Assembly: GCA_016209015.1 (NCBI GenBank)
Contig: JACQWY010000013.1
Span: 28,968-92,967 of the forward strand
DNA length: 64,000 nucleotides
Direction: 5' to 3'
Source: Gammaproteobacteria bacterium
GTDB taxonomy: Bacteria > Pseudomonadota > Gammaproteobacteria > Ga0077536
Position numbers and translations under genes: made by a program. Each line of letters opens with the position of its first letter. Position 1 is the stretch's first letter. Shown here one piece after another: positions 1 to 64,000 of the stretch. Under the pieces are notes generated by a model, which was not told the origin of the DNA, searched no databases, and saw only the letters and a list, made by a program, of their open reading frames with translations.

Positions 1-170
1 GCGAGACGGACGAACTCGACGAAACGCAGCAGCTCGCGGGCCGGCGGCGGCGTGCCGTGCGGTCTGACGAGGCCGTGGATCGCCGCGGCAATGACGAGAT
101 TGATCACGAGCGCGCCGCCGAGGACGGCGGCGTGACGGTGGCGCAGCACGAGCTGCTCGAGGGCGCTCAT
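1..170 (-). CDS. tonB: TonB-family energy transducer, N-terminal part (cut by window edge)
   Basis: Only the first 56 codons are present; the gene continues past position 1. The visible part begins MSALEQLVLRHRHAAVLGG, followed by one hydrophobic helix (about residues 15-34) containing a histidine near its end and then a proline-containing stretch, as expected for the inner-membrane anchor of TonB. TonB proteins carry proton-motive force energy from ExbB/ExbD to outer-membrane receptors. The ATG overlaps the exbD stop by 4 bp (ATGA), so the two are translationally coupled. The assignment rests mainly on its position after exbB-exbD; the C-terminal receptor-binding domain cannot be seen. Confidence 0.75.
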   Translation of the reverse strand, partial: MSALEQLVLRHRHAAVLGGALVINLVIAAAIHGLVRPHGTPPPARELLRFVEFVRL

Positions 171-586
171 GGCCCGGCGTCGGCGGCGGCGGCGGCGGCG
201 ATCGCGACGTTCGTCACACCGGCGAGGCGCACCTGGTCGAGCGCAGCCACGAGGAGGCGCGTGCTGGCTTCGCCATCGGCGGCGACGACGACCGTGCTGT
301 CCGGATTTTCGACGGCGAGGCGCTCGACTTCGGCGCGCACGGTGCGCATGTCGACGCGCCGGCCGCCGACCCAGACTTCGCCGCTGCGGGTGACGGTCAC
401 GACGATGTTCGCCTTCTCCTGCGTCGCGGCCGTCTGCGCGCTCGGACGATTCACGTCCACGCCCGACTCCTTGACGAACGAGGCGGTCGCGACGAAGAAC
501 AGCACGAGGAAGAACATCACGTCGATGAGCGGCACGACGTTGATGCTCACGCCGGCGTAATCGTCCTCGGTGTGGCTGCGGCGCAT
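167..586 (-). CDS. exbD: ExbD-type biopolymer transport protein
   Basis: This 139-residue protein has a short cytoplasmic N-terminus, one membrane helix (about residues 15-37) with the invariant aspartate in the PLIDVMFFLVLFF segment, and a periplasmic domain, which is the standard ExbD layout and length. The aspartate is the proton-carrying residue of the ExbB/ExbD motor known from the family. It lies 5 bp after the exbB stop and overlaps the tonB start by 4 bp, so it belongs to one transcription unit with them. ExbD of the TonB system is preferred over TolR because TonB follows directly and no Tol genes are present. Confidence 0.92.
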   Translation of the reverse strand: MRRSHTEDDYAGVSINVVPLIDVMFFLVLFFVATASFVKESGVDVNRPSAQTAATQEKANIVVTVTRSGEVWVGGRRVDMRTVRAEVERLAVENPDSTVVVAADGEASTRLLVAALDQVRLAGVTNVAIAAAAAADAGP

Positions 587-591
587 GGGAC

Positions 592-1110
592 TCAGACGGG
601 GTCGAGGCGCCCGGCCTCGTCACAGGCAGCGCGCGCGTGCTGCTCGAGATCCGCGCTCGGCCAGAGCCCGGACATTCCGGTGACGAGCCCCGCGAGCGTC
701 GCGACGAGCGCCTCGGAAATGCCGGACGCGATGCCGCGCCGGTTCGCGCCGCCGAAAATGCTCAACATCTCGAACGTATGGATGAGGCCGCTGACCGTGC
801 CGAGCAAGCCGAGCAGCGGCAAGGTCTGGATCAGCGTCCTGATGAGCGGCAGATGGCGGCGCGCGGCGAAGCGCAGATCCGCGACGTGCTGGGCACGCAG
901 GCGGCGGGCGATTCTCGAGCCGGTGTCGCGTCGTTGCTGCCAGGCGGCGGCAGTGCGTTCGACGAGCCGTGGATGGCGCCAGCGGAAGTACACATAGCGA
1001 TCGAGGATCATCGTCCACATCACGACGGACGAGCCGAGTATCCACGGCATGACCGCGCCGCCTTCGCGCAGCAGCTCGCGCCCGAGATCAGCGAACGCCT
1101 GCGGCGACAC
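592..1110 (-). CDS. exbB: ExbB-type MotA/TolQ/ExbB proton channel protein
   Basis: I place the start at a GTG at 1110 (VSPQAFADLGRELL), giving 172 residues, because AGGA lies 8 bases upstream; a longer reading to an ATG at 1173 would add 21 low-complexity residues and overlap the upstream gene more. Three membrane segments are visible: about residues 20-38, then the conserved LPLLGLLGTVSG helix and the EALVATLAGLVTGM helix, which carry the family's channel threonines. The gene overlaps the end of the ttpC-like gene by 23 bp and sits directly before exbD. It would form the five-subunit channel that ExbD plugs into. Confidence 0.9.
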   Translation of the reverse strand: MSPQAFADLGRELLREGGAVMPWILGSSVVMWTMILDRYVYFRWRHPRLVERTAAAWQQRRDTGSRIARRLRAQHVADLRFAARRHLPLIRTLIQTLPLLGLLGTVSGLIHTFEMLSIFGGANRRGIASGISEALVATLAGLVTGMSGLWPSADLEQHARAACDEAGRLDPV

Positions 1111-2467
1111 GCTTGTGTTCCTCGCGGTGCGCGACGAGTGCCGCGGCTTCCTGCTCGAGCAGGTGGACGACACGATTGCTGACGCCGTGCAGCCAGGCGT
1201 GACTGAGCAGGATCGGGATCGCGACGACGAGGCCGAGCTCGGTCGCGACGAGCGCGAGCGAGATGCCGCCCGAGACGACCTTCGGATCGCCGCTGCCGAA
1301 GAGCGTCATGGACTGGAACGTCTCGATCATGCCGGCCACCGTGCCGAGCAGGCCGACGAGCGGGGCGGCCGTCGCGAGCACGCCGAGCATGGACAGGCGG
1401 CGGCGCAGCGCCGGCAATTCGGCCAGGATGGCCTCGTCGAGCTTCAGTGCGAGCGTCTCCGCGTCGACCGCGGCGTTGCCGCGCGCGACGAGCAGCAGCC
1501 GGCCGAGTGGATTCGCGCCGTTCGGGATGTCCGCCTGCCGTTGCTGCGTGACGTCGCGGAGCACGCGGTGCAGGCGCCAGGCCCGTTCGCCGATCGCGCC
1601 CAGCGCGACGAGGCCGAGCGCGAGGATGAAATAACCGACCACGCCCGCCTGGCGGACGCGGTCGATGACGCCCGGCCGCTGCGCCAGCACCGCGAGCAGC
1701 GCGCCGCGCGTCGGATCGATCGGCGCGGGTACGATGCCGCCGGGGGCGGACTCGAGATCCCCGGCCAGCCCGCGCAGCGGCGATTCCGGCTGACGCGCCG
1801 GCTCGACGAGCCGGCCGGTTTCCGGCAGATACCGCAGGAACCGGCCCTGACCGAGCGCGGTGAACGCACCGACGCGCAGCACCTCCCGGCGCTCGGCCTT
1901 GCCGCCCGGCCCCGCGACGTCGTGCGCGAAACGCACGGTCTTGCCGCTCTCCACGGCTTCCTGCAGCAGCAGGTGCCAGAGCTCCTGGAGATCGTCGATC
2001 GTCGGCACGCCGTCTTGCGCGGCGATCGTCTCGGCCTTCGTCGCGCGATCCGGGAATTGGGCCGTGACGAGCGAGGCACGCAGCAGGCTGCCGACGTCGC
2101 CGCCGATCCGTTTGACCGTCGCCCGCAGCTCGGCGGCACCGCCGGCGGCCTCGCGGATCGCGGCGCGCGATTTCTCGAGCGCGTCCTGTTGGGTGGAGAA
2201 CGTCGAGCGCAGCCGCTCACCGCGCGCCTGTTCGGCGGCGAGGAGCGCGCGCGCCTCGTCGACGCGGGCCTGCTGTTGATCGCGCTCCGCGAGGAAGCGC
2301 TGCTCGCGCGCCGCGTCGGCCGCGCTCTCGCGATCGTTCGCTTCGAGCACGTCCTTCAGCAGCGCGTCGAGGGACTGCAGATCGGCCGGCGCGGCCGGCG
2401 CGCCGCAGACATTGCCGGCGAGGCAGGCGAGCGCGAACGCCGCGGCGCGCCAGGGTCGCGCGATCAC
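1088..2467 (-). CDS. ttpC: TtpC-like ExbB homologue with long periplasmic extension
   Basis: The 459-residue protein starts with a signal peptide (MIARPWRAAAFALACLAG), followed by a coiled-coil-rich periplasmic region to about residue 250, a membrane helix near residue 275 and a C-terminal MotA/TolQ/ExbB domain with the APLVGLLGTVAGMIETF and ISLALVATELGLVVAI helices. This two-part build matches TtpC, the fourth inner-membrane component of the TonB2 systems known from Vibrio. The order DUF3450-ttpC-exbB-exbD-tonB in this window is the same as in that system, which supports the name. Its start overlaps the DUF3450 stop by 4 bp. Confidence 0.85.
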   Translation of the reverse strand: MIARPWRAAAFALACLAGNVCGAPAAPADLQSLDALLKDVLEANDRESAADAAREQRFLAERDQQQARVDEARALLAAEQARGERLRSTFSTQQDALEKSRAAIREAAGGAAELRATVKRIGGDVGSLLRASLVTAQFPDRATKAETIAAQDGVPTIDDLQELWHLLLQEAVESGKTVRFAHDVAGPGGKAERREVLRVGAFTALGQGRFLRYLPETGRLVEPARQPESPLRGLAGDLESAPGGIVPAPIDPTRGALLAVLAQRPGVIDRVRQAGVVGYFILALGLVALGAIGERAWRLHRVLRDVTQQRQADIPNGANPLGRLLLVARGNAAVDAETLALKLDEAILAELPALRRRLSMLGVLATAAPLVGLLGTVAGMIETFQSMTLFGSGDPKVVSGGISLALVATELGLVVAIPILLSHAWLHGVSNRVVHLLEQEAAALVAHREEHKRVAAGVR

Positions 2468-3219
2468 GGTCTGGCCTCCGGGGCGACGACCGGCAGGGTG
2501 AGGATTTCAGGCGGTGCGGCGCGGCTCGCAATCTGCAGACCGCGGGCGATGCGGTGATTGTATTCCGGGGGCAGGACCTTCCAGGCGCGGTCGTGGCGAT
2601 CCCAGTAGCCGGCCTCGGCGCGATCGAACGTGAGGTACAGCAGGGCGACGCGGCCGACGCGCAGCACGTCCACCGTGCGCGGCTGGCCGCCGATCTGCAG
2701 GGCCTCGCTGTAGCTCTCGAGCGTGTGCCCGTAGTCGGCCTCGATCTGCCAGGCCTCCATCAGCCGCCGGTATTTCTCTGCGGGCGGGACGTCCGGATCG
2801 TCGAGCAATGCCTTCATCGCCGCGACGCGTGCCTGGCGTTCCGCGCCGAGGAACGGCAGGTCGAGGCGCACGAATTCTTCGAGCGTGCGCGCCATTGTCT
2901 GCATGAGCGGGAGGAGCTTGTCGTGGGTGAGTTGCGCGGCCGCGACGCGCGAGCCGTAGGAGTCGAGCTCCGCTTTCTGGCCGGCCACGAGGCGCTCGAG
3001 CTGGTCATCGTAGACGCGCAGCGTGTCGACCTGCTGCGCGAGACGCCGGTATTCGTCGGCGAGGTCGCGGGTTTCCGAAGCGACGCCGTCGATGCGCTGC
3101 TGGGACTGCGCCGCGCTCTGCTGCGCTTCGAGCGTCTTGTCGATGGCCTGGTTCAGCGCATCGGCGGCGAATGCCGGCAGCGCCGCACACCAGGCCGCCG
3201 CGAGTAGCGTCGCGCGCAT
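2464..3219 (-). CDS. DUF3450 family periplasmic protein of the TonB2 system
   Basis: I choose the ATG at 3219 (MRATLLAAAWCAALPAFA), which begins a clean signal peptide and has GAGGTG 9 bases upstream; an ATG at 3243 is the alternative. The mature part (251 residues in total) is helical: a coiled coil at about residues 25-95 rich in Gln, Arg and Asp, then a region with the segment FVRLDLPFL and further helices, as in DUF3450 proteins. Members of this family are encoded beside TtpC in TonB2 clusters, and a role as periplasmic partner of TtpC is likely but not settled. It ends in a 4-bp overlap with ttpC. Confidence 0.85.
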   Translation of the reverse strand: MRATLLAAAWCAALPAFAADALNQAIDKTLEAQQSAAQSQQRIDGVASETRDLADEYRRLAQQVDTLRVYDDQLERLVAGQKAELDSYGSRVAAAQLTHDKLLPLMQTMARTLEEFVRLDLPFLGAERQARVAAMKALLDDPDVPPAEKYRRLMEAWQIEADYGHTLESYSEALQIGGQPRTVDVLRVGRVALLYLTFDRAEAGYWDRHDRAWKVLPPEYNHRIARGLQIASRAAPPEILTLPVVAPEARP

Positions 3220-3278
3220 GCCGATTAGCACCTCGTGTCCCATCGGAGAGAGCCCTCTGCCGTGCGCGGCCGGGCGCT

Positions 3279-5309
3279 TCAGAAGAGTCCGAACAGCTTG
3301 CGCCGCTTGAGCGCTTCGCTGATCGCAGCGGCCGTCTCGGTCCGCCCGTTCGCGGTCGCGGCCATCACGGCGTTCTCGCGCTGCTTGTTCAGGATGCGCG
3401 GCTCCGCGCCGGCCTTCAGCAGCACGTTCGCGGCGTCCGTGTAGCCGTGCGACGCGGCGAGGATCAGCGCCGTGTTGCCGGCGACATTCGCCACGTCCAC
3501 CGGTGCGCCGGCATCGACGAGCGCCTGCACGGTGGCGGCCCGTCCCGCGCCAGCCGCGAGCATCAGCGGCGTATTGCCCAGCTTCGTCGTCACGCCGACC
3601 TTCGCTCCGGCCTTCAGCAGGCGGAGCGCCGCGCTCGTGTGGCCGCCGTGCGCCGCGCGGCAGAGCGGCGTGTAGCCGTCCTTGTCCGCCGCGTCGATTT
3701 CGACCCCGGAGGCGAGCAACTGCGTGACGCCTTCTTCCCAACCCGCGTCTGCGGCGTACCACAGCGGCGTGCGTTGCTCGGCGTCCGCGCGCTTCGCGTC
3801 GGCGCCCTTGTCGAGCAGGCGGCGCAGCACTTCCTCCTGCCGCTGCCGGGTAGCGGCGATCACGAGATTCGGCGCGCGCGGCTGATCGGATGCGACCTCG
3901 GCGCCGGCATCGAGCAGCATCGCGGCGATCGCGGCCTCGTTGCGTTCGATGGCGAGGCTCAGCGCGCTCGCGCCGTCGTCGCGGCGTACGTTCGGATCGG
4001 CCTTCGCGTCGAGGAGCGCGCGCACGGTGTCCGCGTGGCCGGCGATCGCGAGCACGAGAGCGGTGCTGCCGTCGGGCAAGTGGGCGCCGACGTCGGCGCC
4101 GGCCGCGACGAGCTGACGGACGATCTTCGGCTGGCCGCGCGCTGCTGCGCGCAGCAGCGGGGTGTAGCCCTCGGCGTCGCGCCCGTCGAGCGCTTCGTGT
4201 TGGGCGAGGAGCGCTTTGACGAGCGCTTCGTTGCCGCGCCAGGCCGCCATGTTGAGCGGGGGCCAGCCGTTGTAGAGCGTCTGGTCGGCGCCGTTGCCGC
4301 GCTTGCCGCTGTCCTTCAGCACCGCGACGAGCGAGGGCGTGAGGTCCCTTGCCGGCGCCTTCGGCGGCTCGATGCCCTGCGCTTTCAGGAGCTCGAGCAC
4401 GGAGCTGCGCTCGCCGGCGAGCGCGAGGCACAGCGTGTCGCAGCCCTTGCGATCCGCCAGCCGCGGATTCGCGCCGCGATCGAGCAATTCATGCACGCAG
4501 TTCGCATGGCCGCGTCGCGTTGCGATCATGAGCGGCGTGTCGCCGGCGGCATCCGCGACGTCGACCGCGGCTCCCGCTTTCAGCAGGGTTTCGACGATCG
4601 CCGCATGGCCGCCGCGAACGGCGAGCACGAGCGCAGTGTCGCCGGCCGCATCGCGCGCGTTCGGATCGGCGTGTTGCCCGAGCAGAATGCCCGCGACCGT
4701 GTTGTTGCCGCTCTCGGCGGCGGCGAGCAGCGCGGTGCGCCCGCCGGCATCGCGGCTGTCGACCCCGACGCCGGCGCCGAGCTGGCGTCGCACTTCGGCC
4801 ATGTTGCCGGCTTTCGCGGCCTCGACGAGAAAAGGCGCGGGGGAGGCCGCGGCCTGTGTCGAGCGTGGCGCGGACGGGCTCGCCGGCGTGCTGCCGAGCT
4901 TCGCCAGGCGATCGCCTGCGAGTGGCGCGCCCGCGGCCTCGGCCTTCTCGAGCCAGTGACGGGCGAGCGCGGAATCACGCGCCGTGCCCGAGCCGTCCAT
5001 GTACATGACGCCGAGCGAGTAGGCTGCTTCGGGCCCTCCCGCGGCCGCCGCTTTCTCCATCCACTCGAACGCGCGACGTTCGTCGCGCGGCACGCCGCGT
5101 CCGAGCTTCAGCAGCGCCGCGAGCTCGTACTGCGCATCGGAAGCGCCGTTCGAGGCGAGCGGTTCGAGAAGCGCCACGGCGCGGGCGTAGTCACGCGCAC
5201 GGAGCGCCGAGCGCACCTCGCTCATCGGCTCTGCGGCCGCTGCCTGCAGCGCACACGCGAGGCCGAGCCACAACAGGGCGGTCCGGCCGCGCCGCTCACG
5301 CAGTCCCAT
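3279..5309 (-). CDS. Exported Sel1-repeat and ankyrin-repeat protein
   Basis: The 676-residue protein has a signal peptide (about residues 1-26). Two Sel1-like repeats follow (about residues 40-130, with AAAGGPEAAYSLGVMY as the clearest unit). After a linker there are more than twelve ankyrin repeats (about residues 155-660), recognisable by recurring G.TAL..A...G and LL.AGA.. cores. Such solenoids bind proteins; nothing in the sequence indicates an enzyme. It overlaps the preceding oxidoreductase gene by 14 bp, has GGAG 8 bases before the ATG, and is followed 59 bp later by the DUF3450 gene. The context suggests a periplasmic scaffold for either the TonB2 machinery or the electron-transfer proteins. 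Confidence 0.88.
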   Translation of the reverse strand: MGLRERRGRTALLWLGLACALQAAAAEPMSEVRSALRARDYARAVALLEPLASNGASDAQYELAALLKLGRGVPRDERRAFEWMEKAAAAGGPEAAYSLGVMYMDGSGTARDSALARHWLEKAEAAGAPLAGDRLAKLGSTPASPSAPRSTQAAASPAPFLVEAAKAGNMAEVRRQLGAGVGVDSRDAGGRTALLAAAESGNNTVAGILLGQHADPNARDAAGDTALVLAVRGGHAAIVETLLKAGAAVDVADAAGDTPLMIATRRGHANCVHELLDRGANPRLADRKGCDTLCLALAGERSSVLELLKAQGIEPPKAPARDLTPSLVAVLKDSGKRGNGADQTLYNGWPPLNMAAWRGNEALVKALLAQHEALDGRDAEGYTPLLRAAARGQPKIVRQLVAAGADVGAHLPDGSTALVLAIAGHADTVRALLDAKADPNVRRDDGASALSLAIERNEAAIAAMLLDAGAEVASDQPRAPNLVIAATRQRQEEVLRRLLDKGADAKRADAEQRTPLWYAADAGWEEGVTQLLASGVEIDAADKDGYTPLCRAAHGGHTSAALRLLKAGAKVGVTTKLGNTPLMLAAGAGRAATVQALVDAGAPVDVANVAGNTALILAASHGYTDAANVLLKAGAEPRILNKQRENAVMAATANGRTETAAAISEALKRRKLFGLF

Positions 5310-6621
5310 ATTTCGTCTCCACTTCGATTCCGCATTCCTTGAGAAACGCCGTCGGGAGGATGCCTCCCGCGCATACGATGACGGCGTCGTTCGGGAGATT
5401 ATGGATCACATTGTCCTGTTCCACCCGGACGTGCGTCTCGGTGATCTCCTTCACGCCGGAACGCAACAGCACCTGCAGCCGCCCGTTCTGTTCCGCCGCG
5501 GCGACGCGTTTGCGATTCTTGTCCTTCGCGCGGCCGAAGCCGTCGCTGCGATACGAAATCGTGACCGTGGTGCCGGGCTCCGCTGCGATGCTCGTCGCTG
5601 CCTCGAGCGCGGAATCGCCGCCGCCGACGACGAGCACGTGCTGGCCCCGGTACTGCTCGGGGTCGATCAGACGGTAGACGACCTTGTTCATGTTCTCCCC
5701 CTTCACGTCGAGCGTGCGCGGCGTGCCGCGGCGGCCGATGCAGAGCATCACGGTCTGGGCCTCGTAGTTGCCGCGCGTGCTCTTGATCGTGAATCCGCGC
5801 GGGCCGCGCTCGATGCTCTCGATGCGCTCCTGGAACTGGATCTGCAGTCCCGTCTTCGCGACGACGCTCTCCCAGAACGCGAGCAGCTCCTCCTTCGTGG
5901 TCTCCGTGAATTTCACTTCACCGACCATCGGCAGTTGCACCGGTTTCGTCATCACGAGCTTGCCGCGCGGGAAGTGCGCTACGGTGCCGCCGAGCGAATC
6001 CTGCTCGATGGTGCGGAATTTCAACTTGTGCGACATCGCGGTCAGCGACGCCGAGAAGCCGGAGGGGCCCGCGCCGACGATGAGGACGTCGAGGACCTCG
6101 GGGCCGGCGTTCGGGGTGATGAGCTTGCGTGCCGCTTCCATCGCCTGGCGTCCCTGTTCGATGGCGTTACGAATCAATCCCATTCCCCCGAGCTCGCCCG
6201 CGATGAACATGCCGGGCACGTTCGTCTCGAAGTTCGGTTTGACGAGCGGGATGTCGACGCCGCGCTTCTCGGTGCCGAACACGAGCGTGATGGCGTCCAT
6301 CGGGCAGGCGGTGCGGCACGCGCCGTGACCGATGCAATGCGTGGGATTGATGAGCTGGGCCTTGGCGTCGACGATGCCGAGCACCTCGTGCAAGGCCTCG
6401 GGACAGGCATAGACGCACGACGCGCAGCCGATGCAGCGCGCGGGATCGATCACGGGATGGAGCGATGCGGGCTCGGTCAGGCCCGCGGCCACGGCGTCTT
6501 GGCGCACCTGCACGCTGCGCTCGCTGCCGCGACGTCGCAGGCTGCCGTAGATGGCATAGATGGCCGCCGCGACGAGCGGATACACGGTGAACGGCAGAAG
6601 ACTGGACAATATTTGTTCCAT
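5296..6621 (-). CDS. Membrane-anchored FAD/NAD(P)-binding oxidoreductase with N-terminal ferredoxin domain
   Basis: Residues 9-27 form a membrane anchor. Residues 63-73 carry a normal 4Fe-4S motif (C63, C66, C69, C73 then Pro). The second motif, at 96-106, has His99 where the second cysteine should be (C96, H99, C102, C106). Rossmann motifs GAGPSG (183-188) and VVGGGDSALEAA (about 330) bind FAD and NAD(P). The segment NVPGMFIAGELGG (134-146), normally near the C-terminus of thioredoxin-reductase-like enzymes, precedes the first Rossmann motif, so the fold looks circularly permuted. There is no redox-active CXXC of thioredoxin reductase. It probably moves electrons between NAD(P)H and an iron-sulfur or cytochrome partner; the partner is unknown. 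It is the first gene of the minus-strand unit and has no clear ribosome binding site. Confidence 0.82.
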   Translation of the reverse strand: MEQILSSLLPFTVYPLVAAAIYAIYGSLRRRGSERSVQVRQDAVAAGLTEPASLHPVIDPARCIGCASCVYACPEALHEVLGIVDAKAQLINPTHCIGHGACRTACPMDAITLVFGTEKRGVDIPLVKPNFETNVPGMFIAGELGGMGLIRNAIEQGRQAMEAARKLITPNAGPEVLDVLIVGAGPSGFSASLTAMSHKLKFRTIEQDSLGGTVAHFPRGKLVMTKPVQLPMVGEVKFTETTKEELLAFWESVVAKTGLQIQFQERIESIERGPRGFTIKSTRGNYEAQTVMLCIGRRGTPRTLDVKGENMNKVVYRLIDPEQYRGQHVLVVGGGDSALEAATSIAAEPGTTVTISYRSDGFGRAKDKNRKRVAAAEQNGRLQVLLRSGVKEITETHVRVEQDNVIHNLPNDAVIVCAGGILPTAFLKECGIEVETKYGTA

Positions 6622-7138
6622 GGCGCCGGGCTGAAGTCGTCGATGGGCCGAGGTCGTCGATTGTCTTGCTTAACGTGCGCGCTTGGAATGATCAGAGCGT
6701 CGAGCGCAATCCCCGGTGATTCCTACTTTGCGCAATCAGTCACGAAAGCGCTTCGTCGCCCCCTGTCGGACAGTCTCTACATGCGCTCCAGTTTGAGTAC
6801 TATAAAGGGGAGACCGGAAAAAAATAACGCGGTGCACCCGGTGCGAGCCGAAGTATGCGACCGCGATGGCACAGGACCCCGTGCGACCGCGACCGAGCCG
6901 ATGCGGCGTCGCGAGCGGATCGCCGTATGTCCCTGCCCTTGAACCGGAAGAAGTACTAGGGGTGTTCCCAGGGCATTCTGCCCGGCGTTCCCGATTGGGA
7001 CGCACGTCGCTGTCTGGTGCGGATCGATGGCTTCATCGATCGAGTGACTGCGAGCTGACCAAAACTCGCGAATTCGATCGTTCGCCGCGAAGTCGGGTGA
7101 GGCTCTTCGTCGATCCGCGACCGGACAAGGAGATCGTT
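6622..7138. other. Divergent intergenic region between the two redox operons
   Basis: About 520 bp separate the minus-strand oxidoreductase from the plus-strand ccm/cytochrome operon. No convincing gene lies here; the open frames have no ribosome binding site and no family signature. The stretch 6790-6828 is conspicuously A/T-rich for this genome, with TATAAA at 6801-6806 on the plus strand and, read on the minus strand, TATAGT preceded 17 bases earlier by a weak TTATTT, so promoters for both directions plausibly sit here. A perfect hairpin or operator-like repeat is at 7022-7041, and a strong AAGGAG is at 7127-7132. Confidence 0.6.
7022..7041. promoter_or_regulatory. Perfect inverted repeat upstream of the ccmF operon
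   Basis: GATCGATG and CATCGATC face each other across a GCTT loop, 98 bp before the leader ORF of ccmF. It could be an operator for a dimeric regulator or an RNA hairpin in the 5' leader. The sequence alone does not tell which, and no regulator gene is nearby. Confidence 0.35.
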
Positions 7139-7159
7139 ATGGGATCGGGGGCTGTTTGA
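7139..7159 (+). CDS. Six-codon leader ORF coupled to ccmF
   Basis: AAGGAG at 7127-7132 is ideally spaced from an ATG at 7139 that opens only six sense codons (MGSGAV) before TGA at 7157-7159. The TTG start of ccmF (7156) overlaps this stop. ccmF itself has no ribosome binding site of its own at that distance, so ribosomes ending the leader probably restart on ccmF. Whether the peptide itself matters is unknown. Confidence 0.5.
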   Translation: MGSGAV

Positions 7160-9147
7160 TTCCCGAAATCGGGCATTTCGCGCTCGTGCTGGCGCTCGTC
7201 CTGGCGTTGACCCAGGGCGTGCTGCCGTTACTCGGGCTGGCACGCGGCGATCCGGCGAGCGTCGCGCTCGCCCGCGCGGCCGCCCACGGCCAGTTCGTCT
7301 TCCTGCTGTTCGGGATCCTGTGTCTCGCCGCGTCGTTCGTCGCGAACGATTTCTCCGTCTCCTACGTCGCCCAGCATTCGAATTCCGCGCTGCCGCTCGT
7401 CTATCGCATCTCCGCGGTGTGGGGCGGTCACGAAGGCTCGCTCCTGTTGTGGGCCTTCATTCTCTCGGGATGGGGCACTGCGGTTTCGCTCCGCAGCGCG
7501 GCGCTGCCCGCCTCCTTCGTCGCCCGGGTGCTCGCGGTGATGGGACTCGTCGGCGCCGGTTTCGAGCTGTTCATGCTGCTCACTTCGAATCCTTTCGATC
7601 GGCTCCTGCCCGCCGCCGTGGAGGGCGTCGATTTGAATCCGCTGCTGCAGGATCCCCTGCTCGCGATTCATCCGCCGATGCTGTACATGGGCTACGTCGG
7701 CTTTTCCGTCGCCTACGGCTTCGCGATGGCGGGACTGCTCGAAGGGCGCTTCGACGCCGCGTGGGCGCGCTGGTCGCGGCCCTGGACACTTGCCGCCTGG
7801 GTGTGCCTCTCGCTCGGCATCTGCCTCGGCAGCTTCTGGGCCTATTACGAGCTCGGGTGGGGCGGCTGGTGGTTCTGGGATCCGGTCGAGAACGCCTCGT
7901 TCATGCCCTGGCTCGCGGGCACGGCGCTGATCCATTCGCTCGCCGTCACGGAGAAGCGCGGCTGCTTCCGCAATTGGACGGTGATCCTCGCGATACTCGC
8001 GTTCGGGCTGAGCCTGCTCGGGACGTTCCTCGTGCGCTCCGGCGTCCTGACCTCGGTTCACGCCTTCGCGACCGATCCGGCCCGCGGCATGTTCGTGCTC
8101 GCCTTCCTCGGGACGACGATCGGCGTCTCGCTCGCACTCTATGCCTGGCGTGCACCGCGCATCGCGCCCGGCGGGAGTTTCGCGGTGACCTCGCGCGAGA
8201 CGCTGCTGCTCGCGAACAACGTGTTGCTGTCGGTCGCGACGGCGACCGTGCTGCTCGGCACGCTCTATCCGCTCGTCCTCGATGCGCTCGGCCTCGGCAA
8301 GATCTCGGTCGGTCCCCCGTACTTCAAAGCGGTCTTCGTGCCGGTCATGTCACCGCTCGTATTCATGATGGCGATCGGCCCGCACGTGCGCTGGAAGCGC
8401 GCCGAACTGCCGGAACTCGGCCGCCGGCTGCGCTGGGCGCTCGCCGTCGGCCTCGTGGCTGCCGTATTGCCCGTCGTGCGCGGGGGCTCGCCCTGGATTG
8501 GTCTCGGCTGCCTGCTCTCGAGCTGGGTCGTGCTCTGCGTCGCATTCGATTTCGTCGACCGCGCGCGCCGTCTCGGCGAAGGAACTTTCGCAGCCGGCCT
8601 GCGCCGTTTGCCGCGCGCCTATCTCGGCATGGCCTGTGCGCACCTCGGTATCGCCGTATTCGTGTTCGGCGTGACGATCTCGGGCGGTTACAGCGTCGAG
8701 ACCGATCGCCGCGTCGGCAGGGGTGAGACGGTCGAGCTCGCGGGTTACGGCTTCACGTTCGAGGGCACGAAGGAAGTCACGGGCCCGAACTACTTCGCGG
8801 AGCAGGGCCGGGTCGTCGTCCGGCGCGACGGTCGCGAAGTCGCCGTGCTCGAGCCCCAGAAGCGTCGCTACTCGGCCCAGGGCCGGGTCATGACGGAAGC
8901 GGCGATCGATCCCGGGTTCACCCGTCATCTCTACGTCGCGCTCGGCGAACCGCTCGACGGCGGGGCCTGGGGTCTGCGGCTCTACGTGAAGCCCGCGGTG
9001 CAATGGATTTGGGTCGGCGTGGTGTTCATGGCCCTCGGCGGAAGCCTCGCGGCAAGCGACAGACGCTATCGTCTGTCGCTGGCGCGCATGCGGCCGGCCC
9101 CCTCTGCGGTGTCGCCATCGGTCGGGGCGATCGGGGTCGGCGCATGA
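7156..9147 (+). CDS. ccmF: Cytochrome c-type biogenesis protein CcmF (haem lyase subunit)
   Basis: The 663-residue polytopic membrane protein starts at a TTG (read as MIPEIGHFAL, matching the usual CcmF N-terminus). The periplasmic tryptophan-rich motif WGGWWFWDPVENAS lies at about residues 234-248 and marks the haem-handling protein family. The conserved WGGHEGSLLLW and RSGVLTSVHAF segments, with their haem-ligand-type histidines, are also present. CcmF with CcmH attaches haem to CXXCH motifs in the periplasm. It could equally be called NrfE-like, since the same family serves dedicated haem lyases. The stop overlaps the ccmH start by 4 bp. It heads the operon that encodes the multihaem cytochromes. 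Confidence 0.95.
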   Translation: MIPEIGHFALVLALVLALTQGVLPLLGLARGDPASVALARAAAHGQFVFLLFGILCLAASFVANDFSVSYVAQHSNSALPLVYRISAVWGGHEGSLLLWAFILSGWGTAVSLRSAALPASFVARVLAVMGLVGAGFELFMLLTSNPFDRLLPAAVEGVDLNPLLQDPLLAIHPPMLYMGYVGFSVAYGFAMAGLLEGRFDAAWARWSRPWTLAAWVCLSLGICLGSFWAYYELGWGGWWFWDPVENASFMPWLAGTALIHSLAVTEKRGCFRNWTVILAILAFGLSLLGTFLVRSGVLTSVHAFATDPARGMFVLAFLGTTIGVSLALYAWRAPRIAPGGSFAVTSRETLLLANNVLLSVATATVLLGTLYPLVLDALGLGKISVGPPYFKAVFVPVMSPLVFMMAIGPHVRWKRAELPELGRRLRWALAVGLVAAVLPVVRGGSPWIGLGCLLSSWVVLCVAFDFVDRARRLGEGTFAAGLRRLPRAYLGMACAHLGIAVFVFGVTISGGYSVETDRRVGRGETVELAGYGFTFEGTKEVTGPNYFAEQGRVVVRRDGREVAVLEPQKRRYSAQGRVMTEAAIDPGFTRHLYVALGEPLDGGAWGLRLYVKPAVQWIWVGVVFMALGGSLAASDRRYRLSLARMRPAPSAVSPSVGAIGVGA

Positions 9148-9689
9148 GCGAGTTGAGGTCGCCGTCGCGTTTTTGCCCTACGACCGGGAACCTCGCGGCC
9201 GCTAAGCCCGGGGGGCGCGGTGCGACGCTCGGGGCCTGGATTTGCGTGATCGCGCTGTGCTCCGTGGTCGTGGCCGCCCGGGCGGTCGAAGCCGATCCGT
9301 TCGAGGCGCGGATGCGGATGCTCGGCGAGGAGCTGCGCTGCCTCGTCTGTCAGAACCAGACGCTCGCGGATTCGCAGTCCGGACTCGCCGAGGACATGCG
9401 ACGCGAGATGCGCACGATGATGAGCAAAGGAATGACGGATCGCGAAATCGTGGACTTCCTGGTGCAGCGTTACGGGGACTTCGTCCGCTATCGGCCGCCG
9501 GTCAAGGCGACGACAGCCGTCCTGTGGTACGGCCCGGCCCTCGCACTGCTCGCGGGACTCTTCTTCTTGTGGCGCCGAATCGCGCGCCGTGCTGCCGCAG
9601 TGGACGCCGCGGCCGCTGATCTCAGCGCCGAGGAGCGGGCGCAACTCCAATCGCTGATGACGGATGGGACCGCGGAGGCTCCTCGATGA
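9144..9689 (+). CDS. ccmH: Cytochrome c-type biogenesis protein CcmH
   Basis: This 181-residue protein has an N-terminal hydrophobic segment (about residues 30-46), the family's redox motif LRCLVCQNQ at about residues 65-73, and a second membrane helix at about 133-150. CcmH reduces or presents apocytochrome cysteines to CcmF. The ATG overlaps the ccmF stop (ATGA), so the start is fixed by coupling. No ccmG (DsbE) gene lies between ccmF and ccmH, unlike the common System I order, so thiol supply must come from elsewhere. Confidence 0.93.
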   Translation: MSELRSPSRFCPTTGNLAAAKPGGRGATLGAWICVIALCSVVVAARAVEADPFEARMRMLGEELRCLVCQNQTLADSQSGLAEDMRREMRTMMSKGMTDREIVDFLVQRYGDFVRYRPPVKATTAVLWYGPALALLAGLFFLWRRIARRAAAVDAAAADLSAEERAQLQSLMTDGTAEAPR

Positions 9690-11194
9690 TGATGACTTTC
9701 TGGGGAATAGCCTCAGCCCTGATGGCTGCTGCACTGTGGTTCGTGATTCCGCCCCTGCTGGTATCGCGACACGGCGTCGAGCAGTCGCGCCGTGACATCA
9801 ACATGGCGCTCTACCGCGACAAGCTCGCCGAGCTCGAAGCCGACAAAGCCCGCGGCACTCTGAGCGTCGATCAATTCGACCAGGCGCGCGCCGATCTCGA
9901 ACGCCAGTTGCTGCAGGACCTCCTTTCCGACCAGACGAGCATCGCACCGGTCGCGAAACTGCGGCCGCGCGGCCTCGCTCAGACGCTCGCGATCGCGTTG
10001 CCGATGAGCGCAGTCGCGTTCTACCTCGGGCACGGCTCGCGCGATGCGCCGGTCGAGCAGGCGGTCGCGACCGCGCCGGCAGCCGCCGCCGCGACGCCGG
10101 CCGTCGCGGCCATGGCGAAGGGCATGATGGGCGGCGCGCCAGCCATCGGCGGGCCTGCGATGGGCGCGGGCGACAAGAAGGCGATGCCGATGGAAGAGGC
10201 GGTCGCCCGTCTGAAGGAACGCCTGGACAAGAACCCCACGGATGGCGAGGGTTGGTTGCTGCTCGGCAACTCCTATCGCTTTCTCGGCAAGAGCGACGAG
10301 GCGAAGGCCGCGTTCGACAAGGCTGCAGCGCTCGGCAAGGAGGTGCCGCCGGCGAAGGCGGGACCGGCGCCTGCGACGGGCGCTGCGCCGGCGCCGGATG
10401 CGACGGCGCAGATCGCCCTGCTCGAAAAGGATCTCGCCGCCAAGCCGGACGATGCCGCGGGTTGGGACAAGCTCGGGCGGCTGCACCAGCAACGCAAGGA
10501 CTACGACGCGGCCATCGCCGCGTTCGAGCATGCGGTGAAGCTCGATGACAAGAACGCGGACTGGCTGGCCGATGCCGCCGACGCGCAGGCCGCGAAGGCG
10601 AAATCCCTGGAAGGCGAACCGCTGCAGCTCATCGAGCGCGCGCTCGCGGCGAATCCGAAGCACGTGAAAGCGTTGTGGCTCGCAGCCTCCGCCGCGCGGG
10701 CCCGCGGCGACAAGCCCGCGGAGATCAAATCCTGGACGACACTCCACGACGAGCTCGAGCCCGGCTCTGCGGACGAGCGCATGGTCGCGGCCAATCTCGC
10801 CGAGGCGAAAGGCGAGAAGCCGCCGGCCGCGGCGACGCCCGCGACCGACAGTGCGAGCGTCAAGGGCTCGGTGTCCGTCGACAGCGGTCTCGCGGGCGAC
10901 GTGAAGGGCGACGAGACGGTGTTCATTTTCGCCCGCGCCGTCACCGGACCGCCGATGCCGCTCGCGGTACTGCGCAAACAGGCCCGGGACCTTCCGCTCG
11001 AATTCACGCTCGACGACACCATGGCCATCATGCCCGCGCTGAAGCTCTCGTCGGCGCGCGAGGTCGTCGTCGGCGCACGGATCTCCAAGACCGGCAACGC
11101 GATGCCGCAGCCCGGCGACCTCGAAGGGTTGAGCGGCAAGGTTTCCATCGGCGACGGTGCTCCGGTGCGCATCGTCATCGACCACCGCACTTGA
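9686..11194 (+). CDS. ccmI: Cytochrome c-type biogenesis protein CcmI (TPR apocytochrome chaperone)
   Basis: The 502-residue protein opens with a membrane helix (about residues 4-22). The motif LYRDKLAELEADKARGTLS on its cytoplasmic side is typical of CcmI, and a second helix follows near residues 92-112. The periplasmic part has several TPR units (about residues 170-370), which in this family hold the C-termini of apocytochromes. The C-terminal region (about 390-502) is the beta-rich CcmI domain. GGAGG lies 7 bases before the ATG, which overlaps the ccmH stop. The linker is rich in Ala, Gly and Met. Confidence 0.92.
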   Translation: MMMTFWGIASALMAAALWFVIPPLLVSRHGVEQSRRDINMALYRDKLAELEADKARGTLSVDQFDQARADLERQLLQDLLSDQTSIAPVAKLRPRGLAQTLAIALPMSAVAFYLGHGSRDAPVEQAVATAPAAAAATPAVAAMAKGMMGGAPAIGGPAMGAGDKKAMPMEEAVARLKERLDKNPTDGEGWLLLGNSYRFLGKSDEAKAAFDKAAALGKEVPPAKAGPAPATGAAPAPDATAQIALLEKDLAAKPDDAAGWDKLGRLHQQRKDYDAAIAAFEHAVKLDDKNADWLADAADAQAAKAKSLEGEPLQLIERALAANPKHVKALWLAASAARARGDKPAEIKSWTTLHDELEPGSADERMVAANLAEAKGEKPPAAATPATDSASVKGSVSVDSGLAGDVKGDETVFIFARAVTGPPMPLAVLRKQARDLPLEFTLDDTMAIMPALKLSSAREVVVGARISKTGNAMPQPGDLEGLSGKVSIGDGAPVRIVIDHRT

Positions 11195-11206
11195 TCGGGT
11201 AACGCC

Positions 11207-12217
11207 ATGTCAGCAGTCATCAAGCCCTTGCCCCTGCGGCCCCAGACCGACAATCTCGCGCCGGCGCAGCCGATCCCGGTACTGCCGCCGAAAGCGGCGC
11301 CGGTCGTCGCGCCACCCGGCGAACATCGGGATCCGAACCGCTCGGGCCTGCGCCAGCATGTCGCCGAGCTCTTCTATTCGACCGGTGACCGGCTCGGGAC
11401 GCTGTTCTTCTTCCTCGTCATGACCGCCGTCATCGTCGCGGGCTACAGACTGCGTCTCGACCGCTTCATCACGCCCGAATACGGATCCGGCTACCTGCTC
11501 GGCATCGCCGGCGGGAGCCTGATGTTGCTGCTCCTGATCTACCCGTTGCGCAAGCGTTATCCGCGCCTGGCGTGGCTCGGTTCGGCCCGCGGCTGGTTCC
11601 AGGCGCACATGATGATGGGCGTCGTCGGCCCCGCGTGCATTCTCTATCACTGCAACTACCAGCTCGGCGCCTTGAACAGCAACATCGCGCTCATCTGCAT
11701 GCTCGTCGTCGCGGGCAGCGGTCTCTTCGGACGCTACTTCTACACCCGCATCCACTATGGTCTCTACGGCACGCAAATCACGCGCGTCCAGCTCAAGCAG
11801 GACATGGAGCTCACCCGCTCGCGCCTGAAGGAGCTTTTCCTGTTCGAATCCGCGCTCGCCGATTGCCTGCATGCCTTCGAGAAGAATGCCGTGCCGCCGG
11901 ATGGCGAGACGGCGCGACTGGTGCACGCGCTCTCCATGGGGCTGCGCACGCACTGGGTCTACGGCAAGGCGGTGCCCTTGCTGCGCCGTGCGGTATTCGC
12001 GGAAGGCGAATCGCTGGATTGGGATCCGAAGCACACGCGCCGGCGCTACGCGGACGCGCTGCGGGTCCTGACGGTGCACCTGGATCTCGTCCGCAAGCTC
12101 TCCCAGATCAGTTTCTTCGAACGGCTGTTCTCGCTCTGGCACATCCTCCACGTGCCGCTGTTCGTGATGATGGTCATCACCGCCGTGGCTCACATCATCG
12201 CGGTGCACGTGTTTTGA
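11207..12217 (+). CDS. Predicted dihaem b-type membrane cytochrome
   Basis: The 336-residue protein has a proline-rich cytoplasmic N-terminus (1-50) and about five membrane helices (near 65-82, 96-112, 130-148, 160-177 and 308-334). The third helix carries two histidines 14 residues apart (AHMMMGVVGPACILYH), and the last helix again has histidines 14 apart (HVPLFVMMVITAVAH). That pattern is the known signature for two stacked b haems held between two helices. A 120-residue soluble region lies between helices 4 and 5. By position, 12 bp after ccmI and just before the multihaem cytochromes, it is a good candidate for the quinol-oxidising entry point. I do not recognise a named family with certainty. 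Confidence 0.7.
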   Translation: MSAVIKPLPLRPQTDNLAPAQPIPVLPPKAAPVVAPPGEHRDPNRSGLRQHVAELFYSTGDRLGTLFFFLVMTAVIVAGYRLRLDRFITPEYGSGYLLGIAGGSLMLLLLIYPLRKRYPRLAWLGSARGWFQAHMMMGVVGPACILYHCNYQLGALNSNIALICMLVVAGSGLFGRYFYTRIHYGLYGTQITRVQLKQDMELTRSRLKELFLFESALADCLHAFEKNAVPPDGETARLVHALSMGLRTHWVYGKAVPLLRRAVFAEGESLDWDPKHTRRRYADALRVLTVHLDLVRKLSQISFFERLFSLWHILHVPLFVMMVITAVAHIIAVHVF

Positions 12218-12223
12218 GATGCC

Positions 12224-14008
12224 GTGCTGCCTGACATGCGCTGGACCAGACTACTCCTGCTCGGAGCGGGCCTGATGCTGTGGGCGGCCGGCGCATGGGC
12301 AGAGAATCGGATCGAGCGTCTCGTCATGCCGGGCGCGCTCGTGCAGAGCCATGCGAAATACGAGGACCAGTGCGAGAAGTGCCACGAGTTCCTGAGCAAG
12401 AAGGCACAGACGGGTCTCTGCCGGACCTGCCACGACAAGATCGACGCCGACATCAAGGCACACAAGGGTTTCCACGGCCGCATCGACGACGTGGACACCA
12501 TGGAGTGCCGACGCTGCCATACGGATCACATCGGCCGCAAAGGCGACATCGTCCTGCTCGACGAGGGCACGTTCGTCCATTCGAAAACGGACTTCGAGCT
12601 CGAGGGCGCGCATCAGCACGTGAAATGCGCGGAGTGCCACGAGTCCGGCAAGCCGCGCCGCGAAGCGCCCCACGACTGCTATTCCTGCCACCGCAAGGTC
12701 GATGCCCACGACGGGAAGCTCGGCAAGAAGTGCGGCGACTGTCACGACGCGAAGGCCTGGCTCGAGGCGCGCGACAAATTCGATCACGACAAGACGAAAT
12801 TCCCGCTCAAGACCAAGCATCGCGACGCGGCCTGCGCGAGCTGCCATCCCGCGCAGCGCTACAAGGACATCCCGCGCGACTGCCACGCCTGCCACAAGCT
12901 GAACGACGCGCACGGCGGGCGTTACGACGAGAAATGCGAGAAGTGCCACAAGGAGGAAGGTTGGAAGAAGCTCGTCTTCGATCACACGAAGGACACGAAG
13001 TATCCCCTCGAGGGCAAGCACAAGGACGTCGCCTGCGATTCCTGCCATCCGGGGCGCATGTATCACGACAAGGCGAAGACCGACTGCCACGGTTGCCACG
13101 AGAAGGACGACGACCACAGGGGCCGCAATGGTGCGAACTGCAAGTCCTGCCATCGCCCCGAGGGCTGGGAGAAGGTGAAGTTCAACCACGACACGGACAC
13201 GAAGTGGCCCTTGCGCGGCCGGCACGAACAGGTCGATTGCAACGCCTGCCACAAGCCGGAATCCGATCCGAAGAAGACGCCGCACGAATGCTTCGGCTGC
13301 CACGAGCACGACGACCGGCACGAGGGCCGTTTCGGCAAGAAGTGCGAGACCTGTCACCGCGTGGAGAGCTGGCAGGTACTGCACTTCGATCACAACAAGG
13401 ACACGAAGTACCCGCTGTTCGGCAGGCACGCGCTCGCGAAGTGCGAGTCCTGTCACACGGGTGGCGTGTACGACAAGAAGAAGCTCGGCAAGCTCTGCAA
13501 CGACTGCCACGAGACCGACGATCCGCACAAGGGCAAGCAGGGCAAGGAATGCGATCACTGTCATCAACTGACGGGCTGGACGGACGTGCGCTTCGATCAC
13601 GACCTGACGCGCTTCCCGTTGATCGGCCTGCATGCCGCGCAGCCCTGCGAGAGCTGTCACGCGACGCCGGCTTACAAGGACACGCCGCAGAAGTGCGGCG
13701 AGTGCCACAAGAACGACGACGTCCACGGCGGCCGGCTCGGCAAGGCCTGCGGGGACTGCCACAATCCGAACGATTGGAAGCTCTGGGACTTCGACCACAA
13801 CAAGCGGACGAAGTACAAGCTCGACGGACGGCATGCCGGGCTCAGTTGCACGGCCTGTCACACGACGCTGGTCGAGGATCGCATTCGGCTCGCCAAGGAT
13901 TGCTACGGCTGTCACGAAGCGGACGACGTGCACCACGAGGTGTTCGGCAAAGCCTGCGATCAGTGTCACACCACGCAGTCCTTCAAGAAGGCCGACGTGA
14001 GACGTTGA
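12224..14008 (+). CDS. 24-haem periplasmic c-type cytochrome
   Basis: A signal peptide (MRWTRLLLLGAGLMLWAAG) is followed by 24 CXXCH motifs by hand count in 594 residues. They sit in about eight repeats of roughly 70 residues with three haems each. The repeat core is FDH..T.FPL.G.H, then C..CH, a basic stretch, C..CH..DD.H.G and a third C..CH ending in Trp. The protein is rich in Lys and Asp and should be soluble in the periplasm, passing electrons along a haem chain. The start is either GTG at 12224 or ATG at 12236; both leave the signal peptide intact. It lies 6 bp after the cytochrome b gene and 51 bp before the giant cytochrome. Confidence 0.93.
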   Translation: MLPDMRWTRLLLLGAGLMLWAAGAWAENRIERLVMPGALVQSHAKYEDQCEKCHEFLSKKAQTGLCRTCHDKIDADIKAHKGFHGRIDDVDTMECRRCHTDHIGRKGDIVLLDEGTFVHSKTDFELEGAHQHVKCAECHESGKPRREAPHDCYSCHRKVDAHDGKLGKKCGDCHDAKAWLEARDKFDHDKTKFPLKTKHRDAACASCHPAQRYKDIPRDCHACHKLNDAHGGRYDEKCEKCHKEEGWKKLVFDHTKDTKYPLEGKHKDVACDSCHPGRMYHDKAKTDCHGCHEKDDDHRGRNGANCKSCHRPEGWEKVKFNHDTDTKWPLRGRHEQVDCNACHKPESDPKKTPHECFGCHEHDDRHEGRFGKKCETCHRVESWQVLHFDHNKDTKYPLFGRHALAKCESCHTGGVYDKKKLGKLCNDCHETDDPHKGKQGKECDHCHQLTGWTDVRFDHDLTRFPLIGLHAAQPCESCHATPAYKDTPQKCGECHKNDDVHGGRLGKACGDCHNPNDWKLWDFDHNKRTKYKLDGRHAGLSCTACHTTLVEDRIRLAKDCYGCHEADDVHHEVFGKACDQCHTTQSFKKADVRR

Positions 14009-14059
14009 GCTAGAGTTCGAAGGACAAAGGGAAGCGACGTACAGACGACGAGTGTGGGG

Positions 14060-17000
14060 ATGAGTCGGGGTACAAATAAGGATTTCGCATGGCTGCAGGC
14101 CTGGACGCGCGTCTTCGCGACGCTCGCGCTGATCCTGTGCGCCCTCGTGCTGCCCCGGACTGCGCCGGCGCTGTCGGTTCAGATGAGCTCCTTCGACCAC
14201 GAGCAGACCGTCTTCCCGCTGCGCGACGCGCACCGGCTGCTGGAGTGCGAGAACTGCCACCAGCGCGCGACGTTCAAGGGACTCTCACCGGAATGCCGCT
14301 CCTGCCACCGCCTGGGACAGATCGCCGCCACTTATCGCCGCAACGATCACATGCCGACGTCGGATCAGTGCCAGCAGTGCCACTCGACGAAGGACTGGAC
14401 GACGGTCATCCGCACCGACCACAAGGAAGTGACAGCGGCCCGCTGCGAAGCCTGCCACGACGGCACGCTGGCGCCCGGCAAGCCGACTGTTCACCCCGAT
14501 ACCGGCGAGGATTGCGGCACCTGCCACACCACGGCGGAGTTCGTGAGCGGGATCTTCAACCACACGGGCGTGACGACGGACTGCGTGCGTTGCCACAACA
14601 ACGCGAACGCGACGGGCAAGGATCCGGGGCACATGCCCACGAACGATCGCTGCGAGGACTGCCATGATCCGGGATCCTGGTGGAACGCGCACCTCGATCA
14701 CGCGGACATCACGCCCGGCACGAGCTGTGCGACCTGCCACAACGGCACGCGCGCGAACGGCAAGTCACCGACGCACATCGTGACGTCGGAGGACTGCGGT
14801 GCCTGCCACAGCACGACGACGTGGAACAGCGCGGTGTTCAATCACACCGGCGTGACGAGCGATTGCGCGACCTGCCACGACGGCACGCACGCCCAGGGCA
14901 AGGGCGGTCAGCATCTCAGCACGAGCAACACCTGCGAGACCTGCCATACGCCCCTGGGCTGGTCACCCGCGACGAAGGTCGATCACTCCCAGGTCAACGG
15001 CGTGTGTTCGAGCTGCCACGATGGCGCGACCCACGACGGCGTCGTGGTCACGGGCCGGCCGGCGACGATCGCGGACGGCACTCCGCATCCCGCGGCCGGC
15101 GAGTGCTCGGGCTGTCACGTGCCGGGCGATCCGACCTGGAAGGCGAATCCGCATACGCCTGGCAATCTCGCGAACGGCTGCTATTCCTGCCACAACGGCA
15201 CGTCGGCAGTGACGAAGGGGCCGGCGCACCTCGGCACCTCGACGCTCTGCGAGAGCTGCCATGCGACGACGGCCTGGTCGCCGCGCACGGCCATGGATCA
15301 CACCCAGGTCACACAGCTCACGCCGTGCATCGCCTGCCACGACGGCGCGGTGCACGACGCGATCACCGTCGTAGGCAAGGGCCAGACGCATCTGCCGACG
15401 TTCGCGGGCTGCGATAGCTGCCACGGCACCGCGGCCTGGACGCCGGTCACGACGTTCGCCCATACGGGCATCACCACGGGCTGCATCGATTGCCATACGG
15501 GTACATTCCCGCCGGCCCTGGGCAAGAATCCTGCGACGCACATCGCCTCCTCGACGCGTTGCCAGATGTGCCATCAGGGCACGACGGCCTGGACGCCGCT
15601 CCTGGCCGCCCAGGTCGATCACACGCAAGTCACCGGCAACTGCACGAGCTGCCACGGCAGCGCGCTCACGCTCGATACGCTGACGACCGAGGTCAAACCG
15701 CTCGGCCACCTCTCGACCACCTCCGAATGCAGCGTCTGTCACAGCACGACGGCCTGGAAGCCCGCGAGCGGCTTCGATCACCAGGGCATCTCGACCGGCT
15801 GCTCGGCGGCGGGTTGCCACGTCGACGGCCGCACGAGCTCGCCGCTCGGCCGCGGCGCGAACCATTTCGCCACGAACGCGACCTGCGAAGACTGCCATTC
15901 GATGGGGGTCTCGTTCACGCCCCACACGACGGTCAAGCATGCGAACTTCACGGCACCGACGCCGTGCAAGACCTGTCACGACGGCGGCACGCACGACGGC
16001 ATCACCGTCACGGGCAAGACGCAGAACCACATTCCGACGACTGCCGACTGCGGCGGCTGCCACGTGGGTGCCGAGACCTCGCTGTCCTTCGTCGGCGGGA
16101 CGTTCGATCACACCGGCACGACGAGCGGCTGCGCGAGCTGCCACGACAAGGTGCACGAGCAGGGCATGAGCCCGACCCACATCGCGACGACGGCGGACTG
16201 CGTGACCTGCCACGCGACCGCTGCCGCGCTCCTGAGCTGGACCGGCGGCACGTTCGATCACGCCGGCACGAGCACCGGCTGCGTGACGTGTCACGACGGC
16301 TCGCATGCGCCCGCGGACGGCAAGGGTCCGAGCCACGTCGCGAGCACGAATTCCTGCGAGCTCTGCCACACCGATTCCGCCGTGACGCAGCTCTGGACGA
16401 GCACGCCGACCAGCGGACACATGGATCACGGTCAGCTCACCTCGGTCACGCCGTGCGCGAAATGCCATGCGACGACGGCCGGCAGCTCGCTCACGATCGA
16501 CGGCATGACCGTCACGGGCCGGCCGACGAACACCGCGAGCGGTGAACCGCATCCCGCGACCGGCGACTGCAACGCCTGTCACAGCACGACGGGCTGGACG
16601 GGCGTCACGTTCGCGCACAGCGGCGTGACGAGCGGTTGCTCGGCTTCGGGCTGCCACGTCGATCGCAATACCTCGCCGCCGCTCGGCCGCGCCGCGAGCC
16701 ACATCGCGACGAATACGAACTGCCAGGACTGCCATTCGATCGGCGGCACGTTCACGCCGCACACGACGGTCAACCATGCCGACATCACGAACGTCTCGCC
16801 GTGCAAGAACTGTCATGACGGACTGGTCCACGACGGCGTGACCGTCACCGGCAAGACCCCGACCCACATTCCGACGGGCGCCGACTGCGCGACCTGCCAT
16901 GCCGGTGCCGAGACCTCGCTCTCCTGGGTCGGCGGCGTCTTCGATCACACCGGCACGACGAGCGGCTGCTCGACCTGCCACGACGGCACGCACGTCGCGG

Positions 17001-20000
17001 GTACCGGCCCCCTGCACATCGGCACGACGACGGTCTGCGAGGCCTGCCACACGAATTCGGCGGCAACGCTGTCCTGGACCAGCACGCCCACGGCGGGCAA
17101 CGTCGATCACAATCACATCACGAACACCGTGCCCTGCACCGCCTGCCATGCGAACGCGGCAGGGGCGAGCCTCGCGATCGACGGCATGGTGATTACGGGG
17201 CGGCCCGTGACGACCATCGGCGGCACGCCGCACCCGGCGACCGGCGATTGCGGTGGTTGCCACAACCGCTCGAACTGGCAGGGCGCGAGCTTCGATCACA
17301 CCGGCGTGACGAGCGGTTGCGCGGCGTCCGGCTGCCATACCGACGGCCGCACGAGCTCGCCGCTCGGCCGTGCCGCGAGCCACATCGCGACGAACACGAA
17401 CTGCCAGGACTGCCACTACGTCGGCGTCTCCTTCACGCCGCACACCACCGTCAAGCACGCGGACATCACGGCCCCGACGCCCTGCGCGGCCTGCCACGAC
17501 GGCGCGGTGCACGACGGCATCACGATCACCGGCAAGAGCTCACCGCACATCCCGACCAATGTTCCGACCGCGACGGACTGCGGCACCTGCCACGTCGGCG
17601 CACAGAACTCGCTGAACTGGGCGGGTGGTGTCTATCACTCGAAAGTCACCGTGACCTCGGGATGCACGACCTGCCACGACGGCTCGCTGATCGCAGCCGG
17701 TGCGGACGCCAAGGGCGCGAATCACATCGACTCGAGCTCGAACTGCGAGACTTGTCACGGCACCTCGGTGTGGAGTCCGACGACGACCATCGATCACACC
17801 CAGGTCACCGGCACGTGCGTGAGCTGTCACGACAACGCGAGTCACGATGGCCACCTGATAGGCGGCAAGGGTCCGGAGCACATCGGGTCGAGCAATGCCT
17901 GCGACGTCTGCCATACGGATTCGGCTTCCACGCTGTCCTGGACCTCGTCGCCGGCGGCGGGCAACGTGCCGCATGCCCAGATCACCAACACGACGCCGTG
18001 TACGGCGTGTCACGCGACCGGTGCAGCCAGCAGCGTCGTCGACGGCATGACGGTACAGGGCCGGCCCGCCACGGTAGCGGGCGGCGGTCCGCACCCCACG
18101 ACCGGCGACTGCCAGTTGTGTCATTCGACGTCGAACTGGGCGAGCGTAAATTTCGACCACGCCGGGGTGACGAGCGGCTGCGCGAATTCGGGCTGCCACG
18201 TCGACGGCCGGACCTCCTCGCCGCTCGGGCGTTCCGCGAACCACTTCGTGACGAACACGAAGTGCGAGGACTGCCACTACACGGGTAACGCATTCACCCC
18301 GCGCATGGCGGTGAAGCACGCCGACTTCACCTCGTTGACGCCCTGCTCGGCCTGCCACGACGGCGGAACCCACGACGGCATCGTGGTGACGGGCAAGTCG
18401 CAGGATCACGTCCCGACGGTCGCGGACTGCGCGGGGTGTCACGTCGGCGCCGAGACGACGCTGTCCTGGGTGGGCGGTACGTTCGACCACAGCGGCACGA
18501 CGAACGGCTGTTCCAACTGTCACGACAATACGCACCACGCGGGCCGCGGCCCGAATCACATCGGCACCAGCGCGCTCTGCGAGGCCTGTCATACGGACTC
18601 GGCGTCGACCCTGGATTGGACGTCTACGCCGACCGCCGGCAATGTACCGCACGCGCAGATCTCGAACACCGTGCCATGTACGGGCTGCCATGCGAGCGGC
18701 GCGCTCAGCAGCACGGTCGACGGGATGACGGTGCAGGGCCGTCCGGCGCTGAAGGCGGACAATTCGCAGCATCCGACGACGGGCGACTGCGCGGGCTGCC
18801 ACAACACCACGAACTGGACGAGTGTCGTCTTCGACCATTCCGGCGTAGCAAACAACTGTTCGCAGTCCGGGTGTCACGAGGACGGCCGCGCCGCGGCGCC
18901 GCTCGGGCGCTCGGCGAACCATTTCGCGACGAACATGAACTGTCAGGACTGCCACAACATCGGCGGCTCGTTCACCCCGCACACGACGGTCGTCCATGCG
19001 GACTTCACGACGCTGACACCGTGCGCAACCTGCCACGACGGCGCGGTGCACGACGGCGTGACGGTGACGGGCAAGAGCACGCCTCACATCCCGACGACCG
19101 TGCCTTCGGCGACCGACTGCACGACCTGCCACACCGGTTCGCAGAACACGCTGTCGTGGTCCGGCGGTCAGTACCACAGCAAGGTGACGGTGACCTCGGG
19201 TTGCACGACATGTCATGACGGTACGCTGACCGCCACCGGCGCCCAACCGAAGAGCGCGCACCACGTGGCGACGTCGAACTCCTGCGAGAAGTGCCACGGC
19301 ACCGCGAACTGGCTGCCGCTCTCGGGCATCGATCACGCCGAGGTGACGGGCACCTGCGTGAGCTGCCACGACGGCGCCGCCCACGAGAGTCTGACGATCT
19401 CCGGCAAGGGGCCGCAGCACATCGGGAGCAGCAACACCTGCGACGGCTGCCACACGGATTCGGCTGCGACCCTGCTGTGGACTTCGACACCGACGGCCGG
19501 CAACGTGCCGCACGCGCTGATCGCGCCCGTCACGCCGTGCACGACCTGTCACTCGAGCAGCGCGGCGAGCAGCGTGGTGGATGGCATGACGGTGCAGGGC
19601 CGGCCGGCCCTGAAAGCCGACCATGCCCCTCATCCGGCGTCCGGTGACTGCGTGCTCTGCCACAGCACGAACTCCTGGCTCGGTGCGGCGTTCAGCCATA
19701 CCGGCGTGACGAACGGCTGCGCCGATGCCGGCTGCCACGTCGACGGAAATGCCGCGGCGCCGCTCGGACGCTCGGCGAACCACTTCGCGACGAACACGAA
19801 CTGTCAGGACTGCCACAACGTCGGCGGCACGTTCACGCCGCGCAAGACCGTGGTACACGCCGACTTCACGACGCTCACGCCCTGCGCGGCCTGCCACGAC
19901 GGCGGCACGCACGACGGCATCGTGGTGACCGGCACGAGCCCGGGTCACATTGTGACGAACATCCCGACGGCGACGGACTGCGGTACGTGCCACGTCGGTG

Positions 20001-23000
20001 CGCAGAACACGCTGTCCTGGGCGGGCGGTCAGTATCACAGCAAGGTCACCGTGACCTCGGGCTGCGCGAGCTGCCACGCGGATGGCAGCGCGAGCTCGCC
20101 GCTCGGACGCTCGGCGAACCACTTCGCGACGAACACGAACTGTCAGGACTGCCATGCCGCGAACGGCACGTCCTTCACGCCGCACACGACCGTGAAGCAC
20201 TCCGACTTCACGACGCTCAAGCCCTGCGCGAGCTGCCACGACGGCGCAGTGCACGACGGCGTCACCGTGAGCGGCACGAACCCGGGCCATATCGCGACGA
20301 ACCTCCCGATCCCGACGGACTGCGCGACCTGCCACGTCGGCGCCGAGACGTCGCTGAGCTGGGCGAACGGCCGTTACCACGAGAAGGTCGAGATCGGCAC
20401 GAACTGCACGAGCTGCCATTCCGACGGACACGCGACCTCGCCGCTCGGCCGCTCGGCGCAGCACTTCGCGACGAATACGAGCTGCCAGGACTGCCATACC
20501 TCGGGCGGCGCGTTCTCGCCGCGCAAGACCGTGGTGCACGCCGACTTCACGACCCTGACCCCCTGCGCGAGCTGTCACGACGGCGCAACCCACGACGGCA
20601 TCACGGTCACGGGCAAGAGCACGCCGCACATCCCGACGAACCTGCCGTCGGCGACGGACTGTGCGACCTGCCACACCGGCGCCCAGAACACGCTGTCCTG
20701 GACGGGCGGGCTCTATCATTCGAAGGTCACGGTGACGAGCGGCTGCACGAGCTGCCACGACGGCACGCAGACCGCGGCCGGTGCGCAGGCCAAGGGCACG
20801 AACCACGTGGCGAGCTCGAACAGTTGCGAGAAGTGCCACGGCACCGCGGCCTGGAGCCCGCTCTCCGGGATCGACCACACCCAGGTCACGGGCACTTGCG
20901 TGAGCTGCCACGACAACGCGGCCCACGACGGCCTGACGATCGGCGGCAAGGGCCCGCAGCACATAGGCACGAGCAATCTCTGCGAGATCTGCCACACGGA
21001 TTCGGCCTCGAGCCTGCTGTGGACCTCGACGCCGACCGCCGGGAACATGCCGCACGCGCAGATCACCTCGACGACGCCCTGCACGACCTGCCATGCGACG
21101 GGCGCGCCGAGCAGCGTCGTCGACGGCATGACGGTGCAGGGTCGTCCGGCGCTCGACGGACACGGCAATGCGCACGTCGCGACGGGCGATTGCGTGAACT
21201 GCCACAACACCTCGAACTGGACGAGCGCCTCGTTCAACCACACCGGCGTGTCGAGCGGCTGCACGGCCGTGGGCTGTCATACCGACGGCCGGGCCACGGC
21301 GCCGCTCGGACGCTCGGCGAACCACTTCGCGACGAACACGAACTGTCAGGACTGCCACAACGTCGGCGGCTCGTTCACGCCGCGCAAGACCGTGGTGCAC
21401 GCCGACTTCACGACCCTGACGCCGTGCGCGAGCTGCCACGACGGCAGCACGCACGACGGCATCGTGGTGACCGGCACGAACGTGGGGCACATCGCGACGA
21501 ACGTTCCGGCGGCGACCGACTGCGCGACCTGCCACGTCGGCGCCCAGAACACGCTGTCCTTCGTCGGCGGGCAGTACCACAGCAAGGTGACCGTCACCAC
21601 CGGCTGCACGAGCTGTCACACGGATGGCCGCACGAGCTCGCCGCTCGGGCGTTCGGCGAACCACTTCGCGACGAACACGAAGTGCGAGGACTGCCACTAC
21701 GTCGGTAACACGTTCACGCCCCACACGACGGTCAAGCACGCCGATTTCACGACGCTCACGCCCTGCAAGACCTGCCACGACGGCGCGGTGCACGACGGTG
21801 TGACGGTGACCGGCAAGACGACGAACCACATCGCGACGACGGCGGATTGCGCGGGCTGTCACGTCGGCGCGGAGACGACACTGAACTGGGCGGGCGGTAC
21901 GTTCGATCACACCGGCACGAGCACCGGCTGCGCGACCTGCCACGACGGCACGCATGCCGGCGGCACGGGCCCGCAGCACATCGGCACGACCACGCTCTGC
22001 GAGGCCTGCCATACCAACTCCGCGACGACGAAGCTCTGGACCTCGACGCCGACCACGGGCAACGTGCCGCACGGCCAGATCACCTCGACCACGCCGTGCA
22101 CGACCTGCCACGCGACCGCGACCGGCACGAGCTTCACGATCGACGGCATGACGATCACCGGCCGGCCGCTCAAGGAGGCGGATGGCTCGACGCACCCGAC
22201 GACGGGCGATTGCGTGAACTGTCACGGCACGACGAGCTGGCAGGGTGCGGTGTTCAACCACAGCGGCGTGACGAGCGGCTGCTCGGCCTCGGGCTGCCAC
22301 ACCGACGGCAACGTGAGCTCGCCGCTCGGGCGCTCGGCGAATCACTTCGCGACGAACACGAACTGCCAGGACTGCCACAACGTCGGCAGCGCGTTCACGC
22401 CGCGGAAGACCATGAAGCACGCCGATCTGACCGCGTTGACGCCCTGCGCGAGCTGCCACGACGGTGCGGTGCACGACGGCGTGACGGTGACGGGCACGAG
22501 CGCTTTCCCCGGCCACATCCCGACGAACATCCCGACGCCGACGGATTGCGGCACCTGCCATACCGGCGCGGAGACCTCGCTGTCGTTCGCCGGCGGTCAG
22601 TACCACAGCAAGGTCGCAGTCAGCACGAACTGCACGAACTGCCACAGCGACGGCCGCACGAGCTCGCCGCTCGGCCGCGCGGCGACGCACATCGGCACGA
22701 ACTCGCAGTGCCAGGACTGCCACACCACGTCGGCCTGGGCGCCCGCCAAGAGCCCGATCCAGCACGGCGACATCACGACGCTCGTGCCCTGCCTCGCCTG
22801 CCACGACAACGCGGCGCACGACGGCAACACGATCGCCGGCAAGGGCCCGAACCACATCGCGAGCTCGAGCCTCTGCCAGAACTGCCACAATACGAACGTC
22901 TGGTCGCCGCACACGACGATCGACCACACCCAGGTGACCGGGACCTGCGTGAGCTGCCACGACAATGCGAGCCACGACGGCATCACGATCGGGGGCAAGG

Positions 23001-26000
23001 GTGCGCAGCACATCGGCAGCAGCAATACCTGCGACGGTTGCCACACCGATTCGTCCGCGACGCTGTCCTGGGAGTCGACACCGACGGCCGGCAACGTGAA
23101 CCACCTGCTGATCACCTCGACCTCGCCGTGCACGACCTGCCATGCGACGGCCGCCGGCACGAGCCTCACGGTCGACGGCATGGTCGTCACCGGTCGCCCC
23201 GTGAAGAAGGCGGACAACACCGCCCATCCGGCGGCGAGCGACTGCGTGGGTTGCCACAGCACCACGGCCTGGACGCCGGCGACGGGCTTCGATCACACGG
23301 GTGTGAACAGCGGCTGTACTGCAGCGGGCTGCCACGTCGACGGCAACGCGAGCTCGCCGATGGGACGCGGCGCGAACCACATCGCGACGAACACGAACTG
23401 CCAGGATTGCCACAACACCGGTGCCGCCTGGACGCCGCGCAAGACCATGGTGCATGCGGACCTCACGGCGCTGACCCCGTGCGCGAGCTGTCACGACGGC
23501 GCGACCCACGACGGGATCGTCATCCTCGGCAAGAACGGCGGCCACATCGCGACGAACATCCCGTCGGCGACGGATTGCGGCACCTGCCACGTCGGCGCGC
23601 AGAACACGCTGTCGTTCGCGGGCGGCGCGTACCACGCGAACGTGACGGTCACGAGTCAGTGCACGAGCTGCCACACCGACGGCCGGACGAGCTCGCCGAT
23701 CGGCCGCGCCGCGACGCACATCGGCACGAACACGCGCTGCCAGGATTGCCACACGACGACGGCCTGGACGCCGGCGAAGGCGACGATCAACCACGCCGAT
23801 ATCACGGCGCTGACGCCGTGCCTCGCCTGTCACGACAACGCATCACACGACGGCAACGTGATTACCGGCAAGAGCGGGCAGCACATCGCGACGACGAGCC
23901 TCTGCCAGAACTGCCACAACACGAGTGTCTGGCGCCCGGCGACGAGCGTCGATCACACCCAGGTCTCCGGCACCTGCGTGAGCTGCCACGACAACGCGAG
24001 CCACGACGGCCAGACGATCGCCGGCAAGAGCGCACAGCACATCGGCACGAGCAATGCCTGCGACGCCTGCCATACGAATTCGGCATCCGCGCTGTCCTGG
24101 ACCTCGACGCCGACCGCGGGCAACGTGAATCATGCGTACATCACGGCGACCACGCCGTGCACGGCCTGCCATGCGACGAACCAGCCGAGCCGCACCATCG
24201 AGAGCATGACCGTGCAGGGCCGGCCGGCGCTGAAGGCCAACGGCACGCAGCATCCCGTGACCGGCGACTGCGGCGCCTGCCACAGCATGACGGCCTGGGT
24301 GCCGGCCGTGACTTTCGATCACAGCGGCATCGTGAACAACTGTTCGCAGTCCGGGTGCCACATCGACGGCAATACGAGTCCGCCGAGCGGCCGCGGTGCG
24401 CAGCACATCCCGACGAATGCGAATTGCCAGGATTGCCACGCCATCGGCACGACGTTCACGCCGCACACGACCGTGAAGCATTCGGACATCACGACGCTCA
24501 CGCCCTGCGCGAGCTGTCACAACGGCACGGTGCGCGACGGCATCACCATCTCCGGCCTGAGCAACGGCCACATCCCGGTCAACGTGCCCTCGGCGACGGA
24601 TTGCACGACCTGCCACGTCGGTTCGCAGAACACGCTGAGCTGGGCGCCGGGCGTCTATCACACCCACGTCACGGCGACGGCGGGCTGTCTGACCTGCCAT
24701 TCCGGCACGTACACCTCGCAGGGCGCAGAGGCGAAGAACGTCGGCCACATCACGAGCTCGAACAACTGCGAGAAGTGCCACAGCACGTCCGTGTTCAAGC
24801 CCGTCGTGAAGGTCGATCACAACGAGCTCACGCTCGGCTCGGGCTGCTACGGCTGCCACAACAACACGACGGCGCAGGGCAAGGGCCCGCAGCACATCAA
24901 GACGAGCAATACCTGCGAGTCCTGCCACAAGACCTCGGCGTCGACACAGTTGTGGGTCCCGGTCAACGCGAGCGATGTCGATCACACCCAGATCACCACA
25001 CTGACGCCGTGCTCGAGCTGCCATGACGGCGCCGTGCACGACGGCATGACCATCGAGGGCAAGGACGTCCAGCACCTCAACACCTCGAACATCTGCGAGA
25101 ACTGCCATACCGGCAATGCGGTCGCGCCGGGCTGGGCGATTCCTTCGCCGGCGGGCGTGAAGCACACCGACGTGATCGGCACCTGCTTCACCTGCCACAA
25201 GGACAACGGCACGAACCACACCGGGCTCGGCACGGTGATCGAGGGCCGCAACACCGCCGCGCACATCGCGACGAACACGGTCTGCGAGGACTGCCATTCG
25301 ACGTCGGCCTGGCGGCCGTACACCCAGGTCAACCACGCGGATGTGACGGGCACCTGCACGAGCTGCCACAACGGCGCCGTCCACGACGGCATCACGGTCC
25401 AGGGCCGGCCGAACGATGCCGTCCACAACAACGCGAACACGCAGGCGAAGCAGTGCGACGACTGCCACACGACCACGACCTGGGTGACGACCGTCTTCGA
25501 CCACACCGGCATTACGACCGGCTGCGCGAGCTGCCATGCGACCGCACTCGCCACGAACAAGCCGAGCGACAAGGTGCACCTCGCGCTCAAGGCGACTGCG
25601 CCCTGCGAGACCTGCCACAAGACGACGCTCGCCTGGACCGTCACGGCCGTCGATCACACCCAGTTCACGACGACCACGCCGTGTGCGAACTGCCACGACG
25701 GCGCGACGGCCACGCACAAGCCCTCCGACACGATCCACAACCAGACGACGTCGGACTGCGTGAACTGCCACGCCACGACGTCCTGGGTCGTGACGTTCTT
25801 CGATCACACCGGCATCACGGGCGCCTGCTCGGGCTGCCACAACGGCACGACGGCGACCGGCAAGACGCAGGCGACGCACTTCATCACGGTACGCGAGTGC
25901 AATTACTGCCACTCGACGTCGGCCTGGAGCGTCCCGATCACGGGCTTCGCGCACCAGGCGGCGAACTTCACCGTGATGAAGCTCAACACGCATCGCGCCT

Positions 26001-26269
26001 ACAGCTCGTTCTCCTGCAAGACCTGCCATGTCGGCAACGCCGAGACCACGGCCTATGTGACGCCGGCCTACTCTGGCAAGTGCGCGGGCTGCCATGCCGT
26101 CAGGTCGACCTATGTGCCGTCTTCCGACGAAGTTTGGAAGGCCAGCAGCCACAGCAGCGACGTCCCGAACGACCTCGCCAGTCATGCGGATTGCGCCGGC
26201 GTATGCCATCCGAAGAGCGCGACCGCGACCAAGTCGGGCGAACACAGGGTCAGTTCGAGCAGCTTCTGA
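14060..26269 (+). CDS. Giant multihaem c-type cytochrome, about 144 haem motifs
   Basis: From the ATG at 14060 the protein is 4069 residues; a GTG at 14054 would add two. A signal peptide covers about residues 1-38. By hand I count about 133 CXXCH, ten CX4CH and one CX3CH motif (26192-26209), or one haem site per 28 residues from residue 63 to the end. The body consists of repeats with cores such as FDHTG, CHDG.HDG, HADFTTLTPC and SPLGR. The N-terminal 45 residues (FDHEQTVFPL then CENCH and CRSCH) match one repeat of the upstream 24-haem protein. Mature composition is high in Thr, Ser, Gly, His and Asn. The frame is open over 12.2 kb with no stop or frameshift. It is probably exported to the periplasm or cell surface as a long electron wire or store; the fold is unknown. 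Confidence 0.95.
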   Translation: MSRGTNKDFAWLQAWTRVFATLALILCALVLPRTAPALSVQMSSFDHEQTVFPLRDAHRLLECENCHQRATFKGLSPECRSCHRLGQIAATYRRNDHMPTSDQCQQCHSTKDWTTVIRTDHKEVTAARCEACHDGTLAPGKPTVHPDTGEDCGTCHTTAEFVSGIFNHTGVTTDCVRCHNNANATGKDPGHMPTNDRCEDCHDPGSWWNAHLDHADITPGTSCATCHNGTRANGKSPTHIVTSEDCGACHSTTTWNSAVFNHTGVTSDCATCHDGTHAQGKGGQHLSTSNTCETCHTPLGWSPATKVDHSQVNGVCSSCHDGATHDGVVVTGRPATIADGTPHPAAGECSGCHVPGDPTWKANPHTPGNLANGCYSCHNGTSAVTKGPAHLGTSTLCESCHATTAWSPRTAMDHTQVTQLTPCIACHDGAVHDAITVVGKGQTHLPTFAGCDSCHGTAAWTPVTTFAHTGITTGCIDCHTGTFPPALGKNPATHIASSTRCQMCHQGTTAWTPLLAAQVDHTQVTGNCTSCHGSALTLDTLTTEVKPLGHLSTTSECSVCHSTTAWKPASGFDHQGISTGCSAAGCHVDGRTSSPLGRGANHFATNATCEDCHSMGVSFTPHTTVKHANFTAPTPCKTCHDGGTHDGITVTGKTQNHIPTTADCGGCHVGAETSLSFVGGTFDHTGTTSGCASCHDKVHEQGMSPTHIATTADCVTCHATAAALLSWTGGTFDHAGTSTGCVTCHDGSHAPADGKGPSHVASTNSCELCHTDSAVTQLWTSTPTSGHMDHGQLTSVTPCAKCHATTAGSSLTIDGMTVTGRPTNTASGEPHPATGDCNACHSTTGWTGVTFAHSGVTSGCSASGCHVDRNTSPPLGRAASHIATNTNCQDCHSIGGTFTPHTTVNHADITNVSPCKNCHDGLVHDGVTVTGKTPTHIPTGADCATCHAGAETSLSWVGGVFDHTGTTSGCSTCHDGTHVAGTGPLHIGTTTVCEACHTNSAATLSWTSTPTAGNVDHNHITNTVPCTACHANAAGASLAIDGMVITGRPVTTIGGTPHPATGDCGGCHNRSNWQGASFDHTGVTSGCAASGCHTDGRTSSPLGRAASHIATNTNCQDCHYVGVSFTPHTTVKHADITAPTPCAACHDGAVHDGITITGKSSPHIPTNVPTATDCGTCHVGAQNSLNWAGGVYHSKVTVTSGCTTCHDGSLIAAGADAKGANHIDSSSNCETCHGTSVWSPTTTIDHTQVTGTCVSCHDNASHDGHLIGGKGPEHIGSSNACDVCHTDSASTLSWTSSPAAGNVPHAQITNTTPCTACHATGAASSVVDGMTVQGRPATVAGGGPHPTTGDCQLCHSTSNWASVNFDHAGVTSGCANSGCHVDGRTSSPLGRSANHFVTNTKCEDCHYTGNAFTPRMAVKHADFTSLTPCSACHDGGTHDGIVVTGKSQDHVPTVADCAGCHVGAETTLSWVGGTFDHSGTTNGCSNCHDNTHHAGRGPNHIGTSALCEACHTDSASTLDWTSTPTAGNVPHAQISNTVPCTGCHASGALSSTVDGMTVQGRPALKADNSQHPTTGDCAGCHNTTNWTSVVFDHSGVANNCSQSGCHEDGRAAAPLGRSANHFATNMNCQDCHNIGGSFTPHTTVVHADFTTLTPCATCHDGAVHDGVTVTGKSTPHIPTTVPSATDCTTCHTGSQNTLSWSGGQYHSKVTVTSGCTTCHDGTLTATGAQPKSAHHVATSNSCEKCHGTANWLPLSGIDHAEVTGTCVSCHDGAAHESLTISGKGPQHIGSSNTCDGCHTDSAATLLWTSTPTAGNVPHALIAPVTPCTTCHSSSAASSVVDGMTVQGRPALKADHAPHPASGDCVLCHSTNSWLGAAFSHTGVTNGCADAGCHVDGNAAAPLGRSANHFATNTNCQDCHNVGGTFTPRKTVVHADFTTLTPCAACHDGGTHDGIVVTGTSPGHIVTNIPTATDCGTCHVGAQNTLSWAGGQYHSKVTVTSGCASCHADGSASSPLGRSANHFATNTNCQDCHAANGTSFTPHTTVKHSDFTTLKPCASCHDGAVHDGVTVSGTNPGHIATNLPIPTDCATCHVGAETSLSWANGRYHEKVEIGTNCTSCHSDGHATSPLGRSAQHFATNTSCQDCHTSGGAFSPRKTVVHADFTTLTPCASCHDGATHDGITVTGKSTPHIPTNLPSATDCATCHTGAQNTLSWTGGLYHSKVTVTSGCTSCHDGTQTAAGAQAKGTNHVASSNSCEKCHGTAAWSPLSGIDHTQVTGTCVSCHDNAAHDGLTIGGKGPQHIGTSNLCEICHTDSASSLLWTSTPTAGNMPHAQITSTTPCTTCHATGAPSSVVDGMTVQGRPALDGHGNAHVATGDCVNCHNTSNWTSASFNHTGVSSGCTAVGCHTDGRATAPLGRSANHFATNTNCQDCHNVGGSFTPRKTVVHADFTTLTPCASCHDGSTHDGIVVTGTNVGHIATNVPAATDCATCHVGAQNTLSFVGGQYHSKVTVTTGCTSCHTDGRTSSPLGRSANHFATNTKCEDCHYVGNTFTPHTTVKHADFTTLTPCKTCHDGAVHDGVTVTGKTTNHIATTADCAGCHVGAETTLNWAGGTFDHTGTSTGCATCHDGTHAGGTGPQHIGTTTLCEACHTNSATTKLWTSTPTTGNVPHGQITSTTPCTTCHATATGTSFTIDGMTITGRPLKEADGSTHPTTGDCVNCHGTTSWQGAVFNHSGVTSGCSASGCHTDGNVSSPLGRSANHFATNTNCQDCHNVGSAFTPRKTMKHADLTALTPCASCHDGAVHDGVTVTGTSAFPGHIPTNIPTPTDCGTCHTGAETSLSFAGGQYHSKVAVSTNCTNCHSDGRTSSPLGRAATHIGTNSQCQDCHTTSAWAPAKSPIQHGDITTLVPCLACHDNAAHDGNTIAGKGPNHIASSSLCQNCHNTNVWSPHTTIDHTQVTGTCVSCHDNASHDGITIGGKGAQHIGSSNTCDGCHTDSSATLSWESTPTAGNVNHLLITSTSPCTTCHATAAGTSLTVDGMVVTGRPVKKADNTAHPAASDCVGCHSTTAWTPATGFDHTGVNSGCTAAGCHVDGNASSPMGRGANHIATNTNCQDCHNTGAAWTPRKTMVHADLTALTPCASCHDGATHDGIVILGKNGGHIATNIPSATDCGTCHVGAQNTLSFAGGAYHANVTVTSQCTSCHTDGRTSSPIGRAATHIGTNTRCQDCHTTTAWTPAKATINHADITALTPCLACHDNASHDGNVITGKSGQHIATTSLCQNCHNTSVWRPATSVDHTQVSGTCVSCHDNASHDGQTIAGKSAQHIGTSNACDACHTNSASALSWTSTPTAGNVNHAYITATTPCTACHATNQPSRTIESMTVQGRPALKANGTQHPVTGDCGACHSMTAWVPAVTFDHSGIVNNCSQSGCHIDGNTSPPSGRGAQHIPTNANCQDCHAIGTTFTPHTTVKHSDITTLTPCASCHNGTVRDGITISGLSNGHIPVNVPSATDCTTCHVGSQNTLSWAPGVYHTHVTATAGCLTCHSGTYTSQGAEAKNVGHITSSNNCEKCHSTSVFKPVVKVDHNELTLGSGCYGCHNNTTAQGKGPQHIKTSNTCESCHKTSASTQLWVPVNASDVDHTQITTLTPCSSCHDGAVHDGMTIEGKDVQHLNTSNICENCHTGNAVAPGWAIPSPAGVKHTDVIGTCFTCHKDNGTNHTGLGTVIEGRNTAAHIATNTVCEDCHSTSAWRPYTQVNHADVTGTCTSCHNGAVHDGITVQGRPNDAVHNNANTQAKQCDDCHTTTTWVTTVFDHTGITTGCASCHATALATNKPSDKVHLALKATAPCETCHKTTLAWTVTAVDHTQFTTTTPCANCHDGATATHKPSDTIHNQTTSDCVNCHATTSWVVTFFDHTGITGACSGCHNGTTATGKTQATHFITVRECNYCHSTSAWSVPITGFAHQAANFTVMKLNTHRAYSSFSCKTCHVGNAETTAYVTPAYSGKCAGCHAVRSTYVPSSDEVWKASSHSSDVPNDLASHADCAGVCHPKSATATKSGEHRVSSSSF
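15720..24520 (+). repeat. Internal SPLGR super-repeats of the giant cytochrome gene
   Basis: Fifteen copies of a module follow the pattern haem motif, [HVED]DG, S-P-L-G-R, NHFATNT, C.DCH. In ten copies the leading haem motif is CX4CH (first at 15800-15820, then near 16637, 17317, 18178, 18857, 19718, 21258, 22279, 23312 and 24337). In five copies it is CXXCH at the same place. Spacing between CX4CH copies is about 680 or 860 bp early and about 1030 bp late, showing duplication of blocks of different size. Long stretches are nearly identical at the DNA level, for example around 19780, 20110 and 21310. Confidence 0.85.
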
Positions 26270-26275
26270 GCCTCC

Positions 26276-26298
26276 GGCGCCGGACTCGTGCCGGCGCC
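26276..26298 (+). terminator. GC-rich hairpin after the giant cytochrome
   Basis: GGCGCCGG (26276-26283) and CCGGCGCC (26291-26298) pair across a 7-base loop directly after the stop codon. No T-run follows, so it may be a weak terminator, an RNA-stabilising hairpin or a processing site that sets different levels for the cytochrome and the downstream barrel gene. Confidence 0.35.
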
Positions 26299-26350
26299 AG
26301 GTCCCCCGAGACGCGCGTCCCGACTTCACCTCAGATTATTGATAAGAAAA

Positions 26351-26377
26351 ATGGCGGATGCTATTGTTCCCAAATGA
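26351..26377 (+). CDS. Eight-codon ORF coupled to the outer-membrane barrel gene
   Basis: An ATG at 26351 in an A/T-rich patch opens eight sense codons (MADAIVPK) and stops at 26375-26377, overlapping the barrel gene's ATG at 26374 as ATGA. Only a weak purine stretch (ATAAGAAAA) precedes it. The arrangement resembles the short ORF before ccmF. It may be a coupling device, or chance. Confidence 0.3.
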   Translation: MADAIVPK

Positions 26378-29112
26378 ACTATTCATGGCGTAGGCCCCCG
26401 AGGGAGCAGCGGGCGGCCGGTCGGGCATCGCGCCCGTCCGGAGGGTTGCGCCTGGGCGCGTGCCTGCGTGCCCTGCTGTTCGCTGCCGGGCTCGCCGGGT
26501 CCTTCACCGCCGCGGCGGTCGAGCACGTCATGGATGAGCTCGACGTGCAGCCGGACGCCAAGGGCAGTGCGGTGAAGATCACCTTGATGTTCCCCATGCG
26601 CGTGCTGAGCTGGCAGCCCCCGAAGCACGGTGACCTGCTGCACGTCCAGGTCCAGCCCATCCTCCAGCCCGGCATCGACGCCTGCGCGCTGACCGAGCGT
26701 CAGACGCTGCTGTGGAGCGCGACCGATCAGGTGCCGCTCGTCGAGGCGACCTACGAGCCGCAGACGCTGCAGGTGCTGGACCGCACCGGTCAGAGTCCCT
26801 GCCAGAACGGCGAGAACGTCGACCCGTTCGCGGTCAATACGGCGGGCACGCGCGCGCTCGGCTCGGCGGAGATCGCGCTGCGCTTCAATCGTGCGGTGTG
26901 GTACGAGGTCCAGCAGACGGACAACCCGCGCGAGCTGACGGTCGTCCTGCTCGGTGCGAGCGAGGGCAAAGTCGACGTCGACACGACCCAGGAAGTGGAG
27001 GGCGAGAAGCTCACGCCGATCGTCACCGAGCCCGCGAACGAGCCGCTGAACGTGCCGCGCACGCCGGCGCCGCCGCCGGAATCCGCGGCGCCACCCGAGC
27101 AGCCGCTCGCCGAGCAGAACTTCTTTCTCTCGCTCGTCTCCTCGCGTGAAACATTCGGCACCGGCGGTGTGCCCCAGAACCCCGCGTTCGAGGGCAAGCG
27201 TTTCTTCAGCAGCGAGATCCGCAAGGACGGCAAGCCCTGGTACGTCCTGAACGTCGGTTTCTTCGCCGACCGCGCGGCGGCCGACGCGGTGCTGGCCAAG
27301 GTGAAGATCCAGTTTCCGGAAGCGCAGGTGCTCGCCGCGACGGACCGCGATCGCGAGTCGGCGAAGGCCGCCAACATCCGGCCAATCGGTGCCACGCCGC
27401 CCGCGCCGGAAGTGCCGAAGCCCGCGGGCGACCGTACGGCCCAGCTCGTCGGAGAAGCACGCGACGACATCATGGCGAAGGACTTCTCGACGGCGCTGCG
27501 CAAGCTCGACGCCGTCGCCCAGGACGACAAGACCCCGTACCGCAAGGAAGCGCTCGAGCTCATCGGCGTCGCGCGCGAACGCGCGCTGCAGTACGAGCTC
27601 GCCGTCGTCGCCTACCGGCGCTTCCTGAAGAATTATCCGGACGGTCCGGACTCGGACCGCGTCAAGCAGCGCCTACAGGGCCTGCTGACGCAGACCCAGG
27701 AGACCCGGGAGACGCTGCGCCTCTCGCGTCAGGAGAAGGCCGCGGGCGGCAAATTGAAGCCCGCGACGGCGGCGAAGAAGCCGGCCGCGCCGCCGGAGGA
27801 CCAGAAGTGGTCGACCGACGTCATGGGCGGCGTGTCGCAGACCTGGCGGCGCGAGAACCAGTACACGTCGGGCGGCGGCATGGAGCCCGTGACGTCGATG
27901 CTCCAGAACTATCTCGACGTCAATACGCGCATGCAGAAGAACAACCTGCGCGGCAGGGCCCGTCTCAACGCGGGCTACACGACCGATCTGCTCGCGAACA
28001 CCCGCTTCAAGAACCGCAATCAGTTCTCGAACGTGTACTTCGAGATGACCACGAAGGATCGCGGCTGGCTCGGGCGGGTCGGCCGACAGTCGACCGGCAG
28101 CGGCGGCGTGCTGGGCCGGTTCGACGGCGGCGTCGCGAGCTATGCCGTCAACAAGAAAGTGAAACTGAACGTCGTCGGGGGACTGCCCGTCGAGTCGAGC
28201 TCCAACGCGCCGCCGAACGACGACAAGTTTTTCTACGGCATCAACGCCGACATCGGCCAGTTGTGGGGGGCGTGGGATTTCAACGCCTATCTCATCGAGC
28301 AGCGGGCGTACGGTTTCCTCGATCGCCGCGCCGTGGGCGGCGAGGCGCGCTACTTCAAGAACAACCTCTCGGTGTTCTCGCTCATCGACGTCGATGCGTC
28401 GTACGGCGAGCTGAATTCGCTGCTGCTGCTCGGCAACTACCTCTTCCAGAACCGTGCCTCGATGAACGCGAGCTTCGACTTCCGCAAGAGTCCCTATGTG
28501 CTCACGACGGACGCGCTGCAGGGACAGGGGGTGACGAACCTGACCGAGCTCAGGCAGACGTTCACCGAGAACCAGATCCGCGACCTCGCCGCGGATCGCG
28601 CCGCGGCGCGCAGCACGACGCTGTCGATCGGCGGCTACTACCCGTTCAACGACCGCGTCTCGATCAATTCCGATTTCACGACGTCCCGGGTCTCCGGTAC
28701 GCCCGAATCGGGCGGAGTCCCACGGACGCCCGCGACGGACTGGGACTTCATCTACTCGACGCAGCTCCTCGTCAGCAATCTGCCGCGCGAGTCGGACACG
28801 GCGATCCTCGGCGCGCAATACGGCGACTTCAACACGACGAGCATGGTGACGTGCTTCATCGGCACGCGTAACGCGATCACGCCGCAGCTGCGCATCGCGC
28901 CGACGCTGCGCTTCTCGCACTCCGAGAAGCTCGACGGCACGGAGGACTGGACGCTCGCGCCCGACATCCAGCTCGACTATCGTCTGCGCCGGAACATCCA
29001 GTTGCAGCTCGAGGGCGGCATGGGTTACGGCCTGCTCGGCCAAGCCGCGCCGCTCGGCTACTCGCACTTCAACGAATACTTCATCATCGCCGGCTGGCGC
29101 CTCGATTTCTGA
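26374..29112 (+). CDS. Outer-membrane beta-barrel protein with SPOR-like and TPR-like N-terminal region
   Basis: The 912-residue protein has a long basic N-terminus and signal peptide (about 1-48). Next come a beta-rich domain with two cysteines (about 50-190), a Pro/Glu linker, a SPOR-like unit around residue 286 (WYVLNVGFFADRAAADAVL) and a TPR-like helical stretch (about 350-450). From about residue 480 to the end, alternating amphipathic strands form a large barrel that finishes in ...GWRLDF, the terminal Phe expected by the BAM machinery. There is no haem motif. Placed right after two multihaem cytochromes, it is a plausible functional analogue of MtrB/PioB porins that sheathe a cytochrome through the outer membrane, although I see no clear similarity to MtrB. 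Confidence 0.8.
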   Translation: MNYSWRRPPREQRAAGRASRPSGGLRLGACLRALLFAAGLAGSFTAAAVEHVMDELDVQPDAKGSAVKITLMFPMRVLSWQPPKHGDLLHVQVQPILQPGIDACALTERQTLLWSATDQVPLVEATYEPQTLQVLDRTGQSPCQNGENVDPFAVNTAGTRALGSAEIALRFNRAVWYEVQQTDNPRELTVVLLGASEGKVDVDTTQEVEGEKLTPIVTEPANEPLNVPRTPAPPPESAAPPEQPLAEQNFFLSLVSSRETFGTGGVPQNPAFEGKRFFSSEIRKDGKPWYVLNVGFFADRAAADAVLAKVKIQFPEAQVLAATDRDRESAKAANIRPIGATPPAPEVPKPAGDRTAQLVGEARDDIMAKDFSTALRKLDAVAQDDKTPYRKEALELIGVARERALQYELAVVAYRRFLKNYPDGPDSDRVKQRLQGLLTQTQETRETLRLSRQEKAAGGKLKPATAAKKPAAPPEDQKWSTDVMGGVSQTWRRENQYTSGGGMEPVTSMLQNYLDVNTRMQKNNLRGRARLNAGYTTDLLANTRFKNRNQFSNVYFEMTTKDRGWLGRVGRQSTGSGGVLGRFDGGVASYAVNKKVKLNVVGGLPVESSSNAPPNDDKFFYGINADIGQLWGAWDFNAYLIEQRAYGFLDRRAVGGEARYFKNNLSVFSLIDVDASYGELNSLLLLGNYLFQNRASMNASFDFRKSPYVLTTDALQGQGVTNLTELRQTFTENQIRDLAADRAAARSTTLSIGGYYPFNDRVSINSDFTTSRVSGTPESGGVPRTPATDWDFIYSTQLLVSNLPRESDTAILGAQYGDFNTTSMVTCFIGTRNAITPQLRIAPTLRFSHSEKLDGTEDWTLAPDIQLDYRLRRNIQLQLEGGMGYGLLGQAAPLGYSHFNEYFIIAGWRLDF

Positions 29113-29113
29113 T

Positions 29114-29130
29114 CGCGCCGCCGCGGCGCG
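29114..29130. terminator. Hairpin between convergent genes
   Basis: CGCGCCG and CGGCGCG pair across a CCG loop in the 24-bp gap between the barrel gene and the convergent LpxR-like gene. Position and symmetry suggest a two-way terminator, although no T-run flanks it. Confidence 0.45.
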
Positions 29131-29136
29131 CGCTGC

Positions 29137-30177
29137 TCAGAACGTATAGGAGAGGCTCATCGAGCCGAAGTTGTGCGGGTCATTCTGGCCGCGGAACTCG
29201 CGGCTGCGCAGGTTCTGCGTGTAGGAGAGCTTGAAGGAGCCGAACGTGATCGCGGCACCGACGAGCGCATCGCCCACGAGATTCTCCTTGTCGACGGAAT
29301 GCCCGCCCGCGAAGGAATTGCCGTCGAGGAAGATGTCGTGGAGCACCCAGCGTCCCGACACGCCGCCGAAGAAATAGATCCCGAGCGCCTCGCGGCCGCG
29401 TTTCAGGCGGGGATCGTTGACCGAGCTCGGCGCATTCGGATCGCCGCCCGCGCGGATGATCGCCGTGCCGTAATCGCCAGGCAGGTTCCAGCCGAAGCGC
29501 ACTTCGCTGCCGGCATTGAGATACGTCGAGACATTGCCGACCGAGCCGCCGAGATGGCTGATCACGTCGTAGCCGAGCCCCGTCGCATTCGTGCTCCGGA
29601 ACAGCCGCCGCTTGTTCTGATAGATGAGGTTCATGCCCGGCTCGTTGTCGAGCTGATGCGACCAGCCTCTCGGCGAATCGAAGCCGCGCAGATCGTGCAC
29701 GAGCTTCTGGCCCTCTTCCGCGAGCGCCCAGGGGCCGACGACGCCGAGCTGCAGCTCGACGGTGTCCAGCACGTGCTCGTTCTTGCTGATGAAGCTCAGG
29801 CCGCCGTAGAGCCAGCCGGCATACGGTCTGTCGTTCTCGACGACGTTGCGTGCCTGCGTGTCCTCGGGCGTGAAGATCTGCTGGCCGATCGTGAAACCGA
29901 CGTTGTGCTGGGCGTCCGGCACGTTCACGAACGGCAGCCGGTGGACGAGCGGCAGCAGCCAGTGCGGCAGGCGGGCCTCGTCCTCGTAGGTCTTGAGATC
30001 GGGCGACAGCCAGCCGATCTGCACGCCGTTCGTGTATTCGCCGTCCGTGCCGGCGAACAGATCGTTCTCGAAGATGACCGTGAACGTCGAGGTGTCGGTC
30101 GGGGCTTCGCCGTTCGTGGCCGCGGCGGCGGTGGAGGCCGCGAACGCGAGCGCGGCGAGGCAGTGTGATCGGTTCAT
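29137..30177 (-). CDS. LpxR-like outer-membrane lipid A deacylase family protein (DUF2219)
   Basis: The ATG at 30177 (MNRSHCLAALAFAAS) gives a signal peptide and 346 residues; AAGGAG lies 12 bases upstream. The mature N-terminus has the family motif ENDLFAGTDGEYTNG, and a later GWSHQLDNE segment holds the conserved histidine of the LpxR active site region. The remaining sequence alternates as in a small barrel and ends in SLSYTF, with the terminal Phe for outer-membrane insertion. LpxR removes the 3'-acyl chains of lipid A. It is convergent with the electron-transfer barrel gene, so the two are not co-transcribed. Enzyme activity is inferred from family membership only. Confidence 0.82.
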   Translation of the reverse strand: MNRSHCLAALAFAASTAAAATNGEAPTDTSTFTVIFENDLFAGTDGEYTNGVQIGWLSPDLKTYEDEARLPHWLLPLVHRLPFVNVPDAQHNVGFTIGQQIFTPEDTQARNVVENDRPYAGWLYGGLSFISKNEHVLDTVELQLGVVGPWALAEEGQKLVHDLRGFDSPRGWSHQLDNEPGMNLIYQNKRRLFRSTNATGLGYDVISHLGGSVGNVSTYLNAGSEVRFGWNLPGDYGTAIIRAGGDPNAPSSVNDPRLKRGREALGIYFFGGVSGRWVLHDIFLDGNSFAGGHSVDKENLVGDALVGAAITFGSFKLSYTQNLRSREFRGQNDPHNFGSMSLSYTF

Positions 30178-30295
30178 GGGCTTCGGGTTCTCCTTCGGCG
30201 GCATCCTAGACCGGATCCGGGCGCGTGCCCTGTCGGCGCGACGGCAATTGCGCATACCGTCGCGAACCCGACTGCCCAATCCGGCCATCACGCTC

Positions 30296-30323
30296 CATAA
30301 TCGCCCGCGGACGCCGCGGCGTC
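30296..30323 (+). promoter_or_regulatory. Possible -10 box with adjoining 14-bp palindrome
   Basis: CATAAT at 30296-30301 resembles a vegetative -10 box. GACGCCGCGGCGTC at 30310-30323 is a perfect palindrome just where transcription would begin, so it could be an operator. A recognisable -35 box is absent. Confidence 0.35.
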
Positions 30324-30369
30324 TTCAGCACAATCACATCCGGCCGCGCTGCGGCCTGCGGGAGGAAAC

Positions 30370-31452
30370 ATGGAATTCGGCATCGGCGTCAGCGCCCACA
30401 TCACGAACTGGGACATCATTCGTTACGCCGAGGAGCTCGGTTACGACCGTGCCTGGGTCGGCGACTCCCAGATGATCTGGTCGGACTGCTACGCGACCAT
30501 GGCGCTCGCCGCGCAGAACACGAAACGCATCCAGATCGGCACGGGCGTCTCGATCGCCGGCACGCGCATCGCGCCCGTCACGGCGCATTCGATCGCGAGC
30601 ATCAATGCGCTCGCTCCGGGCCGCGTCTTCCTCGGCCTCGGCACGGGCCACACCGCGATGCGCGTCATGGGACAGGACCCCATGCGGGTCGGCGAGTTCC
30701 GCGACTACCTCCGCGTCGTGCGCGGCCTGCTCGACGGCAAGGCGGTCGATTACACGTATCGTGGTCAGACCCGTGAGATTGAATTCCTGCACCGCGAGCG
30801 CAAGTTCGTGAACCTCGACAACCGTATCCCGATCTACGTCGCGGCGAACGGCCCGAAGGCGCTCGAGGCGGCGGGTCAGTACGCCGACGGCTGGATCACG
30901 GTCGGCGGCGAGCCGGAGGTCACGGCTCCCAAGTTGGCGCATATCGCGGACGGCGCGCGGAAGAGCGGGCGGGATCTGCCGGCGGAGTTCCACACGGCGT
31001 TCATCACCACGAGCTGCGTGCTGCGGCCGGGCGACGAGCTGACGGACGAGCGCATCATCGCCGAAACGGGGAGCTGGGTGAGCTGCGAGCTGCACTTCAT
31101 CTACGAAGTGTGGAAGGACATGGGCTGCAACGACGCGGTGATCCCCCCCTATTTCCGCGGCATCTGGCCGGAATATCTCGCCCACGTCGCCGCCATGACC
31201 CTGCCCGAGGCCGCGCGCTTCCGGCAGATCCACGACGGGCATCTCGTCTACCTGCAGCCCGGTGAGCGGCGCTTCATCACCCCCGACGCCATCCGGGCCA
31301 GCGCCCTGGTGGGCGAGCCCGACGAGCTCGTCGCGCACGTGCGCCGGCTCGAGGCCGGGGGCATCAAGGAGGTCACGCTGTGGCCGCCCATGGACGGCGA
31401 GCGCAAGGTGCTGCGGGATTTCGCGGAGTTCGTGATGCCGGCGTTCCGCTGA
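30370..31452 (+). CDS. LLM-class (luciferase-like) flavin- or F420-dependent oxidoreductase
   Basis: The 360-residue protein follows the bacterial luciferase fold pattern: an N-terminal beta strand MEFGIGVSAH, the ..AEELGYDRAWVGDS segment, the IGTGVSIAGTR strand, FLGLGTGHTAMRVMG and the C-terminal YVAANGPKALEAAGQYADGW block. These are the positions where F420-dependent methylenetetrahydromethanopterin-reductase-like proteins bind their flavin or deazaflavin. GGAGG lies 6 bases before the ATG. The substrate cannot be read from the sequence. The gene stands alone, followed by a hairpin and a separate gene. Confidence 0.85.
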   Translation: MEFGIGVSAHITNWDIIRYAEELGYDRAWVGDSQMIWSDCYATMALAAQNTKRIQIGTGVSIAGTRIAPVTAHSIASINALAPGRVFLGLGTGHTAMRVMGQDPMRVGEFRDYLRVVRGLLDGKAVDYTYRGQTREIEFLHRERKFVNLDNRIPIYVAANGPKALEAAGQYADGWITVGGEPEVTAPKLAHIADGARKSGRDLPAEFHTAFITTSCVLRPGDELTDERIIAETGSWVSCELHFIYEVWKDMGCNDAVIPPYFRGIWPEYLAHVAAMTLPEAARFRQIHDGHLVYLQPGERRFITPDAIRASALVGEPDELVAHVRRLEAGGIKEVTLWPPMDGERKVLRDFAEFVMPAFR

Positions 31453-31495
31453 GCGCCACCCGTCCGGGCGGTGCCGGACCGGTCCCGTGATGGGA

Positions 31496-31501
31496 TAGAA
31501 T
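31496..31501 (+). promoter_or_regulatory. Possible -10 box upstream of the methyltransferase gene
   Basis: TAGAAT followed by GCC resembles other candidate -10 boxes in this window. No -35 box is evident. The hairpin at 31512-31533 would lie in the transcript leader. Confidence 0.3.
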
Positions 31502-31511
31502 GCCGGCACCC

Positions 31512-31533
31512 GGCGGCGCCATGCGGCGCCGCC
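31512..31533 (+). terminator. Strong GC hairpin between the LLM and methyltransferase genes
   Basis: GGCGGCGCC and GGCGCCGCC form a perfect 9-bp stem with an ATGC loop, 60 bp after the LLM stop codon. There is no T-run, so it may act as a terminator for the LLM gene or as a leader structure of the next gene. Confidence 0.4.
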
Positions 31534-31632
31534 CGACCGACCCGGAACCATCACCGTCGCCGCCGCCTCCAAGCGTGGGGCGCACGCACTCCGCCGCTCG
31601 GCCTCGACCCCCAAACCCGTTGGAGAGATTAC

Positions 31633-32502
31633 TTGGATCGTCGATCGTTTTTGATGCGGAGCGCGGCTCTCGTGGCCGGGGCCGCTGCCTGGAATCCTTT
31701 ACGCGCCAGCACCTTCCTGCCCTTCACCTGGGACCTCGCCCTGCCCGCGGACGACCGCAAGGCCTTCGTCGACTGGATGGTCGCGAACCGGCTCGAAGAC
31801 GCGAAGTTCCTCGGTCAGCGCTGGGACCGTCTGCAGGTCATGGTCCGCAACAAGGACGTCTGGGAGGACAGCGTCAAGCGCGCGTTCCTCATGACGCCGC
31901 GCGACGAGTTCGTGCCGACCCGCAACCGCTCGCACGCCTACGACAACAACTTCCTCGACATCGGCTACGGCGTGACGATCTCCGGGCCCCATCTCGTCGG
32001 CCACATGACGAGCAGCCTCGGCGTCGCGCGCGGCGCGAAGGTGCTCGAGATCGGCACCGGCTCGGGCTACCAGTCCGCCGTGCTCGCGCACCTCACCGAT
32101 CAGGTGTTCTCGATCGAAATCATCAAGCCGCTCGCCGAACGCACGCGCGGCATCTACGACGGACTCATCAGCCGCGGCTACGACGAGTTCAAGGCCGTGA
32201 CGACGAAGAACGCGGACGGTTACTACGGCTGGGAGGAGCACGCGCCCTTCGATCGCATCATCGTCACCTGCGGCATCGACCACGTGCCGCCGCCGCTCCT
32301 GCAGCAGTTGAAGCCGCAGGGCGCGATGCTCGTGCCCGTCGGCCCGCCCGGCGCGCAGCGCGTGTTGCGCATCGTCAAGGAGCAGACCGCCGACGGCGGC
32401 GCGCGCATCTCGCGCTCGGACATCTACAACGGCCGCATCGTGCCCTTCGTGCCGTTCAAGAAGCTCGAGGGCGACAAGATCTCCGGCACGCACAACACCT
32501 GA
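31633..32502 (+). CDS. Protein-L-isoaspartate O-methyltransferase homologue with predicted Tat signal
   Basis: I place the start at TTG 31633, 6 bases after GGAGA, giving 289 residues that begin MDRRSFLMRSAALVAGAA. RRSFLM followed by a hydrophobic stretch fits a twin-arginine signal; an ATG at 31654 would remove the arginines. The methyltransferase core includes VLEIGTGSGYQSAVLA at about residue 137, the SAM-binding motif I of this family, and a typical VTCGIDHVPPPLLQQLKPQG motif. The enzyme family repairs isoaspartate with S-adenosylmethionine, which is cytoplasmic, so export would be odd. Either the signal is non-functional, or the protein has another role or is membrane-held. Confidence 0.8.
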   Translation: MDRRSFLMRSAALVAGAAAWNPLRASTFLPFTWDLALPADDRKAFVDWMVANRLEDAKFLGQRWDRLQVMVRNKDVWEDSVKRAFLMTPRDEFVPTRNRSHAYDNNFLDIGYGVTISGPHLVGHMTSSLGVARGAKVLEIGTGSGYQSAVLAHLTDQVFSIEIIKPLAERTRGIYDGLISRGYDEFKAVTTKNADGYYGWEEHAPFDRIIVTCGIDHVPPPLLQQLKPQGAMLVPVGPPGAQRVLRIVKEQTADGGARISRSDIYNGRIVPFVPFKKLEGDKISGTHNT

Positions 32503-32550
32503 GCACGCTCTGATCCGCCGCGACGTACAGCACCGGCCGGGATCCGCGGC

Positions 32551-35226
32551 GTGAGGGCGACACACGAGAGCGGCGATCCGGGTTTCGGAACGCCGCTGTA
32601 CGTCGCGGTCGGCCTGCTCGCGGGCGCGATCATCGCGCTGCAGATCACCGTCATGCGGATCTTCGCCGCGGGCAACTGGGCGCACTTCGGCTCGTTCATC
32701 GTGAGCGTCGCGATGCTCGGGGTCGGCATCTCGAGCACCGTGATGTGCGTGCGCCAGCCCTGGTTCGAGCGGCACTGGCGAGGCGTCGCGGGGGCGGCCC
32801 TGATCGCGTTCGGGCCGGTCGCTGCGGGCGCGAACCTCGGCGCGCAGCAAGTTCCGTTCAACGCGATGTTCCTCATCGCCGATCCCCAGCAGAAGTGGCG
32901 GCTCGCCGCGAACTTCGGGCTCTATCTCCTGCCGTTCGTCACGGGCAGCCTCTTCCTCGGCAGCGTGTTCCTGAAAGCGCGCGAGCGTTTCGCCCGCGTC
33001 TACTTCGCGGATCTCGTCGGCTGCGGCGTGTGCGGCCTCGGGCTCCTCGGCGGAATGTTCCTCTACACGCCGGAGCAGCTCATCCAGATCCCGCTGTTCA
33101 TGTGGGTCGCGGCCGGCGCGTGCTGGGCGCTCGCGATGCGGAGCACGCGTCTCGCCCTCGCCGTCGCGGCGGCCGGTGCGCTCGCGTTCGCAATCCACCT
33201 GCCGCTCGCCGATGCCTTCGATCTGCCGCGGCTCGCGGTGTCCGACTACAAAGGCGTGTCCTATGCGCGCCGCTTCCCGGACAGCAAACAGGTCTACGAG
33301 CGGGCCACGCCTTTCGGTTATCTCGAGGTCTACTCGAGCTCGTATCTGCACTTCGCGCCGGGCCTCTCGGACAATGCCGCGCTCGATCTGCCGGAGATGC
33401 CCTCGAACGCCTATCTCGGTCTGTACGTTGACGGCGACGGACCGAACGGCATCATCCGTGAGCTGCCGGCGGCGCAGACGAAGTACTTCGACTACCTGCC
33501 GATGGCGCTGCCGTTCCTGCTGAAGGATCAGCCGGACGTCTTCGTCGTGCAGTTCGGGGGCGGGCTCTCGGCCGCGGCCGCGCTGCGCAAGGGCGCGCGC
33601 TCCGTGACGGTCGCGGACAGCAATCCCGCCGTGCTCTCGGCGTTCCGCCACGACGCCGGCCTGCGCGGCTTCACGGGCGACATCCTGCACAAGCCGCGGC
33701 TGAAGACCGTGGCGCAGGACGGCCGCATCCATCTCTCGCACGGCGCCGGGCGCTACGACGTGGTCGACCTGAGCCTCGCGGATTCCGCGGGCCTCTCGAG
33801 CCCGGGCGGTTTCGCGATCGCCGAGAAGTACAACTACACGCGTGAAGCGATGCAGGTCTACATGCGCGGCTTGAAGGAGGGCGGCATCCTCTCCGTCACG
33901 CTCTGGAACAAGGAGGAACCGCCGAAGTCCGTGCTGAGACTCTATGCGACGCTCGTCGAAGCGGCGCGCGCCATGGGCGAGCCGGACGTCCGCCGCTGCT
34001 TCTTCGTGACCTCGAGCTATCTGTCGACCGCGACGGTGCTCTATCAGCGCGGCGGATTCGGCGACGAGGCGATCGCGAAGCTGCAGGCGCGCACGGCGGC
34101 GCTGTCCTTCGACGAGATTTATGCGCCAGGCGCGAAGTACGAGGTCGATCCGCTCGAGACGATCCTCGCCGCGTATCGCGCCCAGCTCTTCGGCGCCGTG
34201 CCGAAGACGCTGCCGCATCCGCCGCTGCCGAACGCGGCCGATACCGAGGATCAGGCGTCGCCCGTCGAGGACGCGGCGCCCGCGGAGGAAGAGGCCGTGC
34301 CGGAAGACGGGGCGGGCGCGGACGGGCCGACGCCGAAGACCATGCCCTCGATCGCGCTCGCGCGCCATGCCTGGCAGGCGCTCATGGACGGATCCTGGCC
34401 TGCGCTCGCCGCGGGCTACCCGTTCGACCTGCATCCGCTGTCGAACGAGAAGCCGTATTTCGCCGCGTATCTCCGGCCCCGCGATCTGCCGGCGGTGCTC
34501 GACCGTCTCGATCTGCTGCAGGACGAGTGGGGCTATCTGCTGTTGTGGGCGACGCTCTTCATCGCCTGCGCGAGCGGTCTGCTGCTCATCGCACTGCCGG
34601 CGATCTTCGGCTGGCGGAGTCTCTTCGCGCGCTGTCCGGGCAAGGCCGGGACGCTGCTGTATTTCGCCTGCCTCGGCATGGGCTACATCATGGTCGAGGT
34701 CGCGCTGATCAGCCATTTCACGCTCGCCTTGAGCAACGCGACGGTGTCCGCCGCCGTGCTCATCACCGGCATGCTCGTCTTCTCGGGCATCGGCAGCCTC
34801 GTCGCCGAGCGCCATCTCGATCGCGCGCGCACGCGGCTGCCGTTCGTGTTCGCGACGATCGCGATACTGCTCGTCGCCTACGGCGTCGGCATCGATCGTG
34901 CGCTCGACTGGGTCGGCACGCTGCCCTATGCCTGGCGTCTGCCGTGCTGTTTCGCGCTGATCTTCCCGCCGGCCTTCCTCATGGGCATGCCGATGCCGAC
35001 CGGCATGACCTGGCTCGCGCGTCTCGGCAAGGCGCCGCTGTTCCTGTGGGCCTGGGGCGTGAACGGCTGCATGTCCGTCGTCGGCGCCGCGGCCGTGCCG
35101 ATCCTCGCGACCTCGTTCGGCGTCGGCGCGGCGCTCGTCGCCGCCGGCGCGCTCTATCTCCTCGCCGTGCCCGGCCTCTTCGCGCTCCTGCGGCCGCTGC
35201 CGGGGGGCGCGGCCGCGGTCGCATGA
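32551..35226 (+). CDS. Membrane-bound spermidine-synthase-like protein
   Basis: The 891-residue protein begins at GTG 32551. It has about six membrane helices at the N-terminus (15-215), a soluble Rossmann domain resembling spermidine synthase (about 300-480, with VFVVQFGGGLSAAAALRKGA and VTVADSNPAVL where the nucleotide substrate would bind), a variable acidic linker (about 545-595) and roughly seven further helices (about 660-880). This helix-synthase-helix layout is known from large bacterial proteins annotated as spermidine-synthase-like, whose substrates are mostly unknown. The downstream hydrolase start overlaps its stop by 4 bp, so the two are coupled. Confidence 0.78.
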   Translation: MRATHESGDPGFGTPLYVAVGLLAGAIIALQITVMRIFAAGNWAHFGSFIVSVAMLGVGISSTVMCVRQPWFERHWRGVAGAALIAFGPVAAGANLGAQQVPFNAMFLIADPQQKWRLAANFGLYLLPFVTGSLFLGSVFLKARERFARVYFADLVGCGVCGLGLLGGMFLYTPEQLIQIPLFMWVAAGACWALAMRSTRLALAVAAAGALAFAIHLPLADAFDLPRLAVSDYKGVSYARRFPDSKQVYERATPFGYLEVYSSSYLHFAPGLSDNAALDLPEMPSNAYLGLYVDGDGPNGIIRELPAAQTKYFDYLPMALPFLLKDQPDVFVVQFGGGLSAAAALRKGARSVTVADSNPAVLSAFRHDAGLRGFTGDILHKPRLKTVAQDGRIHLSHGAGRYDVVDLSLADSAGLSSPGGFAIAEKYNYTREAMQVYMRGLKEGGILSVTLWNKEEPPKSVLRLYATLVEAARAMGEPDVRRCFFVTSSYLSTATVLYQRGGFGDEAIAKLQARTAALSFDEIYAPGAKYEVDPLETILAAYRAQLFGAVPKTLPHPPLPNAADTEDQASPVEDAAPAEEEAVPEDGAGADGPTPKTMPSIALARHAWQALMDGSWPALAAGYPFDLHPLSNEKPYFAAYLRPRDLPAVLDRLDLLQDEWGYLLLWATLFIACASGLLLIALPAIFGWRSLFARCPGKAGTLLYFACLGMGYIMVEVALISHFTLALSNATVSAAVLITGMLVFSGIGSLVAERHLDRARTRLPFVFATIAILLVAYGVGIDRALDWVGTLPYAWRLPCCFALIFPPAFLMGMPMPTGMTWLARLGKAPLFLWAWGVNGCMSVVGAAAVPILATSFGVGAALVAAGALYLLAVPGLFALLRPLPGGAAAVA

Positions 35227-36209
35227 AGCGCCGCCTCGCGGGCCTCGTGCTGGGCGCGATGTTCGCCGGCCGGTCGCTCGCCGCCGATGTCGTCGAGATC
35301 GTGCCCTTTGCGCACGGCCCGTTCCCGCTCGCGCATGCCAAACGCGGCCGCGCGGATCCGTTCTTCGACGTGCAGGACGGCGCGCGCCGCGGTCACACCG
35401 GGCGCGACGGCACCGTGTACTGGGAGCAGGAGACGTATCGCGACAACCGCGTGCTGCTCGCCATCCCCGCGAATTTCGATCCGCGCCGCCCGGCGACGAT
35501 CGTCGTCTTCCTCCACGGCAACCAGTCACTGCTCGAGCGCGACGTGCGCGATCGCCAGCACGTGCCGGCTCAGCTCGCGCGCGCCGGACTGAATGCGGTG
35601 CTCGTCGCGCCGCAGTTCGCGGCGGATGCGCTCGATTCCAGTCCGGGCCGCTTCGCGCGCCCCGGAGGCTTCGCGCGCTTCCTCGACGAAGCCGCGACGA
35701 AGCTCGACACGCTGATGCGCCGTGCCTATGGCGCAAAACGCCGGCGTCCCGACTTCCGCAAGGCGCCGGTCGTGCTCGTCGCGTATTCGGGCGGCTACTA
35801 TCCGGCGGCGCTCGTGCTGTCGGTAGGCCGCGCCGCGCAGCGCGTGCGCGGGCTCGTGCTGCTCGATGCGCTCTACAGCGACGAGGAGCGCTTCGCGGAT
35901 TTTCTGATGAAACGGCGCCGCGACGTGTTCTTCTTCAGCACCTACACCGAGGGCACGCGGGCGAACAACGGGCGTCTGCTGGGCCTGCTCCGGGCCGGGC
36001 ACGTCGCGGCCCGCATCGGCATGCCCGAGGAGCTCCGGCCGGGCACGTTCTGCTTCCTGCCGCTCGCTCCGGACGTCGATCATTTCGAGCTTCTGTCGCG
36101 GGCCTGGGCGGACGATCCGCTCGCGGATCTCCTGCGCCGCGTGAGGTTCCAGGCGCCACCCCGCAAGCATGCCGTGAAGGCGAAGCGGCACACGACGCCG
36201 CGCCATTGA
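35223..36209 (+). CDS. Exported alpha/beta-hydrolase-like protein
   Basis: The ATG at 35223 overlaps the preceding stop (ATGA), fixing the start; the product has 328 residues. A signal peptide covers about residues 1-20 (MKRRLAGLVLGAMFAGRSLA). An IVVFLHGNQSLLERD strand carries the oxyanion-type HG motif, and VLVAYSGGYYPAALVL provides a serine at the nucleophile-elbow position. A DVDHFELL segment may supply the acid/His part. It is probably a periplasmic esterase- or peptidase-like enzyme acting on a product related to the membrane synthase-like protein, but the substrate is not evident. The C-terminus is very basic (KHAVKAKRH). Confidence 0.75.
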   Translation: MKRRLAGLVLGAMFAGRSLAADVVEIVPFAHGPFPLAHAKRGRADPFFDVQDGARRGHTGRDGTVYWEQETYRDNRVLLAIPANFDPRRPATIVVFLHGNQSLLERDVRDRQHVPAQLARAGLNAVLVAPQFAADALDSSPGRFARPGGFARFLDEAATKLDTLMRRAYGAKRRRPDFRKAPVVLVAYSGGYYPAALVLSVGRAAQRVRGLVLLDALYSDEERFADFLMKRRRDVFFFSTYTEGTRANNGRLLGLLRAGHVAARIGMPEELRPGTFCFLPLAPDVDHFELLSRAWADDPLADLLRRVRFQAPPRKHAVKAKRHTTPRH

Positions 36210-36242
36210 GCCGGGCGCGCCGGCGCCGTCCCGCCCGCTCGC

Positions 36243-36248
36243 TAAAAT
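36243..36248 (+). promoter_or_regulatory. Possible -10 box upstream of the GGDEF/EAL operon
   Basis: TAAAAT in a GC-rich surrounding resembles a -10 box; no -35 box is evident. Transcription from here would include the hairpins at 36253-36292 in the leader. Confidence 0.35.
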
Positions 36249-36252
36249 CCAG

Positions 36253-36292
36253 CCGCTCCGGGTCGTTATTACAGGAGCGGCCGCGTCGGCCG
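36253..36292 (+). promoter_or_regulatory. Two overlapping hairpins in the leader of the GGDEF/EAL operon
   Basis: CCGCTCC (36253-36259) pairs with GGAGCGG (36274-36280). A second hairpin, CGGCCG-CGT-CGGCCG (36278-36292), shares bases with the right arm of the first, so both cannot form fully at once. They end just before the GAGGAAA ribosome binding site at 36294-36300. This could be an attenuator-like switch, but it matches no riboswitch class I recognise. Confidence 0.3.
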
Positions 36293-36304
36293 CGAGGAAA
36301 GCCC

Positions 36305-36430
36305 ATGTCACGGACGCCGACCGTCAGACCCGGCCCGGCGCCGGTCCCCCGTTCCGCGCCTGCGCCGCGAGCTCCCGGCGACTGCCACGGCCGGGCCGGC
36401 GCGGCCGCCGTTCTGTCGTCTCCCGCATGA
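36305..36430 (+). CDS. 41-residue leader ORF coupled to the GGDEF/EAL gene
   Basis: GAGGAAA at 36294-36300 precedes an ATG at 36305, which opens 41 codons rich in Pro, Arg and Ala (MSRTPTVRPGPAPVPRSAP at the start). The stop at 36428-36430 overlaps the next gene's ATG as ATGA, and that gene has no ribosome binding site of its own. It may be a coupling leader rather than a functional protein. Proline-rich codon runs could stall ribosomes. Confidence 0.45.
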   Translation: MSRTPTVRPGPAPVPRSAPAPRAPGDCHGRAGAAAVLSSPA

Positions 36431-39400
36431 CCCCGATGCCCGGCTCAGCGCCTGCCGAGGCCGCGCGGGCGCCCGCACGGGGCGTTGCCGCGGTGCGGGC
36501 CACGCGCCTCGGTGCGTTGTCCCTGCGCCTGCCGATCCTGGTACTCGTCGTCGCCACGCTGCTCATGGCGGTGCTGCTCGTGCATGCGAACACGCTGCTC
36601 GCGGCAAAGCTCGCGGACGCCGCCGCCGAGCAGTCGCGCGGCATCCTGCGTGGTCTGCGCTCCTTCCTGGAGAGCGAGCAGCATCGCGAGTCGAACACGG
36701 AGCTCGAGCGGTACCTCGACGGCCTGTCGCGCGACATGCCGCTGCGCGGCGTCGCGGCCGTCGACGGCGCCGGTGTGGTCCAGGCCGCGACGCATGCCGG
36801 CTGGGTCGGCCGGCGAGCCGCGTCCGTGCTGCCCGGATTCGACATCGCGCGGGCGGCCGCCACGCCCGGCGGACACGTCTTCGTGCACGCCGGCAGCGGC
36901 AGCGTGATTGGCGCCGCGATCGCGCGCTCGCCGCTGCTCGGCCAGGCCGACGAGACGAGCCCACCGGGCCTCGTCTATCTCCAGTACGATCTCGCGCCGG
37001 CGCGCCGCGCGCTCGGCGAGGGGCTCCTGCGCGCCGGCCTCGCGCTGTGGATCGCGGCGCTCGCCGCGACGATCGCGCTCGTCGTCGTGCTCCGTCACGC
37101 CATCACCGGGCCCCTGCACGCATTCGCGGCGGCCGCCGAGCGGCTCGGTCACGGCGAGTACGACGCGCGCCTGCCGGACTCGGACCTCAGCGAGCTGCGC
37201 ACGCTCGCCGCCGCCTTCGAGGACATGCGCCAGCGCGTCGCGGACTCTCACGCCTGGCTGCAGGCGAGCGAGGCGCGGCACCGCGCCTTGCTCGAGTCCG
37301 CGCCCGATCCGGTGATCACGATCGACGCCGCGCACCGCATCGTCGCGTTCAATCGCGCCGCCGAGGAGGCGTTCGGCCATCCGGCGGCAGAAATACTCGG
37401 CGAGTCGCTCGACGTGCTCCTGCCGGAATCCGAACGCGGCGCGCACGCCGCGCGCGTCGCCGCGTTCCGCGACGGCGACGATTCATCGGTCCTCGGCGTC
37501 ACGCGCGAAATCGAGATCCGGCGGCGGGACGGCACGCTGCTGCCGGTGGCGGTCACGGTGAGCGAGGTCATGCTCGACGGCGCGCGCTATTTCACGGCGA
37601 TCGCGAAGGACATCACCGAGCGCAAACGCGCGGAGGAGGCGCTGCGCCGGCAGCGCGATTTCTATACCGCGCTCTCCGAGATCAATCAGGTCATCGTGCG
37701 CGAGGGGGCGACAGAAGCCGTGCTCGGCCGCGCCTGCGAGCTGCTCGTGCGCTTCACCGGGCTCGAGCGCGGCGCACTCGTGCGCTGCCTCGGCGGCGGC
37801 GCGTACGCGCCGCTCGTCGATTGCGGGCTCGTCTGGCCGGGTGTCGCGGAGCTCGAACAGGTGGCCGATGCCGCGCCGGGCTCGCCGCTCGCCGCGGCCG
37901 TGCGCGACAATTGCACCGCCGTCGCGCCCCTCGCCGCGTTCGCATCACCCGGTGCGCCGCCGCTCGATTGCGCAGCGCTGCCGGTACGCCGCGGCGGCGA
38001 GCCGCATCTCGTGCTGCTGGCCTATGCGCCGGCCGGCTATTTCGACGCGGACGTGCGCTCGCTGCTCGAGGAAGTCGTGCGCGATCTCTCCTTCGCGCTC
38101 GACAACCTGCAACGCGATCAGGCGCGGCTGCTCGCCGAGGCGGCGATGCGCGAGAGCGAGGCCCGCTTCCGGCAGATCGCCGACCTCGCGCCGGTGATGA
38201 TCTGGCTCGACGGCACGGACATGGGCGGGCTCTTCTACAATCGGCGCTGGCTGGAATTCACCGGCCGCAGCCTCGAGGACGAGCTGAGTTTCGGCTGGGA
38301 GACCGGCCTCCATCCCGACGATCGCGCGCAGCACTGGGCGGACTATCGCGCCGCGCTCGAGCGCAAGGCGCCGATCACCGTCGAATACCGGCTGCGGCGC
38401 GCCGACGGCGAATACCGCTGGATCCGCGATACCGCCCTGCCGCGGCTCGACGAGCGGGGCGGGTTGCTCGGCTACTGCGGCGCCTGCATCGACGTCACGG
38501 AGGAGCGGCGCGCGATCGAGGTCACGCGGCGCAATCTGAGCCAGCAGGCGACGCTCACCCGCCTGCTCGGGCTGCCGATCCACGAGAGCGCGCTCGATGC
38601 GACGCTCGGTGCGGCGCTCGATATCGTGCTCGGCGCGAGCGGCTCCGGTCTGCGCCGCGCCGGCAGCATCTATCTCGACGATCAGCCGGCGGGCGGGCTG
38701 CGGCTCGTGGCCTGCAAGGGTGCGGCGACGGACGCGAGCCCGCTGTCCGGGCGCTGTTGTTGCGGGGAGGCCCTCGCGGTGCGGCCGGCACTGCACGAAG
38801 GCGGGGCTTCCGGGCTCGGACCGCACCTCTGCGTCGCCGTGCGGGTCGAGGACCACCCGCTCGGCTTTCTCGCCGTCGGCATCGAGCCCACCGCGGCCGC
38901 CGACGGCGATGCGGCGGGCTTCCTGCTCACTGTCGCGCAGACGCTCGGACGCATCATCGATCGCCAACGCAGTCTCGAGGCCCTGCACATGACCGCGGAG
39001 GCGGTCGCGGGCGAGGGCGACGAGAGGTTCATGGCGCGGCTCGTGGCGGAGGCCGCGCGCGCGCTCGGCATGGATGCGTGCTTCATCGGCCTGCTCGACG
39101 ACTCGCGGGCGCATTTCAACGTGCCCGCACGTTACCTCGACGGCCAGGTCGATGCGGATCTCGTGCTCGCGATCGCGGGCACGCCCTGCGAGGGCGTGCT
39201 CGCCGAAGGCGACGCGGTCTATCCCCGCGACGTGCGCAGTCTGTTCGCGGGCGCGCCGGGGCTCTGGGAGCTCGCGCTCGAGGGCTATGCCGCGGTGCCG
39301 CTCCGCGACGATGCAGGCACCGTGGTCGGGCTGCTCGCGGTCATGAGCCGCCGGCCGCTCGTCAATCCCGACCAGACGCTCACCCTGCTCAGGATCTTCG

Positions 39401-41127
39401 CCACGCGCGCTTCGCACGAGCTCGTGCGGCGCCGCCAGGTCGCGGATCTGCGTCTCGCGGCGCACGCGTTCGAGACGGTGGAGGGCATCTTCGTCACCGA
39501 TCCGCACGGGGTCGTGCTGCGCGTGAACCGCGCATTCACGCACATCCTCGGCTACACGGCGGAAGAAGTGCTCGGCCACACGCCCCGGCTCTGGAACTCG
39601 CAGCGCTACGACGAACGCTTCTTCGAGCACTTGAAGCACGAAATCCTCGGCGGCGGCTGGCACGGCGAAATCTGGGCGCGCCACAAGTCCGGTGCCGAGG
39701 TGCCGCTGTGGGAGACCGTGAGCACCGTGCGCAACGAGGCTGGCGCCATCACACACTACGTCAGCACCATGCTCGACATGACGGAGCGCAAGACCATTGA
39801 GGCGCGCATCGAGCGCCTCGCCTATTACGACGAGCTCACGGGGCTGCCGAACCGCAGGCTGCTCACGAACCGCATGGATCAGGCCCTCGCGCTCGCGACG
39901 CGCAACGACTATCGCGGCGCGCTGCTGTTCGTCGACCTCGACCACTTCAAGAACATCAACGACGCGCTCGGTCATGCCGTCGGAGATGCGCTGCTCGCGG
40001 AAGTCGGACGCCGGCTGCAGCTCCACCTGCGGCGCGCGGACACGGTCGCGCGGCTAGGCGGTGACGAATTCGTGATCCTGCTCGCGAACCTCGGCCCGGC
40101 CGCGGAGCCCGCGGCAGCGCAGGCGCGCATGGTCGCGGAGAAATGCCTGGAGACGCTGAACGAGCCCTATGAGCTCGCCGGCCATCTCTATTACGTCTCG
40201 CCGTCAATCGGTATCACACTCTTCCCCGAAGCCAGTGAGACGAGCGACGACCTGCTCAAGCGCGCCGACACGGCGATGTATCGCGCGAAAGCGGAGGGCC
40301 GCAATCAGATCAGCTTCTACGAGCCGCGGATGCAGGCCGCCGCGGAGCTCCGCCTCGCGCTCGAGAAGGATCTCCGCCAGGCGATCGCGCGCGACGAGTT
40401 CCACGTCGTGTGCCAGCCGCAGGTCGACGCGGACGGCGGCGTCGTCGGCATCGAGGCGCTGCTGCGCTGGGATCAGCGCGAACGCGGTTTCGTGCCGCCC
40501 GCGCAGTTCATCGGCATCGCCGAGGAGACGGGGCTCATCGCGACGATCGGCGACTGGGTGATGGAAGCGGCGCTGCGCGAGTTCGCGAAGCTCGCGGCGG
40601 GCCGCGAGCCGGCGCGCCTCGGCGTGTCGGTCAACGTCAGCGTGCGGCAGTTCGCGCAACACGATTTCGTCGCGCGCGTGGTCGCCGCGGCGAGCCGCGC
40701 CGCCGTGCCGCTGTCGCGCGTCACGCTCGAGCTGACGGAAGGCATCTTCATCGAGAACGTCACCGACACCGTGCGCAAGATGGAGGCACTGAAGCGCGAG
40801 GGTGTACGGTTCTCCATCGACGATTTCGGCACCGGCTATTCGTCGTTGACGTATCTGAAGCGCCTGCCGATCGACGAGTTGAAGATCGACCGTTCCTTCG
40901 TCACCGACATCACGGTGGACGCGAACGACGCGGCGATCGTGGAGACGGTGATCGCCGTCGCGCGCCATCTGCGGCTCGAGGTCGTGGCGGAGGGCGTCGA
41001 GACTCGCGAGCAGTGGGAGTTCCTGCGCGAGCGGGGCTGCGGGCGCTTCCAGGGCTATCTGTTCGCGAAGCCGCTGCGGGTCGCCGAGCTCGCGACGCTG
41101 ATCGACCGCAGCGCGACGCTCGCTTGA
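36427..41127 (+). CDS. Multi-sensor diguanylate cyclase/phosphodiesterase (HAMP, PAS, GAF, GGDEF, EAL)
   Basis: The 1566-residue membrane protein has a helix at about 35-57, a periplasmic loop to about 200, a second helix and a HAMP-like segment. PAS domains lie near 290-400, 575-690 and 1010-1130, with GAF-like domains near 410-560 and 690-1000. The GGDEF motif (residues 1211-1215) is intact and is preceded by RRAD at the inhibitory I-site position, so cyclic-di-GMP synthesis with product feedback is plausible. EALLRW at 1343-1348 and the later DDFGTGYSSLTYL and KIDRSF motifs indicate an intact phosphodiesterase. Both activities are therefore possible. It would control attachment, biofilm or motility; the signal is unknown. 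Its start overlaps a 41-codon ORF. Confidence 0.92.
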   Translation: MTPMPGSAPAEAARAPARGVAAVRATRLGALSLRLPILVLVVATLLMAVLLVHANTLLAAKLADAAAEQSRGILRGLRSFLESEQHRESNTELERYLDGLSRDMPLRGVAAVDGAGVVQAATHAGWVGRRAASVLPGFDIARAAATPGGHVFVHAGSGSVIGAAIARSPLLGQADETSPPGLVYLQYDLAPARRALGEGLLRAGLALWIAALAATIALVVVLRHAITGPLHAFAAAAERLGHGEYDARLPDSDLSELRTLAAAFEDMRQRVADSHAWLQASEARHRALLESAPDPVITIDAAHRIVAFNRAAEEAFGHPAAEILGESLDVLLPESERGAHAARVAAFRDGDDSSVLGVTREIEIRRRDGTLLPVAVTVSEVMLDGARYFTAIAKDITERKRAEEALRRQRDFYTALSEINQVIVREGATEAVLGRACELLVRFTGLERGALVRCLGGGAYAPLVDCGLVWPGVAELEQVADAAPGSPLAAAVRDNCTAVAPLAAFASPGAPPLDCAALPVRRGGEPHLVLLAYAPAGYFDADVRSLLEEVVRDLSFALDNLQRDQARLLAEAAMRESEARFRQIADLAPVMIWLDGTDMGGLFYNRRWLEFTGRSLEDELSFGWETGLHPDDRAQHWADYRAALERKAPITVEYRLRRADGEYRWIRDTALPRLDERGGLLGYCGACIDVTEERRAIEVTRRNLSQQATLTRLLGLPIHESALDATLGAALDIVLGASGSGLRRAGSIYLDDQPAGGLRLVACKGAATDASPLSGRCCCGEALAVRPALHEGGASGLGPHLCVAVRVEDHPLGFLAVGIEPTAAADGDAAGFLLTVAQTLGRIIDRQRSLEALHMTAEAVAGEGDERFMARLVAEAARALGMDACFIGLLDDSRAHFNVPARYLDGQVDADLVLAIAGTPCEGVLAEGDAVYPRDVRSLFAGAPGLWELALEGYAAVPLRDDAGTVVGLLAVMSRRPLVNPDQTLTLLRIFATRASHELVRRRQVADLRLAAHAFETVEGIFVTDPHGVVLRVNRAFTHILGYTAEEVLGHTPRLWNSQRYDERFFEHLKHEILGGGWHGEIWARHKSGAEVPLWETVSTVRNEAGAITHYVSTMLDMTERKTIEARIERLAYYDELTGLPNRRLLTNRMDQALALATRNDYRGALLFVDLDHFKNINDALGHAVGDALLAEVGRRLQLHLRRADTVARLGGDEFVILLANLGPAAEPAAAQARMVAEKCLETLNEPYELAGHLYYVSPSIGITLFPEASETSDDLLKRADTAMYRAKAEGRNQISFYEPRMQAAAELRLALEKDLRQAIARDEFHVVCQPQVDADGGVVGIEALLRWDQRERGFVPPAQFIGIAEETGLIATIGDWVMEAALREFAKLAAGREPARLGVSVNVSVRQFAQHDFVARVVAAASRAAVPLSRVTLELTEGIFIENVTDTVRKMEALKREGVRFSIDDFGTGYSSLTYLKRLPIDELKIDRSFVTDITVDANDAAIVETVIAVARHLRLEVVAEGVETREQWEFLRERGCGRFQGYLFAKPLRVAELATLIDRSATLA

Positions 41128-41323
41128 TCCGGGCAAGGCGGGCGCGTTCAGCCTCCCCCAGGCAGAGAGATTTGTCTATCGCACCCGGCACGAGCCCCGA
41201 CCTCGACCTGCTCGCGGCGGGCGTCGAGACCGCGGAGCGGAGCGCGGTCCGGCGTGCCGAAGGCGTGGACGCGATCCAGGGTCACGCCTTCGGCCGCCCG
41301 ACGACGTCGCGCGCGAGCGGAGC

Positions 41324-42568
41324 TCAGCGCCGGGCGCCTGAGCCCTCGGGCGGCGCGAGGAACGCGGGCCGCGGCGCGAGCGCGGCGAGCCAGAAGCCGA
41401 CGGCCCCGAACAGCGAGCCGGCGAAGATCGTCCACCACACCACGATCGGATCGTGGAAGTGTTCCCACACGAGCGCGGTGAGCAGCGGCGCGAGCGCCAT
41501 CGCGAACATCATCGGCAGCGCGAGCGCGCCCATCATGCGGCCGTAGTGCTCGCGGCCGAGCCATTCCGCGGGCGCGACGCCGCGCAGGATCGTCGTCACG
41601 CCGTGGCCGACGCCGAAGCAGCAGGCGAAGAGCGACAGCCAGCCCGTCGTCGGCGGCGCGCAGGCGAGCAGGACGACGGCGAGCGGCGTCAGCGCCGTCG
41701 TGCACGCCCCGAGCAGCCGCGTCGTCGCGCCGCGCGCGGCGGTGACCATGAGGAAGCGCGCCGCGACCTGCACGGGGCCGATCAGCGCGAAGCACCAGAA
41801 GATGCGTTCATCGGGCACGCTTTCCGCGCGCAGGATCGGCACGAGCTGGAAGATGAGGCCCGAGGCCGTGAGCGTATACGACGTGTACCAGAGCGCGAGT
41901 CCCCAGAAGACGCGCGTGCGCAGGCGCAGGCGCATGAGCGCACGGCCGGCGGCCGCATCGGTATGCGCATGGCCCTGCGCAGGACGCTTGCGCGGCGGCA
42001 GCACGCAGAAGTGCACGGGCACGCACCACGCGAAGTGCAGGAGCGCGAGCACGACGAGCGTCTCGCGCCAGTCGAGGTGCGCGAGCAGGAAACCGATGAG
42101 CGGCACGAACACCGTGCCAGCGAGGCCGGTGACGAGCGTCATCGCGACGATGCCGCGCCGCGCCTCCGCGCCGAAGTGCTGGTTGATCACCGCAAACGCC
42201 GCTTCGATGAGCACGCAGGCCATGCAGACCCCGATCCCCGCCCACAGCACGTAGAAGATCGGCAGGCTGCCGATGCGCGACCAGGCGAGGAGCAGCGCGC
42301 CCGCGGTCGCCGAGCCCGCGGTCATGAGCCAGCGGCCGCCGTGGCGATCGAGCAGGGCGCCGACGGGATAGGCCATGAGGCCGGTGACGAGGAGACCGAG
42401 CGTGAGCGCGCCGTTCAGCGCGGGCAGCGGCCAGCCGAGGCTCTCGTGCATCGGGCCCGCGAACAGCGAGAAGCTGTAATACAGCGTGCCCCAGGACACG
42501 ACCTGCGCGAGCGCCATCGGCCACAGCATGAACCACGGCGCGTGTCGCCGTTCCCAGAACCTCCACAT
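41324..42568 (-). CDS. MFS transporter
   Basis: From the ATG at 42568 (MWRFWERRHAPWFMLWPMA), with AGGA 8 bases upstream, the product is 414 residues with about twelve membrane helices. The LLDRHGGRWLM segment after helix 2 is the MFS loop motif, and a cytoplasmic loop with KRPAQGHAHTDAAAG splits the two halves. It resembles the monocarboxylate/oxalate-like group of MFS carriers, but the substrate cannot be read. A longer frame back to 42694 adds only low-complexity residues. It is divergent from alaX, with a 124-bp gap. Confidence 0.83.
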   Translation of the reverse strand: MWRFWERRHAPWFMLWPMALAQVVSWGTLYYSFSLFAGPMHESLGWPLPALNGALTLGLLVTGLMAYPVGALLDRHGGRWLMTAGSATAGALLLAWSRIGSLPIFYVLWAGIGVCMACVLIEAAFAVINQHFGAEARRGIVAMTLVTGLAGTVFVPLIGFLLAHLDWRETLVVLALLHFAWCVPVHFCVLPPRKRPAQGHAHTDAAAGRALMRLRLRTRVFWGLALWYTSYTLTASGLIFQLVPILRAESVPDERIFWCFALIGPVQVAARFLMVTAARGATTRLLGACTTALTPLAVVLLACAPPTTGWLSLFACCFGVGHGVTTILRGVAPAEWLGREHYGRMMGALALPMMFAMALAPLLTALVWEHFHDPIVVWWTIFAGSLFGAVGFWLAALAPRPAFLAPPEGSGARR

Positions 42569-42692
42569 GGCGGGATCCTGCGCGATCGCGCCACGAACGG
42601 CAAACGCGCGGCCGCCGAGGTGACGACATGCGGCGCGGCCGCTACCATTACCGCGCGCCGCGAGGGGCGGCGCGCTGGCCGAAGGTGCGTGC

Positions 42693-43391
42693 ATGACTGT
42701 CGAACTGTTCCGCGAAGACGCTTATCTCCGCCGCTGCGACGCCGTCGTGATCGCGGCGGGTGCCGACGGCATCGTGCTCGATCGCACCGTGTTCTATGCC
42801 GAGGGCGGCGGGCAGCCCGGCGATCGCGGCGTGCTCGAGACGGCCGCGGGTCCGATCGCGATACGCGATACGAAGAAGGCCGCGGACGGCACGCTGCGGC
42901 ACCTGCCCGAAGATCCGGCGCTGCTGCCCGCGATCGGCGCCCGGGTGAGCGCCGTGATCGACTGGGATTACCGCTACCGCCACATGCGCACGCACACCTG
43001 CCTGCACCTGCTGTGCTCGATCGTGCCGTATCCCGTCACCGGCGGCTCCGTCGGCCAGGAGAAGGGCCGGCTCGATTTCGACACCGCCGAGCCGCTCGAC
43101 GGCGCGCAGCTCGAGGCCGGCCTCGCGCGTCTCGTCGCCGCGGATCTGCCCGTCGCCTATCGCTGGATCTCGGACGAGGAGATGGCCGCGAACATGGAGC
43201 TCGTGCGCACGATGTCCGTGAAGCCGCCGATGGGCAGTGGCCGCGTGCGGCTCGTCGAGATCGCGCAGACCGATCTGCAGCCCTGCGGCGGCACGCATCT
43301 CGCGCGCACCGGCGAGGTGGGCGGTCTGCGCATCGGCAAGATCGAGAGCAAGGGCAGGCACAACCGTCGCGTCAACGTCCACCTCCTGTAA
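42693..43391 (+). CDS. AlaX-type alanyl-tRNA editing protein
   Basis: The 232-residue protein corresponds to the AlaRS editing domain as a free-standing enzyme. Zinc-binding residues are visible as HMRTH (H97, H101) and CGGTH (C198, H202), and the GGGQPGDRG motif at about 38-46 is typical of the type with an N-terminal extension. It hydrolyses mischarged Ser-tRNA(Ala) or Gly-tRNA(Ala). AAGG lies 7 bases before the ATG. The length suggests an AlaX-M-like form. Confidence 0.9.
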   Translation: MTVELFREDAYLRRCDAVVIAAGADGIVLDRTVFYAEGGGQPGDRGVLETAAGPIAIRDTKKAADGTLRHLPEDPALLPAIGARVSAVIDWDYRYRHMRTHTCLHLLCSIVPYPVTGGSVGQEKGRLDFDTAEPLDGAQLEAGLARLVAADLPVAYRWISDEEMAANMELVRTMSVKPPMGSGRVRLVEIAQTDLQPCGGTHLARTGEVGGLRIGKIESKGRHNRRVNVHLL

Positions 43392-43438
43392 CGCTCGTTC
43401 GCACGGTCGCGACGCGGCCGCAAAATTCCCGGGGGCTC

Positions 43439-44737
43439 ATGAACACGCAGGCTGCACCGCATTTCCGCCAGGTCGCCGCGGCCGTCATCGGGAACGCGCT
43501 CGAGTGGTACGACTTCGTCGTCTTCGGCTTCCTGACCGTCATCATCTCGAAGCTGTTCTTCCCGGCGGAGAACGAGTACGCCTCGCTCCTGCAGGCGACC
43601 GCGACGTTCGGCGTCGGCTTCTTCATGCGGCCGATCGGCGGCATCGTGCTCGGCATGTACGCGGATCGCTACGGCCGCAAGGCCGCGCTCCAGCTCATCA
43701 TCGCGCTCATGACGCTCGCCATGGCGCTGATCGCCACCGCGCCGCCCTATGCCGCGATCGGCCTCGGCGCGCCGCTGCTGATGGTGCTCGCGCGCTTGTT
43801 GCAGGGCTTCGCGACGGGCGGGGAGTTCGCGATCGCGACGTCCTTCCTCGTCGAGATCGCGCCGGAGAATCAGCGGGGCTTCTACGGCTCGCTGCAGCAG
43901 GTCGGCCTCGGGCTCGCCGCGCTCGGCGGCGCGCTCGCCGGCATGTTCGTCACGCAGGCGCTCACGCCCGCCGAGCTCGAGAGCTGGGGCTGGCGCGTGC
44001 CGTTCGCGCTCGGGCTCCTGATCGGTCCGGTCGGCATGTGGGTGCGGCGTCATCTCGAGGAAACGCCGGAATTCCTGAACGCGCATCGCGACGCCGCGCC
44101 CGGCCTGCCGATAACGGCGGTCGTGAAGCGCCACATGCGCGCGACGCTCGTCACGTTCGGCCTCATCATCTGCGGCACGATCACCTACTACATCGTGCTC
44201 GTCTACATGCCGACGTTCGCGAAGACGCAGCTCGAGATTCCGTTGGGTGAGGCTTTCGCGGCGCAGGTGATCGCACTCGTGTGTCTGACGGTCGTGATCC
44301 CGATCGTCGGCGCGCTCTCCGATCGTCTCGGCCGCCGCGCCATCCTCGTGCCGGCGACGCTCGTGCTGCTCGTCGTGCTCTATCCTCTGTTCCGCTATCT
44401 GCTCGCCGCGCCGGGCTTCGGCCGGCTCGCGTTGACGCAGGCCGTGCTGTGCAGCGTGCTCGGGCTCTACTACGGCCCGCTGTCGACGGCCGTCGCCGAA
44501 CAGTTCCCGATCGGCGTGCGCTCGAGCGGCCTCTCGCTCGCCTACAACCTCGCCGTGATGCTGTTCGGCGGCTTCGCGCAGTACGTCGTCACCTGGCTCA
44601 TCGGTGTCACGGGAAATCCTGCCGCGCCGGCGTACTACGTGATGTTCGGCGCCGTCGTGGGCTGCGGCGCCGCGCTCGCGCTCAGGGAGCGGCACGAGGT
44701 CGTCGCGCACGTGGAATCGTGGGATGCGGCGGTGTGA
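43439..44737 (+). CDS. MHS-family MFS transporter (metabolite:proton symporter type)
   Basis: The 432-residue protein starts at ATG 43439. The N-terminus AAVIGNALEWYDFVVFGFL is the hallmark of the metabolite:H+ symporter family (citrate, proline/betaine and alpha-ketoglutarate carriers). The GMYADRYGRKAAL loop motif follows helix 2, and RLLQGFATGGEFA is the usual helix-4 segment. About twelve helices are present. The substrate is probably a carboxylate or zwitterion. It follows alaX by 47 bp on the same strand and may be cotranscribed. Confidence 0.87.
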   Translation: MNTQAAPHFRQVAAAVIGNALEWYDFVVFGFLTVIISKLFFPAENEYASLLQATATFGVGFFMRPIGGIVLGMYADRYGRKAALQLIIALMTLAMALIATAPPYAAIGLGAPLLMVLARLLQGFATGGEFAIATSFLVEIAPENQRGFYGSLQQVGLGLAALGGALAGMFVTQALTPAELESWGWRVPFALGLLIGPVGMWVRRHLEETPEFLNAHRDAAPGLPITAVVKRHMRATLVTFGLIICGTITYYIVLVYMPTFAKTQLEIPLGEAFAAQVIALVCLTVVIPIVGALSDRLGRRAILVPATLVLLVVLYPLFRYLLAAPGFGRLALTQAVLCSVLGLYYGPLSTAVAEQFPIGVRSSGLSLAYNLAVMLFGGFAQYVVTWLIGVTGNPAAPAYYVMFGAVVGCGAALALRERHEVVAHVESWDAAV

Positions 44738-44825
44738 GGGGATCTCGGACGCTTTTCAGAATGACGCGGGAGTCGAGGTATACGGAGGAATTCGGTCCCC
44801 GTATTTCGAGCATCCCTTCGCTGGA

Positions 44826-44896
44826 CGCTCTGGAAGCCGGGGTCTGACCCGCGTGGATGACTTGCCGGAGCAAGTGACCCACACGGGTCAGACCCC
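44826..44896. repeat. REP-like palindromic element, copy 1
   Basis: GGGGTCTGACCCGCGTGG (44839-44856) faces its near-perfect reverse complement (44879-44896, 17 of 18), and an inner hairpin ACTTG-ccggag-CAAGT lies between them. The flank CGCTCTGGAAGCC (44826-44838) is shared with the second copy at 60.5 kb. It lies between convergent genes, the usual place for REP elements. Confidence 0.7.
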
Positions 44897-44902
44897 GTTT
44901 CC

Positions 44903-45490
44903 TCACTTGTTCTGAGTGCCTTCGATGAACAGCTCGAAGTCCATGGGATCGGACTGCGGGCCGAGCTCGAATTTGTTCACGCCGAAATCGGAACGCTTGA
45001 TCGTCGTCGTGCCCGCGAAGCCGGCGCGGTAGCCGCCCCAGGGATCCTTGCCTTCGCCGATAGCTTTCATCTTGATGGAGATCGGCTTCGTCACGCCGTG
45101 CAGCGTGAGCTCGCCGTCGAGCGTGCCGCCGGTCGCGTCGCCCGTATACTTCGTGCTCTTGAAAGAGGCTTCGGGGAATTTGTCGACTTCGAGGAAGTCC
45201 TTGCCGCGGATGTGCTTGTCGCGCTCGGCCCAATTGCTGTTGACGCTCGCGGCTTTGATCGTGACGTTCACGGCTGCGGTCTCCGGCTTCGCCTTGTCCC
45301 AGGTGAAGCCGCCGGCGAAATCGTCGAAGCGGCCGTTCAGCACGCTGAAGCCCAGGTGCGAGATCTTGAACTGGACGAACGAATGGCTGAGATCGATCTT
45401 GTAGTCGGCGGCGTAGCCCGGCGTCACCTGGACGAGAGCGGCGAGACCGAGGGCCGCGGCCCAGGCCGCGCGGGAACGTGTTATGCGCAT
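44903..45490 (-). CDS. YceI-family periplasmic lipocalin-like protein
   Basis: The ATG at 45490 follows AAGGAG by 7 bases; the product has 195 residues with a signal peptide (about 1-27). The mature part starts ADYKIDLSHSFVQFKISHLGFS and continues with FKSTKY, GELTLHGVTKPI and RSDFGVNKF motifs that define YceI proteins. These form a beta-barrel binding isoprenoid-type lipids such as ubiquinone precursors. No cytochrome b561 gene accompanies it here. It is convergent with the MHS transporter, with a REP-like element between them. Confidence 0.92.
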   Translation of the reverse strand: MRITRSRAAWAAALGLAALVQVTPGYAADYKIDLSHSFVQFKISHLGFSVLNGRFDDFAGGFTWDKAKPETAAVNVTIKAASVNSNWAERDKHIRGKDFLEVDKFPEASFKSTKYTGDATGGTLDGELTLHGVTKPISIKMKAIGEGKDPWGGYRAGFAGTTTIKRSDFGVNKFELGPQSDPMDFELFIEGTQNK

Positions 45491-45693
45491 GAGGACACTC
45501 CTTTTCTGTTTTGACTTCTGGCACGCCCCGGCCGGCTCGTGCGGCGTGGAACGGTGGCAGCACTCTAAAGCATCGCGAGCCCGCGAATAAGCTGCGTTCC
45601 GGCAATCCATCTTTGCCTGTGGCGCAAAGATGAGGGGATTCCATCCCGTGCATTTGCCACGGGGCAGGGTGATCCGGGGTGGCCGGGGCCGCG

Positions 45694-45699
45694 TACAAT
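45694..45699 (+). promoter_or_regulatory. Possible -10 box upstream of the peroxiredoxin gene
   Basis: TACAAT followed by cGCC lies 36 bp before the ATG at 45735. A matching -35 box is not clear. The neighbouring YceI gene is transcribed away on the other strand. Confidence 0.35.
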
Positions 45700-45734
45700 C
45701 GCCATGTCCCACAGTCCCGGTGCGAGGTGACCCC

Positions 45735-46262
45735 ATGACGACACGCCGCAAGAACTGGCTCTCCACGCTGCTGATGCTCGTGACCGGCGTCGCCGCGGCG
45801 GAGATCCCGCCGGCCGGCAAGCCCGCGCCGGCCTTCAGCCTCGAGGATCAGAACGGCAAGCAGATTTCGCTCGCCGACTTCCGCGGCCGCTGGGTCGTGC
45901 TGTATTTCTACCCCAAGGCCGACACGCCCGGTTGCACGCAGGAGGCCTGCAGCTTCCGCGACGATCTCGCGAAGCTCACGAAGCTCGGCGCCCAGGTCCT
46001 CGGCGTGAGCGTCGACGACACGACGGCCCAGCTCGCGTTCGCGAAGAAGTACAGCCTGCCGTTCCCGCTGCTCTCCGATCGCGAGGGCAACGTTGCGCGC
46101 GCCTACGGTGCGTTGAACGATCTGAAGCTCGTGCGCTTCGCGAAGCGATACACGTTCCTCATCGACGGCGAGGGCGTGCTGCGCAAGGCCTACGAGAAGG
46201 TCGACACCTCGCGCCACTCGACGGAGATCATCGCCGACCTCGAGCAGATGAAGGGCACCTGA
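45735..46262 (+). CDS. Exported BCP/PrxQ-type peroxiredoxin
   Basis: The 175-residue protein has a signal-like N-terminus ([20 protein letters not shown]) before the thioredoxin-fold domain. [18 protein letters not shown] holds the peroxidatic Cys67 and a second Cys72 five residues later, the atypical 2-Cys pair of the bacterioferritin-comigratory/PrxQ group. It would reduce peroxides in the periplasm, unusual but not unique for the group. GAGGTG precedes the ATG by 5 bases. Confidence 0.88.
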
Positions 46263-46323
46263 CGCCGCGTCCTTTCGCGGTGTACGCTGTGGGCCTCGTG
46301 CCACCGCGGGATCGGATCGCTCC

Positions 46324-48141
46324 ATGGCCAAGCCGGCGCACCACTTCCACTTCTGGTATTTCGTCGTGGCGCTGCTCGGCGTGCTCGCGATCCAGCATCT
46401 CTGGACCGAGGCGCGCACCGTCGAGTCCATTCCCTACAGCGAATTCCAGCGCCTCCTGAAGGACGGACAGATCGACGAGATCGCGATCGCCGATCGCACG
46501 ATCCAGGGCCGGTTCAAGCAGCCGCAGCCCGATCACCACACGCGCTTCGTCACCGTCCGCGTCGATCCCGGCCTCGCCGCCGGCCTCGAGCAGTACGGCG
46601 TGAAGTTCGCCGGCGTCGTCGAGAACGACTTCGTGAGCCAGCTCCTGTCCTGGGTGCTGCCGGCGCTGCTGTTCTTCGGATTGTGGTTCTTCCTCCTGCG
46701 CGGCTTCGCGGAGAGCTCGGGGCTCGGCGGCAGCATGATGGCGATCGGCAAGAGCAAGGCGAAGGTCTATCTCGAGCGGGACGTCGGTGTCGCGTTCGAC
46801 GACGTCGCGGGCGTCGACGAGGCGAAGGACGAGCTGCTCGAGGTCGTGAATTTTCTCGAGAACCCGCGCGCCTACGGCCGGCTCGGCGCGCGCATTCCCC
46901 GCGGCGTGCTGCTCGTCGGCCCGCCCGGTACCGGCAAGACGCTGCTCGCGCGTGCGGTCGCGGGCGAAGCCGGCGTGCCCTTCCTGTCGATCAACGGCTC
47001 GGAGTTCGTGGAGATGTTCGTCGGCGTCGGCGCGGCGCGCGTGCGCGATCTCTTCGAACAGGCGCGCGCCAAGGCACCCGCCATCATCTTCATCGACGAG
47101 CTCGACGCGCTCGGCCGCGCGCGCGGCGCCTACGGCACGGGCGGCCACGACGAGAAGGAGCAGACGCTGAACCAGCTCCTCGTCGAGATGGACGGCTTCG
47201 ATCCGTCCTCGGGTCTCGTGCTGCTCGCCGCGACGAACCGTCCGGAGATCCTCGACCCGGCCCTGCTGCGCGCCGGGCGCTTCGATCGCCAGGTGCTCGT
47301 CGATCGCCCGGATCGCAAGGGCCGCATCGCGATCCTGCACGTGCATGCGAAGCGGGTGGCGATCGCGGCCGACGTCGATCTCGAGAAGATCGCCGCGCTC
47401 ACGCCCGGCTTCTCGGGCGCCGACCTCGCGAACCTGGTCAACGAGGCTGCGCTGCTCGCGACGCGCCGCGGCGCGACCGCCGTGACGTTCGAGGACTTCA
47501 CGAACGCGATGGAGCGCATCGTCGCCGGGCTCGAGAAGAAGAGCCGCATCCTCAGTCCCCGCGAGCGCCGCGTCGTCGCCTATCACGAAATGGGCCATGC
47601 GCTCGTCGCGCTCGCGTTGCCGGGCTCGGATCCGGTGCAGAAAGTCTCGATCATCCCGCGCGGCGTCGGCGCGCTCGGCTACACCATCCAGCGGCCGACG
47701 GAAGATCGCTTCCTCATGACGCGCGAGGAGCTCGCGCACAAGATGGCCGTGCTGCTCGGCGGGCGTGCCGCCGAGCAGCTCGTGTTCGACGAGGTGTCGA
47801 CGGGCGCGGCGGACGATCTGCAGCGCGTGAGCGACATCGCCCGCAGCATGGTCACGCGCTACGGCATGGCCGCCGCGCTCGGGCAGGTCGCCTACGAGGC
47901 CGAGCCGCACCAGTTCCTGCCGGGCGCGCTGCAAATGCCGCCGGGCCGTTCGTTCAGCGAAGCGACGGCGCATGCGATCGACGAGGCGGTCAAGGCGCTC
48001 GTCGAGACCGCCTTCCGCGCGGCCTGCGATCTGCTGGCCACGCGCCGCGCGGTGCTCGAACGCGGCGCCGAGGCGCTGCTCGCGAAGGAGACGCTCGTCG
48101 AAGCGGAGCTGCGGGAGTTGATCGAGCCGCGCGTCCCGTAG
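46324..48141 (+). CDS. ftsH: FtsH-type ATP-dependent zinc metalloprotease
   Basis: The 605-residue protein has two N-terminal membrane helices (about 11-27 and 104-124) flanking a small periplasmic domain. The AAA module carries GPPGTGKT (about 200-207), [11 protein letters not shown] (about 256-266) and the [20 protein letters not shown] second region of homology. The zinc site HEMGH at about residue 421 is intact. FtsH degrades unfolded or tagged membrane proteins. It is somewhat shorter than the usual 630-650 residues and lacks the acidic C-terminal tail. It has no rlmE or folP neighbour, so it may be a second paralogue rather than the housekeeping copy. Confidence 0.93.
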
Positions 48142-48145
48142 GTCC

Positions 48146-48717
48146 GGTCATGCGCATGCGGCCGTTGTCGAACGGCAGCTCCCCGACGCGCGCGACGGAA
48201 GGCAGCGCGCCGTGAGCGCGTTCGGCGAGCTCGACGAGTGCGAGCTCGGTCGGATCGCCGAGGCGCTGCGGATGCGGGCCCGCGGACGTCGCTTTCAGAT
48301 CGTGACAGTGCGCGGCGCAGGCGAGGAAGCGCGCCGCGTGCGTCCGACCTTCACGTCCGTGGGCAACAGGCGGGCGAGGGCGGCGAGCGTGCGCTCCACT
48401 CGGAATTCCTGCCAGAACGAGAACACGCCGCTCACCAGGATGACCAGGACGAGGGCGATCGCGACGCGCGCCATGCCCTGGCCCGGATCGCGCCGCTCCG
48501 CAAAGGCGGAGAGCGCGGCCGCGACCCACAGGATCACCGCGAAGAAATGCGTGAATTCACGCGCGAGCCTGAGCCACCACGGCTCGACACGGGCGCGCGC
48601 AACGCGGTTCGGGCCGTATTCCGCGGCGCGCCGCGCGGCCACGGCGTCGTCGAGACCGGCCGCCGCGGTGTCGAGACTCGCGAATACTTCGGCGGGTGTG
48701 AGACGGCAGACGTTCAT
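48146..48717 (-). pseudogene. Remnant of a P-type cation ATPase (internal deletion plus frameshift)
   Basis: From ATG 48717 (preceded by GGAGAG) the frame reads a cation-ATPase N-terminal domain and the first two helices, through [19 protein letters not shown] to about 48348. The frame then shifts, and the second reading frame continues with [25 protein letters not shown] and [11 protein letters not shown], which belong to the nucleotide-binding domain several hundred residues further on in intact pumps. The actuator TGES loop, the DKTGT phosphorylation site and all later helices are missing. Similarity ends near 48146, five bases from the ftsH stop. It is a decayed, non-functional Ca2+/Mg2+-type ATPase. 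Confidence 0.7.
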
Positions 48718-48868
48718 GAGGCTCTCCGCTGCGGGCGCCGATCCGTCCACGTGCAGTGTGCCGCGCGGGCGCCATGCCGTCATCGACCGCGGTCAGCGGC
48801 CCGACATTGACTCGGCGACCGAACGCCGCACAATGCCCGCGGGAGTCTCCTCATCGTCCAGGGAACGC

Positions 48869-50149
48869 ATGACGCCAGCAACGCTCGTCCGCAGCCTCTA
48901 CGCGCAAGTCATCGTGGCCATCGTGCTCGGCGTGCTGCTCGGCCATTTCCTGCCGGAGACGGGCGCGGCGATGAAGCCGCTCGGCGACGGCTTCATCAGG
49001 CTCATCAAGATGATGATCGCGCCGATCGTGTTCTGCACCGTCGTCACCGGCATCGCGGGCATGGAGAACCTGCGCGCCGTCGGCCGCACCGGCGGCTATG
49101 CGCTGCTGTATTTCGAGGCGGTGAGCACGCTCGCGCTCGCGATCGGCCTCGTCATCGTGAACGTCGTGAAGCCCGGCCACGGCATGAACGTCGATCCCGC
49201 GACGCTCGACACCTCGGCGCTCGCGGCCTATACCGCGCCCGGCGCGATGAAGGGCACGACGCAGTTCGTGCTCGACATCATCCCCGAGAGTGCGGTCGGC
49301 GCGCTCGCGAAGGGCGACGTGCTGCAGACCCTGCTGCTCGCGCTGCTCGTCGGTCCGGCGCTGCGCGCGGCCGGGGCGGGCGGCCGCGGGATCCTCGTCT
49401 GGCTCGAGGGCGTCGCGGCCGTGCTGTTCCGGATCGTCGGCTACATCATGCGCGTCGCTCCCGTCGGCGCGTTCGGGGCGATGGCGTTCGCGGTCGGCAA
49501 GTACGGGCTCGGCACGCTCGTCTCGCTCGGCAAGCTCATGGCCTGCTTCTACGCGACCTGCCTCGTATTCATCTTCGGCGTGCTCGGGACGATTGCCCGG
49601 CTGCACGGCTTCAGCCTGTGGCGCTTCATCCGCTTCATCAGGGAAGAGCTGTTCATCGTGCTCGGCACCTCGTCCTCGGAATCCGCGCTGCCGCGGCTCA
49701 TCGGACGCCTGCGCGACCTCGGCGCCCATCCCTCGACGGTCGGGCTCGTGATCCCGGCGGGGTATTCCTTCAACCTCGACGGGACGTCGATCTATCTCAC
49801 CATGGCCGCGCTCTTCATCGCCCAGGCCACGAACACGCCGCTCGACCTGACCCAGCAGTTGGGCCTGCTCGGCGTGCTGCTGCTGACCTCGAAGGGCGCG
49901 GCGGGGGTGACCGGCAGCGGCTTCATCGTGCTCGCCGCGACGCTTTCGGCCGTCGGGCACGTGCCGGTCGCGGGCCTCGCCCTCATCCTCGGCATCGACC
50001 GCTTCATGTCCGAGGCGCGGGCGTTGACGAACGTCATCGGCAACGGGGTCGCGACGCTCGTCGTGGCCCGCTGGTGCGGCATGCTCGACCGCGAGCGGCT
50101 CGCCGCCCGACTCGCCGGCGAGCCCGCGCCGGGAGACCCGCCCGCCTGA
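48869..50149 (+). CDS. dctA: C4-dicarboxylate:cation symporter (DctA-like)
   Basis: The 426-residue protein starts at ATG 48869 with AGGGA upstream. It begins [20 protein letters not shown] and contains the family motifs [21 protein letters not shown], the serine-rich [13 protein letters not shown] hairpin and [12 protein letters not shown], which form the substrate and sodium/proton sites of the dicarboxylate/amino acid:cation symporters. It should import succinate, fumarate or malate. Length and motifs fit DctA more than glutamate carriers. It stands alone, between the ATPase remnant and the RND gene. Confidence 0.9.
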
Positions 50150-50264
50150 GCGTCCTCGGCTGGCGCCGGTCATGCAATGGCGCCCCGATTTGCGTATCCT
50201 TGGCGCGCCCGGAACTACCCCTGGATGCCATTGCGGCCCCGGCCGCGCCCAAGACCGCCAAACC

Positions 50265-52910
50265 ATGCTAGACGTTCTCAAGAAACACTACACCCGCTAC
50301 GTGGTGGCGACGGTGGCCGCTTCCGTGCGCCACGCCCGGGCGCTCGTCGTCCTCGCGACGGTCTTCACGGGCCTGATGCTGTACTACACGGCGACGAACA
50401 TCGCCATCAACACCGACACGTCCCAGATGCTCGACCCCGACCTGCCGCATCGGAAGGCGAGCCGGGCCTACGACCTCGCATTCCCGAACGTCGCGGGCGA
50501 GCTCGTGATGTACGTGGAATCTCCGCACGGCGGGGTCGCGGACGACATGGCGGACGCGCTCGCCGCCGAGATCCGCACCCACGAGGACATCGTGCAGGCC
50601 GTGTTCCGGCCGGGCGGCGGCGAGTATTTCGCGAAGAACGGTCTGCTCTATCTCGAGCCGGACGAGCTGTGGAAGATCGATCAAAAGCTCTCCGAGGCCG
50701 AGCCCTTCCTCGGCACGCTGGCGCGCGATCCGAGCCTGCGCGGCCTGTTCGAGACGCTCGGCAACGGCCTCGACAACGTGACGGACGCCGACCAGCAGAA
50801 GCTCCTCGTGAAGCTCTTCGACCGGCTGAGCGAGGCGACCGAGCAGCTCCTCGCCGGCAAGGGCGAAGCCGTCCATTGGCGCGACGAGCTGCTCGCGGCA
50901 CCGGGCGGCGACGAGAAGACCGGCGTGCCGAAGCGCGCGTTCATCCTCGTCAAACCGACGATCAACCACGCCGATTTCCAGCCCGCCGAGGCGACGCTCG
51001 ATCTCCTGCACGAGTTGAAGACGCGCACCGAGCGCGAGCACCCCGAGCTCGGCGTCCGCATCACGGGCGCCGTGCCCATGGACAGCGAGGAGCTCGAGAC
51101 CGTCGCCGCGGACGCGAAGCTCACGACCGCGCTCTCGCTCGGCTTCGTGACGCTCATCCTGATCTGGGGCCTGCGCGCGCCGGGGCCGGTCGTCGCGGTG
51201 TTCGTCGCGCTGACTTTCGGCCTCGTCTGGACCGCGGCGTTCGCGACGCTCGCGATCGGCAGTCTCAACATCATCTCGGTGTGCTTCGCCGTGCTGTTCA
51301 TCGGCATGGGCGTCGACTTCGGCATCCAGTTCGCGATGCGCTACCTCGAGGAGTGCGATCGCGGCGCCGCGCAGCGCAAGGCGCTCGAAGCCGCGGCGGG
51401 CGGCGTCGGCGGCGCGCTCACGCTCGCCGCGGTGGGCGCGGCGATCAGCTTCTTCGCGTTCGTGCCGACGGACTACCGCGGCCTCGCCGAGCTCGGCGTC
51501 ATCTCGGGCTTCAGCATGATCGTCGCGCTCGCCGCGAATCTCACGGTGCTGCCCGCGCTGCTCTCGATCATGCGCGTGCCGAAGCTCAAACACCTCCGCG
51601 CCGACGGCGACGATCACGTCACGGCGGTCGAAGCCTTCATCGCGCGCAACCGCCGGGCCGTCATCTGGGGTGCGGCGCTGACCGTGGCTGCGAGCCTCGT
51701 GCTGCTGCCGCAGGCGCGCTTCGATTTCAATCCGCTGAACCTCAAGGATCCGACGACCGAGGCGGTCGCGGCGTTCAAGGCGCTCGCCGCGGATCCGGAC
51801 AGCAGCCCCTACACGATCGAAGTCATCGCCGCCGACAGCACTGCCGCGCAGGCGCTCGGGGCACGGCTCGAGAAGCTGCCGACGGTCGACAAGGCCGTGA
51901 CGTTCGCGAGCTACGTGCCGGACCACCAGAGCGAAAAGCTCGAGATCGTCGATGCCATGCGCCTCGCGCTCGGCGCCGTGCTCGAGCCGCAGGCGACGAA
52001 GAAGCCGAGCCTCGCCGAGCAGGTCGCCGCCGTCGAGGCCGTGCGCAACCGCCTGAAGGCGGACGCGGCGTGGCTGCCCGCGCCCGTCGCGGCGAGTCGC
52101 GCACGGCTCGCGAAAGCGCTCGATGCGCTGGTCGCTGCTCCGGGCTGGCCCGCGAAGCTCGTGCCCGGGCTCGAACGCCGCATCCTGGGCGATCTGCCCG
52201 CGACGCTGGAACGGCTGCGCCTCGCGCTGGAGGCCGCGCCCGTCGAGTTGAAGGATCTGCCGGACGAATTGAAGAACCGCTACGTCGCGAAGGACGGCCG
52301 CACGCGGGTCGAGGTCTTCCCGAAGCACAATCTCGCGAACAACCACGAGCTGCGCGAATTCGTGCGCTCCGTGCAGGCGATCGCGCCCGACGCGACCGAT
52401 TCCCCCGTCGAGCTCCTCGAGGGCAGCGACACGGTGATCAAGTCCTGCATCCTGGCCGCGGCGCTCGCGCTCGTGCTGACGATCATCATGCACATCTTCG
52501 TGCTGCACGGCGTGGTCGATGCGCTGCTCGTCGCCGCGCCGCTCGTGCTCGCGATGATCTACACCGTCGCGATGTCGGTCCTCTGCGACATCCCGTTCAA
52601 CTTCGCGAACATCATCGCACTGCCGCTCCTCATCGGGCTGAACAACGCCTATGGCGCGTATCTCGTGATCCGCAGTCATACCGAGACCGACGTCGGCGAG
52701 CTCCTGAAGAGCAGTACGCCGCGTGCGGTGCTGTTCAGCGGGCTGACGGCGATCGCGTCGTTCGGCGTGCTCGCGGTCTCGAAGCACCCGGGCATGGCCG
52801 GCATGGGCGTGCTGATCAGCATGTCGTTGACGTTCGCGCTGCTGTGCGCCCTGATCGTCCTGCCGGCTATCATGGCGGAGCTCGAAGCGCGGAAAGCCGC
52901 GGCCGGGTGA
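50265..52910 (+). CDS. hpnN: HpnN-like RND (MMPL) transporter
   Basis: From ATG 50265 the protein has 881 residues and the RND layout: helix 1 (about 20-40), a large periplasmic domain, helices 2-6 (about 285-430, with LFIGMGVDFGIQFAMRYLEE on helix 4), a second periplasmic domain and helices 8-12 (about 725-870, with IIALPLLIGLNNAYGAYL). Length and the IALPLLIG...YLVIR pattern fit HpnN, which moves hopanoids to the outer membrane. No other hopanoid genes are in the window, so a general lipid exporter of the MMPL group remains possible. There is no clear ribosome binding site at this start. Confidence 0.78.
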   Translation: MLDVLKKHYTRYVVATVAASVRHARALVVLATVFTGLMLYYTATNIAINTDTSQMLDPDLPHRKASRAYDLAFPNVAGELVMYVESPHGGVADDMADALAAEIRTHEDIVQAVFRPGGGEYFAKNGLLYLEPDELWKIDQKLSEAEPFLGTLARDPSLRGLFETLGNGLDNVTDADQQKLLVKLFDRLSEATEQLLAGKGEAVHWRDELLAAPGGDEKTGVPKRAFILVKPTINHADFQPAEATLDLLHELKTRTEREHPELGVRITGAVPMDSEELETVAADAKLTTALSLGFVTLILIWGLRAPGPVVAVFVALTFGLVWTAAFATLAIGSLNIISVCFAVLFIGMGVDFGIQFAMRYLEECDRGAAQRKALEAAAGGVGGALTLAAVGAAISFFAFVPTDYRGLAELGVISGFSMIVALAANLTVLPALLSIMRVPKLKHLRADGDDHVTAVEAFIARNRRAVIWGAALTVAASLVLLPQARFDFNPLNLKDPTTEAVAAFKALAADPDSSPYTIEVIAADSTAAQALGARLEKLPTVDKAVTFASYVPDHQSEKLEIVDAMRLALGAVLEPQATKKPSLAEQVAAVEAVRNRLKADAAWLPAPVAASRARLAKALDALVAAPGWPAKLVPGLERRILGDLPATLERLRLALEAAPVELKDLPDELKNRYVAKDGRTRVEVFPKHNLANNHELREFVRSVQAIAPDATDSPVELLEGSDTVIKSCILAAALALVLTIIMHIFVLHGVVDALLVAAPLVLAMIYTVAMSVLCDIPFNFANIIALPLLIGLNNAYGAYLVIRSHTETDVGELLKSSTPRAVLFSGLTAIASFGVLAVSKHPGMAGMGVLISMSLTFALLCALIVLPAIMAELEARKAAAG

Positions 52911-53034
52911 GTGGGGATTGCCCTGCGTCAATCCGACGGCCCGGGCCCTGGGCTATAGAGAGCGCCACGCGCGCGGACAGGACGTCCGGCCGGCGCCGCA
53001 ACGAAATTCAGAACTCCAAGGGAGCATCGCTATC

Positions 53035-53403
53035 GTGACCGCATTCTTCAGGCGCGCCCGCCTACTCGCCGCGGCGCTACTCGTCCTCGGCAGCGGAGTC
53101 GTCGAGGCCCATTCCATCGTGCTCGAGGCGCAGCCGAAGCAGAAGGCGGAAGTCCAGGGGCCGGACGTGCCGGTGAACCTGCGCTTCAACACCCGGATCG
53201 ACGCGACGCGCTCGAAGCTCGTCGTCGTCGATGCGGACAAGAAGTCCAAGACGACGCTCGACATCGCGAAGGACGCCGCGCCCGATCGCATGATCGCGAC
53301 CGCCAAGGGGCTCGCTGCCGGCGCCTACATGCTCGAGTGGTACGTCCTGAGTGCGGACGGGCACATCGTGCGCGGCCGTCTCAACTTCACCGTCAAACCC
53401 TGA
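53035..53403 (+). CDS. copC: CopC-type periplasmic copper-binding protein
   Basis: The GTG at 53035 follows AAGGGAG by 10 bases; the product is 122 residues. After the signal peptide (about 1-25) the mature chain begins with His26 (HSIVLEAQPKQ), the residue that forms the copper brace in CopC. The later SADGHIVRGRLNF segment supplies the conserved Asp-x-His. The methionine-rich loop of some CopC proteins is absent, so a single Cu(II) site is likely. It is followed after 9 bp by copD, the usual partner. Confidence 0.88.
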   Translation: MTAFFRRARLLAAALLVLGSGVVEAHSIVLEAQPKQKAEVQGPDVPVNLRFNTRIDATRSKLVVVDADKKSKTTLDIAKDAAPDRMIATAKGLAAGAYMLEWYVLSADGHIVRGRLNFTVKP

Positions 53404-53412
53404 GGAGCCGGC

Positions 53413-55068
53413 ATGGAACTCTTTCTCGACGTATTCGCCTTCGCGGCAGTCGTCCTCCGCGGCTTCGTGCTGACCGGCGTCGGCGTGTGCCTGGGCGGCG
53501 TGCTGTTCGCCTATCTCGTCGCGCTGCCCACGCTCGACGTGAACCGCGAGGCCGATCGCGCGGTGCTCGCGAAATCGGCGCGCCTCATCGTCATCTGCGC
53601 GTGGGGTCTCGCCATCGCGGCCGTCGCGGCGGCCGGCATCGACGTCGCGGTGCTCATCAGCACGGTCGAAATCCCCTGGGGCAGCGCGCTCACCGCGGAA
53701 TTCGCGCAGGCCGGCGAGCTCATGACCCTCGCGGCGATCGCGGTGGCCGTACTCGCCCCGGCGATCGCACGCGGAGAACGCAGCGTGCCGCTGCTCGTCG
53801 GTGCCGTCGCGCTGCTCGTCGCGAGCGTCGCGACGACGCATGCCGCGGCGCGGCTCGAGGATCGCGCGGTCCTGCTCGCCGCCTCCGCCATGCACCAGGC
53901 GGGCGCCGCGGCCTGGATCGGCGGCATCCCGTTCTTCCTCTACGCGCTCGCGAATCACGACGGCATGGATCGCCGGCAGGCGCTCGCCTTGCGCTTCTCG
54001 CACGTCTGCGCCGTCGCCGTCGGTCTCATCCTCGTCTCGGCGGCGATCAAATACGTGAAGTACATCGGCGGCGTGGACGCGATCTATGGGACCTCGTACG
54101 GCATGATGTCGCTGACGAAGTTCGCGATGTTCGCTTCGCTGCTCGCGTTCGGCGCCGGCAATGCCTGGGCCGTGCGGCGCATGGCCGGCGACGGTGCGCT
54201 GGCGCTGCGCACGCGGCGCTTCGCCGAGGTCGAGCTCGGCGTCGGCATCACCGTGTTCTTCTGCGCCGCCTCGCTGACTTCGCAGCCGCCGGCCGTCGAC
54301 CTCACGCAGGACCGCGTGAGCTGGGACCGCGTCATGTATCGCGTGATCATCCCGAGCCTGCCGCGCATCGTGAGCCCGGATCACAAACTGCTCGGCGTGC
54401 CGCAGGAGCAGGCGCGCCTGAACCAGATCGCGGCGGAGAAGCGCGACGACGCGCCGCTCGCCTACGTGCCCGGCTACGGCATCCCGGCCCCGAGCACGGC
54501 AGCGGACATCGAATGGTCCGAGTACAACCACAACGGCTCGGGCATCTTCGTGTTCGCGATCGGTCTGCTCGCGCTGCTCTACCGCACCGGCAAGGCGCCG
54601 TGGGCGAATCACTGGCCGCTGTTGTTCGTGGTGCTCGCGGTACTGATCATGATCCGCGCCGACCCCGAGGCGTGGCCGCTCGGTCCGATCGGTTTCTGGG
54701 AGAGCATGCGCGCCCAGGAAGTGCTGCAGCACCGGCTCGCAACGCTGCTCGTCGCGATTTTCGGCATCCTCGAATGGCGCGTGCGCAACGGCGGGCTCGG
54801 CAGGTCCGGGCTCGCTTACGTCTTCCCGGTTTCGAACGCGATCGGCGGCGTGTTGCTGCTCACCCATACGCACGCGCTCGCGAACGTGCAGGAAGCGCTG
54901 CTCGAGGAGATGAACCACCTGCCGATCGGGCTCCTCGCGATGGGCGCCGGCTATGCGCGCTGGCTCGAGCTGCGCGGCACGCCGTCGGTGAAGCGCATCG
55001 CGGGCTGGGTGTGGCCGCTGTGCTTCATCGGCGTCGGTCTCGTGCTGATGAATTATCGGGAGAGTTGA
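53413..55068 (+). CDS. copD: CopD-family copper import/resistance membrane protein
   Basis: The 551-residue polytopic protein has about eight N-terminal helices of the CopD domain, including MHQAGAAAWIGGIPFFLYAL, which carries the conserved histidine and tryptophan. A periplasmic loop lies at about 300-375, and a second membrane block follows with HRLATLLVAIFGILEWR and LLLTHTHALANVQEALLEEMNH, which is rich in histidine, as expected for metal handling. The second block makes it longer than a simple CopD (about 300 residues), resembling CopD fused to a further domain. CopC would deliver copper to it. GAGGAG lies just before the ATG. Confidence 0.85.
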   Translation: MELFLDVFAFAAVVLRGFVLTGVGVCLGGVLFAYLVALPTLDVNREADRAVLAKSARLIVICAWGLAIAAVAAAGIDVAVLISTVEIPWGSALTAEFAQAGELMTLAAIAVAVLAPAIARGERSVPLLVGAVALLVASVATTHAAARLEDRAVLLAASAMHQAGAAAWIGGIPFFLYALANHDGMDRRQALALRFSHVCAVAVGLILVSAAIKYVKYIGGVDAIYGTSYGMMSLTKFAMFASLLAFGAGNAWAVRRMAGDGALALRTRRFAEVELGVGITVFFCAASLTSQPPAVDLTQDRVSWDRVMYRVIIPSLPRIVSPDHKLLGVPQEQARLNQIAAEKRDDAPLAYVPGYGIPAPSTAADIEWSEYNHNGSGIFVFAIGLLALLYRTGKAPWANHWPLLFVVLAVLIMIRADPEAWPLGPIGFWESMRAQEVLQHRLATLLVAIFGILEWRVRNGGLGRSGLAYVFPVSNAIGGVLLLTHTHALANVQEALLEEMNHLPIGLLAMGAGYARWLELRGTPSVKRIAGWVWPLCFIGVGLVLMNYRES

Positions 55069-55259
55069 ACGTCCTGCGCTCGAACGTCGCTCCGTCGCGT
55101 GCTGCGCGGCGGAGCGGTTTTCGCGGCTCGCCAGTCGCCGCAACGGGTCGTCGGCACCGACCACCTGACCATCATCAACACCTCGTTCGCGGATTTGCGC
55201 TCTCATGGTCATGGAGGCGCAGCGATGTACCTCCGTTACCCCAACAAAGGAGGTACGTC

Positions 55260-55685
55260 ATGACTGAAAAGCACGCATCGTCACTTTCGCGCATCGCACT
55301 CGCGGGGCTCACTGCGGCGGTTTTCGCCGCAGCGCCGGGCCTCTCGGCCGCCGACAGCGGTGTGGAGAAGGCCGGCGAAGCCCGCTTCCAGCAGTACTGC
55401 GCGGTGTGTCACGGCAAGAACGCGAAGGGCGTCGGACCGTTCGCGGAACTGCTGAAGAAGGGGCCCGCGGATCTCACGGTCCTCAGCAAGAATGCGGGCG
55501 GCACGTTCCCGTTCGAACGCGTCCTGAAGACCATCGACGGCACGGAGCTGCCGATCGCCCATGGCGGGCGCGACATGCCGATCTGGGGCCAGGAATGGAA
55601 GTCGGGCGGCGCGGCGGGCGAAACCGGTGCTCGCGGCCAGGTCCTCGAGGTGATGATGTACCTGCGTTCCATCCAGGAGAAGTGA
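55260..55685 (+). CDS. Small exported cytochrome c, copy 1
   Basis: AAAGGAGG lies 7 bases before the ATG; the product has 141 residues. A signal peptide (about 1-31) precedes one haem site CAVCH (47-51), and MPIWG near residue 105 supplies the usual axial methionine. It therefore looks like a class I monohaem cytochrome. It shares the haem-site surroundings, the MPIWGQEW block and the C-terminal VMMYLRSIQ with the next gene. A good intrinsic terminator follows at 55695-55723. It is likely a periplasmic electron carrier tied to the copper genes. Confidence 0.9.
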   Translation: MTEKHASSLSRIALAGLTAAVFAAAPGLSAADSGVEKAGEARFQQYCAVCHGKNAKGVGPFAELLKKGPADLTVLSKNAGGTFPFERVLKTIDGTELPIAHGGRDMPIWGQEWKSGGAAGETGARGQVLEVMMYLRSIQEK

Positions 55686-55694
55686 GCGCAGCGA

Positions 55695-55723
55695 CCCGGC
55701 CGCGCCCGGCGCGGCCGGGTTTT
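55695..55723 (+). terminator. Intrinsic terminator after the first small cytochrome
   Basis: CCCGGCCGCG (55695-55704) and CGCGGCCGGG (55710-55719) form a perfect 10-bp stem with a 5-base loop, followed at once by TTTT. This is the clearest rho-independent terminator in the window and separates the copC-copD-cytochrome unit from what follows. Confidence 0.8.
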
Positions 55724-55816
55724 CCCCCGGCCCCCGCGCCGTGTATGCTCACCCCGCGCGTCCGGGAGCGGCGTCCCGCGGCGCCAGCGCGACCGTGGGT
55801 CGCAGGAGGTGGTGCG

Positions 55817-56224
55817 ATGCATGAATTCCCCGTGCGCCCGGCGGCCCTCGCCGCGACGCTGTTCGCGACGGCCGGTGCGGCGCATGCCGCCGATTCCGTC
55901 GAGTCGGCCGGCAAAGCGCGCTATCTGCAGGAATGCGCGTTCTGTCATGGCGACGATGCGAAGGGCAACGGCCCGTTCGCGCTCCTGCTCAAGAAGCAGC
56001 CCACCGATCTCACCCGGCTCGCGCAGGCGAACGGCGGGCAGTTCCCGTTCGACAAGGTATTCGCGAGCGTCGACGGCCGCACGCGTCCGCTCGCTCACGG
56101 CACGGCCGAGATGCCGATCTGGGGGCAGGAATGGCGCCTGGAGGAGGGCGCCGGCGCCGAAGCCGCGCTGCGCGGCCGTCTGCTCGAGGTGATGATGTAC
56201 CTGCGTTCGATCCAGCAGAAATGA
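55817..56224 (+). CDS. Small exported cytochrome c, copy 2
   Basis: AGGAGG lies upstream of the ATG at 55817; the product is 135 residues. It has a signal peptide (about 1-25), haem site CAFCH (40-44) and MPIWGQEW as the methionine-ligand region, and ends in VMMYLRSIQQK. It is clearly paralogous to the cytochrome 0.5 kb upstream, although a terminator separates the two, so they may be expressed under different conditions. TATGCT at 55743-55748 might be its -10 box. Confidence 0.9.
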   Translation: MHEFPVRPAALAATLFATAGAAHAADSVESAGKARYLQECAFCHGDDAKGNGPFALLLKKQPTDLTRLAQANGGQFPFDKVFASVDGRTRPLAHGTAEMPIWGQEWRLEEGAGAEAALRGRLLEVMMYLRSIQQK

Positions 56225-56264
56225 GCGCCGCGCGAGCCCAGCCGTTCGCTGCACCGTCCCGCGC

Positions 56265-56630
56265 GTGATTTTCGATTCCACTCCCCGTCACCGCCGCGGC
56301 CGCGTGCTGCTCGCCGCGCTGCTCGGCTTCGCGCTCACGTTCCAGGCGCTCGTCGCCGCGATCCACGTCCATCCGCTCGCCGAGCTCGGAATCACCGTCC
56401 TGGCGACCGACGACGGCGCCGCGGCGCCGGGCGTGCCGAAAGTCCACGACGAGCTGAACTGCCCGCTGTGCCTGCTGCTGAAGGGCGGTTCGGCCTATGT
56501 CCCGCCCGCGGTCGTCGGCGTCGTGCCGCTGCCCGCGGCCACGCTCGCGATCCCCGCCCGGGAAGCGCCGCCGGCGCGTCCCGTCGCCCGTTCTCCCGTC
56601 CAGCCCCGGGCCCCGCCCGTCCTCGTCTGA
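56265..56630 (+). CDS. DUF2946-like small protein with CPLC motif
   Basis: The 121-residue protein starts at GTG 56265 without a clear ribosome binding site. It has one hydrophobic helix (about 14-33), then HVHPL, and a CPLC pair at about residue 67, the hallmark of small DUF2946 membrane proteins often found beside copper or siderophore genes. The C-terminal part is Pro/Ala-rich. The two histidines and the cysteine pair could bind a metal ion; function is unknown. Confidence 0.62.
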   Translation: MIFDSTPRHRRGRVLLAALLGFALTFQALVAAIHVHPLAELGITVLATDDGAAAPGVPKVHDELNCPLCLLLKGGSAYVPPAVVGVVPLPAATLAIPAREAPPARPVARSPVQPRAPPVLV

Positions 56631-56734
56631 TCCCGCGCTCCTGAAGGGCCCGCACCGCTGGGTGGGGGCGGATCTTGCCTGCGTCCGGGCCGGTCGCCGC
56701 GTGCGGCCGTCCGACGCGATACGAGGACCACGTC

Positions 56735-58081
56735 ATGACTCGTCGCACCTTCGTGCCTGCCGCCGTTCTGGCCGCGGGCAGTTGCCTGTTCTTGTCCGCG
56801 GCGTCCGCCGCGGAGTCGGCGGAGTACGCCGACATCAAGCGCCAGATCGCCGCGTTGAAGAGCGATTACGAGGGCCGCATCGCCACGCTCGAGCAGCGGC
56901 TCGCCGCCGCCGAGCGGACGGCGCGTGCGGCCGAAGCGAAAGCCGCGGCCGCCGAGGCCGGCGCCACGCAGGCGGCCGTCGTCGCGCCACTGCCGGCGCC
57001 GGCGCCCGCCGCGAGTGCGAGTGCCTTCAATCCCGCGATCAGCGGCGTGCTGATGGGCACGCTAGGCGCGAACACACGCAATCCGGACACGCAGCACATC
57101 AGCGGCTTTGCGCCCGCACCCGGGACCGAGTTCGCGCCGCGCGGCTTCTCGCTCGGCGAATCCGAGCTCGTGTTCGCCGCGAGCATCGATCAGACGCTCA
57201 CCGGCCAGCTCGTGCTCGCCGTCGCGCCTGACGACACGATCGCAGTCGAAGAGGCCTACGTGCAGAGCTCGAGCCTGCCCTGGGGCTTCACGGTGAAAGC
57301 CGGGCGCTTCTTCTCGGGCATCGGCTACCTCAACGAAAAGCACGCCCATGCCTGGGACTTCGTCGACGCGCCGCTGCCCTATGTCGCGCTGCTCGGCACG
57401 CAGTTCGGCGACGACGGCGTGCAACTGCGCTGGGTCGCGCCGACGGACACGTTCCTCGAATTCGGCGCGGAAGCGTTCCGTGGCGATGCGTTCCCGGCCG
57501 GCAACGGGCCGAATCACGGCCTCGGTGCCGGCAGCGTGTTCGTGCACACCGGCGGCGATATCGGTGAGAGCGCGAGCTGGCTCGCCGGGCTCTCGTATCT
57601 GCAGACGCGCGCGAGCGATCGCGAGACGGACGGCGATCTGTTCAGCGGCCGCGATCACCTCGCCATCGCGAGCCTCGTCTACAAGTGGGCGCCGCTCGGT
57701 AATCCCACCGTCAGCAATCTCGTCCTGAACGGCGAATACCTCTACGACCGCAACGAGGGCCGCTTCGACGGCCTGCCGCTGCGCGCGACGCGCGACGGCT
57801 GGTATCTGCAGGGCGTCTATCAGTTCATGCCGCGCTGGCGCGTCGGTTTCCGCCACGACGAAGTCGACGCGGGAGACGTGCCGGCCTCATTCGCGGGCAC
57901 GGTGCTCGACGCTGCCGGCCACACGCCACGTCGCGACACGGCGCTGCTCGAGTTCGACACGAGCGAGTTCGCACGCTGGCGCCTGCAATACACGCACGAC
58001 GACTCCGACGCGCGCGGTGGCGACGCCGTGCAGCTCAATTACAACGTCACGTTCGGGCCCCACGGCGCCCATCGCTTCTGA
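56735..58081 (+). CDS. Outer-membrane beta-barrel protein of the zinc block
   Basis: The 448-residue protein starts at ATG 56735 with GAGGA upstream. A signal peptide (about 1-26) is followed by a coiled coil (about 28-75, many Ala, Glu and Arg), an Ala/Pro linker and then repeated amphipathic beta strands (about 90-448) ending in GAHRF with a terminal Phe. The coiled coil plus barrel is similar to trimeric porins. The ZnuA gene follows 12 bp later, suggesting a metal-uptake pore. I cannot name the exact family. Confidence 0.75.
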   Translation: MTRRTFVPAAVLAAGSCLFLSAASAAESAEYADIKRQIAALKSDYEGRIATLEQRLAAAERTARAAEAKAAAAEAGATQAAVVAPLPAPAPAASASAFNPAISGVLMGTLGANTRNPDTQHISGFAPAPGTEFAPRGFSLGESELVFAASIDQTLTGQLVLAVAPDDTIAVEEAYVQSSSLPWGFTVKAGRFFSGIGYLNEKHAHAWDFVDAPLPYVALLGTQFGDDGVQLRWVAPTDTFLEFGAEAFRGDAFPAGNGPNHGLGAGSVFVHTGGDIGESASWLAGLSYLQTRASDRETDGDLFSGRDHLAIASLVYKWAPLGNPTVSNLVLNGEYLYDRNEGRFDGLPLRATRDGWYLQGVYQFMPRWRVGFRHDEVDAGDVPASFAGTVLDAAGHTPRRDTALLEFDTSEFARWRLQYTHDDSDARGGDAVQLNYNVTFGPHGAHRF

Positions 58082-58093
58082 GAGGACGACATC

Positions 58094-58993
58094 ATGAGAA
58101 CAGTCATCATCATGCTGGCGGCGCTGCTCTACGCACTGCCGGCTCACGCGGCGCTGAAAGTGTTCGCCTGCGAGCCCGAGTGGGGCGCGCTCGCGACCGA
58201 GCTCGCCGGCGACAGAGTCGAGCTCTACGTCGCGACCACGGGACGTCAGGATCCGCATCAGATCCAGGCCCGGCCGAGCCTCATCGCGAAAGCGCGGCAG
58301 GCGGACCTGCTCGTCTGCACGGGCGCGGAGCTCGAGATCGGCTGGCTGCCGATGGTGCAGCGCCAGGCCGGCAATCCGCGCATCCAGCCCGGCGCGCCCG
58401 GCGATTTCCAGGCCGCCTCCGCGGTGCGCCTGCTCGAGATCCCGACCGTGCTCGATCGCGCGAACGGCGACGTGCACGCGTCCGGGAATCCGCACTTCCA
58501 GACCGATCCGCGCAACATCGGGCTCGTCGCCGCGGCGCTGGCGCAGAAGCTCGCGGCGCTCGATGCGCCGAACGGCGCGTTCTACGCCGCGCGGGCCCGG
58601 GATTTCGCGACGCGCTGGAACGCGGCGATCGCGCGCTGGGCGGGCGCGGCCGCGGCTTTGAAGGATCAGCCGGTCGCGGTCTCGCACCACAGTTGGACGT
58701 ATCTCTTCACCTGGCTCGGCCTGCGTGAGGTAATCGCGCTCGAGCCGAAGCCCGGCGTGCCGCCGTCCTCGGGTTATCTCGCCCAGGTGCTCGCGACCGT
58801 CGCGGCGCAGCCGGTGAAGATGGTGATCCGTGCCGCCTACGAGGATCCGAAGCCTTCGGAGTTCCTCGCCGAACGCGCTCGGATCCCGGCGGTCGAGCTG
58901 CCGTTCACGGTCGGCGGCACGGACGAGGCGATAGATCTCTTCGCGCTGTTCGACGACACGATCGCACGGCTGACGAAGGCGCTCGCGCCGTGA
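58094..58993 (+). CDS. znuA: Zinc/manganese ABC transporter substrate-binding protein (ZnuA-like)
   Basis: The 299-residue protein has a signal peptide (about 1-20). Metal-ligand regions of the ZnuA/TroA cluster are visible: DPHQIQARPS (first His), HASGNPHFQTDPRNI (second His), SHHSWTYLFTWLGL (third) and a late Glu/Asp. The long His-rich loop of many ZnuA proteins is missing. It would capture Zn2+ or Mn2+ in the periplasm for the permease that follows with a 4-bp overlap (GTGA). Confidence 0.87.
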   Translation: MRTVIIMLAALLYALPAHAALKVFACEPEWGALATELAGDRVELYVATTGRQDPHQIQARPSLIAKARQADLLVCTGAELEIGWLPMVQRQAGNPRIQPGAPGDFQAASAVRLLEIPTVLDRANGDVHASGNPHFQTDPRNIGLVAAALAQKLAALDAPNGAFYAARARDFATRWNAAIARWAGAAAALKDQPVAVSHHSWTYLFTWLGLREVIALEPKPGVPPSSGYLAQVLATVAAQPVKMVIRAAYEDPKPSEFLAERARIPAVELPFTVGGTDEAIDLFALFDDTIARLTKALAP

Positions 58994-59754
58994 GCTTCGG
59001 CGCGATCGATCTGCAGGTCATCGGGCCGGCGCTCGTCGCCGGCCTGCTGGTGCTGTCGACGCACGTGCCGCTCGGCCAGCAGGTGCTGGCGCGCGGCATC
59101 ATCTTCATCGATCTCGCGATCGCCCAGGTCGCGGGCCTCGGCGTGATCGCGGCCGACAGCTTCGGCTGGGAGCCGCAGGGCCTCGAAGTGCAGATCGCCG
59201 CGACGCTCGCGGCACTCGCCGGCGCGCTCCTGCTGACGTTCACGGAGCGGCGCTGGCCGCGCGTGCAGGAAGCGCTCATCGGCGTGCTGTTCGTCGCCGC
59301 GGCGAGTCTCGAGATGCTGCTGCTCGCGAACAATCCGCACGGCGGCGAGCATCTCAAGGATCTGCTCGTCGGCCAGATCCTGTGGGTGACGCCGCGGAGC
59401 CTCGTGCCGGTCGCGGTGCTGTACGCGCTGCTGCTCGCGCTGTGGCTCGGTCTCGGCACTCGCCTCGGCAAGCTCGGCTTCTACGTCGTCTTCGCGCTCG
59501 CCGTCACGCAGTCCGTGCAACTCGTGGGCGTCTACCTCGTGTTCGCGAGCCTGATCATCCCGGCGCTCGCCGCGCGTGGCGTGCGGCCGGCGCGGCGCCT
59601 CGCGGGAGGCTACGGCATCGGGGCCGTCGGCTACGTCGTGGGTCTCGTGCTGTCGTCCCTGTACGACCTGCCGACCGGCGCGGTGATCGTCTGCGCCTTG
59701 TCAGTGCTGCTCGCCTTCTGCCTGGCGGCGATCCGGCACGAGCCCGCAATATGA
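58990..59754 (+). CDS. znuB: Metal ABC transporter permease (ZnuB-like)
   Basis: The 254-residue permease begins at GTG 58990, overlapping the znuA-like stop. About eight helices are present, including QQVLARGIIFIDLAIAQVAGLG and the VLFVAAASLEMLLLANNPHG block typical of ABC-3 family permeases for Zn2+/Mn2+. It needs an ATP-binding subunit, which is not encoded anywhere in this window. Confidence 0.88.
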   Translation: MSFGAIDLQVIGPALVAGLLVLSTHVPLGQQVLARGIIFIDLAIAQVAGLGVIAADSFGWEPQGLEVQIAATLAALAGALLLTFTERRWPRVQEALIGVLFVAAASLEMLLLANNPHGGEHLKDLLVGQILWVTPRSLVPVAVLYALLLALWLGLGTRLGKLGFYVVFALAVTQSVQLVGVYLVFASLIIPALAARGVRPARRLAGGYGIGAVGYVVGLVLSSLYDLPTGAVIVCALSVLLAFCLAAIRHEPAI

Positions 59755-59786
59755 TCCGGATCGCGTTTCCGAGGACGACACTCCCC

Positions 59787-59792
59787 TAGATT
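59787..59792 (+). promoter_or_regulatory. Possible -10 box, perhaps giving a leaderless mRNA
   Basis: TAGATT ends six bases before the ATG at 59799, so a transcript starting at normal distance would begin at or next to the start codon. There is also no ribosome binding site before this ATG. Confidence 0.3.
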
Positions 59793-59798
59793 GTCGCC

Positions 59799-60458
59799 AT
59801 GGATCTGGTGGCCGAACTCGTGAGTCCGACCTGGTGCTGGGGCACGTGGGTGCTGTTCGTCGTCGTGCTCGTGCATTCGGCCTGGCGCGCGCCGTGGTGG
59901 TGGCTCAGGCAACCGGGATCGGTGAACGTCTTCATGGGCGCGCTGACCGGCGTGCTCGTGATCTGGCAGATCCGCGCAGGCCTCGGCCCGGGACCGTATC
60001 TCCATCTCCTCGGCGCGACGCTGCTCACGCTCGCATTCGGCTGGCAGCTCGCGTTCATCGGCCTCGCGCTCGTGATCGCCGGCGATACGGCGTTCGGCGG
60101 CGACTGGGCGAGCTACGGCGTGAACGCGCTCGTCAGCGGCGTCGTGCCGGTCACCGTGGCCTGGCGCTTCGCCCACCTCGTCGAGCGCGTCGGCAGCAAT
60201 TTCTTCCTCTACGTGTTCGGCATCGCCTTCGCGGGCGGCGCGGTGACGATCGCCGCCGTCGCGGCCGCGAGCGTCGGCGTGCTCGTCAGCTCCCATCCGG
60301 AGCGCATCGATTATTTCATCCAGGAGTATCTGCCGACGTGGATCCTGCTGCTGTTCCCGGAGGCGTTCGTGACCGGCGGCCTGCTCACACTCGCCGTCGT
60401 GTATCGTCCGGCGTGGATCGTCTCGTTCGACGACCGGCGGTATATCGACGGGCATTGA
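59799..60458 (+). CDS. CbiM-like energy-coupling-factor permease protein
   Basis: The 219-residue membrane protein has about six helices. YLHLLGATLLTLAFGWQLAF recalls the CbiM/NikM family segment with its conserved histidine, and VGSNFFLYVFGIAFAGGA fits the same group. CbiM proteins are the substrate-capturing parts of cobalt/nickel ECF transporters and normally start MHIxDG; that motif is absent here, so metal choice is uncertain. No CbiQ or CbiO neighbour is present. It follows the zinc permease by 44 bp. Confidence 0.65.
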   Translation: MDLVAELVSPTWCWGTWVLFVVVLVHSAWRAPWWWLRQPGSVNVFMGALTGVLVIWQIRAGLGPGPYLHLLGATLLTLAFGWQLAFIGLALVIAGDTAFGGDWASYGVNALVSGVVPVTVAWRFAHLVERVGSNFFLYVFGIAFAGGAVTIAAVAAASVGVLVSSHPERIDYFIQEYLPTWILLLFPEAFVTGGLLTLAVVYRPAWIVSFDDRRYIDGH

Positions 60459-60475
60459 GGCGGCGGGAGAGGCAA

Positions 60476-60545
60476 GGGGCCCGACGCGTGCGGGCGACTC
60501 GCGCAGCGGGTTATCCACGGGGGTCAGACCCCGGCTTCCAGAGCG
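60476..60545. repeat. REP-like palindromic element, copy 2
   Basis: The right arm (60515-60532) is the reverse complement of GGGGTCTGACCCCCGTGG, matching copy 1 at 44.8 kb. The left arm (60476-60493) is a degenerate partner with 14 of 18 matches. The flank 60533-60545 is the same CGCTCTGGAAGCC as in copy 1, inverted. It again sits between convergent genes. Confidence 0.65.
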
Positions 60546-60679
60546 CGAACCGGTGGCCAGGGAAATTTCCCGCGATCGATGCGCCGCCTTCGCCGGCACG
60601 TCCCATGAAGAGACCTCGTCGTCGGGCGATGGCGGCCGGTACGGCACGAGCGCGCGATGACGCCTGCGGCTGATCCGGC

Positions 60680-61114
60680 CTACGCGTGGGCCTGCACGAA
60701 CTTCACGAGTTGCCCGAGATTCAGTGCCCCTGCCTGCCGCGCGACCTCGCGTCCCTGCTTGAAGACGATCAGCGTCGGAATGCTGCGGATGCCGTATTCA
60801 CCGGCCACGTTCGGCGCGGCATCGGTGTCGAGCTTCGCGAAGCGCACGCCGGGCTCGAGTTGCGCCGCGGCCTGCGCGAAATGCGGCGCCATCATCTTGC
60901 ACGGGCCGCACCAGTCCGCCCAGAAATCGACGACGACCGGCAAATCCGTGCGATCGAGGAAATTGTGGAAATTTTCCTGCTTCAATTCGACGGGCGCGCC
61001 GGTGAAGAGGGCTTCGTGGCAGGCGCCGCATTTCGGCTTCTCGGCGAGGCGCGCGCGCGGCAGGCGGTTCGTGGCCCCGCACGACGGGCAACTGAGGTGT
61101 AGGGTGTCGTTCAT
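60680..61114 (-). CDS. trxC: Thioredoxin 2 (TrxC-type)
   Basis: The 144-residue protein has an N-terminal zinc ribbon with two CXXC pairs (C9/C12 and C29/C32) and a thioredoxin domain with the active site WCGPC (68-72) and SIPTLIVF cis-proline loop. This combination defines TrxC. It is cytoplasmic, reduces disulfides and is often induced by oxidative stress. It faces away from the NnrS gene; about 220 bp separate its end from the CbiM-like gene, mostly REP-like element. Confidence 0.95.
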   Translation of the reverse strand: MNDTLHLSCPSCGATNRLPRARLAEKPKCGACHEALFTGAPVELKQENFHNFLDRTDLPVVVDFWADWCGPCKMMAPHFAQAAAQLEPGVRFAKLDTDAAPNVAGEYGIRSIPTLIVFKQGREVARQAGALNLGQLVKFVQAHA

Positions 61115-61338
61115 GAGCAGCAGATGTGGGCGCGCGCGCGGCTTTCAAGGGCCCGGCTCCGCTTCACTTGCATCAAGGCGCGCCGGCGTGGCGGTTTGCG
61201 ATGCTCTCGCGTACCGGTCTGCGCCGCGGTGCGAATACGCATAGCCCCGGTGGATGCCTTGTCGAACCGTACAGGCAGCCGCCCGCCCGAACGCCGCGGC
61301 GCGGATCGGAATTCGTTTCCGGTTTCGCGGAGGGCATC

Positions 61339-62517
61339 ATGGCCGCCATACTCGAGTTCCGTCACATGAGTCGTCAGAGCGTTTTCCTCAGCCTCGGTTT
61401 CAGACCCTTCTTCCTCGGTGCGGCGGCCCACGCCGCCCTCCTGCTGCCGCTGTGGCTCGCGCTCTATGCGCTCGGCGTGCACCTGCCGCTGCGTTTCGAG
61501 CCCCTCGTGTGGCATGCCCACGAAATGGTGTTCGGCTACACGGGTGCGGTCATCGCGGGTTTCCTGCTCACCGCGATCCCGAACTGGACGGGACGCGCGC
61601 CGCTGACCGGTGTGCCGCTCGGTCTGCTCTTCGCGAGCTGGCTCGCGGGCCGCCTCGCGCTCGCGCTCGGCAGCACGTTCGGGCCGCTCGCTAGCCTCGT
61701 CGACATCGCGTTTCCGGTGCTGCTCGCAATCTGGGTGTGGCGCGAGATCCTGTCGTCCTCCTATCGCAACGGCACGCTCGTCGGCGCGATGGTCACGTTT
61801 TTCGCGCTCGCGAACGCGGGCTTCCACGTCCAGTACGCGATCGGCGGCGGCTACGTCACGGGCTATCGCGCCGGACTGCTCGCGATTGCGGTGCTGATTT
61901 CGATCATCGGCGGGCGCATCGTACCGGCCTTCACGCGCAACTGGCTCGTCGCGCACGGCGCCAAGGAACAGCCGCGCGTCTCGCCGCGCCTCGATCACCT
62001 CGTCATCGCGACGACCGTGCTTGCGCTCGCCGTGTGGCTCGCGCAGCCCTACGGGATCGCGGCGGCAGTGCTGCTCGCCGCCGCGGCGGCGGTGCAGAGC
62101 TGGCGTCTCGCGGGCTGGCGCGGCTTCGCGACGCGCGAGGAGCCGCTGCTCTTCGTGCTGCACGCGGGCTATGCCTGGATCCCGCTCGCGCTCACGCTGC
62201 TCGCGCTGGCCGCGGTCTTTCCGGCCGTGCCGGCGACCACCGCGTTGCACGCGCTGACCGCCGGGGCGATCGGGACGATGACGATCGCCGTGATGAGCCG
62301 CGCCTCGCTCGGCCACACCGGCCATCCGCTCACCGCGGATCGCCGGCTCACGGCGTGCTACGTGCTCGTCGGCGCCGGGGCGCTGCTGCGTGTGGCGGCG
62401 CCCTGGCTGCCGGTCGGCTATGTCACCGCGGTCAGCGTGAGCGGTCTCGTGTGGGCCGCGGGCTTCCTCGGCTTCCTCGTGCGCTTTGCGCCGTCGTGGC
62501 TCTCGCCGCGCGCCTGA
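61339..62517 (+). CDS. nnrS: NnrS family haem/copper membrane protein
   Basis: From ATG 61339 (GGAGGG 5 bases upstream) the product has 392 residues and about twelve helices. It begins FLSLGFRPFFLGAAAHAALL and contains FEPLVWHAHEMVFGYTGAVIAGFLLTAIPNW in pieces, GGRIVPAFTRNW, and LTAGAIGTMTIAVMSRASLGHTG near the end, all characteristic NnrS motifs rich in histidine. NnrS proteins contain haem and copper and relieve nitric oxide stress in denitrifiers. No nitrite or nitric oxide reductase genes are nearby. Confidence 0.92.
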   Translation: MAAILEFRHMSRQSVFLSLGFRPFFLGAAAHAALLLPLWLALYALGVHLPLRFEPLVWHAHEMVFGYTGAVIAGFLLTAIPNWTGRAPLTGVPLGLLFASWLAGRLALALGSTFGPLASLVDIAFPVLLAIWVWREILSSSYRNGTLVGAMVTFFALANAGFHVQYAIGGGYVTGYRAGLLAIAVLISIIGGRIVPAFTRNWLVAHGAKEQPRVSPRLDHLVIATTVLALAVWLAQPYGIAAAVLLAAAAAVQSWRLAGWRGFATREEPLLFVLHAGYAWIPLALTLLALAAVFPAVPATTALHALTAGAIGTMTIAVMSRASLGHTGHPLTADRRLTACYVLVGAGALLRVAAPWLPVGYVTAVSVSGLVWAAGFLGFLVRFAPSWLSPRA

Positions 62518-62694
62518 GCACTTCTCCGCAAACGGCAGCAGTGCCGGATCTTACCGAGCGTCGCTGACCTCCTCGCGTGCCATCCGCCCGGACGGGTGAC
62601 CGGCACGCGGTTCATTCGGGAACGAGCCGGCCCGGCGCGGCGTCTGCACCGCTGATGCCGGGCGTCCGTTGCCATCACACACAGGAGGGCCGAC

Positions 62695-62877
62695 ATGGTC
62701 ACGCACACGTTCAGGAATTCTTTCGCGGCACTCGCCGCCGTCAGCACGCTCGCCGCCGCGCCGCAGGCCGGCGCTCCGATGGCGGAGCGCGCGCGCTATC
62801 GGCTATTCTCCCGCGACGCGGATCCCTGGCGCGGACCGCCCACGACGAGAGCAGGAGGGGAGCGATGGCTGAGCTGA
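62695..62877 (+). CDS. Small predicted exported protein
   Basis: AGGAGG at 62683-62688 is well spaced from ATG 62695, which opens 60 codons. The product starts MVTHTFRNSFAALAAVSTLA with a signal-like hydrophobic stretch ending in an Ala-rich region. It overlaps the next gene's start by 13 bp. No family is recognised. It could be a real small secreted protein or only a translation-coupling leader. Confidence 0.4.
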   Translation: MVTHTFRNSFAALAAVSTLAAAPQAGAPMAERARYRLFSRDADPWRGPPTTRAGGERWLS

Positions 62878-63716
62878 AAACGGAAGTCCTTGCCGAGGAC
62901 TTCATATTCCTCGAGGGTCCGCGCTGGCACGACGGCTGCCTGTGGACCTCGGACATGTGGGACTACAAAGTCCTCAAGGTCAAATCCGACGGCAGTCGCG
63001 AGACGGTCGTCGAAGTGCCGAACCGCCCCTCGGGTCTCGGCTTCCTGCCCGACGGTACGCCGCTCGTGGTGTCGATGGCCGATCGCAAGCTCTATCGCAT
63101 CGAACGCGGCACGCTCGTGCAGCACGCCGAGCTCGCGCCGTTCGTCACGGGCGACATCAACGATCTCGTGATGGACGAGGCGGGCCGCGCCTATGTCGGC
63201 AATTTCGGCTGCGATCTCATGGCGGGCGAGGAGATGAAGCCCGCGGACCTCGTCTGCGTCGAGCGCGACGGCCGCGTGCGCACGGTCGCCTCGAATCTCG
63301 TCTTTCCGAACGGCATGGTGATCATGGACGGCGGACGGACGCTCGTCGCGGCCGAGACGTTCGGCAACCGCCTCGCGGCCTTCGATCGCGCGGCCGACGG
63401 CAGCCTGTCGAATCACCGTGTCTACGCCGAGATGGGCCAGATGACGCCGGACGGCATCTGTCTCGACCAGGGTGGCGGGATCTGGGTGTCCTCGTTCCTG
63501 ACCGACGAGTTCGTGCGCGTCGAGGCCGGCGGCCGGATCACGGATCGCATCGCGGTGCAGGATCGCCGGGCGGTCGCCTGCCAGCTCGGCGGCGACGACG
63601 GCCGCACGCTGTTCTGTCTCACGTTCGAAGGTCACATGGAGGACATCGCCGGCCGCAAACGTGCAGGCCGCATCGAGACCGCGCGCGTCGCGGTGCCGAC
63701 CGCGGGCTCGCCCTGA
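62865..63716 (+). CDS. SMP-30/gluconolactonase-family protein
   Basis: The 283-residue protein starts at ATG 62865 with GGAGGGG 4 bases upstream. It shows the six-bladed propeller pattern of the SMP-30/gluconolactonase/LRE group: FLEGPRWHDGCLWTSDM with the metal-binding Glu, RPSGLGFLPDG, GDINDLVMDEAGRAYVGNFG with the central Asn and PNGMVIMDGGRTLVAAET with the second. These enzymes hydrolyse lactones with a divalent metal. The natural substrate here is unknown. It lacks a signal peptide and is probably cytoplasmic. Confidence 0.87.
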   Translation: MAELKTEVLAEDFIFLEGPRWHDGCLWTSDMWDYKVLKVKSDGSRETVVEVPNRPSGLGFLPDGTPLVVSMADRKLYRIERGTLVQHAELAPFVTGDINDLVMDEAGRAYVGNFGCDLMAGEEMKPADLVCVERDGRVRTVASNLVFPNGMVIMDGGRTLVAAETFGNRLAAFDRAADGSLSNHRVYAEMGQMTPDGICLDQGGGIWVSSFLTDEFVRVEAGGRITDRIAVQDRRAVACQLGGDDGRTLFCLTFEGHMEDIAGRKRAGRIETARVAVPTAGSP

Positions 63717-63729
63717 GCCTTGAAAGCAG

Positions 63730-63769
63730 GCCGCCGCGCCGCCATGTCGCGTACACGCGGCGCGGCGGC
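63730..63769 (+). terminator. Long perfect hairpin after the SMP-30 gene
   Basis: Thirteen-base arms GCCGCCGCGCCGC (63730-63742) and GCGGCGCGGCGGC (63757-63769) pair perfectly around a 14-base loop in the 75-bp gap before the LemA gene. Only a CCTTCCTCC stretch follows, so termination is likely but not certain. Confidence 0.5.
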
Positions 63770-63791
63770 GCCTTCCTCCGAGGAGATCGTG

Positions 63792-64000
63792 ATGCGTAGA
63801 GTCTGGCTGGTCCTGGTGTTCTCCCTCGCGCTCGGCGGCTGCGGCTACAACACGCTGCAGGCGACCGACGAGGCCGTGAAGGCGCAATGGGGCGAGGTGC
63901 TGAACCAGTATCAGCGCCGAGCGGATCTCATTCCGAACCTCGTGCGCACCGTCCAGGGTTTCGCGAAGCAGGAGAAGGACGTGCTGATCGGCGTGACCGA
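63792..64000 (+). CDS. lemA: LemA family lipoprotein, N-terminal part (cut by window edge)
   Basis: The ATG at 63792 is preceded by GAGGAG. The visible 69 residues begin MRRVWLVLVFSLALGGCGYN, a lipoprotein signal with lipobox LGGC. They continue with EAVKAQWGEVLNQYQRRADLIPNLV, the typical start of the helical LemA domain. The rest lies beyond position 64000. Confidence 0.9.
   Translation, partial: MRRVWLVLVFSLALGGCGYNTLQATDEAVKAQWGEVLNQYQRRADLIPNLVRTVQGFAKQEKDVLIGVT

Follow-up and report, generated by a model that had tools for sequence, protein, structure and literature searches.

PCC3 porin-cytochrome clusters are a published kind of gene set (He et al. 2017, PMC5566968). Their inner-membrane protein (IMP) is described as carrying two WX3HX13H motifs, an SGXXG motif and five transmembrane helices, and their extracellular subunits as rich in threonine, serine, alanine and glycine (T/S/A/G), with a printed maximum of 85 haem motifs (PMC5566968). 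In Gallionellaceae, PCC3 partner cytochromes were reported with 21, 24 or 27 haems and the variable cytochromes with 10–35 motifs (PMC10734462), and a count of 57 was given for Leptothrix-group PCC3 (PMC13386937). The function of PCC3 is putative in the papers examined. Further motif counts in print are 69 in Desulfuromonas soudanensis (PMC4914508), 112 in a Paludibaculum protein, over 100 in some Bacteroidota proteins (both PMC11495043), and 113 in a protein of Candidatus Methanoperedens manganireducens, described in 2020 as the largest number on record (PMC7082337). MHCscan reported gene neighbourhoods that together contain more than 100 motifs (PMC11475568).

We compared these systems with the window, that is, the whole 64,000-nucleotide stretch of gammaproteobacterial DNA analysed here, in which one cytochrome gene (the giant) encodes 144 haem-attachment motifs. 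The window shares with PCC3 the gene set of IMP, periplasmic-type and extracellular-type cytochromes and porin candidate, the IMP motifs, a 24-haem partner, a low number of residues per haem, repeats and a T/S/A/G-rich giant (PMC5566968; for Gallionellaceae, PMC10734462). It differs in the motif count of the giant, in the ten CX4CH motifs that the giant carries in a hierarchical super-repeat of 8, 10, 12 and 18 haems, and in carrying an additional ccmF, accompanied by ccmH and ccmI, within the gene string of the cluster. The M. manganireducens MHC/S-layer protein is likewise a single chain with more than 100 motifs, but is an archaeal S-layer fusion with fewer motifs, and was set against the giant by its description only (PMC7082337). 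The Paludibaculum protein and many-motif proteins of Saprospiraceae are also predicted secreted bacterial giants, although the section on them mentions no PCC3 cluster (PMC11495043). Solved structures were compared at the sequence level only, and a PDB sequence search with the giant gave no match at E ≤ 0.001. MtrCAB and MtoAB, with ten haems per cytochrome, share the logic of a porin and a multihaem conduit, and Pfam domains MtrC/MtrF II–IV match the giant; however, the porin candidate of the window has no MtrB_PioB match at E ≤ 1, and the genome has a separate MtoAB-like set. Cytochromes of the c7 type have three haems; Pfam Cytochrome_C7 matches are found in the giant, but all of its 144 motifs lie in one chain.

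The PCC3 cluster in the window

Judged from its sequence, the giant belongs to a PCC3 porin-cytochrome cluster, in which no other gene is as large. A same-strand gene string comprises homologues of ccmF, ccmH and ccmI (7156–11194), the IMP, a 24-haem cytochrome, the giant and a porin candidate. The IMP (11207..12217, plus strand, 336 aa) has WX3HX13H at residues 130 and 311 and SGXXG at residue 171, as in the published PCC3 signature, whereas a simple hydropathy scan gave four helices versus the five published. The frame of the 24-haem cytochrome (12224..14008, plus strand, 594 aa), the predicted periplasmic subunit, starts 6 bases past the IMP. Its 24 CXXCH motifs agree with the periplasmic-type multihaem cytochrome (median 21 haems) of PCC3 clusters, and homologues were found at all 22 other IMP loci examined. 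An AlphaFold2 model of this protein had a pLDDT of 76 and a pTM of 0.34. The giant (14060..26269, plus strand), the predicted extracellular subunit, has the sequence features of the very-many-haem, repetitive, T/S/A/G-rich cytochrome of such clusters.

The porin candidate (26374..29112, plus strand, 912 aa) begins 104 bases downstream of the giant and was recognised by homology, by position and by its aromatic C-terminus (...GWRLDF). Homologues occurred in 15 loci, and the protein was 30% identical to the product of the same-position gene of locus L004. The only MtrB_PioB match in the genome was on a different contig from the PCC3 cluster. Ahead of the presumed barrel, the N-terminus of the porin candidate has a SPOR-like and a TPR-like stretch according to Pfam. 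The SPOR-domain match was above the Pfam cut-off in the porin candidates of both the window and L004 (15656–18325), which suggests a peptidoglycan link.

At the other end of the string lie a CcmF/NrfE-family haem lyase (7156..9147, plus strand), one of two CcmF copies in the genome, a CcmH/NrfF-like protein (9003..9689, plus strand), whose true start is probably downstream of 9003, and a CcmI/NrfG-like TPR protein (9686..11194, plus strand). An upstream scan found no promoter-like site, and seven terminator-like sites against 5.2 in shuffles. Before the porin candidate there were one promoter-like site (26339–26367; 9 of 12, shuffles 0.1) and three terminator-like sites against 2.2 in shuffles. 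These scan outcomes are no evidence of function. On the minus strand, an LpxR-family outer-membrane protein (29137–30291) lies directly past the porin candidate, and a row of ExbD, two MotA/ExbB-family proteins and a 676-aa ankyrin-repeat protein occupies positions 167–5309.

The giant cytochrome and its relatives

An earlier note on this DNA had read the giant as a single open 12.2-kb frame with a signal peptide and had counted 133 CXXCH, ten CX4CH and one CX3CH motif by hand. The frame is indeed uninterrupted (14054–26269, plus strand, 4,071 codons counted from a GTG; 4,069 residues from the ATG at 14060), and a regular expression returned identical motif numbers. The motif count, Pfam and the hydropathy scan agree on a giant multihaem cytochrome with a signal-peptide-like start. 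The mean number of motifs in 500 residue shuffles was 4.6 (maximum 13). All but one of the cysteines (288 of 289) lie within motifs, the exception being Cys29 in the N-terminal hydrophobic stretch. An extra His was present in 141 of the 144 linkers preceding the motifs, with the last His a median of seven residues before the first Cys, which matches what bis-His ligation would need. Pfam Cytochrome_C7 was matched in 21 stretches and the MtrC/MtrF II–IV domain in five. The protein (database entry P0001) would have a mass of ~506 kDa with all 144 haems included. Long antisense frames within the gene, for example at 17540–23833, were attributed to the high GC content of third codon positions.

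Mean motif spacing in the giant was 27.9 residues per haem. Residues per haem amounted to 28.3 for the whole giant and 24.8 for its 24-haem partner, both inside the published PCC3 range of 22–39. T, S, A and G made up 45% of the giant and 22% of the partner, while K, R, D and E made up 11% and 34%, respectively.

Comparison of N-termini and the hydropathy scan delimited a signal-peptide-like start and a conserved N-cap, FDHxxTxFPLxxAH...CxxCH (14060..14260, plus strand); the hydrophobic stretch covers residues 24–42 of the GTG frame. The middle of the giant is a super-repeat region (15800..25204, plus strand), recognised from autocorrelation peaks at 514 and 1027 residues and from the ten CX4CH motifs (residues 583, 862, 1089, 1376, 1602, 1889, 2403, 2743, 3088 and 3430), which delimit blocks of 8, 10, 12 or 18 haems in a hierarchical arrangement. 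A D....SPLGR-like unit occurs in 15 copies, preceded by CX4CH in ten and by CXXCH in five. Since the two motifs swap at one repeat position, the CX4CH sites probably bind haem. AlphaFold2 modelled an 18-haem super-repeat with low confidence (pLDDT 43). At the C-terminus, the final CX3CH motif and the tail ...SGEHRVSSSSF form a cap (26192..26266, plus strand) shared with related giants. The last motif of 19 other cytochromes in the extracellular position with a readable C-terminus was CX3CH in 14, CX4CH in two and CXXCH in three. F or W was among the last three residues in 18 of these 19, including L061, whose tail is otherwise unlike; the one without was L069.

The earlier note had rated the motif number as matching or surpassing the highest haem counts known for a single chain. 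The number does exceed the printed 85, 112 and 113, but one database protein, P0033, has 148 motifs (134 CXXCH). A search for relatives limited to proteins of 0.55–1.75 times the length of the giant returned 119 proteins, 23 of them with at least 100 motifs. Within these 119, the giant ranked second by all motifs and third by CXXCH alone; P0076 has 138 motifs, of which 137 are CXXCH. A search seeded with P0033, in which 1,163 candidates sharing most words were scored, gave no protein longer than P0033 among eight hits. Two distant matches to the giant named as Saprospiraceae/Saprospirales (P0116 and P0117) have 91 motifs each. No larger single-protein motif count in print was found in a literature search that had supplementary tables and most subscription papers outside its scope, and because of that scope we do not claim 144 motifs as a record.

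Searching 144 related genomes for the IMP (E up to 1e-8) gave matches in 27, the window's own included. Within the same family, the only other IMP matches were weak (31–33% identity) and came from four genomes of one genus, and since they are so few and weak, the cluster is patchy in its distribution. We fetched 20 of the 29 matching places outside the window, which together with the window, L004 and L005 made 23 loci. The WX3HX13H and SGXXG motifs were present in all 23 other IMP-like proteins. The recurring gene order was IMP, a cytochrome of 18, 21 or 24 haems, a variable giant and a porin candidate. Over the 23 loci, the partner had 21 haems in 16, 24 in six and 18 in one (L052). Partners and giants were tabulated by hand; L052 is absent from that table and included in the 23-locus count.

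Intact proteins in the position of the giant (n = 19, that of the window included) had 16–144 motifs (median 24), and the second largest had 70. Excluded from giant length and tail counts were giants at contig ends (L005, L006, L050, L051, L052, L064 and the first open reading frame of L068) and L058, which had no giant in view; L003 entered the tail counts only, and L007 only the IMP test. L003 contains a 5'-truncated giant (8873–14182) lacking a signal peptide and preceded by unrelated coding DNA, either a remnant or an assembly break. As the other 18 intact proteins range from 16 to 70 motifs, the giant of the window is the extreme of a length series. On these counts, partner length looks constrained and giant length free. 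A wider range was seen among partner-like proteins P0120–P0239, the best 120 of 6,202, which had 21 to 45 haems, a multiple of three in 116 of 120. Partner length is thus not strictly fixed, given these proteins of up to 45 haems and the 27-haem partners of Gallionellaceae, and the idea of the partner as a fixed ruler, clean in the loci examined, is suggestive only. As far as its predicted features go, what is unusual about the giant is its size, not its kind.

Flavoprotein and haem-lyase genes near the cluster

The minus strand at 5296..6621 encodes a flavin/pyridine-nucleotide oxidoreductase that combines a ferredoxin-like domain with a hydrophobic stretch at its N-terminus. By eye, it has one canonical [4Fe-4S] motif and a second in which His replaces one Cys. 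A homologue was found near the PCC3 cluster in 19 of 23 loci, window included, and was not seen in L052, L064, L065 and L069. The gene is usually divergent from the IMP gene, sometimes with a ccm-like gene between them (4.6 kb of ccm-like genes in the window). In L060 it lies beyond the porin, and in L007 its frame overlaps that of an IMP-like gene by one base. The L056 copy (14407–16032) consists of two open frames, split or frameshifted. No such flavoprotein component is named in the text and PCC3 section of He et al., their figure and supplement being outside our scope (PMC5566968). The recurrent flavoprotein, the ccmF beside the cluster and the SPOR/TPR-like N-terminus of the porin candidate are new with respect to the literature examined. 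Because the IMP has been likened to the membrane domain of ferric reductase/NADPH oxidase (PMC5566968), it is a natural inference that flavoprotein and IMP form a putative split NADPH-oxidase-like pair.

The ccmF gene adjoins the cluster in five loci: the window, L004, L005/L006 (counted as a single cluster split over two contigs), L052 and L063. None of these had a 21-haem partner in the stretches examined, several of which are incomplete. The second ccmF of the genome lies with ccmB on contig C56. Among 13 other genomes searched, 12 had one ccmF copy and one had none. NrfEFG and SirEFG serve odd haem motifs, and the second ccmF, with ccmH and ccmI, was considered as a dedicated lyase for the ten CX4CH motifs and one CX3CH motif of the giant. 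We dropped this idea as unsupported because L004 has ccmF beside the cluster, yet its giant lacks CX4CH, because L061 has three CX4CH motifs and no ccmF in 19.9 kb, and because the PCC3-linked copy is the only ccmF found in genomes G117 and G123.

Placement and possible role of the giant

The giant is probably an extracellular PCC3 subunit that serves as a long haem chain, conveying electrons to or from an extracellular redox substrate and linking up with its periplasmic partner at the partner's outer end. Gene order, composition and free length argue for this placement as an outer arm, the T/S/A/G-rich composition fitting that published for extracellular PCC3 subunits. Electrons would pass between a flavoprotein and/or the quinone pool, the b-haems of the IMP, the 24-haem bridge, the porin, the giant arm and the extracellular substrate. 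Two b-haems in the IMP would carry them across the inner membrane, the 24-haem protein would cross the periplasm, and the porin would allow contact between this protein and the giant at the outer membrane. The giant would extend outward, with duplication of haem blocks setting its reach. Its export could involve a type II secretion system, of which GspD is present in the genome.

We weakly prefer an inward flow of electrons, in which Fe(II), minerals or some other reduced partner would be oxidised, since the genome also has an MtoAB/CymA-like set, a Uet-like set and a RuBisCO large-subunit gene. The MtoAB-like cluster (contig C50, L024 6777–11922) encodes a mono-haem cytochrome, a decahaem protein of the DmsE/MtrA family, an MtrB/PioB porin and a NapC/CymA-like tetrahaem protein, and the RuBisCO gene lies ~29 kb away on the same contig. 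The Uet-like cluster (contig C56, L025 928–17770) encodes 11-haem, tetrahaem and triheme cytochromes, a PPIase and an NHL-repeat protein, together with ResB/CcsA-type genes and a Crp-type regulator. For Sideroxydans CL21, above-mean expression of both copies of PCC3 was reported, with a significant rise of the copy 2 IMP in cells capable of iron oxidation (PMC12442390). On Fe(II), Sideroxydans ES-1 down-regulated both of its PCC3 clusters (PMC8788666), and each of eight proteome columns gave a value of 0 for Slit_1448, its extracellular cytochrome of PCC3 (PMC12016527). These ES-1 data count against both the outer arm and an inward flow.

Free length variation would also be tolerated by an electron store at or outside the cell surface, a compact or mesh-like haem mass buffering up to ~144 electrons. 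Such a role has been published as speculation for many-motif proteins (PMC11495043) and for PCC3 (PMC10734462). The flanking conduit genes, however, imply a connection to the inner membrane, and AlphaFold2 models of smaller PCC3 cytochromes were described as long and mostly linear (PMC10734462), so we consider a capacitor unlikely, though worth keeping in view. A bolder form of the outer arm makes the giant a single-molecule wire of more than 100 nm: a split NADPH-oxidase-like gate at the inner membrane, made up of the flavin/[4Fe-4S] protein and the b-haem-bearing IMP, would feed the 24-haem bridge and the 144-haem arm, wiring the cytoplasmic nicotinamide pool directly to a substrate ~0.1 µm from the cell, with reach tuned by block duplication. 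We regard this full version as doubtful.

The earlier note had also suggested that the giant, as one polypeptide, could cross both the periplasm and the outer membrane, because stacking with OmcS-type spacing (~4.7 nm per six haems) would make it ~110 nm long, more than the cell envelope. This suggestion did not stand up well. The giant holds the extracellular position and has a composition like that of published extracellular subunits, relatives with as few as 16 haems hold the same position, and the adjoining 24-haem cytochrome (18–24 haems, 23/23 loci) and the porin candidate are a better fit for the spanning roles; a spanning chain is therefore very unlikely. Secretion of the giant and its polymerisation into filaments of the OmcS, OmcE or OmcZ kind would agree with the high haem density and the signal-peptide-like start, but the giant sits among PCC3 partners and the PDB search gave no sequence match, an outcome with which a fold-level relation is still compatible; we hold this reading to be highly improbable.

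Repeats inflated or fused during assembly had to be considered, as the giant is highly repetitive and the draft genome comprises 65 contigs (100% complete, 0.11% contaminated). Within the gene, exact repeats reach 74 bases at most. GC content at third codon positions was 0.79–0.94 over nine stretches, with the minimum in the short last one. Six super-repeat blocks gave 15 pairs with protein identities of 47–69% and dN/dS of 0.32–0.80, below 1 in 15/15; the pairs are not independent, as some blocks overlap in the chain. The short exact repeat and the dN/dS below 1 in all pairs argue against an artefact, and with the diverged blocks and the presence of both the N- and C-caps they make it very unlikely. 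By these measures, the giant looks like an old, constrained repeat protein rather than a collapsed or inflated assembly.

If its haems are loaded and stacked, the giant would be among the largest electron carriers made from one gene. The flavoprotein that recurs near the cluster points to a possible site of electron entry into, or exit from, the cell. With 16 to 144 haems in the same position and 18–24 in the partner across the loci examined, PCC3 clusters offer a natural experiment in wire length. Comparing these natural length variants would make the purpose of PCC3, and the question of whether such giants conduct or store electrons, testable.
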